This document shows positions 1-64,000 of a stretch of 64,000 nucleotides of DNA, piece after piece. Source of the DNA: Trileptium ribeirensis (lineage: Eukaryota > Nematoda > Enoplea > Enoplida > Thoracostomopsidae); contig JASANE010026831.1 of NCBI GenBank assembly GCA_030248225.1, positions 81,641 through 145,640 on the forward strand, given 5' to 3'. How positions within the stretch are numbered: position 1 is the stretch's first letter; each line of letters opens with the position of its first letter. The notes under the pieces were generated by a model that was not told the origin of the DNA, did no database searches, and saw nothing but the letters and a program-made list of their open reading frames with translations. Made by a program: the position numbers and the translations under genes.

Positions 1-1609
1 CTGCAGTTTCATGCAGCAATATTTCCAAACCAGCTATGAACCTAACTATAACAAGCGCATCCAGAAAGCGATATTTCTGTCTTTCTTCAAGCTTGTTGCA
101 CGAAAACAATTTCACAGTTGTTGATAGCGCCTTGTTGTCACAGCCGTCAGGCTGTGACATTGATTTCACCTTTTGTCAGAGTGTGCATTACAGCTTTAAT
201 TGCACTGCACTGCACGAATCTCTTATAGTCATGAAAGCCTTTTCAGACCCGACCGCTGGAGTCTGCATGCCAGGCAAAAATGGCATGCAGCAAACGTCTC
301 GGATTTGTTGACTACAATTGAGATGAAAACATTTAGGAATTCCGAGAATTGATGACATCGAAAATTATATTATCAACTTTACCAAGTCTGAATTACATTA
401 ATGCTATTTCATAGACAGCATATTCGCAAACGCTGAAGTCAAATAATTTGACATGTTTCAAAAACCATATATTATGTTGAACCGTCGTAAAGTTTATATT
501 TAAGTAACTATATGTAGTACAGGCGCATAAATTCTATTGTTAATAGCAACATGACTGCTGTGACATTCTTCTTTTAAGAAGAAAACTTTTTCGTTTTGAA
601 ACGAAAGTTCTTGACACATAGTATGTGTTTCCGACAGGGTAGCTTGTTTATGTGATTGTTTGCATTTGTATACGCATGGAAAAATAATAGCTGATTAACT
701 TGAACAAGTGTTAACTTCGTGCAAATTCACTCCAATCAAAGTGGCATGTTGGACAGCATAGTAAGCACTGACAGCACCAGCACATTTACACTGTTCAGCT
801 AAGCGCTTTTTGTTCTATAAATTAACTCAAATCAAAATCTATAATTATTATTTTGCGCCATAACCAAAATAAATTTTGATGTTTTAGTCCGTAATCTATC
901 GAATATCTGGACCTATTTGATTTCCCACAGATTTCAGTAGCATATATGCGTTACTTTACTGAATTTATATTAGTCAAGTCAAGCTCTAGCTTTTATAAAG
1001 AAAAAGGGCCATAACTGTGTTCTCAGACCAAAGTCATCTCAATTATTGTTGCTGTTATATAATGGGATGCAAATTTTCACATGAACCGAAACGTGTGTAT
1101 GAGATTTCTAATGAGCATACCTAACAAGTTAAGTTAGTAAAGTATTCCGTGACCGATTCGGCAATGAACCGTAACTTAAAGTGATTATTTAAAGTTTGAC
1201 AAAAGACGATAATAATAATAATAATAATAATAGTATTAATACTTGAACACTCCACTGTTATATCAATATTTTAAATTAGTTCACTAGTATATTAGCTAAA
1301 CGGTTGTTAAGCTACGCTTAGCAACACAGGGATAATGTTGATATGTGCATAAACGCAGATTTAATGCATTATTTGTTTATGAGAAACACAAGAATGTGTT
1401 GATCAAAGATCAAATATCTTATGCACCACTATACCATAGAACGGTGTTGAATACCTAAGTGCGAATATATGAACATTGAGAATCTCTTGCGAATTTTAAC
1501 AGATGTCTGAACGTAATATAAATAGATAGTCAATACATATTTTATGTGTCATTTACCATTAATTATGCACACATGCACACCTGTCATGGACACATTATAT
1601 ATATATCGT
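1..1609. other. Unassigned AT-rich sequence
   Basis: I see no convincing gene here. The short open frames have no recognisable domain. A simple (TAA)n run lies at about 1209-1232. The N-terminal exons of the downstream glutamine synthetase would be expected upstream of 3185, but I could not find them in this stretch. Confidence 0.5.
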
Positions 1610-2342
1610 AGACATCAGGCTAAGAAGTTTCTAGGATTAAAAACAACCGTTCCATTGATTTTTCACTCCCCGATTTTAAGTTTTATATTTACCCCTTTAA
1701 GTCAAGTTTCTAGGATTAAAAACAACCCTTCCATTGATTTTTCACTCCCCGATTTTAAGTTTTATATTTACCACTTTAAGTCAAGTTTCTAGGATTAAAT
1801 ACAACCCTTCCATTGATTTTTCACTCCCCGATTTTAAGTTTTATATTTACCACTTTAAGTCAAGTTTCTAGGATTAAAAACAACCCTTCCATTGATTTTT
1901 CACTCCCCGATTTTAAGTTTTATATTTACCACTTTAAGTCAAGTTTCTAGGATTAAAAACAACGCTTCCATTGATTTTTCACTCCCCGATTTTAAGTGTT
2001 ATATTTACCGCTTTAAGTCAAGTTTCTAGGATTAAAAACAACCCTTCCATTGATTTTTCACTCCCCGATTTTGAGTTTTATATTTACCCCTTTAAGTCAA
2101 GTTTCTAGGATTAAAAACAACCCTTCCATTGATTTTTCACTCCCCGATTTTAAGTTTTATATTTACCCCTTTAAGTTAAGTTTCTAGGATTAAAAACAAC
2201 CCTTCCATTGATTTTTCACTTCCCGATTTTAAGTTTTATATTTACCCCTTTAAGTCAAGTTTCTAGGATTAAAAACAACCCTTCCATTGATTTTCACTCC
2301 CCGATTTTAAGTTATATATTTACCCCTTTAAATCAAGTATTT
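1610..2342. repeat. 79-bp minisatellite, about nine copies
   Basis: The word CTAGGATTAAA recurs at 1631, 1710, 1789, 1868, 1947, 2026, 2105, 2184 and 2263, a spacing of 79 bp (the last copy has a 1-bp deletion further on). Copies differ by only a few substitutions, so the array is young. The open frames crossing it are repeat translations, not genes. It lies upstream of the first visible glutamine synthetase exon, so it is probably in an early intron or the 5' flank. Confidence 0.93.
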
Positions 2343-2429
2343 GCTCAAATGCAACTTAATGCGATACGAACTAGTTGTTTAACTCGGTCCGACACGTAGC
2401 GTCCGTTTGGCTGCGTGATGTTATTCGAT

Positions 2430-2560
2430 GGCGTTGCGAGGAGCCTTAAGGAACCTAGCAACAACGGCGTCACAGCTCAGTGGATAGGGAGCATAACCCT
2501 AAAGTACACTGCTCGGGCTATAGTCGCCACGCCGTCAACAATTTTTTCAACGCTAGTCAA
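2430..2560 (+). repeat. Candidate tRNA-derived SINE
   Basis: A GCGAGG-CCTTAAGGAACC head is followed by a tRNA-like stretch with an A-box-like CAGCTCAGTGGATAGGGAGC. GGCGT at about 2467 can pair with ACGCC near 2535. A similar head plus tRNA-like module occurs in reverse at 4150-4300, which suggests one SINE family. The B box is weak, so this is tentative. Confidence 0.38.
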
Positions 2561-3184
2561 AATGCAAACTAATTCGTGAAGTAAAGGGTGACACAAGGAA
2601 AGAGTAATTACATCATTATTATTCCAACAATATGCAGTTCTGGTTATGTCATAAATTCTGATTATAATTGTGTTATGTAAATTTAATATATACGTGTCAC
2701 GGAAACCAAACTTCTTGCGAATGCATACAAATTATTACTAATACGTTTTGATAGTACGTTAGGGAACTACGCGTTTGACATGTTTAATATTTCACACCTG
2801 CAATGTTTCTGTATCCGTGCGAGTACAATTAAGTCATCCAGAAACTTAAATGAAAAGCACTGCGCTATAACGCATGTCATCTGTGATTGCAGTCCTCTAA
2901 ACCTAAACTCTAGGCAGTTTTGGGTGGAGGTAAGTTAACTGTCGGCACTGATGTCTAGCTAGCAAATACTGCTGAATTGTGCTTTTGCCTCTACTCCGCT
3001 GATCGACGACATAGTTGTGTGCAAATGAATGTTGGACCATACTATTGTGAAAAAGGACGTATTTTTGGGCGAAAAACAAGCTCTTCGAACATCTGCTGCT
3101 TCAGACAGAGTAGATGATATATTATTCGTTAGACTAAATAAATGTTAGACACTTATAAAATACTATTCTTATTACATTTTAAAG

Positions 3185-6100
3185 ATATACCAAATTGGGC
3201 ATACGATGGATCGAGTACAGGCCAAGCAGAAGGACACGAATCAGACATGACGTTGAAGCCGATTTATATGTGTCCGGATCCGTTTTTGCGAAGACCACAT
3301 GTTATTGTCATGTGTGAATCGTACGATACCAAAGGAAAGCCGGCAGGTTTGTGTGTTCTTGAAACAATTATAATCCAATGAATAATCGTGTGATTATTGA
3401 AAATCATTGAACTAACTTTATTTTCCATTGCTAAAAACTCTTAATAGAACATTTTCGGCTAAATTACTAATAATTAAAAAATGAATATTGTTTTAAACAT
3501 GTATTTGTCACATATTTAGAATACACGTATTGAAGTCTGTGTATCACCTTTACCATAATTAGCAACAGTACATCGGTGTATCTGACGCTGCTTTTGATTT
3601 GCCGTGTAATGATATAACCAGTCCGTCTCCGAACTGTGATATTCCGACGACGCTATGGCAAAAACATAACCTGATTAGAAAAAATCACGTTTCACCTAAA
3701 TGTTAGTCGAAAATGAGGCATTCATCTAGTCCCATCCATCAAAAAGTTTTCCACTGACTGGTTTGATTTTCAATGTGGTACCTATATTACAACTGCGCTG
3801 CAGTTATCGTAAATCAGTAAGTGCAGAAAGCCGTATCTACAACTATCCTATATATATCTGGTAAGTTTATCTATGGTAAGATGTCTTATCTACACAGGAA
3901 TTAACACAACTTTCTTTGGAGAAGAGCCGAGTCTAAGTAGTTTACAGGTTTTACGTTGAAGCTGATGTCGGTGTCCCATCATGTTGCAGGTACGTAAAAT
4001 TTTTCCAGAAACAAGCTATAATGTTGCTTCTTTTTAGACTATATAAATCATAACAAAACGATTATATATTATAACAGATGGCAAAACGAATATATTAGTT
4101 GATTGGATAAAACGTCTAAAAACATAAAAAAGTCTAAAGTGATATTAATCCATTCCTTCCTAAACTAATGTGCATGTCGTAGAGTCTTGAGCAAATTTTA
4201 CCCCTGCGGCGAACTGAACCAGCCTCGTGTGCTAGCCACTACGCTATCTGGGACCTATTGTTCGGTTACTTAAGGAACCTCACAAAGCGAGTGAACAACA
4301 ACTCACCCGCAAACGCACACTGCACGAGAATCTCGGTTAGTGCATTGTGTTGGAATGTACGTGCTGACAAATGTGTCAATATAAGAACTAAAGGATTAAA
4401 TCCAAAAAAATTTCACTGATGTTTTCTAAAATTTAAAACTACACTAAAAATATACTAGTAACTCTACTGGGATTGCAGAACGTAGTGAGGCATAGCAACA
4501 CCTATGCCTTTTGCGTGCACAGGCAATCAGCTCACGATAGCATACGTCAATATCACATACGTGAATATTACACAATACCACACAAGTTAAACAAAACTAA
4601 CACCGGCAATAAGTTTCCCGTACCCCAAAATCCCCAAGTGCAAGCTAGCAGCCTCCCTAACAGTAAAATTTGGAGTTTTGGGTCGATGAACCATGGCGGC
4701 GTCATACTTCCGTACCCATATAACCATAGATCGCAGAGCAAATCAACACCAGCAGTGAGTTTGTAAGTTAAGTGAGTAAAACTTTTCAGCTTCCCAGGAT
4801 GTCAGAGCAAATTTTCGAAGGTTGAGTAGGGTAACCACGGGGTTGCCATACTTCAAACCCCATTAACCGGAGCCTTAATCGAAAAACAAAAAAGGGGCAT
4901 CGGCATTTATCATTTTACCATGAAACAAAACCAACCATAGAAAAAACTTCGAAAGTTAAGATAAAAATGACTTTGCCTCCGTGAAAGGTACTAAAATGGG
5001 GTAAAAACCCTAATTTTGACCTCTGACCCCGAACCATAAGGCATCATACCCCTGAACCCATGTAATCAAGGGTCACACAGCAAAACCAACACAGGAAATG
5101 AATTTCTCACGCCCGCCCGAAAACCCCCAAGTGCAACTTTTCATCCGTCCAGAACGTCAGAAAAAATTTCTAATTTTGGGTCGAGGAACCATTGGGGCGC
5201 CATACCCCCGTACCTCAAACCCAATAAATCCAGAACCGGACCGTTAATCGAAAAACAAAAAAGGGACATCGGCATTTGTCATTTTATTACGTATGAAATA
5301 AATGAAATAGAGAATAAAAGCTAACAATAACCTTGCTTCCTTGAAGGGTACTAAAATGGGGTAAAATGGAGCCAATAACCTACATTTGGACCCCTGACGT
5401 CGCAACTAGACACCAAATAAAAACGCTAGGAGATGTAGACGGTATATCGACTATACCGGTTCGAATGAGCCCAAGGTCATGAAAATCGGTTAAGTCTTTC
5501 TGTAGTTATGGCCGATCACACACAAAGACACACACACGGAATTTAAAAGATTTCACCCTGCAACACACAGTCTCCACTATGTTTCACTACGTTCTGATAA
5601 ATTTATGGTGTACCGCTACTGAAAGTCTAAATTACTTTTTAATTTTTAATTAGAAGCGGGAGCAGATATGAAATCGTCACTGCAACATTTTTACACAAAT
5701 TGTTTTAATTAGCAGCCAGTATGAGACACTGTATATGGGGAACTGATTACCTTTAAAAGGCAGCACAAAACAACAATGTTTATACATCAATTTCATTGTG
5801 TATTTAGCAACCAACTTGAGACATGATGCTATGCTTGCTCTGCAAGCTGCCAAGGACCAAGAGCCGTGGTTTGGAATGGAACAAGAGTATACCCTGATTT
5901 CTAAACATAATCGGCCTTATGGATGGAATTCAGATCCCAGTTTGTTTCCAAACGCTCAGGGTAAGTATATAATATTCTTCAGTTGCCCCACCATGTAAGT
6001 GCAGATAATTAATTTTGGTTGTTTATCCTACAGGTTTAAACACCCATTAATTGAGCATAAAATTATGATAATTTTATTCACCTTTATAGCAGATGCTATA

Positions 6101-9100
6101 ACGAGGTCATGATTGCTTTGCGAGATATATTTCGAAAATAGCTATCGACGACGGCTATCACTCACATATAATAGTTATCAAACGACATTAGAATAACAAA
6201 TTTCCGTTTACGTTTGTTTTTATTTATTAAAGTTATCATAGTGTGGCACAAAAAACAATAAATAAAATTAAACATTTTCACAACGTAGTCAACACAATTC
6301 GCAGCTCTAGTGCAATCGCATCCGCGGCAAGAGTAACGTAGATGAAGCCGGAGGCCGGCCTAGAGACCGTGGGGCTGCCGCTTTTCGGTCGGGTGGATCA
6401 GCCGGAAGTCCGACGGGCCGATAACCCTGCCTGCATTTTGACTGCCCGGTAATCCGGCCGACTACTATCCCAGCCGGTCGGTATTTTTACCAGACGTTGT
6501 ACCGAACAAGTTCAGGACATTATATGCTATGCAGCTGTGGCTATCATATTTATTTGGTTATGCAAAAATAGATTATATCCTTTCTATTTTAAGTGGTAGT
6601 TTTTTTTTCAATAGTTCATATGACTCTTAAACTCTGTGTATATTAACGTTTTTTGTGCTTTCTGTTACGTCTTGGATGATTTAGTGTTATATTATGGCTC
6701 AAAAATTGATTCAAGTACGATCAGTGCGATCACTACAACAGCGTTTTACATTTAAAGTTTACTATGGCGAAAACGTAACTTTCTCTCAGCACATGTATAA
6801 CATAAATGTCGATGGGAGGTTCGGAAGATTAGCCCTAAGTGTCGTCCGAACATAAGGATCGAAGCTCCCAAGCCGCATTCCCGATGAAAGCTCCGTATCC
6901 ATTAAAATCAGCTAATGTCATGTTTTATAAAGTAAACTGCTGAAAACATTGCATATATTTGGGAGAAAATAGGTCAAGACGCGAAGCCATATAACGTTTC
7001 AAAAGAGCAATTTATTTTAGCAAGTTAAACGTTTGAGTCATCATTCCGCCATCCGATCTTCAGTTATGTATGTCAGTGGGTTCACCGTAACAAATGCTAC
7101 ACAGACTAACTACCAGCACTTAGTTAAAAAACTGAAATTATATATGGCAATAAATATGTTATAAATATATATCATGTTCATATATGCGCATGGGTGAGAG
7201 AGGTTATATACCTTCCCCTGAGGCGCTGGATCTCCCTCCTCTCCCTCGGGCCTTCCCTTATCTCCCACATGAGAGGTATACCGATCATTCTGATGCTCCA
7301 CTCTCCACCTCACGAAGGCGCGCGGGATATCTTGGCACAAATACGCAAAAACGGGGAATTAGGCAAAAATTGGGAGCAACTAGGTAAAGTGAGGGAAAAT
7401 TGGCAAAAATTAAGAAAAATTTTGAGTCCCAAAAAATTCCCAAATTTATCGCCGTGACGACCTCTCCTCTCTCCCCCGGACGGAGACCCCGAAGACCTCC
7501 CACTCGAACCACCCGCTTTCTCCGGAACTTTGGAACTAGCACATGTATGATTATGTTAGTTTATCTAGGTACGTCATTATCTTATACAAATATTGTTATA
7601 TTTTAGTGTTATGTTAGTATGTAATGTACGGTATTATGTAAAAAAGGGATATTATATCTATTACGCAGGTCCGTACTATTGCGGTCATGGTGCACTGCGG
7701 GCTTGGGGCCGTCATATAGCCGAGTCACATCTTTTTGCATGTTTATATGCTGGAATCAGAAACACTGGAACAAATGGTGAAGTCATGCCGGGGCAGGTCA
7801 GTTTTTCGCATTGTTAAAATGAAAGTCAAACCTGCGCGCCAGATTCAAAGCTCGATCTTTAAAGAAGCAAATGTTTTTAGACTGCGAAATTTTCACATTT
7901 AAGCTTTCATACGTACATTAACGTAATTTAGTATTTATATGATATGCAGGAGCTCAGAATTAAGCATTCTGCCCTGGAATATATTGCATTTGAAGGTAAT
8001 ATAAAATATATTTAACTGTTCGGATAACGCATCGGAAAACACCGATTTAGTGAAACATCCTTATAACGTAGAATACTTTAAAATTTCGATCTTTTCCTTT
8101 TATACCTTTTTATTCGTATTAACTAAGTGAAAATCGATGTTCCAGGCTAAAATTGCACCCTAATTTCGCCATTATTACCATGTATATATTCAAATTTGTA
8201 ACACGTAGACAAAAGCATGTACCAACATTTCATAGCGCTCTAACGCAAGATGGGATATACTCGTTACTGACTACAATTCCTCGTGGAACATCCGCGTAAA
8301 ATCTCAAGTGATTACCTACCCTACTGAACAACGGACGTTTAAGACATAACATACAATGTTTTACACTAAAGATACGTTATTGCGGCCCGTGTCATCTGTA
8401 CAGGCTTCCTAACTTTTTGGGGGGCGATTATGGAAATTTTACTATTTATGTGCGTCTCTGTACAACAACGCACAAAAAATCTTCAATATTTGTTTTCCAA
8501 CTGCCCATCTTCCCAATTTCGTGTCTTCCCAGGTGTGAAGATCGGAAATTCGGAAGATATTTCCAACTTCCTATCTTCCCAATTTCCCATGTCTCGATTT
8601 TCAGAACCTCCATTTTCAGAACTTTTAAAATTTTCCATCTTCCCAATTTCCCAACTACCCAATATCCCGTCTTCCAATTTCGCAACCTCGCAGTTTCCTA
8701 TCTTAATTTCCCATCTTCTGCATTTTTTAATATCTCAGTTTTCCATCTTCCCAATTTCCCATCTTTGCGTATTCGGAAAAGTTTAACATCGTTGAGTAAT
8801 TTTAGTGTTTACTACACTGTTTTTGTTATGCAGACGTAAGGGTTTTGTGGCAAAATGAACATCCAAAAGCTGCTGAAGCACCAATAACAATGTTATAAAT
8901 ACATTTTTGTGCATCAAATCGTGTGGCGGTAATAGAGTTTTTTGTAAGTACATGAATCGTCAACTTATGCATATTTCTATCTATAGTGGGAGTATCAGAT
9001 TGGCCCATGCACTGGCATCGAAGTTGCGGATCATCTATGGGTCGCCCGCTACCTAATGGAAAGAATGGCAGAAGAATTTTCCGCGGACGTGTCACTTTCA

Positions 9101-12100
9101 CCAAAACCGATGGAAGGTGATTGGAATGGCTCCGGAAATCATTGCAACTTTTCCACGAAAGCTATGCGTGAGGCAGGTGGAATGGAGTAGGTCTTTGTTT
9201 CTTTATATGGCCTGTGATAAACCTAAAATCTCGGCTAGTTTGTTTTAAAATTTAATTCAAATCAACCGTATTTGAAAAAAAATTTACCAAAGATTGGTAC
9301 AAGTTAACCAAAGATTGGTAAAATGTTACCTGGAAAAAAGTATAGTCCAGCAATCCTAAGGCAGAAATAGTGCTGTAAGTAACAGGCAGCAGATAACGTT
9401 TTCGGTCCACGTCCCTCCGACAATCCGTGACGTCAACGTGTTTGGATCTCTTAGATTCATGAAATCCGTCTATAACTGCGATCAAGCATGACAAAATTTT
9501 ATAGGTGTAAGTATTCTGTTTCCAAAATCGGCCCAAGTAACACTTAACTTCGTTAATATTTTTCCTCACGACACGATACTAATTCCACGTTGGAAATTAC
9601 TCTATGTGAAATACTGCGACAAATAAATAACCGATAAGCAACCTGACCCTTTTTGTAATCTACTTTTATATGTATATTTATAACACCTTGCTTTAAGGTT
9701 TAGGCACCTTCATTATATTTCTAGTTCATAACATATATTCAAATTATTTCTGGCTGCAAGACATGTAAGTAAACATCCTAGACTGCAACATAGAAAAATT
9801 ATTGAGCACCTGCTTCCTCGTTCGGGAAATCCAGTATCTGTAATAACTTCACAGGCGCGTACGACTACATCGGTGAGTCAACCGAATAGGCAATTTTCGC
9901 TGACACAATGACCTGGATTCAGAACTGATTCGTGATTTTAGATTTTTATCGTTGTTGCGAAGCTGAAAAGCATGCATGCTCATACGGTCGTAGTGGAGGC
10001 ATTACCCCATGAGGCACCGAAGCCCGCGGCTTAGTGCAACCAAGCCAGCCGACCGGGCCGCACACCCCCACGCCCTACATTTTGACCGGCCTACCCATGA
10101 CCCGGCTACCCCCTTGGACTTCGGACCTAGGTCGATGCACTCCGAAAAGTCTCATCAGATTGAAGTAGACTTGACGGAATACGAAAAGACGTTGGAAATT
10201 ATTTATGTAATTTTAGTGTAATTGTGAGCGCAATAAAGGATAAATTGGCGATGCGTCATACGGAACATATCGCTGTTTATGGAAAAGGAAATGAAAAACG
10301 ACTCACAGGCGCCCATGAAACAGCCAAAATTGACGAATTTACATGGGGTGTCGGACATCGAGGTGCTAGCGTTCGTATTCCTCGACCTGTTGCTGAAAAG
10401 GGCTATGTAAGTTCAATCTTGCAGCAAGATAACGAACACTCTTTTCACATTCGATACGTAGTTCGGTTACAGCTTAAAACAATATCATAGACTGTGCTAA
10501 AAACGCAACTGCCCTTCAAATTTTAGAAATAACTTAACTTCATAATTTTATATAACGCTAATGCTAATAGCTAAAATATTGCGTTTCTACGAGATTATTT
10601 ACAACGTGGAGTCCACGTTATGTGATATAAGACAGCTATCAATGTGAATCTTAGTGATCCTTTGAGGTAGAAGTCCAAATTTAACAAACTCATTGTTTTA
10701 CATGTTTGAGAAAATGGTACAGTTTTGTAATTCCGAAAGGAGGTTTATAGAGAAAAATGAAGTGACACTTGATCGTTAAGAATATCTTTATTTTACAAAA
10801 TTATACCCATCAATATTCCCATCTACCATTGGGCACTTAGCGCACTAAAATTCGAAGGAAATATGCAATTTTTGTCCGAACCCACAGCTTTATAGAAAAT
10901 AAAAATGCATTTTACCGCATTAAATTATTTTGCCGCAAAATATCCTAGTTGTGCCTTTTACTAATTTTCATTTGTCCAAGCTGAAGGTTGCGATGTCGAC
11001 GGTAAAAACGAATTTCTAATCTTTTCTATAATTATATCTTGTAACGTTGATCATATTGGCCAAATTATTGCATAGCCAGTCATTAAAAGCTCTAATTCTG
11101 GATTTGCTTTTTGTTTTCGTTTTGCTCTTTTGTCAAGAATCATAAAAGTATAATTTTCATGATAGTTGGGTATTCGCCGACCCAGGTGCTTAGTATAATA
11201 TAGGTAAAGAAATTGGCGTATAGGATCAATGTCGGTGTTGTGGCAAGCAAGATAAATAGATAACTTTGCTATTTCAATGAAGCCCAAGGACTGAAATATT
11301 AATTTTACAAAATGTGTCCCACTACGCATAATGTATTGTAAAACAAAATAGAGAGACATGTTTCAGGCACAATGTCTCTGACTCGTTTAGCTTGACCACT
11401 TAAGCCCATATCGTGATTTAATGGCTAAGGACTAATGGTTATTCAGCTTATACACGCTTATAAAACTTAGTTTAGCTCACATAGACTAAGATTAATTTAT
11501 GCATGGCAAAAAGTTGCGATATAGCTTGACTACCTAAACTTAGGCGTATATCGCAATAATTGATTGCCTAAACTGTTTTATTTGTAAAGCTCATATACTT
11601 CTAGAAATATTGATTTGGCTGACATAGACCCAGCTTATTTATATAGCCATTCCAAAAATGTCGCGATATAGTTTGGCCACCTATGTGTGTATTGTAACCA
11701 ACTGCCAAATACTTTTGTTCGTATAGTGCCTGCACACCTAGAAAACTTAGTTTGGCTCACATGGGGTTACCCTTTATTTATACATCCGTGACAAAAATGT
11801 CACCACCTAGGTGTATATAATTTCCCAATACTTTTGTTCGTACAGCTCACACACCGCTATGAAACTTAACTGTAAATATGAGGACCAAATTTTTAGGAAT
11901 ATTTGCGAAAGAATAATTAGTCATAAATATTGCTACTAAATTACAAAATTTTTAAGACTACAATTCTTATGCAGAGTTTACAGAAATTCGTTTCTACAAA
12001 TTCGGTGCTCTGATTGGTGAAGATCTGTTGCATACCAATTTATAGTAGCTTTATTGGTTCCGCTTTTATTTCAACAAGTTTATAGAACAACCTGAGTCAT

Positions 12101-14079
12101 AGTTACGAGAGGTCCATCTGCTTATGGCGGGGTACGATGGTTCCGGCGGCAGGAGGTCCTCGAAGAAGGTGGGAGGGGTAAGTCAATTGAGAGAAAATTT
12201 TGGAAACCCATAATTTCCCCAATTTTATCAAAATTTTCTCCAATTTTTCCGTATTATTGCTAAAAGTTTGCAAACTTGTGCTAGTTTTTGCCAAATTTTT
12301 CTCAAGTGCTTCTAAATTATTCAATATTTTTTCATTTGAATGTTGTTTCTTACGAATTAGTTTTTTCACAACTGCTGACCTCAAGAGCTGCAACTAGTTG
12401 TTTATATCTTTGTAAAAAGCAATTGTTAGATTTTGCCTCCTTTAACATACGGCTATCACTATAAATAATAAATAATATTTTATGGGTTTTTTAATTTTTC
12501 GCTGAGGGCCACAATAGTTGAACCACCTCATATAATTCACTTTGATATGTTGTGGCTACGATTTGAGAAATCAAATGTATTATTCAAGCTCAACATTTTT
12601 GTTGATATGATAAAGGAAATGTTAAAAAAGTAAACAGAGAGCCTAGACCTGCCGCCTACAGCCTAACTATTACGATTCTAACTTTAAGGTAGTGGTGTCC
12701 GTTAGAAAGTCTAATTTCATATTTGGTTGTCAATATATATGCAGCCTCACCTACAACAGCATAATGCAGCATTCAGTGTGCAATCACTGCACATGGTGAC
12801 CAGTATTGTCCTAACCATTGTTACACCGTTTGTTACAATAGTCATAAGCACTGTTACACAGTTTGTGGCAATGGTCATAACCATTGTTACACAGTTTGTG
12901 ATAATGGTCATAACCATTGTTACACAGTCTGTGAGGATAGCTAGAGCCATTATTACGGTTTTATGACCATTGTCACAAACTAGAACAGTGGTTACCTTGT
13001 TATAAAACCACGTAACCCGCCCAATTGGTATGTACGTTTTACCCACAGTTTGTGATAATGGTCATAACCATTGTTACACAGTCTGTGAGGATAGCTAGAG
13101 CCATTATTACGGTTTTATGACAATGGTCATAACCACTGTTCTAGTTTGTGACAATGGTCATAACCATTGTTACACTATATGTGGATCGGTTGTTAGATTC
13201 TTTGTACTGGTTGAAATCCATTTTCAGCCACTGGAGTTTAACTGTCTCTGACACAGTAGTTGTCAGCGGAGCCTTTGGAAAGGCTGTTGGAAGAATTACT
13301 GTGTAACGATGGTTATTACTATGGTCAGAAACTATATAACAATGCCTACCAGTATACGGGTCACCATGCGCAGTGACTGCATTCTGTGAGTGCTGCATAA
13401 CTCTTAGGAGTCGTATTTTATTAAAATGATGGTGTTATTTAATAAAATACGACTCCTGAGACTTATTCAGCATTAACAGAGAGATGTGTGCAGCCAGTGC
13501 ACACGGTGACCGGTACGGTCCTAACCATTGTTACATAGTTTCTGACAATAGTCATAATCATTGTTACATAGTTTCTGACAATAGTCATAATCGTGTAACA
13601 ATGGTTATGACTATACGGTCATCATGTAGGTACTGTGACTGCACATATCTCTCTCTGAACGCTGCATAAGTCTTATTGGTGTATTGTATTAAAATGATAG
13701 TGTTATTTAATAAGGCTCAATGTCAAATTTGTCATTCGGTTGAATAGATAAGTATTCCGTCCACTAGTTGTGTGGACCTGGAAAAGAAGCTCAGAACATC
13801 CGGATTTAAGCGGCACCATAATTCTTTTGACTGCACAGCTTTCTCTTCGGAATTATTGATCGTAGGTTTGACATTGCAGCCTTTAACGGTTCGAAACTTT
13901 CAACATTTGACTGCATCTACGTCGTATGCAGCTTAACCCGTACAGCAGTAATTCCAAGGAAAATATTAATGCTGTTATATTTTCTTTAGGGTTGGTTAGA
14001 AGACAGGCGCCCAGCAGCAAATTGCGATCCATATGCAGTCGTCAATCGCATTATTCGCACAGTTTGTCTCGGCGAATAA
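3185..14079 (+). CDS. Glutamine synthetase (GSII), six C-terminal exons
   Basis: This is glutamine synthetase, which makes glutamine from glutamate and ammonia using ATP. Exons are 3185-3346, 5808-5960, 7669-7796, 8987-9186, 10217-10406 and 13990-14079. All junctions are AG/GT and the phases match, giving 306 uninterrupted residues to a TAA stop. Family motifs appear in order: [62 protein letters not shown] and [15 protein letters not shown]. These include the catalytic and metal-binding Glu, His and Arg positions. The first visible exon starts mid-codon, so the N-terminal beta-grasp part (about 55-60 residues) lies upstream and was not found. The protein stops soon after NCDPYAV, a short tail. 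AATAAA at 14075-14080 overlaps the stop; further AATAAA words lie 200-270 bp downstream. Introns are 2461, 1708, 1190, 1030 and 3583 bp and full of repeats. The gene looks intact and functional. Confidence 0.95.
4150..4300 (-). repeat. Candidate tRNA-derived SINE, reverse orientation
   Basis: Read on the minus strand, there is GTGAGGTTCCTTAAGTAACC, then a tRNA-like A box (TAGCGTAGTGGCTAGCA) and a B-box-like GGTTCAGTTCGCC. The head resembles the copy at 2430. It sits in glutamine synthetase intron 1 of the visible set. A pol III-derived SINE is the best reading; a decayed tRNA pseudogene is the alternative. Confidence 0.42.
4600..5545. repeat. ~365-bp tandem duplication plus a LINE/SINE-like tail
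   Basis: TTAATCGAAAAACAAAAAAG followed by a CATCGGCATTT block occurs near 4874 and again near 5246, and GTACTAAAATGGGGTAAAA occurs at about 4989 and 5350. This gives a two-copy repeat with a period of about 365 bp. The stretch ends near 5485-5540 with AAAATCGGTTAAGTC, then a CACACA-rich tail, a form seen at the 3' ends of RTE-type LINEs and their SINEs. It is intronic. Confidence 0.6.
6320..6500. repeat. GC-rich island, possibly shared with 9990-10160
   Basis: This is a sharply GC-rich block in an AT-rich intron, dense in CCGG and GGCCGG words. Another GC-rich block, with a similar GCATTTTGAC/ACATTTTGACC core and CCGGCC words, lies at 9990-10160 just before exon 5. The two may be diverged copies of one element, but the alignment is weak by eye. 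Confidence 0.35.
7190..7540. repeat. Possible short dispersed element
   Basis: This holds CT-rich and GC-rich stretches (CTCCCTCCTCTCCCTCGGG and CCTCTCCTCTCTCCCCCGG) around an A-rich core with AAAATT words. A block at about 12110-12320 has a similar plan in reverse, with a GGAGG/GGTCC part next to an AATTTT-rich part. It may be a dispersed repeat. No protein is recognisable. Confidence 0.3.
8470..8790. repeat. Pyrimidine-rich TTCCCA repeat
   Basis: Short imperfect iterations of CTTCCCAATTTCCCAT and variants run through about 300 bp. Opposite-strand and same-strand open frames here are translations of the repeat. A similar TTTCCCGTTTCCCA-type tract occurs at 58640-58960. It lies in glutamine synthetase intron 3 of the visible set. 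Confidence 0.7.
10408..11439. other. Intron sequence without recognised content
   Basis: This is the first part of the last intron of glutamine synthetase. It is AT-rich with no convincing open frame. The minus-strand 102-residue frame at 11051-11359 shows no family motif and is probably spurious. Confidence 0.4.
11440..11880. repeat. ~140-bp degenerate tandem repeat, about three copies
   Basis: The words AAAACTTAGTTTAGCTCACAT, AAATATTGATTTGGCTGACAT and AAAACTTAGTTTGGCTCACAT begin near 11462, 11605 and 11742, with further shared words (TGTCGCGATATAG, ACTTTTGTTCGTA) in each unit. The spacing is about 137-143 bp. Confidence 0.6.
12762..13400. mobile_element. Fold-back MITE 1
   Basis: The left end (TAATGCAGCATTCAGTG, then TGCAATCACTGCACATGGTGACC) is inverted at the right end, which reads GGTCACCATGCGCAGTGACTGC and ends in GCTGCATAA at 13400. 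The inverted repeats are about 40 bp. The interior consists of forward and reversed copies of a GTCATAACCATTGTTACAC unit, so most of the element can fold on itself. It has no coding capacity. It lies in the last intron of glutamine synthetase, next to a smaller relative. Confidence 0.75.
13406..13457. repeat. Perfect 20-bp inverted repeat with 12-bp loop
   Basis: AGGAGTCGTATTTTATTAAA at 13406-13425 is exactly reversed and complemented at 13438-13457. It lies in the gap between the two fold-back MITEs. A related ATTAAAATGATAGTGTTATTTAATA-like segment follows the second MITE at about 13690-13715. Confidence 0.9.
13462..13670. mobile_element. Fold-back MITE 2
   Basis: This is a 209-bp element. 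The left end (CTTATTCAGCATTAACAGAG) is matched in reverse at the right end, which ends in GCTGCATAAG. The inverted repeats extend about 45 bp and include the TGTGCAG-CAGTG segment shared with MITE 1. The interior again has GTCATAACCATTGTTACA-type repeats. It appears to be a shortened relative of MITE 1. Confidence 0.72.
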
Positions 14080-14940
14080 AATTTCTTTATTTGCTTCAGC
14101 GTGTTGCTCACAAGATGAACATAAAGAAACAAAAACATAACGTTATCTTTAATATATTTGTGGTGCAAGGGTGATTGGTTCTTATAGCGAGTCTACGATT
14201 TAATCAATTGCAGTTTCTTACACTGAAGGCGCATTCTAATGTGCTTCTATGTTTGGTTTAAATAGATATTGTCAGGCAGAAAGATATTATGTACGCGGTC
14301 AAATAAAAATAGAGACTTAGAGAAACTGGTAATAAAGGAAAGCGAATAAAAAATAATTCAACTGGTACAGCTTATGTCTTTGGCAACAGTATATTGTTAT
14401 ATTGCATTTAACCAATAATTTTGGACTCTTGATGTTCAATAACTTATTTGTACGGGTAGGGGAGGAGTGCAACCGTGAAACTAGTTGCCTCTGATAACAA
14501 TGTATAATATATTAATATTATTTAATTTGACGATAAGCAAATACTAGGTTGTCTACTGAAAAAACATTAAAGAAGTCGCCAATTTGGAAACGAAGGAGAA
14601 TCAAATACCTGTATGCCTGTTAGAGGCACCGTCTGTTTCAATTTTTAGGATGAGAATATACACATGTCTCTTACATAGATAAATGTACGTAATAAATGCT
14701 ACTATACATCTTGATCTCTTATTACATATGTTTCAGTACTGCGCGGTAAATGATCTCCTACTATGCTCCGTTTTGTGTGCTAACTGACCAAATCTCGCTG
14801 CTATTTATGTGTAGTGTTGCCGTAATTAAACAAAAAATAAACGTTTTGATAAAAATATATTTATATACAACTGGCTATCACTTTGGTAATACCCAGTTAC
14901 TTATAGATACTATTTCAATAAAGTCCCTGGCACTTAAATG
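14080..14940. other. 3' flank of glutamine synthetase, no gene seen
   Basis: AT-rich sequence with several AATAAA words (about 14332 and 14345) that could serve as polyadenylation signals. No protein-coding signal was recognised. Confidence 0.4.
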
Positions 14941-15237
14941 CAATTTTCAGCCTGGGTGAAGCCGGATGAGGTATATATTTTCAGCCTAGTGGAGCAGCAT
15001 AAAGAAAATGTTTTCAGCCTGGGTGGAGCAGGATAAGGTAAATATGTTCAGCCTGGGTGGAGCAGGATAAGGCATATACTTTCAGCCTGGTTGTATCAGC
15101 ATAAGGTATATATTTTCACCCTGGTTGGAGCAGGATAAGGTATATATTTTCAACCCGGGTACAGCAGGATAAGGTGTATATTTTGAGCCTGGGTGGAGCA
15201 GGATAAGGTATATATTTTCAGACTGGGTGGAGCGGAA

Positions 15238-15735
15238 TAATGCGGCGTTCATGTTATAATGTCCCCAACGTTTGGACACTATGTGCACCAAACAGTGTCA
15301 GTCACACAGTCGACAACACGGTGTCTTAGATACTCCCATGTTTTTATAAATTTTTAAAAGGGGTATTGTAACTTCCCGATAGCGTTAAGCGCACCGTGTC
15401 TTCTCGTAGTTTTACTGGTAGTGTGCGGCATTATTTCATCAACGTTCGTATGGCCTAGATACAAATATCGAGAATTAAAAAAAACTATACATCTCAGGTG
15501 ACTAATAAACCCCCTTAGCTACAGAGGGTGTCCCTTACAGTTAATTCGCGCCAAATTGGTAGCTAAGTGTGTGTGCGACACTGTAAAGAAAAAATATAGT
15601 AGCTAGAAGTGTGTCGAACACCCTCGTATTGGTTTACAGTATGCGTATCACGCTGACTGTCGATACGGTAGGGTCGTGACTACAGGGGAACTAAAGGTCC
15701 AAACAGCGGAACGTTATACCGTGAACGCCGCATAA
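15238..15735. mobile_element. MITE 3 inserted in the satellite
   Basis: The left end TAATGCGGCGTTCATGTTAT is inverted at the right end, which finishes with GTGAACGCCGCATAA. The inverted repeats are about 36-40 bp and include GTCC-AAC-TTTGGAC segments. Satellite sequence resumes at once on both sides. Its ends match the TTATGCRGCRTTCA consensus of MITEs 1 and 2, so the three are probably moved by the same transposase. It has no coding capacity. Confidence 0.8.
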
Positions 15736-16312
15736 AGTATATATTTTCAGCCCGGGTGGAGCATTATAAGGTATATATTTTTAGCCTGGGTGGAGCAGAT
15801 TAAGGTACACATTTGCAGCCTGTTTGGAGCATGATAAGGTATATATTTTCAGCCTGGGTGGAGCGGAATAAGGTATATATTTTCAGCCCGGGTGGAGAAG
15901 GATAAGATATATATTTTAAGCCTGGGCGGAGCATGATAAGGTATATATCTTCAGCTTGGGTGGAGTAGGATAAGGTATATATTTTTAGGCTGGGTAGAAC
16001 AGAATAAGTTACATATTTTCAGCCTGGATGGAGCAGTATATGGTACATATTTTCAGCCTGGGGGCACATAATAAGGTATATATTTTCAGCTTGGGTGGAG
16101 TAGGATAAAGTACATATTTTCAGCCTGGATGGAGCATGATAAGGTATATATTTTCAGGCTGGGTAGAGCAGAATAAGATATATATTTTCAGCTCGGGTGG
16201 AGCAGAATAAGGTATAAATTTTCAGCCCGGTGGAGCAAGATAAGGTATATGCATATTTTCACCTTGGATGCAGCAGGATAATCTATATATTTTCAGCCTG
16301 GGTGGAGCAGAA

Positions 16313-16385
16313 TAATGCGGCGTTCATGTTACAATGTCCCCAACGTTTGGACCTATGTGCACCAAACAGTGTCAGTCACACAGCA
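16313..16385. mobile_element. Captured left end of MITE 3
   Basis: This is a 73-bp copy of the MITE 3 left terminus (GCGGCGTTCATGTTACAATG, ending CAGTGTCAGTCACACAG), embedded in the satellite with no matching right end. Confidence 0.85.
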
Positions 16386-16806
16386 TCGGTGGAGCAGGAT
16401 AAGGTATATATTTTCAGCATGGGTAGAGCAGAATAAGTTATATATTTTCAGCCTGGGTGGAGCAGGGTAAGCTACATATTTTCAGCCTGTGTGGACATGA
16501 TGAGGTATATATTTTCAGTCTGGATGGAGTAGAATAAAATATATGTCGTCAGCCTGAGTGGAGCAGGATAAGGTTTATATTTTCAGCCTTGGAGCAGGAT
16601 AAGGTATATGTTTTGAGTCTGCGTGGAGCATGATAAGGTATATATTTTCAGCCTGGGTGGAGCAGAATACAGTTTATATTTTCAGCCTTGGTGGAGCAGG
16701 ATAAGGTATAAACTTTCAGCCCGGTGGAGCAAGATAAGGTATATGCATATTTTCACCCTGGGTGCAGCAGGATAATCTATATATTTCCAGCCTAGGTAGA
16801 GCAGAA

Positions 16807-16880
16807 TAATGCGGAGTTCATGTTACAATGTCCCAAACGGTTGGACCTTATGTGCACCAAACAGTGTCAGTCACACAGCA
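16807..16880. mobile_element. Second captured left end of MITE 3
   Basis: Nearly the same fragment as 16313-16385 with the same right breakpoint (CAGTCACACAGCAT, then satellite GGGTGGAGCAGG). The shared breakpoint shows that one fragment was copied along with the satellite. Confidence 0.85.
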
Positions 16881-17499
16881 TGGGTGGAGCAGGATAAGGT
16901 ACATATGTTCAGCGTGGGTGCAGCATAATAAGGTATATATTTTCAGCCTGGGTGGAGCAGAATGAGGTATAAATTTTCAGCCCAGGTGGATCATGATAAG
17001 GTATATATGTTCACCCTGGGTGGAGTAGGATAATGCATATATTTTCAGCCTGGGTGGGGCAGAATAAGGTTTATATTTCCAGCCCGAGTGAAGCAGAATA
17101 AGGTATATATTTTCAGCTTGGGTGGAGCAGGATAATGAATATATTTTCAGCCTGGGTGGAGCAGAATGAGGTATAAATTTTCAGCCCGGGTGGATCATGA
17201 TAAGGTATATATGTTCACCCTGGGTGGAGTAGGATAATGCATATATTTTCAGCCTGGGTGGGGCAGAATAAGGTTTATATTTCCAGCCCGAGTGAAGCAG
17301 AATAAGGTATATATTTTCAGCCTGGGTGGAGCAGGATAATGAATATATTTTCAGCCTGGGTGGAGCAGAATGAGGTATAAATTTTCAGCCCGGGTGGATC
17401 ATGATAAGGTATATATATTTTCACCCTGGATGGAGCAGGATAATGTATATATTTTCAGCTTGGGTGGAGCAGAATAAGGTATATAGTTTAGCATGATAA

Positions 17500-19330
17500 A
17501 ACCAACCTAATCAAAAGTTATAGTTCCTGCTTGCCTGAAGAACTTTGTTTTTGAAATTTACAATTTTGTTCAAAATTTGTTATATCTTGACGTGCATGGC
17601 ATATTGTGACGACATGAGGATTTCACAGCGTTGAAAATTGTGACGATTTTTAAACCCATTCCTCAAAAAGCAACAAAAGCACCATTTTTGTGACGGGTAG
17701 GATATAGAACGTTTCTCTCCAGTTTCATCTGTCTTCAGGTCCCTCGTACAAATATGAACACATTATAAAATTTCTAGGTTTCCTGGACAGTAAATAATGG
17801 TTTTCGATATACTATTAGGTCAAAGTTTTTTAGGTTTCAAACTGGGTTAAAATACTCCTATATCGCCAGATATCAAATTTCTGAGGTAATACGTATACAC
17901 GGCTCAGTGCCATCAAAGCGCCCGGTTCCTAATTTCATCAGGGTATTCCTTTACTTTTCAGTTATACATTTGGTTGGAATACTTAATAAGTCATGCTTTA
18001 CGTATAAGTTCAATATATATAAATATAAGATACTAATGCGGTACATAATAACTGATCTATTGACCCAAGTGAAGCTGAATCTGCTTATAGATACGTCACA
18101 GCCAGCGAGTACAATAGAGAAATCTGCTTGTTTTATTATACTATTCGATAGATGATTAAGAACCATTGCACATTTTGGCGCGAGTACTATGAATAGAAGA
18201 ACCATATACGTTCAATAGCAAATAAATATAATCACGAACGAGGCTGCAAGATTTGGACGTACGTTAAGAAATGCGACTGATTACACACTAATGTGCTAAT
18301 GTTTCAGCTTAAATTGAGTTCTGTCTGATCATATTTTCTTATGGAAACAGACGAATCCGTCTAACGCATAGAAAATATTTTTCCTTATCATTTGCTCGCC
18401 ACATTAGCCCCAACATTGATGAACGTAGCTATGCCAGAAACCGGACACTCTTGTTCGAATGGTATGACGACCTTCGGAGTATTGATTTCGAGTGTGTTCC
18501 GATTTCACAAGCATTAAACCATTTGTAACTGGAAATGATGTCGTTGTTAACGAACGCGTAGCGATTGTTGACGAAAACCCTCATGACAAAATGATTCGCT
18601 AGCCGTCGGCTGTCTTTCAGTGGTGTGTGGTGCTTGCCTTACCAATAAACCTGATCATAATTGGCACCCAGGGTACTTCGCTCAGATTAGTTTGCGGGTA
18701 ATTGCTTGTGTAGGGATTTTGCGCTGTTACTTCATTTAAGCACCAGCGGCGGTGGGTGGATCATGCGAAATGAAGAGTACGAAAGCTGGTTTGATATGTT
18801 CAAGCAAAACAATGTCTTCAAGACCATTAATAACTATTGACATTTACTACATTTGAGTTCATCGACATAACCCTAAACGGATCTTTATAGCGAGGCTCGA
18901 GGTTATGCTGAAGATCTTTATATTACATATCCAAGCGTTCTTCGCTGTTGTCAACTTTCGTGGAAATTGAAGGTTTGTAAGCGGAGCTTCAGAACGCCCA
19001 GAAACGGTTGTGTTGATCGTTTCGTGAAGGTTGATAACATACTGGCAGTACAATTTGACCACCGAATTAATTTAATCGATGAGTGAACCGAGTAGATATA
19101 TATTCGCAGCAAGACTCAATTGTGTTGGTATGTAACCAGAATCGTTGATCGTGTTTCGGGTGCTACTGATTCTGTATCTGACGGTGCGACAGTCGGTTTG
19201 GACCGGAGTGTCGTTGACAACAGTGAGAGTACCGCCGGAGTCAACGGGAGATGTTAATGATTGTTGAGCGTAAGGAAACGGTAGCAAGCTATGGTAACAG
19301 CCAGTCTCAATGAGAGTACCGCCAGTTGAC
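17500..19330. other. Unassigned, possible decayed coding remnant
   Basis: No intact gene. The minus-strand frame at 19072-19332 and its surroundings look vaguely like decayed retroelement sequence (GKRQPPSGR-type basic stretch and repeated SGGTL), but no domain can be assigned. The rest is AT-rich. Confidence 0.25.
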
Positions 19331-19439
19331 ACTGCGGCAATACGAAAGGTATTTACTTTAATGTTTGCCGCTCGACCACTAGGGGGTTGTCGTTTTCCGG
19401 CTGCTTTCGAGTGCCTCGGCCCATTCTAAAATCCGCTTT

Positions 19440-20725
19440 GAACCTGGTTTGTAGGGTAAATAATGACAATATCAGCAGATTTTCTGTTATATAGAAGATG
19501 CAATGACCTAAAAAAGAGACGAAAAGCGCACATAACTTGAACGGTTATGCGGGCAGATACTTACTGTATTTTGGATCTCATGGGCTCATTAAAAAGCACA
19601 TTTTGATCCAACTTGTAGCATGAATAATGACAATAGCAGAACACCCCTTGCAGCTATATAGAGGATGAAATGGTTTGCGAAATAGGACCAAAATCCATAT
19701 AGCTCTAGTGGTCGCGGAGATATTGCCGGTATCGTGTATTTGGGTCTATGGGTCCATTAAAAACCCATTTTACCTCAACCCTGCAGCCTAAATAATCACC
19801 ATAGCATCACATTTATGGCTACAAAGATTGTGAATTGCCTAACAAAATGGGATCAATAACACCCAAGTAGCTCGAGCGGTGGCGGAGATATTGCCGTTTT
19901 CGTGTATTTTGAGTCTAATGAGTTCATTTAACATTTCGTTTGATCCAACCCTGCAGCCTAAATTATGACATTAGCAGCACACCGCTTGAAGCTATAAATA
20001 AATTGCTCCACAAAATGAGATAAATAACACCCATATATCTCTAGTGGTTGGGAAGATGTTACTGTTTACTTATGTTTAAGGTCTCACGGGCCATTAAAAC
20101 GTATTTTAACCAAACATTGCAGCGTGAACAATAGCAGATTTACAGTATATAGAGGATGAATAGTGCCATACATTAGGACCAATAACACCCATATAGCTCG
20201 AGGTATTTCCGTTTTCATGTATTTTGGGTCTTATGAGCTGATTTAGAAACATCTAGCGTAAGTAATGAAAACTGTAACAAATCTGAGGATGAGTTACCCT
20301 ATAAAACGGGACCAATAGCACTCATATAGCACTAGCGGTTGAGTGCGATATTGTTGTTTTCGTGTACTTTGGGTCTCATTGGCCCATTTGAAATACCTGT
20401 TTTGACACAACCCTGTAGCGTAAAAAATGGCAACATCAGCACTAAAATTCATATAGTGGATGAATTGCTCTGCAAAATAGGACTAACAACATCCATATAG
20501 CTCTTCCGGAAATTTAACGCTTTCATGCATTTTTGTCCCATGAGCCCGTTCAAAAATCCATTTTGATCCAATCCTGCAGCGTTAATACTGAAAATAGCTG
20601 CACACTATGTGCCGATATATAACTGAGGTTAATTTCTTCCACAAAATTAGGCCATTAACACCCATGTAGATCGCGCGATTGTGAAGATATTTCCGTTCCC
20701 GCGTATTTTGTGTCTCATGGCCCTT
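19440..20725. repeat. Old satellite, eight diverged units of ~145-175 bp
   Basis: The phrase GGGTCTCATGGGCCCATTAAA and variants recur near 19571, 19743, 19909, 20081, 20227, 20371, 20536 and 20711. Each is preceded by a GACCAATAACACCCATATAG-like segment and followed by GATCCAACCCTGCAGCCTAA-like sequence. Spacing ranges from about 144 to 175 bp. The divergence indicates an old array. Confidence 0.85.
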
Positions 20726-20759
20726 TAGCAACCCTTTTCACTTCTTTGAAGGCTTTGCA

Positions 20760-23420
20760 CAAAAACATCGTTGTACCATGTTACGCCAACATGTTCAGTG
20801 ATGTCACTACTCCTATCTCAGGTGCGTCTTATCTGAGCATTTATGCAATACCTTAAACTGTACATTCTTGATGCGTGTTCCGACCAATCGCATATATATT
20901 TATCTTTTTGACACTGATGCCGTCATTGACTTTTGTTCGGTTCAACCGATTCAACGTGTTATGTTGTTGCTCTTCTAGGGTAGTTAATCAGCATATATTT
21001 AATGGTATATACAAAATAAAAATCTGTGAAGGATTTTAGAAAAAACTGGACGAAATTACAAAAACTGGGAAAAATTCTAGCAAGGTTGGACAAATGTATA
21101 AGTTTCTAAAAAGTGTAAAAATGTATTCCCCTTCCTTCTATGCGCCATGGAGCCCTGTAAGAATTATCTACCTCTCTAAATTAACGGATCTTAGACACCT
21201 ATGGCTATTAGTGTTAACCTAGAAATATAGGGCTCACCTCAAGCTTACGTGGCTAGTTATATACGGGGTAACCTATGGTAGGGTCGCGACTACAGGGGAC
21301 CAAGAGTTCCAAACAGCGGGGACATTATAACGTGAACGCCGCATAACTAGATGCTTCGCTGAGCCCGTTGGGTTGATAGCACTAATTGTAGATTAATCAC
21401 TTTAACGCTCACTGTATACAAATGGATACGGCTCACACTGTGAACTGTTATATTAATAGAGTTTGTCGCATATGTCTGCGCGTTCGCTGATATTCGTTCA
21501 CTATGAAAGATTCCTAGAGAAACCGAGCAAAATTTCCTAGGTAGTTTGTGTAGATTCGTCAGCCGTTTTTGTACGCCACTTTAACCTATACAACCCGGCA
21601 TTGATGATGTAACTCTGCGTCTTGTACGAAACTTAATGACTTTACACTGCGAATATAATGGGGGAAATAGGATCAGTGTTTAACAAGTGTATCATATAAC
21701 AGCAATAATGCCTCTTTTAGGTTATAGACTCCAGCCCGAAAATAGTCAGTATAAAACAAATACCGTTAATTTTGCTGCACGCGCAGTAGTGTTATAGGTA
21801 GTCAAGATGGTTAAAAAATCTCCATTAGAACCATATTTATACCAAAAATGTTTTCTATTTTTATGGTTACCCTTAGCGCCGAAAATTTTCTAGTAAATGT
21901 TAGGTACTATTCGAACCGCATTCACAAGCTGAGCCGAATGATGACTTTTTTAGATTCATGAGTTAACGTCTTACACTAAGGCCTAGGCTAAGCTTTAGAT
22001 ATTCACTGAAATTGGCATAACTCTTTAACGCATGAACAGGTTAAGCTAATTTTGATGTCATTGGACTCAGCTCCCTAATGCTGTTTGAAGGATACATAAA
22101 AGTACGCATTTACTGAGATTAGTTCTGATTCGGTACTATAATCGAAAAGATCCACTAAGGTAACAACGCTACGATATAACATGTAATATATATATTTATT
22201 TATGTTAAATTTTGGAACAGAGTTTGAACAATTTAACTTCATACTCACTACGTTTTTCAAGATACGTTTTAATGCAAATGTTTTTCACAACTCAGTTACA
22301 AAAGCCATAAATACATACGACTGCTACAATGTTAGAGGCATTTAAGCTTTTGCTTTATGTAGTAGCATATCAATATATAAATTAAATGACGGTAGTGTCT
22401 TTTCTTGTAAGCACACAACTAACGTTAAACCGTTTTACGGCACGCTCGAAAACACCTAGCTACACCATAAGCATTTGACAAGTCACGTAGCTAGCTTTCA
22501 AAAAATTTATTCAGTAATGTAAATAAAGGTTATGTTTTTATTGTCTAGAAGAGATGAAACAAAAATAACATTCAAATATGAAGCGAAGCGCAATAATGTC
22601 GTCACACACGTGCCTTTTCTATTCATCAAAGAACGCATTTGCGGAATATAACGCGGTTTCATAAGCAAATCTTTATTCAGACAAACCCGAGTTCACAAAT
22701 ATGTCCTTAATTTATGCGCTCCGTTTGTGTACCTAATTCTTATGCCGTCTGGGTCGAAGTAATAAAAATAAATAGCCAATGTTGGATATTTCCGACACCG
22801 ACCAAACATTACTTCTTAATAAGGTATATCTCTGAAAGAAAGTAAGCATCGGTTTTCAAAAAATTCCAAAAATCTTCGTTAAAAATGCACCACTAAGGTC
22901 CTATAATATATTCATTAATTCAGGAAGTAAAGAGATATAAATCTGATTTGAAAATTACTTTACATTTCGAGTATCGAAGAACAATTATTGGTCGCCGCGA
23001 GGTATTGCACAGCAAATGCTCGAGTCAAATTCACGTTTCCTAAACCATTGACCTACCTCAAAGCTATTGCTCTAAGCGAGCGAAGAACAACATGCGTTTC
23101 ATCGTGCAGTATTCGTCGCATTTATTTAGAAAAGCTGATCGAAACGTTGTTGTTATCGAAGAACAGTATGTGTTAAAGTGTTATGCATCATTCACAAAGA
23201 AGTGCGTGCACGAATTGCACACCGTAGGCAAATACAGCGACCAGGTTGCAACAAAACAATATTGTCATGAGTAGTAGGAAAAATGCCGGTTCTGGCTCAC
23301 TTGATAAATGACCTGTCAAATTTTTAGGAGAAATAATGATTAATTACCCTGGGTCACGTGACCTGTCAAAAATGATTGATTACCTGTCAAATATGATTAA
23401 TGACCCTTATATAATAAGTA
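20760..23420. other. Unassigned AT-rich sequence
   Basis: No gene recognised. A MITE 3 terminus lies at 21275-21345. Near 23300-23410 short iterations of GACCTGTCAAA and ATGATTAATGACC occur just before the Polinton genes and might belong to that element's terminal region. Confidence 0.4.
21275..21345. mobile_element. Solo right end of a MITE 3 relative
   Basis: GGTAGGGTCGCGACTACAGG, then ATTATAACGTGAACGCCGCATAA at the terminus, match the right end of the element at 15238-15735. I found no partner left end nearby. Confidence 0.75.
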
Positions 23421-23623
23421 CTTATACATGTATACATAATACATGGTCCCCCTCCGCCCACGCATTATATAATATAAACATATACAGATATACGTAATAC
23501 ATATAATAATGGGCCCACCTTCCACTGTACAATATAGCACTGATGACTCGTCAATTTGGAATGTTCTAGAAGCTTCTATTGGCACAATTTCAATAAACCA
23601 ACCAATCAGCGTCAGCAGAGAAT

Positions 23624-23644
23624 ACATGAAAAGGGTATAAAAGG
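23624..23644 (+). promoter_or_regulatory. Promoter motif upstream of polB
   Basis: ACATGAAAAGGG is followed directly by TATAAAAGG (23636-23644). The polymerase start codon follows at 23678, 54 nt after the motif start, the longest spacing of the set. Confidence 0.65.
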
Positions 23645-23677
23645 CTGTGTAATTCCAAAATTGTCAATGAGTTTGAT

Positions 23678-26600
23678 ATGGCGCTCATTTCTGAACTGCT
23701 TGGTTTTATGCTCTCGTTGCTTTCAAGACCACTTCGTGGGTTTTTGGAAAGTTATCAAATTATATCACGTCGTCCTGTAGTGGACCCAGCTGTTTTCCTC
23801 AATCATAGCAGACGACAGCTGGAGGATGCAATCAAAGAACGACTTTCTACATGGAACGGTCTCAAGGCATACGTTGGAAAGAAGGTTACTTTTGAAAAGG
23901 ATATGGATCCTGATGCGACAATCAGTGCAAATTTCTCTGGTAAACTACAGCAGAATCTCAATTTTTCAACCGTCAATCAACATACATCAATAATTTTCGA
24001 TGATATTTTAAAGAACATTGACACCTTTGTCCAGCGTGGATCCGGATGGATTGTCAAACACGTGGATCACATCGACCTGCACCTGGCTCGTTACGTTGGA
24101 TTACGAGGGGCTACCTACAAGCCTCTCCCTAAAGCAATTCAGTCGAAAAAGGCGGTGATCAACGTTCAAAACCAGGACAACAGGTGTTCCAATGGGCTGT
24201 ATTATCGGCTTTGTACCCAGTTGATAATAATGCTGATCGTCAATCGAAATACGAGCAATATGCAGACTCAATTTCCAAGGCATCAACTTCCCAGTACAAG
24301 GCGGTGATATCTGCAAATTTGAGAAACTAAACACTATTGGGGTTAGTGTAATATCTTGTGACGAAGGCAAGCTAATACCTCTTCGTATATACGAGGGATC
24401 GTATGAGCGAGTGGTTAATCTGCTTCTCTATAAAGGACATTATTGTTGGATCAAAGATTTGGATCGTTTGCTCCATAGACAACGAGGATATCAACACAAG
24501 TTATTTTTCTGTCAACGATGTCTCCTTCCTCAATATTCACAACCAAAGCTAGATTTCCATACGGAAATGTGTAAAAACAATGAATATACCCGAATAACAT
24601 TCCCCAAAGACGACATGCTTCAATTCCGAAACACCCATAAAATGCTTCGAGCTCCGTACACCATCTATGCTGATTTTGAAAAGCTTCTTCTCCCAATCGA
24701 GTCTTGTCAACCCAACCCCTCTACTTCATACACCGAAGCTTATCAAAAATATCAAGTGTGGGGCTATGAAATGATTGATATTTTTCAATGCTGTGGAGAG
24801 GATACAAAAGAAATGGAGAAACCCGTGGTATATCGCGGTAAAGACTGCATCAAAAACTTTTTACTCAATGTAATTGAATTGGGTAACAAGTATCAAGAGC
24901 GTGTCACTAACCCAATTTCGATGGAAATGAATAAAAACGATTGGTTTCACCATCACTACACTAAAGACTGCTTCATCTGTGGTCAACCTCTTTTATATGA
25001 TCGCGTCAGAGATCACTGTCACCTGTGCGGTCGGTATCGCGGTGATGTCCACAATGAATGTAACATTAGCTACAAAATCAACCGTGATGTCAACATATTT
25101 TTCCACAACCTACGAAAGTACGACGGACATCTTATCATGCAAGACATTGGAAAGCTGACCAATCAACTGAAAATGAAGCTTGACTGTATACCCAAGGGTG
25201 CTGAAGGATTATTTGTCCTTCAGTATCAAACTACAACACCAGATTGCGGAACAACAGCAACCCCGAACAACATATGATCCAAACGGATACCTCGCCCATC
25301 TCTTTGCTATCCACGATTCAATGCAACCAAATATTCAACCCCATCTGGAAATTGATGAAGACGAACTTTCTGATGTAATTGATCTCGATCAACTTGGAGA
25401 GGGCGAAGACAGTGAAATGGAGGATAATGAACTTTTGGATAATGATGTGGTGGAGGATAAGACAGCTGTTGAGGATTCTGCAAAACTTAAGAAATATACG
25501 TGGTCCCTTAAATTTAAAGACAGTTTACAATTTTTACCGTCTTCTCTTCAGGCGTTGGTTGATAATTTGAAAAAAGATGGTAATTTTCCAGCAATGCAGG
25601 AGGAATTTGGTAATCTAACGGAATTAATGTTGAAAAAGGGTGTATACCCTTATGATTATATGGATAGTTGGGAACGTTTTGATGAGGTACAACTCCCTCC
25701 GGTTACAGCGTTCTATAATAAACTAAATGATCAAGGTATAACTGAAGACGATTACAATTTTGTAAAAACAGTTTGGAATGAACTTGATTTAGAGAACATG
25801 GGTCAGTACCATGATCTCTATGTGATGACTGATGTTTTATTGTTATGTGACGTATTTGAAAGTTTTAGAAATTTTGCTATTGATAATTATAAGTTGGACC
25901 CGGTACATTATATAACACTCCCAAGTTTTGGATGGGATGCTTGTTTAAAGTTGACAGGCGTGCGGTTACAATTGCTGAAAGACTCTAATATGTACATGTT
26001 TTTTGAACATGGCATACGAGGAGGTATTTCAATGATTTCACACCACTATGCCAAAGCCAACAACAGGCATCTTGAAAATTTTGACCCAAGTAAGGAGTCT
26101 AATTATATAATGTACTTGGATGCTAATAACCTATATGGATGGACTATGGTTCAGAAGTTACCCGTAGATGGATTTAAATGGGTTGAGGAAAATCGTTTGG
26201 CAAAAATAGATTGGGAGACTGATTGTGAGATTGGCTATGTGCTTGAGGTTGATCTGGAATATCCAGAATACTTACACACATTACACAGTGATTACCCCCT
26301 CGCTCCAGAGTCTATGAAAATTGAAGACTCAATATTGTCTCCCTATTGCCTCCAGGTCAAAGAGGATTTCAGAATGAAATATACCCCCATCAGAAAACTT
26401 GTTCCAAATTTAAATAATAAGACTAGATATATTGTACATGCCAGAAATTTAAAGCTCTATACTGAGTTGGGTCTCAAGGTCACCAAAATACACAGGGCCG
26501 TTCAGTTTAATCAAACTGAGTGGATGAAACCTTATATTTTGTTCAATACTGAGAAGAGGAAGGGAGCTAAAAGTGATTTTGAAAAGGATTTATTTAAACT

Positions 26601-27371
26601 TTTGAACAATGCAGTATTTGGGAAAACTATGGAAAATGTGCGGGCGTATAAAAATATTGAGCTTGTCAATTGTCCTAAACGGTTTGAGAAATTGATAGCA
26701 AGTCCCCGATATACTGGGTCTACAATTTTTGATGAAAATTTGGTGGCAGTTTCAATGAAAAACCCAGTGTTTGTTTATGCAAACCAATTTACGTGGGTTT
26801 TACGGTACTTGAGCTTTCCAAAATGTTAATGTACGAGTTCCACTATAACTATATCAAGAACAGATACATCTGTCAGCTTTTGTTTACCGATACTGACAGT
26901 CTCTGTTATGATATACGTGCGGAAGATGTGTACAATGACATGATGGCTGATCAGAACCTTTTTGATACAAGTGATTACCCCACTGACCACTTTTTACATT
27001 CAACCAAAAACAAAAAGGTTTTGGGTAAAATGAAAGATGAAACTGCTGGGATTCCTATTGAAGAGTTTTGCGGATTGAAACCAAAAATGTACTCCTTGAA
27101 ATGCGGAGGTGTTGTGAAAAAGAGAGCAAAGGGAGTTAAAAAACAAACCCTCAAAAAAGCTATACATATGGATGATTACATACAGACTCTCAGGAATATC
27201 ACTAGGCTAAGACATTTAATGAAAAAGATTTCAAACAATAAACATCAACTGTATACGGTTGAGCAGAATAAGATTAGTTTGAGCGCTTATGACGATAAGA
27301 GATATATTTTACTGGATGGGGTAACTTCTCTTCCATACGGACATTTTGATATTATGGATTGTTCTGATTGA
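23678..27371 (+). pseudogene. Polinton protein-primed DNA polymerase B, frameshifted
   Basis: Family B polymerase of the protein-primed type that replicates Polintons. The N-terminal region (23678-24300) precedes an exonuclease domain with YADFEKL (about 24664, ExoI) and FFHNLRKYDGH (about 25100, ExoII). Between them is a zinc-binding segment typical of Polinton polymerases (CFICGQPL, RDHCHLCG, HNECN). The polymerase domain has motif A as YLDANNLYGW (about 26113), motif B as LLNNAVFGK (about 26600) and motif C as FTDTDS (about 26884). The reading frame changes near 24188, 24275, 25190 and 26790, each explained by a one-base gain or loss. A ~90-residue acidic insert interrupts the exonuclease domain after YLSFSI. 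The start at 23678 follows the promoter motif and TATA box. This copy cannot make a full enzyme. Confidence 0.93.
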
Positions 27372-27456
27372 TATTTATACTTTGTATTTATATAAGTATT
27401 TTGTTGTAGTTATATACTGTATTTATAATAAAATTAAAAAAAAATTAGCACGAAAT

Positions 27457-27486
27457 ACATGAAAAGGATGCACATCCTATATTTTA
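27457..27486 (+). promoter_or_regulatory. Promoter motif upstream of the 27496 gene
   Basis: ACATGAAAAGG at 27457, then TATATTTTA at 27478-27486. ATG follows at 27496, 39 nt after the motif start. The motif comes just after the polymerase AATAAA at 27427. Confidence 0.75.
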
Positions 27487-27495
27487 CAAGTTAAT

Positions 27496-28356
27496 ATGGC
27501 TAACAAATCTGTTTCGATTTCTGAATTTGTGGAGCAAGAACCCGAAATATATCAGAAGCAGCAAAACTTTTGTGGCAAAAGAAACATTTTGAGAAAAGTT
27601 ATTGCAATAGTCGTTACCCTGCTTACAACAATCGCAATAGAGACCGGTCTTCTGGTTAACAAGCATGAAACGAAATCATGTGTTGAAGGAATATCACTCA
27701 ATAGAACGTTATGTTTCGAAGATTGGACAAAGCCTCGAATTGAATCTTGGTTTCCTGCTCGTGGTTACAACATTCATTGGGTCATTCGAGCGAGTGATAA
27801 TCTACAATTTGAGATAATACTTCACCCTCCTCGTTCCATCAAACTGTGGAGTGAAAAAGTCGTCTATCTATTTGATGTATCTGAACATCTATTTCGAAGG
27901 TTTGTGGTACCGTATAAGAATCTCCTCGTGCTGATTCAAACAGACATTCATACAAGGGATTTTATTTAACAAATTGCAACTCGGAATACTCATTCATCGC
28001 GAAATTGTCAACCTTCAATCCGCAACGGGTCTTTGAAAAACGACTGTTTAGAGTAAACACTAGAAATGCTGACCTATTCCTATCACACGCAAACGAAACA
28101 TTTGGAGTATGAAAATAGCAATACGTCTTGGTTTGTTGTGACGGAAAAATCGAGACAACGGATGATTGAAAAATGTTTGACTGAATTTGATTATATAAAG
28201 TATATTGGAAACAATGAATATATAATGGAGAAACAATTTGATGATATTGTTGGTATTGTTATGCCAAGTGGTATGCTAACGCGTACAGTGAGGATTGTGT
28301 ATGATATTTATAAAGATAAAATTGTAACCAATTACCCAATAAACATGAAAAGATAA
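27496..28356 (+). pseudogene. Unidentified Polinton gene, frameshifted
   Basis: I do not recognise this product. The first open part (27496-27969) has a hydrophobic stretch around residues 34-52 (VIAIVVTLLTTIAIE) that could span a membrane. Coding-like sequence continues in another frame from about 27950 to 28070 (NPQRVFEKRLFRVNTRNADL) and then in 28066-28356, which ends in NMKR and a stop. This looks like one gene of about 285 codons broken by at least two frameshifts, although two adjacent genes are possible. Its own promoter motif precedes it, and no such motif lies inside it, which favours a single unit. It could be a minor structural protein or the missing protease position, but no catalytic motif is visible. 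Confidence 0.5.
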
Positions 28357-28375
28357 TAGCATCTTGTATATATTA
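28343..28375 (+). promoter_or_regulatory. Promoter motif upstream of the integrase
   Basis: ACATGAAAAG at 28343 overlaps the last codons of the previous gene. TATATATTA follows at 28367-28375, and the integrase ATG is at 28379, 36 nt after the motif start. Confidence 0.72.
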
Positions 28376-28378
28376 ATC

Positions 28379-29425
28379 ATGAAGCTGGAAAATTTATATT
28401 ACAACTTGAAAAGCCCTGCCGTCTTTTCAGGGATAAACAAACTATTGCAACATGCTAAGAATATGGTTATTCCAAGCGGCAAGTTAAAGAGTGGCTACAA
28501 GGTCAGGATACATATACACTTCATAAACCCAAACGGAAGAGGTTTCGAAGGGTTAAAACAATAACAGAGGATCTCAATGATTTATGGCAAGCTGATCTTG
28601 CAGATATGACACGATTGTCTAGATATAATGATGGCAACAAATATCTACTAGTAGTTATAGATGTGCTGTCTAAATTTGTCAGAGTTGCTCCCTTAAAGTC
28701 TAAAAACTCAAAATTAGTATGCGAAGCCTTAGAAACCACGTTTCGCATTAACCGTCCAAATCATATTTTCTCGGATCGTGGCGCTGAATTTACAAATATC
28801 ACCTTCAAAAATCTCTGTCAAAGGTACGAAATAATTTGCTACATTGCTCAGCATGTTGAAACCAAGGCTGCAGTTGCGGAAATATGCATCCGTACTTTGC
28901 AATCCAAATATATCGATACCTTACCAAACACAATACGTATCGCTATATCGACATTTTACAAGACATTGTTGATAACCACAATCACACAAAGAATCGTTAT
29001 GGTTTCCGTCCAGTGGATGTAACCGTTGAAAATGAATCTGATATTTTAAACATTTTGTACCCTCCTCGAGGACACAGAGTTCTTTCATACAAGTTTAAGC
29101 TTAATGATTCTGTAAGAGTTGCAAGTGCACAATTTATCTTCGACAATGGATACAAACCTCAATGGTCTCAAAAGGTATTTTATATTTCAAGACGAATACA
29201 TTCAGATCCTCCTCGTTATAAAATTAGCGATTACGGAAATGAAGATATCTTGGGAAGATGGTACGAGCAGGAGCTTCAAAAGGTGCGTGTAGGGGATACC
29301 TTTAAGATTGAAAAAATATTGCGAAAACGTAGAACGAAAGATGGTACTCGTCAATATTTAGTAATCCTGGATATCCTGAAAAATTCAACAGCTGGGTGGA
29401 TGAGCAAGACATGAAAAGAGTATGA
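28379..29425 (+). pseudogene. Polinton integrase (DDE, with chromodomain), frameshifted
   Basis: Retroviral-superfamily integrase that inserts the element. The core catalytic residues are visible: D in WQADLADM (28592), D in FSDRGAEF (28774) and E in AAVAEI (28879), with exactly 35 residues between the last two, the D,D35E pattern. The N-terminal part starts at 28379 (MKLENLYYNLKSP). The C-terminus carries a chromodomain-like segment (FKIEKILRKRRTKDG, then GYPEKFNSWVDEQD). Frame changes lie near 28480, 28900 and 29355. In the restored frame the gene would end at 29425, sharing GTATGA with a possible ATG for the next gene. Polinton and Ginger integrases commonly end in a chromodomain, which may guide target choice. 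Confidence 0.9.
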
Positions 29426-29446
29426 CCGGCTTATCAAGTTTAAAAA
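29409..29446 (+). promoter_or_regulatory. Promoter motif upstream of the ATPase
   Basis: ACATGAAAAG at 29409 lies within the end of the integrase gene. TTTAAAAA is at 29439-29446, and the preferred ATPase ATG is at 29446, 37 nt after the motif start. This spacing favours 29446 over the earlier ATG at 29422. Confidence 0.7.
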
Positions 29447-30062
29447 TGGAGTCAATACCGTTAGAAGTACCGTTTACCTGTATTGTGTCGGGTGCAACAG
29501 GAGTAGGGAAAACTCATCTTGTGGCTCAACTGTTGCGTAAAAATCTATTTGATAAGTAATTTGAAAAGGTTGTTTGGTGTTATGGAATGATGCAACCTAT
29601 GTATCATCAATTGTCAGAGGAAATGGATAATTTAACGTTTGAAGAAGGATTCCCGACCTTTGTTGGAAGAAATGAAGGACAAACACTCTACATTCTTGAT
29701 TATTTAATGGAATACTCAAATGACAAAACATTAGCGAACATTTTACCCGAATGCGACATGCAAATATTAGTACCATATTTATAGTGCAAAACTTTTATCA
29801 TTCTGGAAAATACATGTCAGAAATTTCCAGAAACGCTCAGTATTTATTTCTGTTTCCAAATCCTCGTTCGAAATCAATGATTGCAACATTAGGAAGACAA
29901 ATGTGGCCTCATAAGCCCAACTTTTTATCTACGGCGTTTGAAATGGCAACCAATGGGAAGCCATACAGCTATCTGATGATTGATCTCAAGTCTAATGCAC
30001 CTGAGGATTTACAAGTTAGGGAAAATATTTTTGATCAAACTGGAGTATACAAACCGACATGA
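29446..30062 (+). pseudogene. Polinton genome-packaging ATPase (FtsK/HerA, A32-like), broken
   Basis: This ATPase would pump DNA into capsids. The Walker A motif GATGVGKT is at about 29488, and the Walker B-like LYILDYLM is at about 29690, where the family usually has two acidic residues (LDD); the second is Tyr here. A downstream TIFIVQNFYHSGKYM segment and a GRQMWP segment fit Polinton ATPases. The length of about 205 codons is within the usual range. An in-frame TAA lies at 29557-29559, and a frame change occurs near 29750. The end at 30062 overlaps the next promoter motif (ACA TGA). Confidence 0.87.
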
Positions 30063-30092
30063 AAAAACACGTTATCGTGATATCTATAAAAG
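30057..30092 (+). promoter_or_regulatory. Promoter motif upstream of the 30095 gene
   Basis: ACATGAAAAAA at 30057 contains the ATPase stop codon. TATAAAAG follows at 30085-30092, with ATG at 30095, 38 nt after the motif start. Confidence 0.7.
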
Positions 30093-30094
30093 AT

Positions 30095-30380
30095 ATGGAA
30101 CGTCATTCCGCAACAATATCTCTGTCCTGTGCCTTGCTTAAAACTGACAAGAAATGTGTTAAAAAATTTTATGAAGTCTGCCCTCGTATCGGTAATCAAG
30201 TCTTTGAGTGAAATTTGTTATAATATTTTATATGGAAACATTCCTCTTACTGAGCAGCAGATTAAGCTGCTACGCAAGCAACGTTCTACAATTTACAAAC
30301 TATCGGCTTTGAAGTTGTCTGATAACACGAAAAGACAACATGTTACAATGGATCTTTTAAAAACATTAATTGCAGTATGA
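30095..30380 (+). pseudogene. Small conserved Polinton ORF after the ATPase, one frameshift
   Basis: About 95 codons. The first part reads MERHSATISLSCALLKTD, and the rest, after a frame change near 30170, has EICYNILYGNIPLTEQQIK and a Lys/Arg-rich end (LLRKQRSTIYKLS). A small basic protein with an N-(I/V)L-GN-PL core followed by a basic region is a common partner of the ATPase in Polintons and adintoviruses; its role is not established. The stop overlaps the ATG of the next gene (ATGA at 30377). Confidence 0.6.
30325..30334 (+). promoter_or_regulatory. Variant promoter motif upstream of the 30377 gene
   Basis: ACACGAAAAG differs from ACATGAAAAG by one base and lies 52 nt before the ATG at 30377, inside the previous gene. 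Spacing and mismatch make it less certain than the others. Confidence 0.4.
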
Positions 30381-30784
30381 CCAAGCGATATCTGCTAGTG
30401 GCTCCCAGCTGGTTAGAGAAACAAACTCAAACTAATGGAGAACCAGTGAAAGTAGGCGTAGATACACTTTAGTACAAGCCAAAGGAAGATATTTCAAGTC
30501 TATTTTTCAAGCGCCTACAGTCCAAGGTCAAACTCCTTTCCAGTCATTTGAAAACCGTAAAGCAAGATGCAAACAATCGTTTTGAGTATAATGACGGAAC
30601 TGTCGGATCAACACTTTACGATATAGTAAAGTATTTGGTAACCGACAGCGGAAAATTTTCAGCTCCCCGTCCAATAGACATTGACCAATTTCGAACAGAG
30701 TATATGCAGGGGGTACCGATTGGGGCTCTAGGGAGAGGCAAGGAAGTACATGAAAAAAGTATCGACTGGAATCGTTTATATTGA
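30377..30784 (+). pseudogene. Unidentified Polinton protein with one in-frame stop
   Basis: 135 codons in one frame, interrupted by TAG at 30470-30472. It starts MTKRYLLVAPSWLEKQ and later has GSTLYDIVKYLV and PRPIDIDQFRTEYMQ. A short protein with a G-S-x-L-x-D-x-V-x-x-L segment followed by a Pro-rich, Phe-containing region is found in many Polintons, but I cannot name its function. Its ATG overlaps the stop of the preceding gene, so the two may be co-transcribed. Confidence 0.55.
30748..30782 (+). promoter_or_regulatory. Promoter motif upstream of the NADAR gene
   Basis: ACATGAAAAAA at 30748 lies inside the end of the previous gene. TTTATATT is at 30775-30782, and ATG follows at 30790, 42 nt after the motif start. 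Confidence 0.68.
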
Positions 30785-30789
30785 ACAAT

Positions 30790-31329
30790 ATGTCAACATC
30801 AACTACATTCAAGATTTGTGAATCGAAAGACGGTCGAGCCTTGGCGCTATTTGCTACAGGCTACTGTCCGTTGAGCAACGTACATGTCGCTGACTTCAAA
30901 GTAGGTGATATGACGTATAGTAGTATTCAGCAATATTATGAATCGGAAATGGCGAATTACTTCAACTGCTATGAAGCAAGATATGAAATACTGATGGAAC
31001 GATCTCCCAAGAAGATAATAAATATTGGGAAAAATTTAAAATTTTACGATCAACCAGAATGGGACAAGGTCAAGTATGACGTCGTACTTAAAGCAATGGA
31101 GGCTAAAGCCAGTGAACATAACCCCACCCACGACCTGTTCATGTCTACAAAAAATGCTGTGATTGCAGAGGCAAGTAAATTTGGTAACGGGATTGGACTA
31201 TATATAGAAGACGCAAACGTCAACGACATCAGTCTTTGGACTAAAGAAAACTGGTACGGTCGTCTTTGGATGTCAGTTCGCTATGGACTTCAAAATAACC
31301 AACTTAGTGGTAAAGACTACAGCCAGTAA
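30790..31329 (+). CDS. NADAR-domain (YbiA/DUF1768-like) protein
   Basis: Intact 179-codon gene. The sequence follows the NADAR family (PF08719): a Y-x-PLSN start segment (GYCPLSNVHVADF), a TYSSIQQYYESEMA segment in the place of the usual S-x-E-x-x-Y-x-x-x-KA, then IGKNLKF, STKNAVIAEASKFGN, GIGLYI and W-x-x-x-NWYGRLWMSVR, which matches the W-G-x-N-x-LG-x-x-LM-x-VR end of the family. The conserved Glu of the IVEAS segment is kept (AEAS); the usual E before the YY pair is Gln and the Trp before GIGL is absent. NADAR proteins are linked to ADP-ribose or NAD metabolites, and some remove ADP-ribose from guanine bases. Its 3' end overlaps the TBP-like gene by 47 nt. Unlike its large neighbours it is uninterrupted. 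Confidence 0.82.
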   Translation: MSTSTTFKICESKDGRALALFATGYCPLSNVHVADFKVGDMTYSSIQQYYESEMANYFNCYEARYEILMERSPKKIINIGKNLKFYDQPEWDKVKYDVVLKAMEAKASEHNPTHDLFMSTKNAVIAEASKFGNGIGLYIEDANVNDISLWTKENWYGRLWMSVRYGLQNNQLSGKDYSQ

Positions 31330-31763
31330 TAACATTAACTTGCTAGAACTCAGTAGTGTTCTACAGCGATTACGATACAACCCACGACGTTTTCGCGCTA
31401 GTTGTCAAGCGGAAGTGTGATGGTATGGCCAAATGGCAAACTATTGTTTCTGGCATACAAATCAATGGATGACTTGCGTTCGGATGCGAAGATTTTTAAG
31501 AAAATTTTGAAAAACTTTGGATACTGGACTGATGAATTTGAAATTTGTTCAGTAACTGGTGTGTGTAAATGTAATGCTGCTATCGATTGTATGAAAAGCT
31601 GAGAGGCGATTACACTATACCGGAATTATTTCCAAGTTTGAGTTTTAGACATAAGAGTGGGGCATTGTCCGTCTTTAGAACAGGGAAAATTGTAATAACA
31701 GGTGTAAAGTCTCTTGGTAATATGTATGATATTGTAAACGATATATGTAAATTAATTTTTTGA
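31283..31763 (+). pseudogene. TBP-like (TATA-binding protein fold) gene, frameshifted
   Basis: The product looks like a small TATA-box-binding protein made of the two TBP repeats and little else. The N-terminus begins MDFKITNLVVKTTA and leads to RLRYNPRRFRA, matching the I-x-N-(I/V)-V-x-T and YNP-x-RF of TBP repeat 1. This is followed by GSVMVWPNGKLLFLAYKS and an IFKKILKNFGY helix, as in the F-SGK-V-TGAKS and IIQKIGF of TBP. Repeat 2 has FEICSVTGVCKCN, then ELFPSLSFRH, SVFRTGKIVITGVKS and a final helix, again in TBP order. The frame changes near 31400 and near 31590 (one base missing). The total of about 160 codons equals a bare TBP core. The ATG at 31283 overlaps the NADAR gene by 47 nt. I infer a role in transcription of the element's own genes. 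Confidence 0.82.
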
Positions 31764-31789
31764 AATAAAGAGAAAAAAACAACAGCACT

Positions 31790-31819
31790 ACATGAAAAGG
31801 CTATAATGCTATTTATAAA
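31790..31819 (+). promoter_or_regulatory. Promoter motif upstream of the 31828 gene
   Basis: ACATGAAAAGG at 31790, then TATTTATAAA at 31810-31819, with ATG at 31828, 38 nt after the motif start. It lies in an intergenic gap just after an AAATAAAG sequence at 31764. Confidence 0.78.
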
Positions 31820-31827
31820 CAGCTTAA

Positions 31828-32172
31828 ATGGAGATTATTGTTGTGAGAAAGTTAAATGATTTGACAGTACAGCTTCCTGTACCAATTGAAGCTGATTACG
31901 TCCTTGTGATGGGTTACAAGTTATTTGGATCCATAGATAAAAATAAAATGCCTTACATGATAAAGGCAAATTTTATTGAACCTAAAATTTTAAATTGTGG
32001 TTTTACAGAAACCCTTTGTGTTTTAACTGGACAAAAAGTGGACACTTGCTCCAAATTGAAGAATAAATTTACTTCAGACCTAGTTTTTGAGGTTACTGAC
32101 AACGCAGGAAACAGACTTTCCTCGCTTGCGGATAAATTTTTGTACTTACATTTAAAGTTTATAAAAACATGA
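31828..32172 (+). CDS. Small beta-rich Polinton protein, possible minor capsid-type
   Basis: Intact 114-codon frame. It begins MEIIVVRKLNDLTVQLPVP and ends SDLVFEVTDNAGNRL with an LYLHLKF strand before the stop. The D-x-x-G-x-x turn followed by a terminal L-x-L-x-F strand resembles the end of small jelly-roll proteins in Polintons, but the match is by feel only. At 114 residues it is short for a penton protein. The stop codon TGA is part of the next promoter motif. The frame is free of breaks. Confidence 0.55.
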   Translation: MEIIVVRKLNDLTVQLPVPIEADYVLVMGYKLFGSIDKNKMPYMIKANFIEPKILNCGFTETLCVLTGQKVDTCSKLKNKFTSDLVFEVTDNAGNRLSSLADKFLYLHLKFIKT

Positions 32173-32200
32173 AAAGGATTTCAGTCTGTTAATATTTAAA
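32167..32200 (+). promoter_or_regulatory. Promoter motif upstream of the 32204 gene
   Basis: ACATGAAAAGG at 32167 includes the stop of the preceding gene. AATATTTAAAA begins at 32191, and ATG is at 32204, 37 nt after the motif start. Confidence 0.75.
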
Positions 32201-32203
32201 ACA

Positions 32204-32362
32204 ATGTCTATTAGTGTGAAAATCAACCCAGTTTTCCAGGGACAGAGACAAAAACCCAAGCGCAAGAATCTGAAACCTAAGCGAAAATCCCTCAAAACTA
32301 GGAGAAAAACTTTAAAGCGTAAAGTTGTTACACAAACGGTTAAAAACATGAAAAGAAATTGA
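32204..32362 (+). CDS. 52-aa highly basic protein, possible DNA-condensing core protein
   Basis: MSISVKINPVFQGQR leads into a run dominated by Lys and Arg (PKRKNLKPKRKSLKTRRK) and ends NMKRN. It has almost no acidic residues. Small basic proteins of this kind condense the genome in adenoviruses and related virus-like elements, so a core or packaging role is plausible. The frame is intact, has its own promoter motif, lies directly before the capsid gene, and its end overlaps the capsid promoter motif. Confidence 0.7.
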   Translation: MSISVKINPVFQGQRQKPKRKNLKPKRKSLKTRRKTLKRKVVTQTVKNMKRN

Positions 32363-32375
32363 GACATTTAAAATC
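32346..32375 (+). promoter_or_regulatory. Promoter motif upstream of the capsid gene
   Basis: ACATGAAAAG at 32346, overlapping the end of the basic-protein gene. ATTTAAAAT follows near 32367, and ATG is at 32393, 47 nt after the motif start. Confidence 0.68.
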
Positions 32376-32392
32376 TAAGAAAATTTTCTAAT

Positions 32393-33703
32393 ATGGAAAA
32401 CAGCAACCTTGACTGGAGTCGAAAGCCTCGACAACAAAATGAGATTGAAAGCTGTCAGCTTGTCGAGTTTACCAGTGTCAGCGGACAACAGATTGAGGAT
32501 GCTGCAACACCACTGGAATTTAAGATTCCAAAGTCCGACTACTTGGTGGATATGAATCAGCTGTTTCTCAAATTCAAAGTAAAGCTGATCACTAAATCGG
32601 AAGCTCAAACACCCAAAGCCCCAGCCAACAAGTCACCTCCAAAGAAACGAAATAAAAGACAAACCCTTGCAGTTGTACCTTGTAATCAATTTGGTTATGC
32701 AGTATTTAGTCAAGTTGACGTCAAAATCAACAATGAAATTATAACATCAAACCAAGCAAACTATCCTTGGATGACCTATATCTTAAACCTTTTACATTAC
32801 TCAAGGGAAGAGCGAGACTATCATCTTCGTACTGCTCTTTGGTTTCAAGATAGTGCTTATTCTATGGATAGTTTCGAAGACAATGAAGGTGCTACAGCTA
32901 GACAAGCGTACTTTTTCAACAGTGATGAGTAAACATTATACCTACCAGCGGTAACTTCGGTTATATTCAATGGCGGATATCTACCACCACAGACGGATGT
33001 ATCGTTGAAATTTGCTAGAAGTGCTCTAACACAAATTGTTCAAGCAAAAGACAATGCTCAATGTAATATGATCATCAGCGAACCGATACTCAGAGCAAGT
33101 CTCTTGAAGCTAAAAAGTGGTCCTCTAGATTACTATGATAAGATATAATGATCGAAGGGTGCTCTCTACCCCTGCGTGACGTATGAGCTGCGAACATTTG
33201 GTTTAGGGAAAGATAATCAAAACTTTGACTATACGGTGTTTGAGGACGACCTACCTCGAAGGATATTTGTGTGGATGGTGTCAAAAGACACTTATGATGG
33301 AAACGTAAGCAAGAATATCTACAATCTAAAGCTTCCGGAGATGTCAAAGTTTCAAGTGCTTGTTAATAATCTAACTTTACCTGGACAAACACCGCTTGTT
33401 GTTAACACAAAAAGCTGTCCTGAGGTTTATGCAAGTCTGTTACATGGACTAAACTATCGGAACCGGGATCTCGGCTTCTCTCCTATCGACATGTTTGGAG
33501 GGTTTGGGATATTTGTTGTGGACGTGTCTCCAGATCATTCAAGCAGTTGCGGCAACTATGTTTCGAAAGTGAAGGATGGCAATCTTAGGTTGATAATGGA
33601 CTTTGCAAAAACTCTAAACGAATCTATGGTTCTATTTGTGATGGGTGAATTTACGAAGACTTTGAAGATGAGTAAAGATGATAATAAAATTGAATGGATT
33701 TAA
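32393..33703 (+). pseudogene. Polinton capsid protein (F54H12.2-like) with in-frame stops
   Basis: A 436-codon frame matching the Polinton protein often annotated as F54H12.2-like, taken to be a jelly-roll capsid protein. N-terminal PLEFKIPKSDYLVDMNQLFL matches the I-P-x-S-x-DYLDL-x-x-x-YL segment of the family. VFSQVDVKINNEII matches the LFSQVDV-x-LN segment, and PRRIFVWMV and GNLRLIMDFA match the later P-R-I-x-x-x-MV and GNLRLE-x-x-FA segments. The whole gene stays in one frame, but stop codons occur at 32930 (TAA) and at about 33147 (TAA TGA). A Lys/Pro-rich insert (TPKAPANKSPPKKRNKRQ) sits between two expected strands. It would form the shell with the ATPase-packaged genome. AATAAA follows at 33737. 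Confidence 0.85.
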
Positions 33704-33759
33704 TGTTTGTGTTTAAATGTGTTGTTGAATTTATATAATAAAAAACCAAAAAAAATTGC

Positions 33760-33797
33760 ACATGAAAAGGATTTGTACATGATTTTAGGTATTCAAT
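33760..33797 (+). promoter_or_regulatory. Promoter motif upstream of the 33798 gene
   Basis: ACATGAAAAGG at 33760 with ATG at 33798, 38 nt after the motif start. The AT-rich part (GATTTTAGGTATTCAAT) is weaker than in other copies. Confidence 0.72.
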
Positions 33798-33974
33798 ATG
33801 GATACCATACGAAATTTTTTCTCAAAGCGAAAGCGTGAGGAAGAACAAATTCGTGAGCTGAAACGACAGATTGGTGTACTACGCGAGCAGGAGGCTCTGG
33901 GAATGGACGTACCGGATACATTCCCACCCTCTGTGGAATTGAGGGAACTGCTGCGGAAACGTCGAAAGAAGTAA
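33798..33974 (+). CDS. 58-aa coiled-coil basic protein
   Basis: Intact frame reading MDTIRNFFSKRKREEEQ, then an amphipathic heptad-like stretch (IRELKRQIGVLREQEALG), PDTFPPS and a basic end (LLRKRRKK). The function is not recognised. A short coiled coil with basic ends near the capsid gene would fit a scaffold or minor virion protein. It is the last gene I can support in the Polinton. Confidence 0.6.
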   Translation: MDTIRNFFSKRKREEEQIRELKRQIGVLREQEALGMDVPDTFPPSVELRELLRKRRKK

Positions 33975-33999
33975 CTACACCAGTGGTCGTGTTTGGAAT

Positions 34000-36086
34000 G
34001 GGATGGTAAAACATCCCGCACATTATCTTTGATTAAATGCTCAGTAATAATACTATGGGTGTATAGGTTGCTTGTTTGGAAACCAACTGACAGTTGCATC
34101 TTAGATGGCAGGTTACCGGCTCGAAGTGTCTACCGTAACACGTTGCCAACAGAGCAGGCAATCGTATCAGTTGGATTGGTACAAGCAACAAAAAAGGGTG
34201 GTAATCCTAGCGCTAATCCAGCATACCTAATGCCAGACGCTAAAAAACGCGTTCCGCTATTTTACGTCCCAGGTGGGACGTGAGGATAATGCCGTATGTG
34301 TTGAGAATGACAGATCATCTGGGCACATGGTGGAAAGAAATGACAACCCATCTCTGTATTATCCATTTGGTAGCATCACCTCTGCAGTGTTTATGTATTT
34401 TTTTTGTTTGACATTGTATGGCATAGTATTGCGTTACAGGATTTGCTCACTTTTACAAAAAGCATCTTATAAGTACACCCTGCATTCGCCGGTCAACCAG
34501 GTCTGATCAGAAGCACGGGTGCACTGTATGTCAGTCAGACCCAGTCAACGCAGAGGTACATGTGTCCTGCATTGTCAGCCAACATGTCAGCGCAGTGACA
34601 CTATAAGAAGCAATCTGTAAAAGATTGCAAGTCCTGTAAGGCAAGACTCTGCCATAAAATGTCTTATAGGCCAGACTCAGCCTCTTCAACGTCGTCTTCG
34701 TCGTGTGGATTGAAACAAACTTTGATGAAAACTGACACTGACAGTCTTCTTTTATAATGCTCAAAACGCTCGAGGTAAATACTTTGAAAGAATGTTTAAT
34801 TTTGACAAACTTTTGATCCATTAGCAAAATTTTGTGAAAATTTCAGTTGAAAGTTTCGTTAAAATTGTAATTTCACACCTGGTTGCAACTTTTATGCCAA
34901 TGGCAAAGTCAAAAATCGATTAAAAATACATTAGCTACGCTTCAGTGCAAAAAGCTCGCTAATCACCATCTCAAAAACCGATTAAAATGATTGAGCCTAA
35001 TTGCCTAACTTTTTGATTGACAAAATTTGCCTAATTACCAAGTCAAAAACCCACTAAAAATCCATTAGTGACTATAATTAAAAATTAAGAGCTAGCGGCA
35101 ACTTTTAAGGTGAAGTTTTTGCCAAACTTCATACCAAACACCTTAATTATAAATAAAATCTGACCATCTGTATATAAATATATATAATTAAACATATAAA
35201 TGGATGTATTTATGTTAAAACGATTACAAATTATGATATAACATCATATGGAAAAATTAACTTCATTTCTGTGCAAGTCATAATGTTTAAATTTGAACTT
35301 GAAACTTACGCTAGTTACGTTTTATCCAAAATAATTATTACATATTGATAAATATAGTTGCATGGCAAGAAGACGTACACATTCATTTTAGTGTTGCATC
35401 GATGCATAAGTGCTATCTTTCGTAATTATTGTTCAATTTTTATTTATCAATTGTTTATGATAAAGCCTTGAAGAAAAATGTGACGCTTATGTCAAACTAC
35501 GTTATGTTCTCTGTGGAACGACGCGGTCTGGATTTGCGTCATTTACTTCGCTTTTAAGGGAGACTAGTTTGCTCAGTTATATCCTGTGCCCACTTTTCGT
35601 GCTATCCTGTCCAACTTTGTACGAGACATTGTAGAAAACGGTCTAATTTACTCAAATAGGATTTTGAGAAAAAAGTGCAAAGATGATTTTGAAGTTTGAG
35701 ACGAAGTTGAATGCCTACACCCGAACCCCCAAACCTAAATCCTACGCCAAAGTGTGGAGCCTGCGTCTAAGTCCAGCCTATTCAAGCTAATTACTCAGCA
35801 AAAATTTTATACAGATGAGACGATACGGATACTAATTTTTTCTATTTATTGCCGTATTGCGTTACATATATTTTAGCTGTTAAATCATTTTTTTCTTTAA
35901 CTATTAATCACAAAATTATTACTAAACTATAATAAGAAATTATATATTAAAACATAAATATTAAAAAAATTATTTATTTATTAATTTAACGTAACTTAAA
36001 GCGAATCAGAAAGAAAAAAACTTTTTTTACTCTTACACCAACGATAGAAGTGAGTCAAACATTTGTGCATAGACATATTATATTAA
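34000..36086. other. Polinton right flank, no gene supported
   Basis: An imperfect inverted repeat (34410-34474 with 34598-34663) is described separately. Around 34912-35065 the phrase GATTAAAAATACATTAG and variants recur about three times. From 35100 to 36086 the sequence is very AT-rich. The 96-residue frame at 33993-34283 shows no family motif. Confidence 0.4.
34410..34663. repeat. Imperfect inverted repeat (65-bp arms)
   Basis: GACATTGTATGGCATAGT at 34410 and downstream TTACAGGATTTGC and CTTTTACA are matched in reverse by 34598-34663 (GACATTTTATGGCAGAGT, TTACAGGACTTGC and CTTTTACA on the minus strand). The arms are about 80 percent alike and separated by ~120 bp. This may be a MITE or the remains of a Polinton terminal structure. 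Confidence 0.75.
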
Positions 36087-36907
36087 TGTAACGTGCCGGG
36101 TGTACAGGTCTGTGACAGACGCGCCCGTCCGCTCTAGCAACCGAGCACATCCGAATTGTTCGATCTGGTCGAGTAACAAACGCACCCGTCCGCGAAAGCA
36201 AACGAGTATGTCCGCAGAGCAAGTTTGTTTTGTTGCCGATAGCGCAGCCTCCACCCGTCCGCTGTAGCAGCCGGGTATGCAGTCCGCAAAGGCCAGTGTA
36301 CGCTCAGCAGCCGAGGTACGTCCGCCAGGCAGCCGCACTCCGTCCGCAGTTGAAAAACCAACAAAGGTCTACCGAGCAATAAGCAAACTTCAACTCGACT
36401 TTACGCCAAGGAAGTCCAGCCAACCGTTCTCCTAAATCCTGTTCGTTAGTGTCAATTAGCTTTAGCTACCACTGTGAAACCCAAATGTCCTAGTTGTTGC
36501 TGTCTGAGTGCTGTGGTAATAACACAAATCAAACCAACAGCAGCCGATGGTGGAATACCAGCCGCGACGGTATAATACAAGCAGAACTAGCGAACAACAG
36601 AAATTGACTTTATTATAGCAACTAAATCACGAGGCATAAAACTATAAGACTGCTCTCAACCCAAAAGATTCCAGTTTATATACAGTTGCAAATACCGACG
36701 CCAACACAGATTTTGCTTCATTTCATCTCTGTAAAACACAAAATGTTAGAACCGAAAAACTGAATCTTGCAGAATATTTCAAAACTAAAGTTCTATAGAC
36801 AAAACAAAAACAATCTTGTATTTTAAAGTTTTTTAAATGAAAAGATTTACATGATGACATTTCATATCTCTACATTACATCAACGCCAGGGAATGTTCCT
36901 CGTTACA
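36087..36907 (-). repeat. Ty3/gypsy LTR, copy A
   Basis: On the minus strand it begins TGTAACGAGG at 36907 and ends CGTTACA at 36087, so the LTR has TG...CA ends inside a 7-bp inverted repeat TGTAACG/CGTTACA. It contains several GTCCGC / GCGGACGGG repeats. It corresponds to 45943-46672 but is about 90 bp longer, mostly from extra GTCCGC-bearing sequence. Confidence 0.75.
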
Positions 36908-36947
36908 TTCGTCCCTCAAACGGCAAGTATGGCCCCCATACTTAAGA

Positions 36948-38189
36948 TCATCGTTGCCACTGTTTCGCAGTTGGTCCTTTACCCCAGTAACGTTGCGAAT
37001 GTCTTCGTTCAGCACCAGAACCACGCTTCTTCTTTCGTTTCTGTCGTAAACCGCCTTCCATTGCCGCACCTGCCTGGGATGTTGCAGAATCACAACTATG
37101 TTGATTCAGGCTAATGCTGTTCAGTGTATTTGTTTCTGATAAACGATGTGAAGTAACTTTATCATTAATTGTTACATTCGATAGTCCCGTAATAGCATAT
37201 CTTTTTGTCGCAAACGCTGACGATTTGTCGTTCAGTACCGCCGCTTGCGCTCTTTTCTTTGCCGCCTTTTCTTCGATCGCAAACCTAGGTAACGGTAATA
37301 GCGCAGCAGACTTACCAGTTCGAGGGTCCGACGTAGACGAGTCAGTAGTAGTGCCATACTTTTCACTGGGTATAACGTAAGGCACTTTGACAATGCCTTT
37401 GCCTCTTGGCCCTACTTTCGGTAACGGCGAAACCTCATTCCTGTGCGTTGCGTCGTTACTTCCGTTTTCTGTTGTGTTGACAGCGTTTACTTTCATGAGC
37501 TCAGCATCGCGATATCCAAAAGCATCCGGTGATCTACAGTAAGAACGCAACCGTTTCGTTTCGGTAAGTTTGAAATTAGTAATTGGATCATATTCAGAAT
37601 CTTGAGACATCGGAGGTAGCGTTGGCGGAACCAGACGTGAATTCGACCATTTACGCCCGAACTCTGGTTGCCAACTGTTGTGCACACTTCGAGAAGCACC
37701 ATTAGTTCCCGGAACCATATTTCCATTAGACCGTTTCTGTTGAAGTGGAGACCAATATGACTCATGCCAGTGGCTGTCTCGTTGCCAATTTGGACGAAAA
37801 CGTTTCTTCTGCGTTCCCAAATTTATAGAATTATTGTCTTCTCTGTGGATACGTTTCGCCGATTTGCATTTTGGATTGAGATCAAGTACCTCGGGATCTG
37901 CTGAATAATTGAATTTTGCCAATTTGCATTCCATGTTGCACTTAGGTTTATTCGATTTCGGTATTTTAATTATCTTCGTACATGTCATTGTTTCCACTTG
38001 GCGACGCACAATAACTGCATGCTGTTGGCATTCTGGACGAGATACATAATAGTCACCGCCGAAATTGTAACCAAGACCATCAAACGCGCGGAAACAGGAA
38101 AAATCTGGTCTTAGTTGGCGACCACCAAGCGAAAAATCGTTTCCATCGATTAATTCTATTGTTGGTACTTCACCTAATTCGTCGTCCAT
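36948..38189 (-). CDS. Gypsy third ORF, copy A (413 aa), unknown function
   Basis: This intact frame lies between pol and the 3' LTR and begins MDDELGEVPTIELIDGND. It has SLGGRQLRPDFSCFRAF near the N-terminus, a QKKRFRPNWQRD segment, Pro-rich PPTLPPMSQD and a strongly basic end (RQKRKKKRGSG, then RHSQRYWGK). I see no signal peptide, membrane segment or zinc knuckle, so it does not look like a classical Env or Gag, although it sits where Env would be. The copy B version is nearly identical. The C-terminus joins directly to the LTR region here because about 610 bp present in copy B is missing. Confidence 0.75.
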   Translation of the reverse strand: MDDELGEVPTIELIDGNDFSLGGRQLRPDFSCFRAFDGLGYNFGGDYYVSRPECQQHAVIVRRQVETMTCTKIIKIPKSNKPKCNMECKLAKFNYSADPEVLDLNPKCKSAKRIHREDNNSINLGTQKKRFRPNWQRDSHWHESYWSPLQQKRSNGNMVPGTNGASRSVHNSWQPEFGRKWSNSRLVPPTLPPMSQDSEYDPITNFKLTETKRLRSYCRSPDAFGYRDAELMKVNAVNTTENGSNDATHRNEVSPLPKVGPRGKGIVKVPYVIPSEKYGTTTDSSTSDPRTGKSAALLPLPRFAIEEKAAKKRAQAAVLNDKSSAFATKRYAITGLSNVTINDKVTSHRLSETNTLNSISLNQHSCDSATSQAGAAMEGGLRQKRKKKRGSGAERRHSQRYWGKGPTAKQWQR

Positions 38190-38362
38190 CTCGGCTGATA
38201 AAGTACAATATTTGATTATACCGGGTATGCAGTAGTGTTACTAATATAATTGCACGTATATCACATATGCTAAAATTAATATTACTTCAATATATAATAC
38301 ACTATATAGATACATAAATTTAAATTTCTTATTTTAAAAGTGAGTCTACTTTGACCAATTTG

Positions 38363-40450
38363 CTACATTTTCTTACACTGCCTGGGCCGCAAATTGTATT
38401 GATGACGTATACTTGAATCCGTATAAGCCTTTACCCTAAGTCTTCCTACTTGACGAGTTCTGTAGCGCACTCTGTTCTCACCGTCATGCAGTGATTGTTT
38501 ACCTACTCTATAGAGATTATGTCTCGGATTCCCTCGCTTTTTTCTTACAGTTCCTGTATTTCGTTGTAGTGTAATTTGGTCTGGTGGCACAAGCGTTTCA
38601 TTTTCTGCAATATCGTCACTGTGAATCAATCCGCTTCCCTTAGTACCGATATTTTGGCCCCCTGCTTCCTCTAACTGCTGCATTTTCCCATCAAGCCAGT
38701 TTCCGCTAAAACCAGCTGGTGGGCCAAACTTAAGCCGTCTCACGTTAACGCGTTTAGTTACAGAACGACGCTTGTAATTTCTAAAACCCTGTAGGGTCCC
38801 CTCCAGCGCCTTGCAAGTTTCTTAGACTTCCCTTGAACCGTTGGCACATGAAGGTACACCTGGTCGCCTTCCAAAAATGGTAACGAACACATTTTCTTAT
38901 CATGCTGCCTTTTCTGTTCAGATTGCGATTTGGCGATACAAATACGTGCAGTTTCCCATGCTGTTGTCATCTTATCACTTAGATCCGAAATATAATCACC
39001 CACGTTACCAACATTATCCCTTACCACCAGGTCCAGAGGTAGAACCGGATCTCGACCGAAGTTCAAGCAATACGGTGTTTCTCCAGTTGACTCATGTACA
39101 CTACTTCTGTACACAAAACAAACATATGGCAGAATTTCGTCCCAATTGTCTTGGTTTGTGTTGACATACAGACTGACCATCGTTTCCATCGTACGATTAA
39201 ATCGCTCTACCATGCCGTCACATGCCGGATGATAAGCCGTAGTATTTAATTTCTTGACTCCTAACAATTTACAAACGTCCATCATTAGTTCTGACACTAA
39301 ATTCGGACCCAGATCAGTCAGAAAACATGTCGGCACGCCGAATCGACATACAAGTTGCTCAACAAATATCTTAGCGATCGTTGTGGATTTTGTGTCCGCT
39401 GTGGGAAAACATTCCACCCATTTCGTAAAATAGTCCATGAATACCACCACGTATTTATTGCCAGATTTCGTACATGGCAAAGGCCCTACTATGTCGCAAG
39501 CCACTTGGTACCATGGTGATACAACTGCTATCGGATGAAGTGGTGGTTTTGTCCATTTTTGTGGATTCTTTCGCGTGGCACATGCCTCACAACTTGCACA
39601 CCATTTCTTTACGTCTGTGTACATCGTTGGCCAATAGTAGCGCTCTGAAACCTTTCGAAACGTTTTACGCACTCCTAGATGACCACCAAAAAGATGGTCG
39701 TGACTCGCATTCATAACTTGTTCGCGTAATTTTGGTGGAGTGTAACATTGCAATTGTCCGCGAACAGGGCTTTTGCGGTACAGAAGTCCATTCCTAATGC
39801 TCATTGAGGTGTCGCTTGGTTCACTACCAGATTCTAATTGTACCATCAGCTCAGATACTGTATTATCATCTCTCTGCTCTTTAATCCACATTTCTATTTG
39901 ATCGCTTCCTTCATCTCCATATGGTATCAAATCGGTTATTACTGTAACAGTATTTTCGTTGAACTTCGCTTGCTTTAAAATTTCTGTACATGACTGGCAA
40001 ATTTCATTCTCGCCAAGACTGGGAGCATCGTGAGTTTCAGGAAGTCGTGATAACGCGTCTGCATTCTTGTTTTCTTTGCCTGATTTGTAGATGATACTCA
40101 CGTCATACGCTTGTAACATCAAGCTCCATCGACACAAACGGCCATGTGGATCTTTCACTGTCAATAACCACTTTAACGGTTGATGATCTGTAACCACCGA
40201 AAACGATCGACCATAGAGATATGGTTGGTAGTGACGTATTGCCCACACGACTGCCAAAGTTTCACGTTCGATTACTGGATAACGTCTTTCCGCTTTGCTT
40301 AGCATACGGCTTGCATAGGACAGAGGATGATCTTTGTTATTATCATCCAACTGGCTCAACACAGCTCCAATCGCAAAATCACTGGCGTCGATTTGAAGCA
40401 CGAACGGTTTTGAAAAGTCGGGAAACGCTAACACCGGTTCTTGTAGCGTC
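38363..40450 (-). pseudogene. Ty3/gypsy pol, copy A, 5'-truncated (RNase H and integrase)
   Basis: Minus-strand remains of a gypsy polyprotein. It starts abruptly at EPVLAFPDFSKPF (about 40440) in the RNase H region, so reverse transcriptase, protease and Gag are absent. RNase H shows IDASDFAIGAVLSQ and VTDHQPLKWL. The integrase zinc finger has HDHLFGGH and CASCEACA; the catalytic core has ACDIVGPLP, LTDLGPN (family usually TDxG) and ACDGMVERFNRT. A GPYR (GPY/F) segment follows. Near 38760 the frame breaks, and about 15 residues present in copy B are missing; the rest continues at 38743-38363. Upstream of 40450 the sequence switches to copy B on the other strand. Confidence 0.88.
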
Positions 40451-40459
40451 GTTTCAGCC

Positions 40460-43400
40460 ATCGACGCCTCTGGCCCTTGAGCCGCCTTGCGCACACAGCG
40501 GGGGGCGCTCCGGAACACCAAAAGCGGGACGCAGCCCAAACGCGACCCGCGGCGGCCGAGGAATCTTCAACCCGGCACCAGGAAAAACCGCGCCGACAGA
40601 AGTCCCAGGAACGGAACAGGGGCCCGGCCTCCCGCCCCAAATACCATTGGATAACGAACAAATACGGGAAGTCGACACACAAGTGTGGGCGTCTGACAAG
40701 ATTATTAATACGATGGCTCAGGACTTAGCCAATAAGTCTATGGATGCTGATAATTTTCGGGATCTTGACTTGTCGAAATCAGCATTGATTGGCGCAGATC
40801 GTGATAAACTTATAGCACTATTGTCAGAATACAAAGACTTGTTTGCCGAAAGCGATGCAGATTTGGGAACTGCAAGAGGTGTACAGCATACTATCGATAC
40901 TGGAAATGCCGCTCCTGTCCGGCAGAAACCATATCGCGCGCCGTTTTCAACACGAGAATATGTGTCATCGAAGATAAAAGAGATGTTGAAGAATAAGATA
41001 ATACAACATTCTACAAGCGAATGGGCATCACCAATTGTCTTAGCAAAGAAAAAAGATGGATCGTGGCGTTTCTGTGTGGACTATAGGAAGCTCAACGCTA
41101 TTACACGACGAGATAGCTACCCGATGAAACGAATTGATGACGTCATGGGCTCGTTGAATAAAGCTAAATTATTTTGCACACTGGATATGAAAAGCGGTTA
41201 CCACCAAATTTCTATGGAACCAGACAGCCAGCGCAAGACAGCATTTATAACTTACGATGGTTTGTACGAATTTCGTAAGCTACCATTCGGACTGACGAAT
41301 GCTCCAGCGACATTTCAGCGTCTAATGGAAAGTGTACTTGCTGGTCTGGATTGGAAGATTTGCCTTGTGTATTTGGACGACATCCTCGTAATAGGATCGA
41401 CGCCATTAGAATTGTTACAACGGTTACGAATGGTATTTGATAGGTTGCGAGTAGCAGATCTTAAATTGACGTTGAAGAAGTGCCAGTTTGGTCAAACCCA
41501 TGTTCCGTTCCTGGGACATATACTGTCGAGCGACGGATATTTTCCTGAGTGCACGAAGGTTGAAAAGATTCAGAACTGGCCAGTACCAAAGAACGGTAAA
41601 GAAGTACAGCGTTTTATGGGCTTAGCGTCCTATTACAGACAATTTATATGGTGTTTCTCGAAGATAGCAGCACCCCTACATGCATTGTATGCTAAGTCAA
41701 CAAAGTTCAACTGGACTCAAGAGTGCCAGAAGGCGTTCGATGAGCTGAAACGACGACTATCAAGTAAACCGGTGTTAGCGTTTCCCGACTTTTCGAAACC
41801 GTTCGTGCTTCAAACCGACGCCAGTGATTTTGCGATTGGAGCTGTGTTGAGCCAGTTGGATGATAATAACAAAGATCATCCTCTGTCCTATGCAAGCCGT
41901 ATGCTAAGCAAAGCGGAAAGACGTTATCCAGTAATCGAACGTGAAACTTTGGCAGTCGTGTGGGCAATACGTCACTACCAACCATATCTCTATGGTCGAT
42001 CGTTTTCGGTGGTTACAGATCATCAACCGTTAAAGTGGTTATTGACAGTGAAAGATCCACATGGCCGTTTGTGTCGATAGAGCTTGATGTTACAAGCGTA
42101 TGACGTGTCTATAACCCACAAATCAGGCAAAGAAAACAAGAATGCAGACGCGTTATCACGACTTCCTGAAACTGACGATGCTCCCAGTCTTGGCGAGAAT
42201 GAAATTTGCCAGTCATGTACAGAAAATCTAAAGCAAGCGAAGTTGAACGAAAATACTGTTACAGTAATAACCGATTTGATACCATATGGAGATGAAGGAA
42301 GCGATCAAATAGAAATGTGGATTAAAGAGCAGAGAGACGATAATACAGTATCCGAGCTGATTTTACAATTAGAATCTGGTAGTGAGCCAAGCGACACCTC
42401 AATGAGCATTAGGAATGGACTTCTGTACCGCAAGAGCCCTGTTCGCGGACAATTGCAATGTTACACTCCACCAAAATTACGTGAACAAGTTATGAATACG
42501 AGTCACGACCATGTTTTTGGTGGTCATCTAGGAGTGCGTAAAACGTTTCGAAAGGTTTCAGAGCGCTACTATTGGCCAACGATGTACACAGACGTAAAGA
42601 AATGGTGTGCAAGTTGTGAGGCATGTGCCACGCGAAAAAATCCACAAAAACGGACAAAACCACCACTTCATCCGATAGCAGTTGTATCACCATGGTACCA
42701 AGTGGCTTGCGACATAGTAGGGCCTTTGCCATGTACGAAATCTGGCAATAAATACGTGGTGGTATTCATGGACTATTTTACGAAATGGGTGGATGTTTTC
42801 CCACAGCGGACACAAAATCCACAACGATCGCTAAGATATTTGTTGAGCAACTTGTATGTCGATTCGGCGTGCCGACATGTTTTCTGACTGATCTGGGTCC
42901 GAGTTTAGTGTCAGAACTAATGATGGAGGTTTGTAAATTGTTAGGAGTCAAGAAACTAAATACTACGGCTTATCATCCGGCATGTGACGGCATGGTAGAG
43001 CGATTTAATCGTACGATGGAAACGATGGTTAGTCTGTATGTCAACACAAACCAAGACAATTGGGACAAAATTCTACCATATGTTTGTTTCGCGTACAGAA
43101 GTAGTGTACATGAGTCAACTAGAGAAACACCGTACTACTTGAACTTCGGTCGAGATCCGGTTCTACCTCTGGACCTGGTGGTAAGGGATAATGTTGGTAA
43201 CGTGGGTGATTATATTTCAGATCTAAGTGTTAAGATGACAACAGCATGGGAAACTGCACGTACTTGTATCGCCAAATCGCAATCCCAACAGAAAAGGCAG
43301 CATGATAAGAAAATGTGTTCGTTACCTTTTTTGGAAGGCGACCAGGTGTACCTTCATGTGCCAACGGTTCAAGGGAAGTCTAAAAAACTTGCAAGGCATT

Positions 43401-43882
43401 GGAGGGGACCCTACAGGGTTTTAGAAATTACAGGCGATGGCACCGGTGCAGTGGTTGAACCAGTAAATAAAATTAGTCGTTCTGTAGCTAAACGCATTAA
43501 CGTTAGACGGCTTAAGCTTGGCCCGCCAGCTAGTTTTAGCGGAAACTGGCCTGAGGGGAAAATGGAGCAGTTAGAGGAAGCAGGGGGCCAAAATATCGGT
43601 GCTAGGGGAAGCGGATTGATTCACAGTGACGATATTGCAGAAAATGAAACGCTTGTGCCACCAGACCAAATTACACTACAACAAAATACAGGAACTGTAA
43701 GAAAAAAGCGAGGGAATCCGAGACATAATCTCTATAGAGTAGGTAAACAATCACTGCACGACGGTGAGAACAGAGTGCGCTACAGAACTCGTCAAGTAGG
43801 AAGACTTAGAGTAAAGGCTTATACGGATTCAAGTACACGTCATCAATACAATTTGCGGCCCAGGCAGTGTAAGAAAATGTAG
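40460..43882 (+). pseudogene. Ty3/gypsy pol, copy B (RT, RNase H, integrase), broken
   Basis: Plus-strand gypsy pol. After a Pro/Gly/Arg-rich leader (RSGTPKAGRSPNATRGG), a linker leads to the reverse transcriptase with WRFCVDYRKLNA, CTLDMKSGYHQI, LPFGLTNAPATF and the catalytic LVYLDDILV (about 41370). RNase H has LQTDASDFAIGAVLS. A TGG-to-TAG change after GRLCR (42078-42080) creates a stop; copy A has Trp there. Integrase continues in the next frame with HDHVFGGH and CASCEACA, then a one-base frameshift near 42790, then LTDLGPS and ACDGMVERFNRT, ending 43882. Gag and protease are missing at the junction with copy A. The first ~80 codons of the long open frame from 40221 are antisense of copy A, not this gene. 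Confidence 0.9.
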
Positions 43883-44055
43883 CAAATTGGTCAAGGTAGA
43901 TTCACTTTTAAAATAAGAAATTTAAATTTATGTATCTATATAGTGTATTATATATTGAAGTAATACTAATTTTAGCATATGTGATATACGTGCAATTACA
44001 TTAATAACACTACTGCATACCCGGCATAATCAAATATTGTACTTTATCAGCCGAG

Positions 44056-45285
44056 ATGAACGACGAATTAGGTGAAGTACCAACAATAGAATTAATAGAT
44101 GGAAACGATTTTTCGCTTGGTGGTCGCCAACTAAGACCAGATTTTTCCTGTTTCCGCACGTTTGATGGTCTTGGTTACAATTTCGGCGGTGACTATTATG
44201 TATCTCGTCCTGAGTGTCAACAGCATGCAGCTATTGTGCGTCGCCAAGCGGAAACAATGACATGTACGAAGACAATTAAAATACCGAAATCGAATAAACC
44301 TAAGTGCAACATAGAATGTAAATTGGCAAAATTCAATTATTCAGCAGATCCCAAGGTACTTGATCTCAATACAAAATGCAAATCGGCGAAACGTACCCAC
44401 AGAGAAGACAATAAATCTATAAATTTGGGAATGCAGAAGAAACGTTTTCGTCCAAATTGGCAACGAGACAACCACTGGCATGAGTCATATTGGTCTCCAC
44501 TTCAACGGCAACGGTCTAATGGAAATATGGTTCCGGGAACTAATGGTGCTTCTCGAAGTGTGCACAACAGTTGGCAACCAGAGTTCGGGCGTAAATGGTC
44601 GAATTCACGTCTGGTTCCGCCACCGCTACCTCCGATGTCTCAGGATTCTGAATATTATCCAATTACTAATTTCAAACTTACCGAAAGGAAACGGTCGCGT
44701 TCTTACTGTAGATCACCGGATGCTTTTGGATATCGCGATGCTGAGCTCATGAAAGTAAACGCTGTCAGCACAACAGAAAACGGAAGTAACGACGCGACGC
44801 ACAGGAATGAGGTTTCGCCGTTACCGAAAGTACGGCCAAGAGGCAAAGGCATTGTCAAAGTGCCTTACGTTATACCCAGTGAAAAGTATGGCAGTACTAC
44901 TGACTCATCTACGTCGGACCCTCGAACTGGTAAGTCTGCTGCGCTATTACCGTTACCTAGGTTTGCGATCGAAGAAAAGGCGGCGAAGAAAAGAGCGCAA
45001 GCGGCGGTACTGAACGACAAATCGTCAGCGTTTGCGACAAAAAGATATGCTATTACGGGACTATCGAATGTACCAATTAATGATAAAGCTACTCCACATC
45101 GTTTATCAGAAACAAATGCACTGAACAGCATTAGCCTGGATCAACATAGGTGTGATTCTGCAACATCACAGGCAGGTGCGGCAATGGAAGGCGGTTTACG
45201 AAAGAAGCGTGGTTCTGGTGCTGAACGAAGACATTCGCAGCGTTACTGGGGTAAAGGACCAACTGCGAAGCAGCGGCAACGATGA
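44056..45285 (+). CDS. Gypsy third ORF, copy B (409 aa), unknown function
   Basis: This is the counterpart of the minus-strand ORF at 36948-38189, intact, beginning MNDELGEVPTIELIDGND and ending RYWGKGPTAKQRQR. Differences are mostly single substitutions, plus loss of four residues in the basic C-terminal run. That both copies stay open over 1.2 kb while pol is broken suggests the ORF was under selection until recently or is simply long and lucky. The ATG lies about 170 bp after pol, in the same orientation. No domain is recognised. Confidence 0.75.
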   Translation: MNDELGEVPTIELIDGNDFSLGGRQLRPDFSCFRTFDGLGYNFGGDYYVSRPECQQHAAIVRRQAETMTCTKTIKIPKSNKPKCNIECKLAKFNYSADPKVLDLNTKCKSAKRTHREDNKSINLGMQKKRFRPNWQRDNHWHESYWSPLQRQRSNGNMVPGTNGASRSVHNSWQPEFGRKWSNSRLVPPPLPPMSQDSEYYPITNFKLTERKRSRSYCRSPDAFGYRDAELMKVNAVSTTENGSNDATHRNEVSPLPKVRPRGKGIVKVPYVIPSEKYGSTTDSSTSDPRTGKSAALLPLPRFAIEEKAAKKRAQAAVLNDKSSAFATKRYAITGLSNVPINDKATPHRLSETNALNSISLDQHRCDSATSQAGAAMEGGLRKKRGSGAERRHSQRYWGKGPTAKQRQR

Positions 45286-45942
45286 GCTTGAGTAATGATG
45301 CTAATTACAAACTTCACTGAATAAATTACTTGCTACCACACAAAATATTAATTATAAACATCTTCAAAAACAAATCACTAATGCAGTATCAGCCTTCGTT
45401 AACGGTATGAAGTCAGTTCCCATAAAATACAAGTATTTCAAAATGCATATATTACATATTTCTAATATTAAAGACATACAGCTTCTTTGTCTGCAGCTAT
45501 AATATTCTTGTCTGCAACTACACTATTTGTCATTCTTAACAATAGCTACTGTCAGTATGATATTGCCAGAATATTTTTAACAAGAAATAAACTACAACTC
45601 CAACTCAGTGTGGATACAGACAGCACAAAAACAATAATACGTTATGCGTAATTTAGAATAATATATTTTTCACTGAATCAAGCTCTGTGTAGCTACTATA
45701 CTCGTAGTTCTACTACACCCACTTCTTTCGTCGTTTAATTTCGTCAAACTACATGGCGTATAGCGATGCAATCTACAAGTGCAACTGTAAGTGAAGCTCT
45801 TCTGTTCACCGTAACACCAAAGCCCTTGGACGTGCAAACGATTTACTACTAATAAAACTTGGTTAACTGCTGACTGTTCTGTTCGTCATAGTCAATGTAC
45901 TCCGTAGCGTATGGGGGCCGTACTTGCCGTTTGAGGGACGAA
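45286..45942. other. Copy B sequence between ORF3 and the LTR
   Basis: Of this stretch, about 610 bp (45297-45908) is absent from copy A, where TTAAG joins straight to TATGGGGGCC. It could be an insertion in B or a deletion in A. No gene is seen. The purine-rich TGAGGGACGAA just before the LTR is a possible polypurine tract. Confidence 0.55.
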
Positions 45943-46672
45943 TGTAACGAGGAGCATTCCCTGGCGTTGATGTAATGTCGAGATATGAAATGTCATCATG
46001 TAAATCTTTTCATTTCAAAAACTTTAAAATACAAGATTGTTTTTTGTTTTGTCTATAGAACTTTATTTTCGAAATATTCTGCAAGATGCAGTTCTTCGGT
46101 TCTGACATTTTGTGTTTTACAGAGATGAAATGAAGCAAAATCTGTGTTGGCGTCGGTATTTGCAACTGTATATAAACTGGAATCTTTTGGGTTGAGAGCA
46201 GTCTTATAGTTTTATGCCTCGTGATTTAGTTGCGATAATAAAGTCAGTTGCTGTTGTTCGCTAGTTCTGCTTGTATTATACCGTCGCGGCTGGTATTCCA
46301 CCATCGGCTGCTATTTGTTTGATTTGTGTTATTACCACAGCACTCAGACAGCAACAACTAAGACATTTGGGTTTCACAGTGGTAGCTAAAGCTAATTGAC
46401 ACCAACGAACAGGATTTAGGAGAATGGTTGGCTGGACTTCCTTGGCGTAAAGTCGAGTTGAGTTTACTTATTGCTCGGTGGATTTTTTGTTGGTGTTTTT
46501 CAACTGCGGACGGGTGCGGCTGTGCAATACTAGATATTCCTACTCGGACGTGCTCGTTTGCTTTCGCGGACGGGTGCGTTTGTTACTCGACTAGATCAAA
46601 CAATTCGGACGTGCTCGGTTGCCAGAGCGGACGGGCGCGTCTGTCACAGACCTGTATAACCGGCGCGTTACA
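45943..46672 (+). repeat. Ty3/gypsy LTR, copy B
   Basis: Starts TGTAACGAGG at 45943 and ends GCGCGTTACA at 46672, 730 bp. It has the same 7-bp terminal inverted repeat as copy A and GCGGACGGGTGCG repeats near its end. The flanks of the outer LTR ends (ATTAA before 36087, TATAT after 46672) do not match, so there is no target duplication spanning the pair. Confidence 0.78.
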
Positions 46673-46899
46673 TATATATAAATCGAATTTAGGCACCTCT
46701 CGATATAACGAAGTCCGTACAATTGTTTTGCACCTATATCAAAAATACTACTGCATAAGTCATAAAGCCGCGGAAAGCTTCAAGCATAGTTTTGAATTCA
46801 CAAATAATAACAACCCCAGACTAACTACCATGCATGGTAGCTATGTAACCAGAACCAGAAAATAAAATAAGATGCAGAGTAATTTTTTACGCTGGAAAA

Positions 46900-48840
46900 T
46901 CGCAATCGACTAAGACCGAACTAATACAACTAATGACTGACGAAAATTGAAGCTAATAATATATTAACTAATTAACTAAACTATGGCAAAATATGCAAAT
47001 TAGAAACAAAAACAAAGCAACTAAATTCAATAAAATCTAAGATTTAGGAGATTGTTAAAATGAAAATTAAAAAATAAATTGGTAAAACCCCAATTTTTGG
47101 TTTTTGGGGTGGGTTTTGGTTTATTTTGGGTTGGTTGGGTAGGTTTAGGACCCGAAATCCCCTACGCAGCCTATTAAAAGCCCAACAGTACCATAAAACA
47201 CTACAATATCGTTTAAGCCACGCTACCCTAACATAGGTAGCTATGTGATCGATCAGATTAAAAATAGAAACAAATGTAATCCAAAGTAAAGCGTATTTTT
47301 TCGCACTGTTTAAAGTCAGAAACAAAAATTGATCACTGGAAGCTAAGATGTGCGTAGTTCTTTACGTATAGTCCATATCTAACAGCCCGAATCGACCTCT
47401 TTCTCTGACGTAATAGCAATACTGGTGCTACAAAACTAAAGACGCTAACTACATGTTAGCTAGAAACAAACTGACGAAGATTATGCAAATTAGGCATAAA
47501 CTTTGAACGAAAACAAAACAAACAAAAATAAGAACCAAAGATATAGAAGGGAGGGAGCGAAATAATAAATGAAAACCCTGAATTTAAGTTAGAAGGGGGG
47601 AGTTTGTAGGTTTTTGGGCCTTTGGGACCAAGGTAGTGTACCGGACCCCTGAAAGTATTCAAAAACTGCTATTTTATGCTCTTTCAAAAGGGGTAGAGAT
47701 TGGACCGGATTTTCTTATAAAGGTTATCGGATGTTAAATTGAGACGGGATTCGTCACCGAAAATTGCGTGGTTCGAGGTGTGGCCAGTAGTATGCCGGCG
47801 GGTACTAACTGGTCGCTTTATTTTTGCGTGTCTCTATCTTATTAATATTGCGATTCGACTTAGCGAGGCGGCGTGAATTAGCTCGATCCACTCTGGTTTT
47901 AGAGAATTGAGCAATAAGGCCGCAAGTAAAACATTTTTCAAAAGTATTGAAGCACAAATAAGGCACAGTTCTATTAGCAGCGTAATTAATTGAGCTATAC
48001 GTAGCACCGGCAATCTTGGTTTTCTTTTACACCTCGACACTATTTAAAGTTTCCACAAACTCTATTAACGAAGAAGCCACTCAGCGTTCTATTCTTTGGC
48101 TCTGAATTAACTATCTACTTTCTATTGGTTAAGAGTTAGGTACCTATGGCTAATTCTAATAAGCCTCTAGTGAGTTTTACACGTTTTGCCCCCGGACGGC
48201 TGACGACGGAGCGAGTATCTGATTACCTCAACTTAAGTCCTTAGAAGTACGCTAAGTATAGCACTTATTTTAATCCGCAGCCCCCAGACGGCAGGCCACG
48301 GAGTTAACTTCGATGATAGAGATTGAGAATTAGGTTAGCTATTACTTTAATTACAGCTCTTGTGAGTTCATACTGCAGACCCCCGGACGGCTGGCCACTG
48401 CACGGTTATTTAATTACCTGTCTAATTTCCTTAGAATTATTTCTAATACAGCCGTTATATTTCTATACCTGTCCCCAGACGGCTGACGCGATAAGCTATT
48501 ATAAAAACTATGTAGTAGTGACAAGTTACCACTCAGTTAATTTCTCAAGAACCTTGATCCCCGGACGGCTGATCGAGTTGGTAATGTGGAAAGGAGTTTG
48601 CTCGATGGGGTATTCTTTTTCCACACCCCTTACCCATCCGGTGTACTCAAGATTAGCAAAACGTAATAAGTCGCTCCGGTCAGAACGTTTGCCACAGTTA
48701 ACACCGTAATGCTACTACTCCGGACACACTTGGACTGCTCACCGTGGTATGCTTCTCACTCGACACTAGGGCCGAAGTTGTGAAATACTACTAACTAGTT
48801 AATAGCTAATTGAGCGGAGCTCGGCGAAGCGTTTTTATTT
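46900..48840. repeat. GACGGCT module, unit 1
   Basis: First of four diverged long units. It contains two copies of a G-rich segment (GTTTTTGGGGTGGGTTTTGG near 47095; TTTTGGGCCTTTGGGACC near 47610). Next comes GACGGGATTCGTCACCGAA with TGTGGCCAGTAGTATGCCGG (47735-47800), then GACGGCT hairpins near 48195, 48290, 48386, 48479 and 48561. It ends with ACTCGACACTAGGGCCGAAG near 48757. Short frames inside show no domains. Confidence 0.72.
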
Positions 48841-49570
48841 TCTGTCTGGGAGCAAAAAAGTCGATGTCCGTTCGTCTTTCATGGATCTCAAGAACCACTG
48901 AACCGATTTTAAAAAACTTTTTTTGTTTGAAAGCCTATCATGTAAGAGTGTGCACCTGATATTTGGGATTAAAAAATTTTGAGTGGTTAATTAGTAATTG
49001 GCTAATTAGTTAAGTTTATGCAGCTAAAATAGAGAATTTTGCAATATTTGTGTTATTTATTGAAATAGAATCGTTTCGATCAAACCATTATAGTTTTTTT
49101 GGGTCGAATTCAAATATAATATTTTTACCAATGATAAAGCCCTATGCAATGTAGTTATTTGAAGAACATAAAATTGAGTATATACATTCGTAATGCCACA
49201 GCCCAAGCTCCGTTCACAAATGTAGTTCCACTACCGACTAGTATATACGCTATCAACAGTACTAATATCTATTTAATCCTAAGGTTTTAATTGGGACATT
49301 TAATTAAGTAACTTAATTACTTGTTAAGATTACCTATTTGTGTAGCACTGAGCCGATATATTTTAATTATTTAACCAAACACGTAGAAAATCTAAAACTT
49401 GGAATAACCAGGTTATATTATTTGTTAACCACGAAACGAAATATATTTCTTCTCTCTAGTACTCTTGAAGTCGAAAACTTTGCAAAAGACATACTTCGGT
49501 TATACTGCAGCTACACCAAGACAAGAAACCATAAAAGAAAACCTTTCAACTGCAACGTAGACTATAGCTA
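48841..49570. other. Linker between GACGGCT units 1 and 2
   Basis: AT-rich sequence. The stretch 48860-49050 has TCGTTCGTCTTTCATGGATCTC and AACCGATTTTAAAAAAC, reminiscent of other dispersed repeats. No gene is supported; the 77-residue frame at 49338 has no motif. Confidence 0.35.
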
Positions 49571-50830
49571 GCCTAAAGCCACTAACAAAAACAAATGTAA
49601 CAATTTGTTAGCTAATTGCATCTTAGGATGAAATTTGTGCAAATTAGGTAGAACATAAAACAAATAGGAACAAAACGAAAAACAAAAGAAAAAAGGATGC
49701 AGAAAAAAGAAAAAGTGAAAAACTTTAGATTTTTGGGGTTTTTCGGAGGATTTGGACCGGATTCCCCCTGGTAGCATAGTGGACCCCTAACTGTTATTTT
49801 GTATGATTTGGATGGTGGTAGGGTTGGTTAGGGATATTTTTATTATCACGGCTATCGGATTATAAAATGCGGAGGGATTCGTTGCTCGAAGATGTGGTAG
49901 TTATTACGCATGGCCTGTAGTATGCCCGTGGGAATAGTTTATCTTTTCATGGCGCGCGTTTACCATTATCACTCCGGGCCTTAATCTATTTGGCGTTGCA
50001 GTGTGACTACCTCGATTAGCTCAAGATATTATTCCGGTATCAGATCAAGACAGCCACAATTTAGAATGTTTATTTAAAATTAGTAAAATGCGGCAATAAC
50101 TGATGACACACCGGTTCGGTGCTTGTTACTTGTTGCAGCGTTTATTAAGCCACATATGCCTTGTTGAATGTGAATGTTTAGCCACAAGTACCAATTGGGC
50201 ACCACTCTGATTTCACTCAGGCTTTGTTTCGTTTTCTGGCGATTCTGATTGAGTGAGTCTTGCTTCGATATATTTTCTCAAACTCAGGATTGAGCGCACT
50301 ATTATTCTGAGTAATTATTTGCTATTTGAAGTTAGGTTAAGTATTAGTTAATTCCTCTTGTGAGGTTTGTACGAAGCCTTCCGGGCGGCTAGACCCGTAC
50401 GTTTATTTAAGTATCTTAACTTTTCCTTAGATTTACGCTAGTAGTTTCATTATGTTTCCTCTTGTGAGGTTCGTACGTAGCCTTCCGAACGGCTAGACCC
50501 GTACGATTATTTAGTTACCTTATACCTTGCATTAGATTTACGCTAGTAGTTTCCTTAGAGCCAACAGTATCCGCACGGCTTACTGATGGATCCTAATAAA
50601 CTATTAATTTCCTTTGTGGGTTTGTACGAAGCCTTCCGGACGGCTAGACCCGTACGTTTATTTAATTACCTTATCATAGGATCTTAGATTTACACTAACA
50701 GTTCCACATTTTAACGTTCCGGCTTCCGAACGGCTAGCTAGGCCCGATCTATAACTAATACCGTATTATAGTTAAAATTACGCTCGTGCTCTCTCGGGTT
50801 TTACTTGGGAAAGTTAGTAAGAATAACATA
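49571..50830. repeat. GACGGCT module, unit 2
   Basis: Starts with TGTTAGCTAATTGC and an A-rich stretch, then TTTTTGGGGTTTTTCGG and GGACCGGATTCCCCCTGGTA. A diverged GGCTATCGG / GGGATTCGT segment lies near 49850-49935. Hairpins of the form AGCCTTCCGGACGGCT flanked by GTACG/CGTAC occur near 50391, 50488, 50571, 50638 and 50726, spaced about 70-100 bp. Confidence 0.7.
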
Positions 50831-51239
50831 GATTATTAATGTAATAAGTACCTATTTTCGAATTGTTTTGATCACTCAACGTTCGTTGAACTCCACAGGT
50901 TTTGAGTGACGTTTGCTCACTTCACCAGTTCAGTACCAGATAAACACACATCAGCACATTATGTAAAACTTGAAACTGTAAAGAAACAATAAGCCTTTGA
51001 AGAAAATATGAGTCGTAATTCCTCAGGCTCGTTATAAAATTTTTGAAACGAGTTTGCAGTGTAGCTAGGTAAGCATATCGTATAAACAAAATTAAACACA
51101 ATTCGTTGTCAAAATATAAATCACGTATCATTTCGTAAAGTCAACCAATTTAAGTTCCGGATTAGTTGCCAACTATAAACTCGAATGCAGGAACTTGTAA
51201 AACCAGAGCGAAGATGTCATCTAACTAAATCGCAACTAT
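50831..51239. other. Linker between units 2 and 3
   Basis: AT-rich, about 400 bp, no gene or clear repeat seen. Confidence 0.35.
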
Positions 51240-52720
51240 CCTCCGACTGAATTTAAGCAAATCTAAAGACGCTAACACATGTTAGCTAAAACGAAAAACA
51301 TGTGCTAATTATGCAAATCAAACAAAATCAAACACGGACGAAAAAGAGAGGGAGGGATATAATAAAGGATTTGGTGACCAACCCGCGGTTTTTAAGTATT
51401 TTTCGAGTTTTGGGGCGGGTTTGGACCGGAAAACCCCTGGTAGTCTAGTAAACCCGTAACAGCAATGTTATTTGGTTCTGCTTTTCTCGGGATAGAGGTT
51501 GGATGGGGATTTTTCTTTATGTCGGCTATCGGTTATAAAAAGGGGACGGGATTCGTCACCGAAGGATTGTGTGGTTCGAGGTGTGGCCAGTAGAATGCCG
51601 GTGGGACGCTTAGTATGGCGCGCGTCTTTCTTTTTGTGAGCGGTAATCGTGCCCTATATTTCACGATGCGGCGTGATCCTTGCTCGGATCTAATTGCTCG
51701 AGTTCCAGATATTTGGGCAACAGACACGAATATAGAACGTTTATTATAACGTGATAAAATGTTAAGGCCCTATTATCTGTTGATCACTCGCGACACTATT
51801 TCGATAATCGTATCAGAATAACCGTACTCTTTTCGGTGCTCGTTTTGAAAAGCCTCGGCACTATTCTTTAGCACCGTATTTCAGATCACGCAGACTTCAC
51901 ACTGGTTTTTAAATAACGGTCAATTGAGCACTCGTAACCAAAACGGCAGTACTATTCTTTAGTACTAGATTGTGTTCAGCCGGACTCTCCTGCACAGTCT
52001 GATTTTCACTATTGCACAGTCTTACTCTTTCACTTCATACACTGTCTGACTTCAATTTGCGCACACTTTGGCCACTGATTTCGTTACTCTCGACGATCCC
52101 TATCTAGAACTTTAGTCCTTAGGTTAAGTTAAAGCTACTTAGTACTTGAACTAATCCTTAACCTTAAGTTATAGCAACTAATGTTTAAGGTTTATACCTG
52201 AGAGATAGTGATTAAGATTTATGTTATCTGCTACTTTAGTAAATCCCTTGTGGGTTTACACCGTGACACCAGACGGCTGCCAACAATGCGAGAAATTATT
52301 ACCTAAACCTCGGCATTAGATTTACGCTAACAATGCCAGTTATTTTAAACAGGCCGACACCGGACGGCGGCCGAACCACGTTATTAAAACTGTACAGTAG
52401 CGGTTGACAACTATTCAGTGGAAGTTTGCTGAATGTATGCCCCCGGACGGCTGACTATACTGGTAATTGGGTATAAGATACTCGAGATTTTGGTCGTCCG
52501 AATCAACCCCTTACTCGCCCGGTCTACTCAATATAGTACTACTTGCTCCATCGACCTCGGGCGGCTGCCAGGCATTACAAGTAGCACTACTATTATATTC
52601 AAGACACACCTGAACTATCGTCCTGATTACCGCACACTCGTTTTAAAGTTTTATTTTTAAAGTATTACTAGTCCTAATTTATCTATTCGATCGCCCATGA
52701 TAATTTATTTGCCACTTTCT
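51240..52720. repeat. GACGGCT module, unit 3
   Basis: Opens with CTAAAGACGCTAACACATGT (also at 47437). Next come a GTTTTTAAGTATTTTTCGAG / GGACCGGAAAACCCCTGGTA segment, GACGGGATTCGTCACCGAAG (about 51545) and TGTGGCCAGTAGAATGCCGG. GACGGCT hairpins lie near 52273, 52369, 52446 and 52557. It is the closest relative of unit 4. Confidence 0.72.
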
Positions 52721-53089
52721 AGGGATTTTACTTGGGAATAATATTACTAAAATAGTTTAATAATTCATTAAATAACTTATGTGTATCATATCAGAACTCC
52801 GTTCCAGGCTTCGTTCGCGCGCTACTCAATCCGCTCGGTTATCAGTGTCCTCTGATACAATCCTCCACGCATGTAACCATGACCATGTTTAAGCCGCACA
52901 ATCCTTTGCGTAATGCGCTATACTCCGCTGAAACCATTACAAAAATAACTCGGTAGTTCAGAACACTCCAGTCAGAACACTTCAATAATTTAGTTACTCT
53001 AGACCAACAACGATCGTATAATGCCGCATAAATCGCAAAAGTAAAACATTAAGTATTAGCTAGGTAGCCAGTTATATAAAACAGCCGAA

Positions 53090-54120
53090 AAACAATAAGC
53101 AAATTGATCTTGAAGCTCTTCCGGGAAACACGACTATACTGCACGAGATCCAGAATAAGACTGCATGTAAACAACAAAACAACAATTAACTGTATATAGC
53201 TAATAATATTTTTGAGTGAGTTTTACGCAAATAAAGTAGGAAAATAGTTTTTATAAATTTAAAAATTTAGGATTTAAAAATTTGGGGCAACATATAAGTT
53301 ATTTAGCGAAAAAGATTAGAAAAATGGGATTTTTGCCCCGGGACCCCTTCGTTATTTTATTTTGTTTTCTTGGGGGTAGGGGTTGGCAGGGGGTTTTTCC
53401 TTACGTCGGCTATCGGTATTAAAAAGGGGACGGGATTCGTCACCGAAGGATTGTGTGGCTCGAGGTGTGGCCAGTAGAATGCCGGTGGGACGCTTGGTTG
53501 CACTTCGCCCACTAATTTCGGTGTTCTTGACAATCCCTATCTATTAGTTTAATCCTTAGGGTTATTTAAAGCTGAGAAGTATTGGCATAGTCCTTAACCT
53601 TAAGTTATCACAACTAATGTTTACAGGTATGATTGAGCGATATGGTTAGGGTTTATGTTATTTGTTACTTTATTAAAGCCCTTTTGGGTTGACACAGTGA
53701 CGCCGGATGGTAACCACTATGCGATTATCTGAGTACCTCAACCTAAGCCTTAGAATTACACTAGTATTGCCAGTTATGTTACACAGGCCGACGTCGGACG
53801 GTAGCCAACCACGTTATTAAAACTGTATAGTAGCGGTCAATTACTATGCCGTTGAAGTTTGCTCACTGCTTTGACTGCCTGGTCTCAGGATGGTTTGAAG
53901 ATAGGGATTTCTCGAGGTGGTTGTTCGAATTCTCACCCCTTACTCAACCGGTCCACTCAAGAATAGTGCGCCCCACACAATGACAACGGACGGTAGTCAC
54001 TGATGTGTTAGCACTCTAATTCTAATTTTATTCAAGACCCGCATACACTCTCGCCCTGGCTACCACTCAGTCGACACGAAGGGGCCGAAAGTTGTAACCT
54101 AATGCTAAACCTTGTATTGT
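53090..54120. repeat. GACGGCT module, unit 4
   Basis: Contains GGGATTTTTGCCCCGGGACC near 53328, GACGGGATTCGTCACCGAAG near 53430 and TGTGGCCAGTAGAATGCCGG. Decayed hairpin words (CCGGATGGTAACC, TCGGACGGTAGCC, ACGGACGGTAGTC) follow, and it ends with GTCGACACGAAGGGGCCGAA near 54070, as in unit 1. Confidence 0.7.
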
Positions 54121-54466
54121 ACTATTACCTAACGACCTTAGTAAGCGTTATTGCCACTGTTCACAATTTTCTAGGTAAAGTAATACGATTAAGTAAATAC
54201 TAGCTGGTTAAGGTTACCTAATTGTGTCGTTGCTCGCAGTTCTCCTATACATGTTGAGGCTGGTGCCTTTTTCACCACAAAATTTTTCTTTTTCTTTTCC
54301 ATAAAGGCCGTCCCCACGCCGCCCTGGTATTCCCTGTCACCCTTGGCGTGGTATATGAGCGTATGAATACGTAAAATGATACATATCTACTATATATATT
54401 ATATAAAAATTATAAGCTAGCTATGTGTTTAACAATAAATATATAAAATATAATAAAACCTATATA

Positions 54467-55195
54467 ATTATCAAAATTCACCCACACCCATAAATTTCTC
54501 AAAACCCAAATTTTACACCTAAAAGCTCCTAAAACCTATTTCTTTCTTTTCAATATCACTTTTCCCAACCCATATTCCATATTCATCCACCCTCTCCTTC
54601 TAAAACCAAAATTCTACCCAAAATCTATTTTTCTCCTTTTTCCTACTTTTTCAACCAAAATCCAAACCCCTCCCTCTCACCCAAACCTCCACCAATCTCC
54701 CTAAAATTTTTATATCTTTTTTACATCACCACCCCCATCCACATATTAAACCTCCTCCTTCCCCTTCTTCCTATTTCTTATAAATTCACCCTTTCCAAAA
54801 ATATCCTTTTCCTCCCATTTTTATCCATTTTTCAAACATCCCCCATTCCCTCGAAATTCAACCCCTGTCCCCCAAATTTTAATATCCATTTTCCCTTACC
54901 GCCCCTATCCATATATTTACTCCACTCCTTTCCCATCTCTCTATTTTTCATAAATTTCTATTTTTCAAAATTCCCATTTTTCTCCAACTTTTTACATATT
55001 TCAAACATCTTCCATTTTATCAAATCTTAACCCCCGCTCCTCAAATTCCCAATTTTAGCTCCCCTACCTACCCCCTTCACCATATTAAAATTTTATCATC
55101 CCCCTCTCTCTACTTTTGTCAAACCACACCCCAACTTTTCACCCCATTTCTCATTTTAAATTTTTCATTCAAAAATTCTTCCAAATTTTAATAAA
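54467..55195. repeat. G-depleted tract (+ strand)
   Basis: About 730 bp made almost wholly of A, C and T, with only a handful of G on this strand, in runs such as CCCATTTTTATCCATTTTTC. The edges are abrupt: G-containing sequence returns at ATTCGCGGC. A second such tract lies at 57420-57960. It is not coding. Confidence 0.85.
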
Positions 55196-56880
55196 TATAT
55201 AATATATATTATATTCGCGGCAAGCGCGTGTAACTTTAATCTGGTGTAGAGTATCTCTGTTTTCGCCAGTTGGGCGTATTTCATATTGATAAATGGTTAC
55301 TTACTTTTGGTATAGAATACTGAATTACTATGATAATGATTATGAGTGTGTTATTATTATTAGTGTTTTTTGGAGTTAATTACCTAGCTACTTTTAGGGA
55401 CTGTTTCATGACTTACGGTTATGTGGCGTTTAACGATGACGGTTTTTCTAATCTCGCGAGCAGTGGCGTGTAAAGATCGACTAATTTATTCTTATTGATA
55501 TTAGTTATGTTCTAGAGTAGATCGGTAACCTAGCTAGGAGTAGGGATAAGATATATGCAAACGTCGACGTGAGTTTCGCGGATGGTAAATGCTGAACGAT
55601 TTACCGATTTCAATGTGTTTGTTCAACGTGGTCGTATACTTATAAAGTTTGGTGGATGGACGTAATGGATTTAATAATGTTTCGTTTCCAGTTATGTGTG
55701 TCTATTTTTGCGTTCGTTATGATCATGATTTAATAAAACGGTAGCGCCGGTTGGCGACGTTATCGGTACAGGTCTGTATTCAGATTTAACTTTTATTGAA
55801 CTTCGACCGTGTGGTGTTTACTGTCTAGCACAAGTTGTTCTTTGGCAAGAGTTAAGCTGGTTTTCTCGAGTCGGATATAATTATCTATACACCACAGAAT
55901 ATGCTCAGCTGCATTCATATCAGCTTTTGGACAATTACTGTTAAGTGCTGCTCGTAGTTTTTGCCGCGAGTTAGGTCAAGTTTATGGAAATTACCTTTAC
56001 CGCAGATCTAGTAGATCGTGGATAACCGGACATTGGTTTTCGAAATATTTATGCGAAGGTTTATAACGGCTATTCGAACTACAGAGTCAAAAGGGAACGA
56101 ACTTGTAACTGAAGTAAGAGCGTGCTAATGTTACATAATTTGAACCTGCCGTACTTTATTATTTGTGTGGTGTGGTACTGTCGTGTATTGTCGAGGAAGT
56201 ACCAACGACGTGTTACGAATATCAATAACATGGAGTGCCTGAAAGTATTATCGCAATCAGAGACTCTCCCAGCGTAGATGAATAGTTATGGTTATATGTG
56301 GTTTAAAACAGTGTAGCCTTGGTATCTTTAGATTTAGTGTGCTGTGTTTTTGTGCGCAGGTGGTACTACGTGCTCGGCCCAGGCGTACGATCGGCACTTC
56401 GTCATATGGTAAATAAATTATTATTACCCACTGGCTATTGTTGGAGTCGATAAAATAGGGCGTAATACGATTTGATTGCCAATTCATTGAGCTGTTATTG
56501 ACGTTTTCCAAAATCGAAAGACGTTAGAATTTGTCTGTCATTCACCACTTCTCTGGTACGCCAGACCTCGAACTCGCGCTCCTAGCTACTAGTACATTAA
56601 TTGGTGGCCTAAACTGTATTCTTTGTGTGTTATAGTAGCGCTTGGGTTCGGAGCGTCGCGTAAGCACGAGTCTACACGCCATAGAAAAAGATTAAGCTCC
56701 GACAATACACTAGCTTCTTGTTCGCTCTATCCAGTAAAAGTCAAACCCTTGCTCTGCGTATTCTTTACGCCGATAATAAATACTGCTATGATACCAGCTA
56801 CCAGCAAGGAAATCCGAGTATAGGCGTTTCCTCATTTGGAATCACTAGTCCACTGGGCTAAAGGCCGAGTGTAAGCACCT
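55196..56880. other. Unassigned sequence between repeat blocks
   Basis: No gene recognised. The frames at 56257-56511 (-) and 56623-56823 (+) show no motif. The sequence is less AT-rich than the surroundings and contains a GCGCCGGTTGGCGAC palindromic word near 55745. Confidence 0.35.
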
Positions 56881-57375
56881 TTCCAGTAGGATATGATAGC
56901 AATGTAATCCGCATTCAATATAACTCACAACCGGTACAATGATACTGTCCCCTGGAACACACGAGATCACTACAAGTCATATAAAACCATTAAAAACTAA
57001 ACTACAATCAATAATATTAGCTAGGTAACTGCATTAAATACAACGAAACAACACAGCCACAACATTAATTGTGCACTACTTCCGGAAAACGCGGTTGCTC
57101 ACTTCGAGATCAGTACAAATAACTATCTAAGAAAGATTAAACTAAAACTTAGACTTAGCTAATAAGAAAAACAATTCAACTTTATGCCGATTAGGAAATA
57201 AAAAGGAATTAAATTTTGAGATTTTGAAGAAACCAAAATTTGAGGGATACATATAGTAAACTATTTTGTGAAAAAATTAGAAAAATTGGGATTTTTGCCC
57301 GGGAACCCCTTGGTAGCCTACTAAACCCCCGACACCCTTTGTATCCTACTAAACCCCCGACAAGAACAAGAACAA
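56880..57375. repeat. Partial fifth copy of the module start
   Basis: TTAGCTAGGTAACTG, TTCCGGAAAACGCG and GGGATTTTTGCCCGGGAACC with CCTTGGTAGCCTACTAAACC match the start of unit 4 (53030-53345). CCTACTAAACCCCCGACA is then repeated once. The GACGGCT part is missing. Confidence 0.65.
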
Positions 57376-57419
57376 CCTGCTTAGCTATCTCTTACTATCC
57401 CGGATAGCTAAAAAATTAA

Positions 57420-57960
57420 AGGTCAGCTATGATCTTCATTTTTCTTAAATATTTCCATCATTTTACTCTTACGGCTATATTCCTACAAACTTCCAAAACT
57501 ATAAATTAACTCCGCTTTTTTCAAAAACTATTCCTTTCTCAGTTTCTAACTTCTTCATCAATCACCCTTCTATTTCCACTCATTTCCGATACAACCATTC
57601 CTTTTTTTACTTTTTCAAAAAATTTCCATTTTTTATTCCTCAAAAAAATTACACCCTACTTAACCCTTCCCCACCGAAATTTTATTCCTAAGAACCTTTG
57701 CCCTTCCCAACATGTATTATTTTTTCTTCACCACAACCACCGCTTACCGTACTACCCTTCCTCTCCACAACACTTCTCCAAAATCTTTTACTTTTCTACT
57801 TTGCCCTGCCATTTCCCCTTTTTAAATACCAGTATACTCAAATTGAAAAACCTCCCCGTTTTCTTTCCATCCTCTCTTAAATTCCCCATTTTTCACAACC
57901 TCTTTCCTTTCTCTCTTCGTTAAAGCCACCTTATTTGCCTGCCCCGGTTCCCATCAAACT
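57420..57960. repeat. Second G-poor tract
   Basis: As at 54467-55195, the + strand is rich in C, T and A with few G (CCACCGCTTACCGTACTACC and similar). The 60-residue frame at 57698 is a by-product. Confidence 0.7.
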
Positions 57961-58109
57961 GAAATGCAAGAACAGCAGCAAATTCAGTAGTGTTTAACCT
58001 GGAAGAGGTCCGTGATGCCACAACTCTCGCACCAAAATGATGCAGGTTTCACAGAATAATGAGCAGTGCAAAAATTGGGCAATTTGTGTTTAGCAGCCGT
58101 TTGCAAGAA

Positions 58110-58520
58110 TCTAAAATCACTAATGGACGGTTATATATATATATTAGTTTCTTGAAGACGGCTGCTAGACATTTTCGTCTTTAATGACGGCTTGTTTGTT
58201 TTTAGATCTCTAACCGATAGCTGAAAACGATTTTAGTCTCATACAGATAGCCAATAAATACAGAAATCTCTAACGGCTAGGTGTTAGAGATTAAAATTTC
58301 TAGCAGCTAGCCATAACAGATTATTGTCTCTAATGGCTAGCTGTTACAAAGTTTTGTCACTTACAGCAAGTTATAAAATACAAAAGTCTCTAATATCTAT
58401 CGATTAGAATTTCGAATATTTAACGGTTGTGTTTAAGAGATTTTTGTATGTTACAGCTGGCTGTAAGAAACAAAAGTTTCTACAAGCTAGCCATTACAAA
58501 CAAAACTCTGTTACAGCAAG
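58110..58520. repeat. ~32-36-bp minisatellite with GCTAGC palindromic cores
   Basis: Variants of GTCTCTAATGGCTAGCTGTTACA run through the stretch, about a dozen imperfect units. Most contain an inverted repeat such as TAACGGCTAGGTGTTA or AGCAGCTAGCC. The copies are diverged. Confidence 0.7.
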
Positions 58521-58524
58521 CCCC

Positions 58525-58640
58525 TCATTGATATTGCTGCCCTCTACAGTTTGGTATTGGTGCCCCTTCGGCTTGATATTGTTCATCCCTCCAGTTTGAT
58601 ATTGGTGCCTCCGTCCAGTTTAATATTGGTGCCCCCTACA
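58525..58640. repeat. CAGTTTGATATTGGTGCC minisatellite
   Basis: Four to five imperfect copies of a 28-32-bp unit built on GTTTGATATTGGTGCCCCCT. Confidence 0.75.
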
Positions 58641-58960
58641 GTTTCTCGTTCTGAAATTTCCCATATCCTAAAGTTTCTCAAGTTTCCCGTATCCCAACAT
58701 TTCTCCGTTTCCCACACTTTTCCGTTTCACTTTCCCGAGGTTAATTTACCGTTTTCTAATAAATTCTGTTTCCGAAGTGTCCCACACTTTGTCGTTTCAC
58801 GGTTTCCCAGTTTGCAAATTCTCTGATATACCGAGTTTCCCAGGTTTTAACATATCTCAAAATTTTCCGATTGCCCAAGTTCCCCGTTTCCCAACGTTTT
58901 CTTGTTTTCATAATCTGCACCATTTGTAAGTTTCGCGTTTCGGAGTTACCTTTTCCAAAG
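58641..58960. repeat. Pyrimidine-rich TTTCCCGTTTCCCA repeat
   Basis: Loose iterations of TTTCCCGTATCCCAACATTT and similar words, resembling the tract at 8470-8790. Both strands give meaningless open frames. Confidence 0.65.
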
Positions 58961-59214
58961 TCCCCTTTATTGTCTGTCTCATAGCCCCAGTTTCTAGAGA
59001 ATACCACTAAATATAATAAACACGGTTGAACATGAATTATGAATATTAATAATTTTATGCCTGTCTATTTATATAAGACACGCATCAACATAAAATAAAT
59101 TTTCCTGCGGGAAACGGGAAGCTCCTAACGGTGACGTGGGACTGAAATATAACTAATGCACTAAATATGCTACTAAAGTAAACTTCGATTTACATAGGTG
59201 GCGGATTCAACTTC

Positions 59215-59345
59215 TCACGATAGAATCCCTAGGTGCCACACCCCACCCCCTGGTGCCGAACCTTCCACGCCCACCCCGAGGTACCGCAACTACCTACCCC
59301 CATCTCCCAAGGTGCAACAACCCTTCCCAGAGCCACCCCACTCAC
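59215..59345. repeat. C-rich short repeat
   Basis: AGGTGCCACACCCCACCCCC, GGTGCCGAACCTTCCACGCC, GAGGTACCGCAAC and AAGGTGCAACAACCC suggest about four ~28-bp units. Confidence 0.5.
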
Positions 59346-60400
59346 TCCCGAAAAAAAATTTACGTTAGAATAATTGTTAGGGTAATGATTAGTGTAAAGT
59401 GAGTGACCGTTGTGAAGCAACATTGGGGCAACGATTTTGGTTACTTCTCTGAACTATTCAGCGCCTAGACCAACTAATTCTCTCATCCGACTGATCTTGA
59501 GCACCTATTCAAGCCCAGGCGAGGTTATCCGTCCAAAATTTACATGTAGATTTGCCATTGGCTTACTTTTAAAATATATATCTGAATATTTCTTGGCATA
59601 TATTTCAAGTAAACTTATCGATCAACTGTTTTCAGTCATATATAGCCGGCATTTACAATATTAACATTAAACGACTTCCAAATTTCTAATTTCTACCAAT
59701 GTAGTCAAATTTGAAATGTTTACTCAAATGATTATATTTAAGAAGAATGTAATTTGCGAAAGATATCGAACCGAACTAATGACGGCGTTGATGTGTTCGA
59801 AACATAAATTTAAAATTACGGTGCCTGAAAATGATGTGGAATACGCACAATACCAAACTAACATGAAATTTCGAATTGACTAACTTCGCTAGTCGAGGCC
59901 TTTGTTTTCGATCTGTTGAGCAACATTTACTTGTTAACTGAGGGCCATTTCAGATATTGCTTGTATAAATACGTTGCGTGATTTTAAATCTTTAGAACTG
60001 GGTGTTACAAATGGGCAAGAGTTGCAGTATCCGATGCAGATGCACTTACAGGTTTCAAGACTTTAATTTGCACGAATATTCTGTTGCAATTTTATCAAGA
60101 GGCTGGATGCATGGAAACAAAATTCTACATACTTTCAAATAGTTATAAATAACCCACTCTGTGCATTGAATACACCATATGTAATAAATTGTAGCTAAGT
60201 GAGTCCTAATGGGTATAAAATTCTTCAACTTTCCAACGATGACCTTCTGTAATGGTAGCACTCAGAACATAGGACTTCACTTACTACACAAATAAAATAA
60301 GCACCTAACTTAATATTACTAAAATAAATAATAGTACTGCAATAATGTAATGAATTGTTTGAATTGACAAGGTGGATCTAAGGATCCAAATAATAAATCA
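59346..60400. other. Unassigned AT-rich sequence
   Basis: No gene or repeat recognised. The frames at 59437-59664 and 60055-60261 have no motif. Confidence 0.35.
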
Positions 60401-60479
60401 ATATTAATGCTCGAGCGACTTTTATGAACTACAAGGTGGATCCGCCGATTCGGCCTAAGCTTTGCCCAAAGCTTAGATC

Positions 60480-60830
60480 AACCTAGTCAATAAATTTTAT
60501 CGGAGCACCCCTGTGCTCTCAGTAGAAAATTCTGGAGCCCCCCGTCTGCACTCGATAACCCACAAAAACTGCGGAGCACCCCGTGCGCTCTCAAAATAAA
60601 ATTTTGGAGCAGCCCGTCTGCTCTCAATAACCAAAAAAACTGGTGAGCACCCCGTGCGCTCTCAATAACCCAAGAAAATATGTAGCACCCCGTGTGCTCT
60701 CAAAGACCCACTAGTAGATGGAGCACCCCTGTGCCCTCAATAGACTACTAAAATGTGAAGCACCCCTGTGCTCTCAGTAGTATTTTTTGGAGCAGCCCCT
60801 CTGTTCTCAATAAACCCCAAAATTTGTTAA
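60480..60830. repeat. GAGCAC-hairpin minisatellite, nine units
   Basis: Each unit holds TGGAGCACCCCTGTGCTCTC or a variant (GAGCACCCCGTGCGCTC, GAGCAGCCCGTCTGCTC), followed by a variable A-rich spacer of about 12-20 bp. Units are 32-40 bp. The core can fold into a short stem (GAGCA/TGCTC), and several changes keep the pairing. Confidence 0.85.
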
Positions 60831-60839
60831 TGTTGGAAT

Positions 60840-62100
60840 CAGCGCTATGTGTTAGCTTGTAATAACTACTGCCTAGCTAGAACAGTGTTAAATAACAAGG
60901 TGCCGTATGGCTTGTAAGCTAAGAAATAAATTAGTCAATAAACGACACTTACTCTGAGATATCCGATCGCGACTAACTCTGCGAACTAACTGCTGCAGCT
61001 AACTCTGCAGTCGATGGCAGCAACTGCCTCGCTAATCGGCGGAAATCTCAGCTTATATACACGAACTAGGCCTACATAGCAATCTATAATTCTTAGAATT
61101 TGCACGATGCTTATAACAGCTTTTAAATTTTTATTTTCAGGTTTATACCACGCAACAACAGTTCTGAGAATTCGATATTTATGTAACAGGCCCGTTCCGG
61201 CCCGTTACTTGTCTTTTACATGATTTCAATGTCCAAATGGCCTGAACGCGCCTTAAATCGAACCAGACACAGTTACTGGAACTAAGTTTTCATGTGTTGC
61301 AGGGTCCCATGGTCGTTGATAATTGCTTTGTTAATATTGCGATCTTGGTACATCCATTTTGTTATAAATGTGTTTCTGCCATTATTTTTATGCCCTTGCA
61401 TGTTTTATTATAATTGTGTGTCATGTCGGACGGGCTCACCTAGATACTCCGGAAGTCCGATTCGGGCAAAGGTTCGAATGTGGACAAGAATAGGAGAAAG
61501 CCTCTAACTGGCGCTCGGATAGAGATCTGAACGGAACTCGACTACGTATCCCCATCCCCTTGTTGAAACCTCAAAATTATGACCGTCCGGGAATAGCAGG
61601 CCTTTGACAATTTAAGCAGTCGGGAGATAATCAAAATCAAGACTATCAATTTTACCTGGTTCAAGCAAACTATAGCTTAATGGTCGCGAAAGAAAGCTGA
61701 AACAAATGGGTTACGGTAGTTTGCGATTATTCGGAAATAACGGACATCGGGCTCGTTCATCGGCCCGTAACCGTCCAAAGGTTCAGATTTCCCGAAAATG
61801 TCCCGAGTACTTTTCGGTAGAGAATTTTTTTGCTTTCGAACAAGCTCAAAACATCGCACCGGAGAAATTCATCTGTTTGATAGCATCTTGAACACCCCAA
61901 AATGGCTGACCAGCGCCCTAGCAACCGGTTTTTCTTATAACCGTCGGATCGCTGATTGAAAGTATGAGTGTTTTTAAGTAGTCTACCCATTTAGGCATAT
62001 GAGGAGGCCAGGCGGGTCTCGACCTGACCAGTCATCCCGCTGCTATATAACTTATTTCCCTGGTTTATAATGTACCACGAAAATTCAACATAAATTTCCG
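60840..62100. other. Unassigned sequence
   Basis: No gene supported. CTGCAG/AACTCTGCAG words repeat near 60985-61020. The 61-77-residue frames at 61700-61990 overlap on both strands and have no motif. Confidence 0.35.
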
Positions 62101-62119
62101 TCTGTTTGTACCAACTCCG

Positions 62120-63300
62120 TATTTGACCCTTGATCCTAAGGGGGCGCATGCAACTCATTCTGCTCGCCTACTTTCGGCGAGTACAACGATATCCGGCGGG
62201 TCTCCGCCGGACTCCTCGCAAGCTCGCTATAACACGTTAAAGTGCACCCAATTCGGCACACCGACTGAAAGTGGGTACAAACCAACCGAAAATTTATCCC
62301 TAACTCAAAAGTAGGCAAATCGCCCCTCATTGCATTCACCACGTCGAGACATCTCCAAAGATGCCAGGCGGATCTCCGTTAGTTGCCCCGTTAACTCGGG
62401 ACGGTCGACGAAAGCGCCCCACCACTATCGAAACTATCTCTATCTGTCGTGATTTTAGTTCCCCTCTAACCGCTGCCGTTAAGGCGAGTTCAAGGATGCC
62501 CGGAGGGCGTCGCTCCGCCCAACCATTAGCGCGGGAAAGCCCGCTGAAACCCTGTATGCTAATACATGTCGGAACCCAAAATTGGGTCCCGACCCGCCAC
62601 TGCGTCTACCCCCTCGTGTTTGGTATCGTTCGGCCCCGTTGTTCGTCCTGGGACCGAATTTCACCCCGGCCCCTCGAAAATCCCTTGGGAACCCCCTCCC
62701 GCCTCCCTTCACGTGCCCCTTCCTTTCCGCTTATTCTTTTCCTTTTTCTCTCCCCCCAGCCGACTTCTTTGGTCGGTTGTCGCTGTTGTCGTCGCTGTGG
62801 CTGTGTTGTGTTTGTCGTTGTTGCTCTGGTTGCTGCGTGGTTGTGTAGTCGTCGTTGTTGTTGTTGTTGTTGTTATTCTGCGTGTTTTCTGGGTGAACTT
62901 GAGCGACCTCTCTGCTCATCAGGTCGCCTATGTATCTATATGTAGTGTGTTTGTGTGTTCATGAGTATTGTATATATGTATGTATGTGTTTATGTAGTTA
63001 GAGATATATGTATATATGTATATATAGTATATAAGAACATGACAAAAAACAGGACATACAGGGGCAGGACATACAAAATTCTGTTAAATTTGTAAGTTTT
63101 ACGGACTGGACAAGGACGACTAGAAAAGACGGGGGACATGTTTAGGGCCCTCTCGTGGGCTCCGGGAGTTCCTGAATAGGACCCCCGATAGCTCAAAGGA
63201 TACATAGGAATGTGCTGCGCCCCCGACCGCAAAATAAGCTCATTCCCACTTTCGGCACCCCCCTTCGGGACGTCTAAAAACGTCCTGCCGGGATATTCGA
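62120..63300. repeat. GC-rich, hairpin-rich block
   Basis: Composition rises sharply in GC. Several perfect or near-perfect short inverted repeats occur: CCGGCGGGTCTCCGCCGG (about 62193), GCGGGAAAGCCCGC (about 62531), TCGGAACCC...GGGTCCCGA (about 62570) and GGGACGTC...GACGTCC-type near 63268. A (GTT)n run is at about 62855-62873, and TATG repeats lie near 62965-63030. Possibly the 5' part of a transposable element; no protein domain is recognised. Confidence 0.5.
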
Positions 63301-64000
63301 AAAGCTGTCAGTCATGAATGTTTGGCTTTATCTTACAAGCCAACATGTAAAGCCTGCAATGTTTGCACGTTTACTCAATGGATTTGGCAGTAAAATTTGG
63401 CCCCAGATAGACATTTTCAATAAGCTTAATTAGGTGATGGATGCAGCTAACTCGCGAAATAGCTGGAATCTGACCTTAAATCGACGAGTTAGCTGGTGGA
63501 ATTTGATGAATGAGGACAAGAAGACCAATCTGTCCTGAAATGAGGACAGGTTTCCAGCTTAATCCGAGATTTTGTATGGAGAAGAAGATTCAAAATTTCG
63601 AATTTGACGCGACCCAACCATTTTTGTAGAACAGTTGGGGGGATAACGGACGATTTAGGATTAGGTAAGAGATTTAAAGCATTTGAGTTATGATTTCTTG
63701 GATATGAAATTTTGATATAAATTTAAAAGTAAAGATGGACGAGGTTCAAGATCTCGTTGGAATTTGGGCTAAAAATTCACAGATGGTCGACCTCAGAGTA
63801 TTCGGAGGGTTCAAATTTGACGTCGGCGATTTCGATTGAAGCTGACTCTCTCTACAGGGGACCCAGGGTTTACGATAGCTGTCAAAAATAAAATTTTGGG
63901 AATTTTTCGATTGGGCGCCCGGGTTTGAACTCAAAAAGTGGGCGTTAAAATACCATCACCGATTGGATGGCGACAAAATCGCTATCCTTCAACATAGCCG
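63301..64000. other. Unassigned AT-rich end of the window
   Basis: No gene or clear repeat recognised. Confidence 0.35.

Follow-up and report, generated by a model that had tools for sequence, protein, structure and literature searches.

The window, meaning the whole 64,000-nt stretch of the Trileptium ribeirensis genome analysed here, contains a Polinton/adintovirus-like element with thirteen genes, all on the + strand. A short motif precedes most of these genes. The features of the element, in window coordinates, are:

23624–23633, + strand: motif ACATGAAAAG, 54 nt 5' of the PolB ATG, a canonical TATA box next to it
23636–23643, + strand: canonical TATA box TATAAAAG, directly 3' of the motif in the PolB promoter
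23678–27371, + strand: PolB gene, broken in the window copy
27457–27466, + strand: motif, 39 nt 5' of G2
27496–28112, + strand: G2, no function assigned, broken in the window copy
28066–28356, + strand: G3, no function assigned, overlapping the end of G2, without a motif
28343–28352, + strand: motif, 36 nt 5' of the integrase gene
28379–29414, + strand: rve integrase with C-terminal chromodomain, broken in the window (window piece, rve 1.7e-10)
29409–29418, + strand: motif, 37 nt 5' of the ATPase gene
29446–30062, + strand: packaging-type ATPase, broken in the window (intact L042 copy, Pox_A32 2.2e-8)
30057–30066, + strand: motif ACATGAAAAA, 38 nt 5' of G6
30095–30380, + strand: G6, no function assigned, broken in the window copy
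30325–30334, + strand: one-mismatch motif ACACGAAAAG, 52 nt 5' of G7
30377–30784, + strand: G7, no function assigned, broken in the window copy
30748–30757, + strand: motif ACATGAAAAA, 42 nt 5' of the NADAR gene
30790–31329, + strand: NADAR-domain gene (Pfam PF08719, 1.5e-20)
31199–31207, + strand: TATATATAG, within the NADAR gene, 84 nt 5' of the TBP ATG
31283–31763, + strand: TBP-like gene, broken in the window copy and spread over three frames, without an upstream motif
31790–31799, + strand: motif, 38 nt 5' of G10
31828–32172, + strand: G10, 114 aa, no function assigned
32167–32176, + strand: motif, 37 nt 5' of ARG
32204–32362, + strand: ARG, a small Arg/Lys-rich protein
32346–32355, + strand: motif, 47 nt 5' of the capsid-like gene
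32393–33703, + strand: putative major-capsid-like gene, broken in the window copy
33760–33769, + strand: motif, 38 nt 5' of G13
33798–33974, + strand: G13, the small last gene

Most genes of the window copy are broken, and it is therefore a decayed element. The integrase of the intact copy L042 matches rve (2.7e-13) and Chromo (2.2e-11), and its PolB is 45% identical (298/656 aligned) to a 1286-aa ORF of the PLV-like IMG/VR contig L001, in an alignment that includes the stretch LFTDTDS. PolB gave only weak Endonuclease_7 matches in Pfam and no polymerase in a PDB search; by resemblance, we take it to be a protein-primed type B DNA polymerase. The name of the gene at 32393–33703 is also presumptive – Pfam gave no match to it, a PDB profile search returned no capsid, and the structure model of its family E homologue (pLDDT 45) is too weak for a fold search. 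An rve integrase with a C-terminal chromodomain, an A32-like ATPase and a PolB resembling the one on a PLV-like contig are shared with adintoviruses and Polinton-Mavericks. A repeat search over 20–48 kb found no inverted repeat flanking the element. Searches of IMG/VR gave two contigs related to PolB, both without the motif, and no matches to capsid-like or TBP queries; in the protein database, capsid-like queries matched a single short protein, from ENA. One relative, L037 (64% in PolB), has neither the motif nor recognisable downstream genes.

Between 23600 and 34000 there are ten exact copies of ACATGAAAA on the + strand, 36–54 nt 5' of start codons, and none on the − strand. The preliminary description had given these ten positions, the ten motif-to-ATG distances listed above, the restriction to the gene strand and the one-mismatch form at 30325, and all were reproduced on recount; the last of these lies upstream of the G7 ATG at 30377. 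Outside this interval, the remaining 53.6 kb have the motif zero times on the + strand and twice on the − strand, and the host flank is not enriched. Markov controls of the element (order 1–4, 300 runs per order) had means of 0.27–1.41 copies and never more than 5, and shuffling of the whole window gave an expectation of 1.63 copies versus 12 observed. The chance expectation of about 0.04 proposed earlier was too low, but the conclusion that the copies are not due to chance holds. ACATGAAAA is the most frequent exact 9-mer in the 70 nt 5' of the 13 gene starts (10/13), while in 100 trials with random windows of the element the best 9-mer count was 4 or fewer. TATA-box matches on the gene strand numbered 6, against 3.4 expected.

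The position of the motif follows the gene downstream of it. In the window, the distance to the next ATG has a standard deviation of 5.7 nt, versus 39 nt for the distance from the previous stop, which ranges from −36 to +86. The motif does overlap the end of the previous gene at 6 of 9 window sites, an overlap already remarked on in the preliminary description, and might for that reason be read as marking the 3' end of the gene that comes before it. That reading is very improbable and was rejected, given the spacing and the presence of the motif before PolB, the first gene, which has no recognised gene preceding it on that strand. A conserved protein motif was likewise rejected, as the copies fall in different coding frames.

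The motif of the window contains an ATG, and a role in translation, with this inner ATG opening a short upstream ORF (MKR-stop), was considered. Seven of the 10 inner ATGs in the window open ORFs of 3–7 codons and one opens an ORF of 11; the others open 23 and 50. However, the ATG is missing from 6 of 7 sites in L036, 4 of 6 in L038 (family C) and all E and F boxes, while the location of the signal is unchanged. The upstream ORF was rejected, and a translation signal has hardly any probability.

Families A, B, C, E and F of the same genome, the single source of the DNA data, were compared. In the window element and its relatives, the motif in its G or A form, one mismatch being allowed, precedes 100 of 100 placeable starts in ten gene classes. 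The copies are related and so not independent. The count omits L049 and L050 (which have another box), matches beginning past residue 5, starts that lie more than 12 nt from any ATG and those too close to a stretch end, the dropped rows including PolB of L035, L036, L037, L038 and L040 and G2 of L036 and L038. The box lies 34–58 nt 5' of the ATG over the counted starts, and G7 has an exact G or A form at 8 of 10 starts examined. Of 19 starts of G3 and the TBP-like gene, none carries the motif. The two family C PolB promoters, outside the 100, have a one-mismatch form only.

The form of the motif differs between families. Family C has ACATAAAAAG at most sites, with ACATGAAAAG at one site in L036 and two in L038; outside C, ACATAAAAAG was found once each in L045 (A) and L035 (B). 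The distant families E and F have CTTAAAAG at the same distance from the gene. L049 has six copies of CTTAAAAG, one of them 100 nt from its gene, and none before NADAR; its G6 start is ambiguous between ATGs at distances of 14 and 35 nt. Within G2, a further site matches the motif with one mismatch or none in 11 of 12 copies (two mismatches in the window), with no known gene downstream.

Families A and C have the motif in common at promoters whose flanks show only some 30% identity. Right-flank identity is 0.47 between A and B and about 0.3 between A and C and between B and C. The AT-rich patch noted earlier just before the ATG does exist, but this flank is not conserved between families, and the patch was rejected as a second, distinct element.

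Taken from sequence comparison, the role of the motif as a promoter element of Polinton genes, as first proposed, is strongly supported, because its position and strand track the downstream start codon and not the upstream stop, because it recurs at all placeable homologous starts and persists across diverged flanks, and because distant families put a different sequence at the same distance. The parts of the Polinton literature searched (the founding adintovirus paper being outside this scope) mention neither a TBP nor such a motif, in agreement with the earlier statement that none had been described for Polintons; mavirus-like elements do have type-specific motifs (PMC8547959, available text).

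The elements encode a TATA-binding-protein homologue of their own. Two pieces of the window gene match TBP (E = 1.9e-4 and 7.1e-9), and one protein each from families A, B, C, E and F scores 89–112 bits against Pfam TBP (cut-off 22.9), each in two stretches. The structure model predicts the saddle fold, with 23–28% identity in fold alignments, and the protein is under purifying selection. Of the intercalating phenylalanines, F99, F190 and F207 are kept in A–C and F116 is replaced by W; F190 is Y in E and H in F. The positions with altered contacts are those of T124, N159, V161, F116 and F190. A protein-database query found 761 proteins, the best 120 of which include two from ENA (P0002 and P0003) at 54–56% identity that could belong to this species or to a relative of it; the remainder of the 120 are at about 25–35%, many of them plant, fungal or animal TBPs and many unnamed. 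In a tree of 31 proteins hand-picked from these 120, the dominant box form differs between TBP clades within the one host. The correspondence is not clean, with stray ACATGAAAAG in C and ACATAAAAAG in A and B. Families A–C have identical changes in the C-terminal lobe but differ in their commonest box, and residues thus do not correspond to bases in any simple code.

A signal at constant spacing together with an element-encoded TBP suggests a private on-switch within the host transcription machinery, and the TBP-like protein is the likeliest candidate for reading the motif. We consider it probable that the boxes are TATA boxes in altered form and that the TBP encoded by the element reads them, working with host RNA polymerase II. 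The motif would be a core promoter element in the TATA-box position, and CATGAAAA (the window's family), CATAAAAA (mostly C) and CTTAAAAG (E and F) would be TATA-like boxes with a changed 5' half, recognised by the TBP homologue, which is likely to bring in host TFIIB and RNA polymerase II. Transcription would start about 30 nt 3' of the motif, just before the start codon, giving very short mRNA leaders. Leaders of about 5–20 nt would be unusually short, which counts against this explanation. From the sequences we infer binding of the motif by the Polinton TBP and, likewise, the use of host Pol II, the position of the start and an early/late order. Host TBP could express PolB before any viral TBP exists, since the PolB promoter includes a canonical TATA box as well. 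In the window a clear additional TATA box is confined to this promoter; the same layout is found in family A copies, ACATCAAAAGGGTATATAAG is found in L033, L034 and L039, and canonical boxes occur in the PolB promoters of A and B. It is somewhat better than an even chance that Polinton lineages in this one host each carry a private TBP and a rewritten TATA box that have diversified together, in at least three pairs (CATGAAAA, CATAAAAA and CTTAAAAG).

Host TBP, taking the motif as a weak TATA box, or some other host factor could read the motif instead, with the Polinton TBP, for example, competing with host TBP. CATAAAA-type boxes are functional in some cellular genes, and the Polinton TBPs retain several general TBP contacts (e.g., N69, F99, F207 and T215), as this reading would have it. 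Nevertheless, cellular TBP accepts a G at the centre of the box poorly, the motif is not in excess in the 53.6 kb of flanking host DNA, and dominant forms that vary by TBP clade in one host are hard to attribute to a single host factor. Reading by a host factor is unlikely.

A further candidate is a large DNA virus infecting the same cell, whose transcription machinery would read the motif as it does in virophages. The TGAAAA of the motif resembles the poxvirus early core, the vaccinia early consensus being AAAANTGAAAA (PMC5294985), and the type-specific motifs of mavirus-like elements have been suggested to match those of different giant viruses (PMC8547959; both as given in the text available). 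The likeness to the pox core is confined to the G form. TGAAAA is missing at most sites in family C (ACATAAAAAG) and in E and F (CTTAAAAG), where the spacing is kept. The elements also carry TBP and integrase genes of their own; these, with the canonical TATA box of the A and B PolB promoters, point to nuclear Pol II. A foreign viral reader is thus quite improbable. Mavirus-like virophages (EMALEs) resemble the Polintons as small integrating viruses whose pre-gene motifs vary by element type, but there the motif is tied to a giant virus, whereas the Polinton carries its own candidate reader (PMC8547959, available text).

An altered TATA box with its own TBP may have an analogue in the beta- and gamma-herpesviruses, which have a virus-encoded TBP-like protein and a non-canonical box in the TATA position. 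The herpesvirus vTBPs (EBV BcRF1, KSHV ORF24 and CMV UL87) read a TATT box on viral genes with host RNA polymerase II (PMC4893493, PMC12529657), have about 10% identity to TBP and work together with five other viral proteins (PMC4893493). The Polinton protein, in contrast, is a plain two-lobe TBP, and its boxes are CATGAAAA, CATAAAAA or CTTAAAAG and precede nearly all genes. TBP homologues are also reported, in the text available, from mirusviruses, giant viruses and CpV-BQ1 (PMC10132985, PMC7221094, PMC12085832), whose genomes are many times larger than that of a Polinton. Almost all TBP-bearing viruses in one survey also had a TFIIB-like gene (PMC7221094), whereas Pfam scans of the Polinton genes, several of which have no Pfam match and may hide one, gave no TFIIB.

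Polintons are regarded as a group from which many eukaryotic DNA viruses descend. No account of how their genes are switched on was found in the literature searched, and a box with a single-chain TBP, recurring in divergent families of one genome, offers a testable transcription mechanism. These natural TBP/TATA pairs may have changed specificity, and so bear on how a highly conserved protein gains a new DNA target. If the reading is true, Polintons would join the herpesviruses as a second example of viruses that have replaced TBP and rewritten the TATA box. A plain cellular-type TBP would then suffice to create an orthogonal promoter in the nucleus of the host, neither a viral polymerase nor TFIIB being needed. 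The motif is also a simple sequence signature for locating Polinton promoters in other genomes.

The TBP gene itself has no motif in any of the 10 copies from A–C or in the one F copy, but carries it in the one E copy, as a CTTAAAAG box. The sequence TATATATAG lies upstream of TBP in A and B, is altered in C, and is a possible candidate for the TBP promoter.

All ten copies of the promoter-like motif located in the preliminary description are present in the window element, each on the gene strand and 36–54 nt upstream of a start codon. The nine-base core, ACATGAAAA, is the commonest 9-mer in the 10.4-kb element (10 copies), with a Markov expectation of 0.27–1.41 copies and a maximum of 5 (300 runs per order). 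The other 53.6 kb of the window has no copies on the + strand and two on the − strand. Nine bases are the same in all ten copies because the copies were selected on them; the two bases that follow are G in eight and A in two, then G and A in five each, with a looser preference for T at position 12 (7/10) and position 14 (8/10). Spacing is tight from the motif to the next ATG (sd 5.7) and loose to the previous stop codon (sd 39).

The gene order in the window, assigned with the relatives as a guide, is PolB, G2, G3, integrase, ATPase, G6, G7, NADAR, TBP, G10, an Arg/Lys-rich gene, a capsid-like gene and, at the end, a small gene. The copy in the window has decayed, with breaks in PolB, G2, integrase, ATPase, G6, G7, TBP and the capsid-like gene. 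In L042, a relative with intact gene copies, the integrase has rve and a chromodomain and the ATPase matches Pox_A32; the NADAR domain was matched in the window (1.5e-20). PolB was assigned from its similarity to an ORF on a PLV-like contig (45% identity), and the names PolB and capsid are in part provisional. Neither a structure model nor a PDB profile search confirmed a capsid fold.

The motif was also sought in related elements, as the preliminary description had proposed, and it is there. The relatives, all from one host genome, are represented by 16 stretches of at most 10 kb that surround PolB copies and by two shorter stretches with distant TBPs (4.0 kb for family E, 1.9 kb for family F). 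Among related, non-independent copies, all 100 placeable starts in ten gene classes (window included) carry the motif with no more than one mismatch, and 82 match the G or A form exactly. None of 19 G3 and TBP starts has it. Control segments of equal size within genes contain the motif in 14 of 99 cases: three are the following gene's own motif, and 11 are one site inside G2. In 11 of 12 copies this site differs from the motif by no more than one base (by two in the window copy), and it is not followed by any recognised gene.

Positions of the G2-internal site
L042, 4833
L033, 4927
L046, 4868
window, 27663

Comparison between families carries more independent weight than counts over related copies. 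Mostly noncoding promoters were aligned at the motif. Between families A and B (6 genes), flank identity is 0.57/0.47 and motif identity 0.98; between A and C (3 genes, PolB being left out for want of a fitting site), the values are 0.32/0.29 and 0.90, the motif identities being partly by construction because sites were chosen by pattern. The telling point is that a motif site is present although the flanks are near unrelated.

The family C box is mostly ACATAAAAAG: L036 has six on the + strand and none on the − strand (expected 0.03) and one ACATGAAAAG, and L038 has four and two, respectively. Families E and F, whose TBPs share 33% and 30% identity with the family A protein, keep the gene order of the other families wherever readable and use CTTAAAAG. 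L049 (family E) has six + strand copies and no − strand copies (expected 0.08). Five are 34–40 nt upstream of a start codon (40 nt for G10; G6 counts only if translation begins at the second of its two ATGs) and the sixth 100 nt. L050 (family F) has two + strand copies (expected 0.02) and one CTTAAAAAG, all three 38–43 nt upstream. The spacing therefore agrees with that of the window, with a different sequence.

In families A and B, the PolB promoter has TATAAAAG or TATATAAG immediately 3' of the motif; this canonical box would allow host TBP to start expression. The TBP gene, which overlaps NADAR, lacks the motif in families A–C and F and has a box in E. Both motif-less genes, G3 and TBP, overlap the end of the preceding gene, and they may be translated from its mRNA.

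Gene overlaps in L042
4666–5283 and 5237–5527, G2/G3, 47 nt
7970–8509 and 8463–8978, NADAR/TBP, 47 nt

The relative frame of these two overlaps is identical; the G2/G3 overlap in L033 is 53 nt.

AAAAG is common to all boxes, and the four preceding letters vary (CATG, CATA or NCTT). All of them are AT-rich, 8–9 bp long and similar to TATAAAAG, with an altered 5' half. The C-terminal lobe of TBP contacts the 5' half of the box. This lobe has S in place of N159 and T in place of V161 in families A–C, and Y or H in place of F190 in E and F; in the other lobe, T124 is replaced by M, L or V in each of the five families and F116 by W in A–C. The PE(L/M) stirrup, which contacts TFIIB, is retained, which would fit a Polinton TBP acting with host TFIIB and Pol II. 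Families A–C have the same C-lobe changes, yet differ in their commonest box, so there is no simple correspondence of residue to base. DNA-binding null mutants of yeast TBP, with other substitutions, are known at all the changed positions named above (PMC2265533), so the protein is altered at sites where an altered box might require it. Among viral TBPs, TFIIB contacts are described as variable, and nearly all the viruses concerned also have a TFIIB of their own (PMC7221094).

In function, the closest known system is the herpesvirus vTBP and the TATT box that it reads (PMC4893493, PMC12529657); binding of the motif by the Polinton TBP is predicted. TBP genes are reported in mirusviruses (59% of genomes; PMC10132985) and CpV-BQ1 (PMC12085832), TATA-binding proteins are mentioned in algal viral elements without polymerase and double jelly-roll genes (PMC10675990), and promoters of mavirus-like elements are type-specific and thought to suit their giant viruses (PMC8547959). 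No description of a Polinton TBP or gene-start motif was found in the literature searched, which included word searches of PMC8097293, PMC11071308, PMC11071296 and PMC10120064 and from which the founding adintovirus paper was absent.

The host genome has a heavy Polinton load in several divergent families, with at least 86 PolB and at least 150 TBP-like matches in the 687-Mb assembly; many of the matches listed have open frames. Its Polintons carry the NADAR-domain gene (window 30790–31329; L042 7970–8506), with a dN/dS of 0.03–0.04 between families A and B, below the TBP value, and of 0.47 in a single C–C pair. Outside the Polinton, two retrotransposon copies, named Gypsy-like by resemblance, lie head to head at 36078–46681 of the window and form an inverted repeat of ca. 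10.6 kb, with long arms 92–97% complementary. A 44-nt unit is present in five diverged copies, spaced 133–171 nt apart, at 20001–20675.
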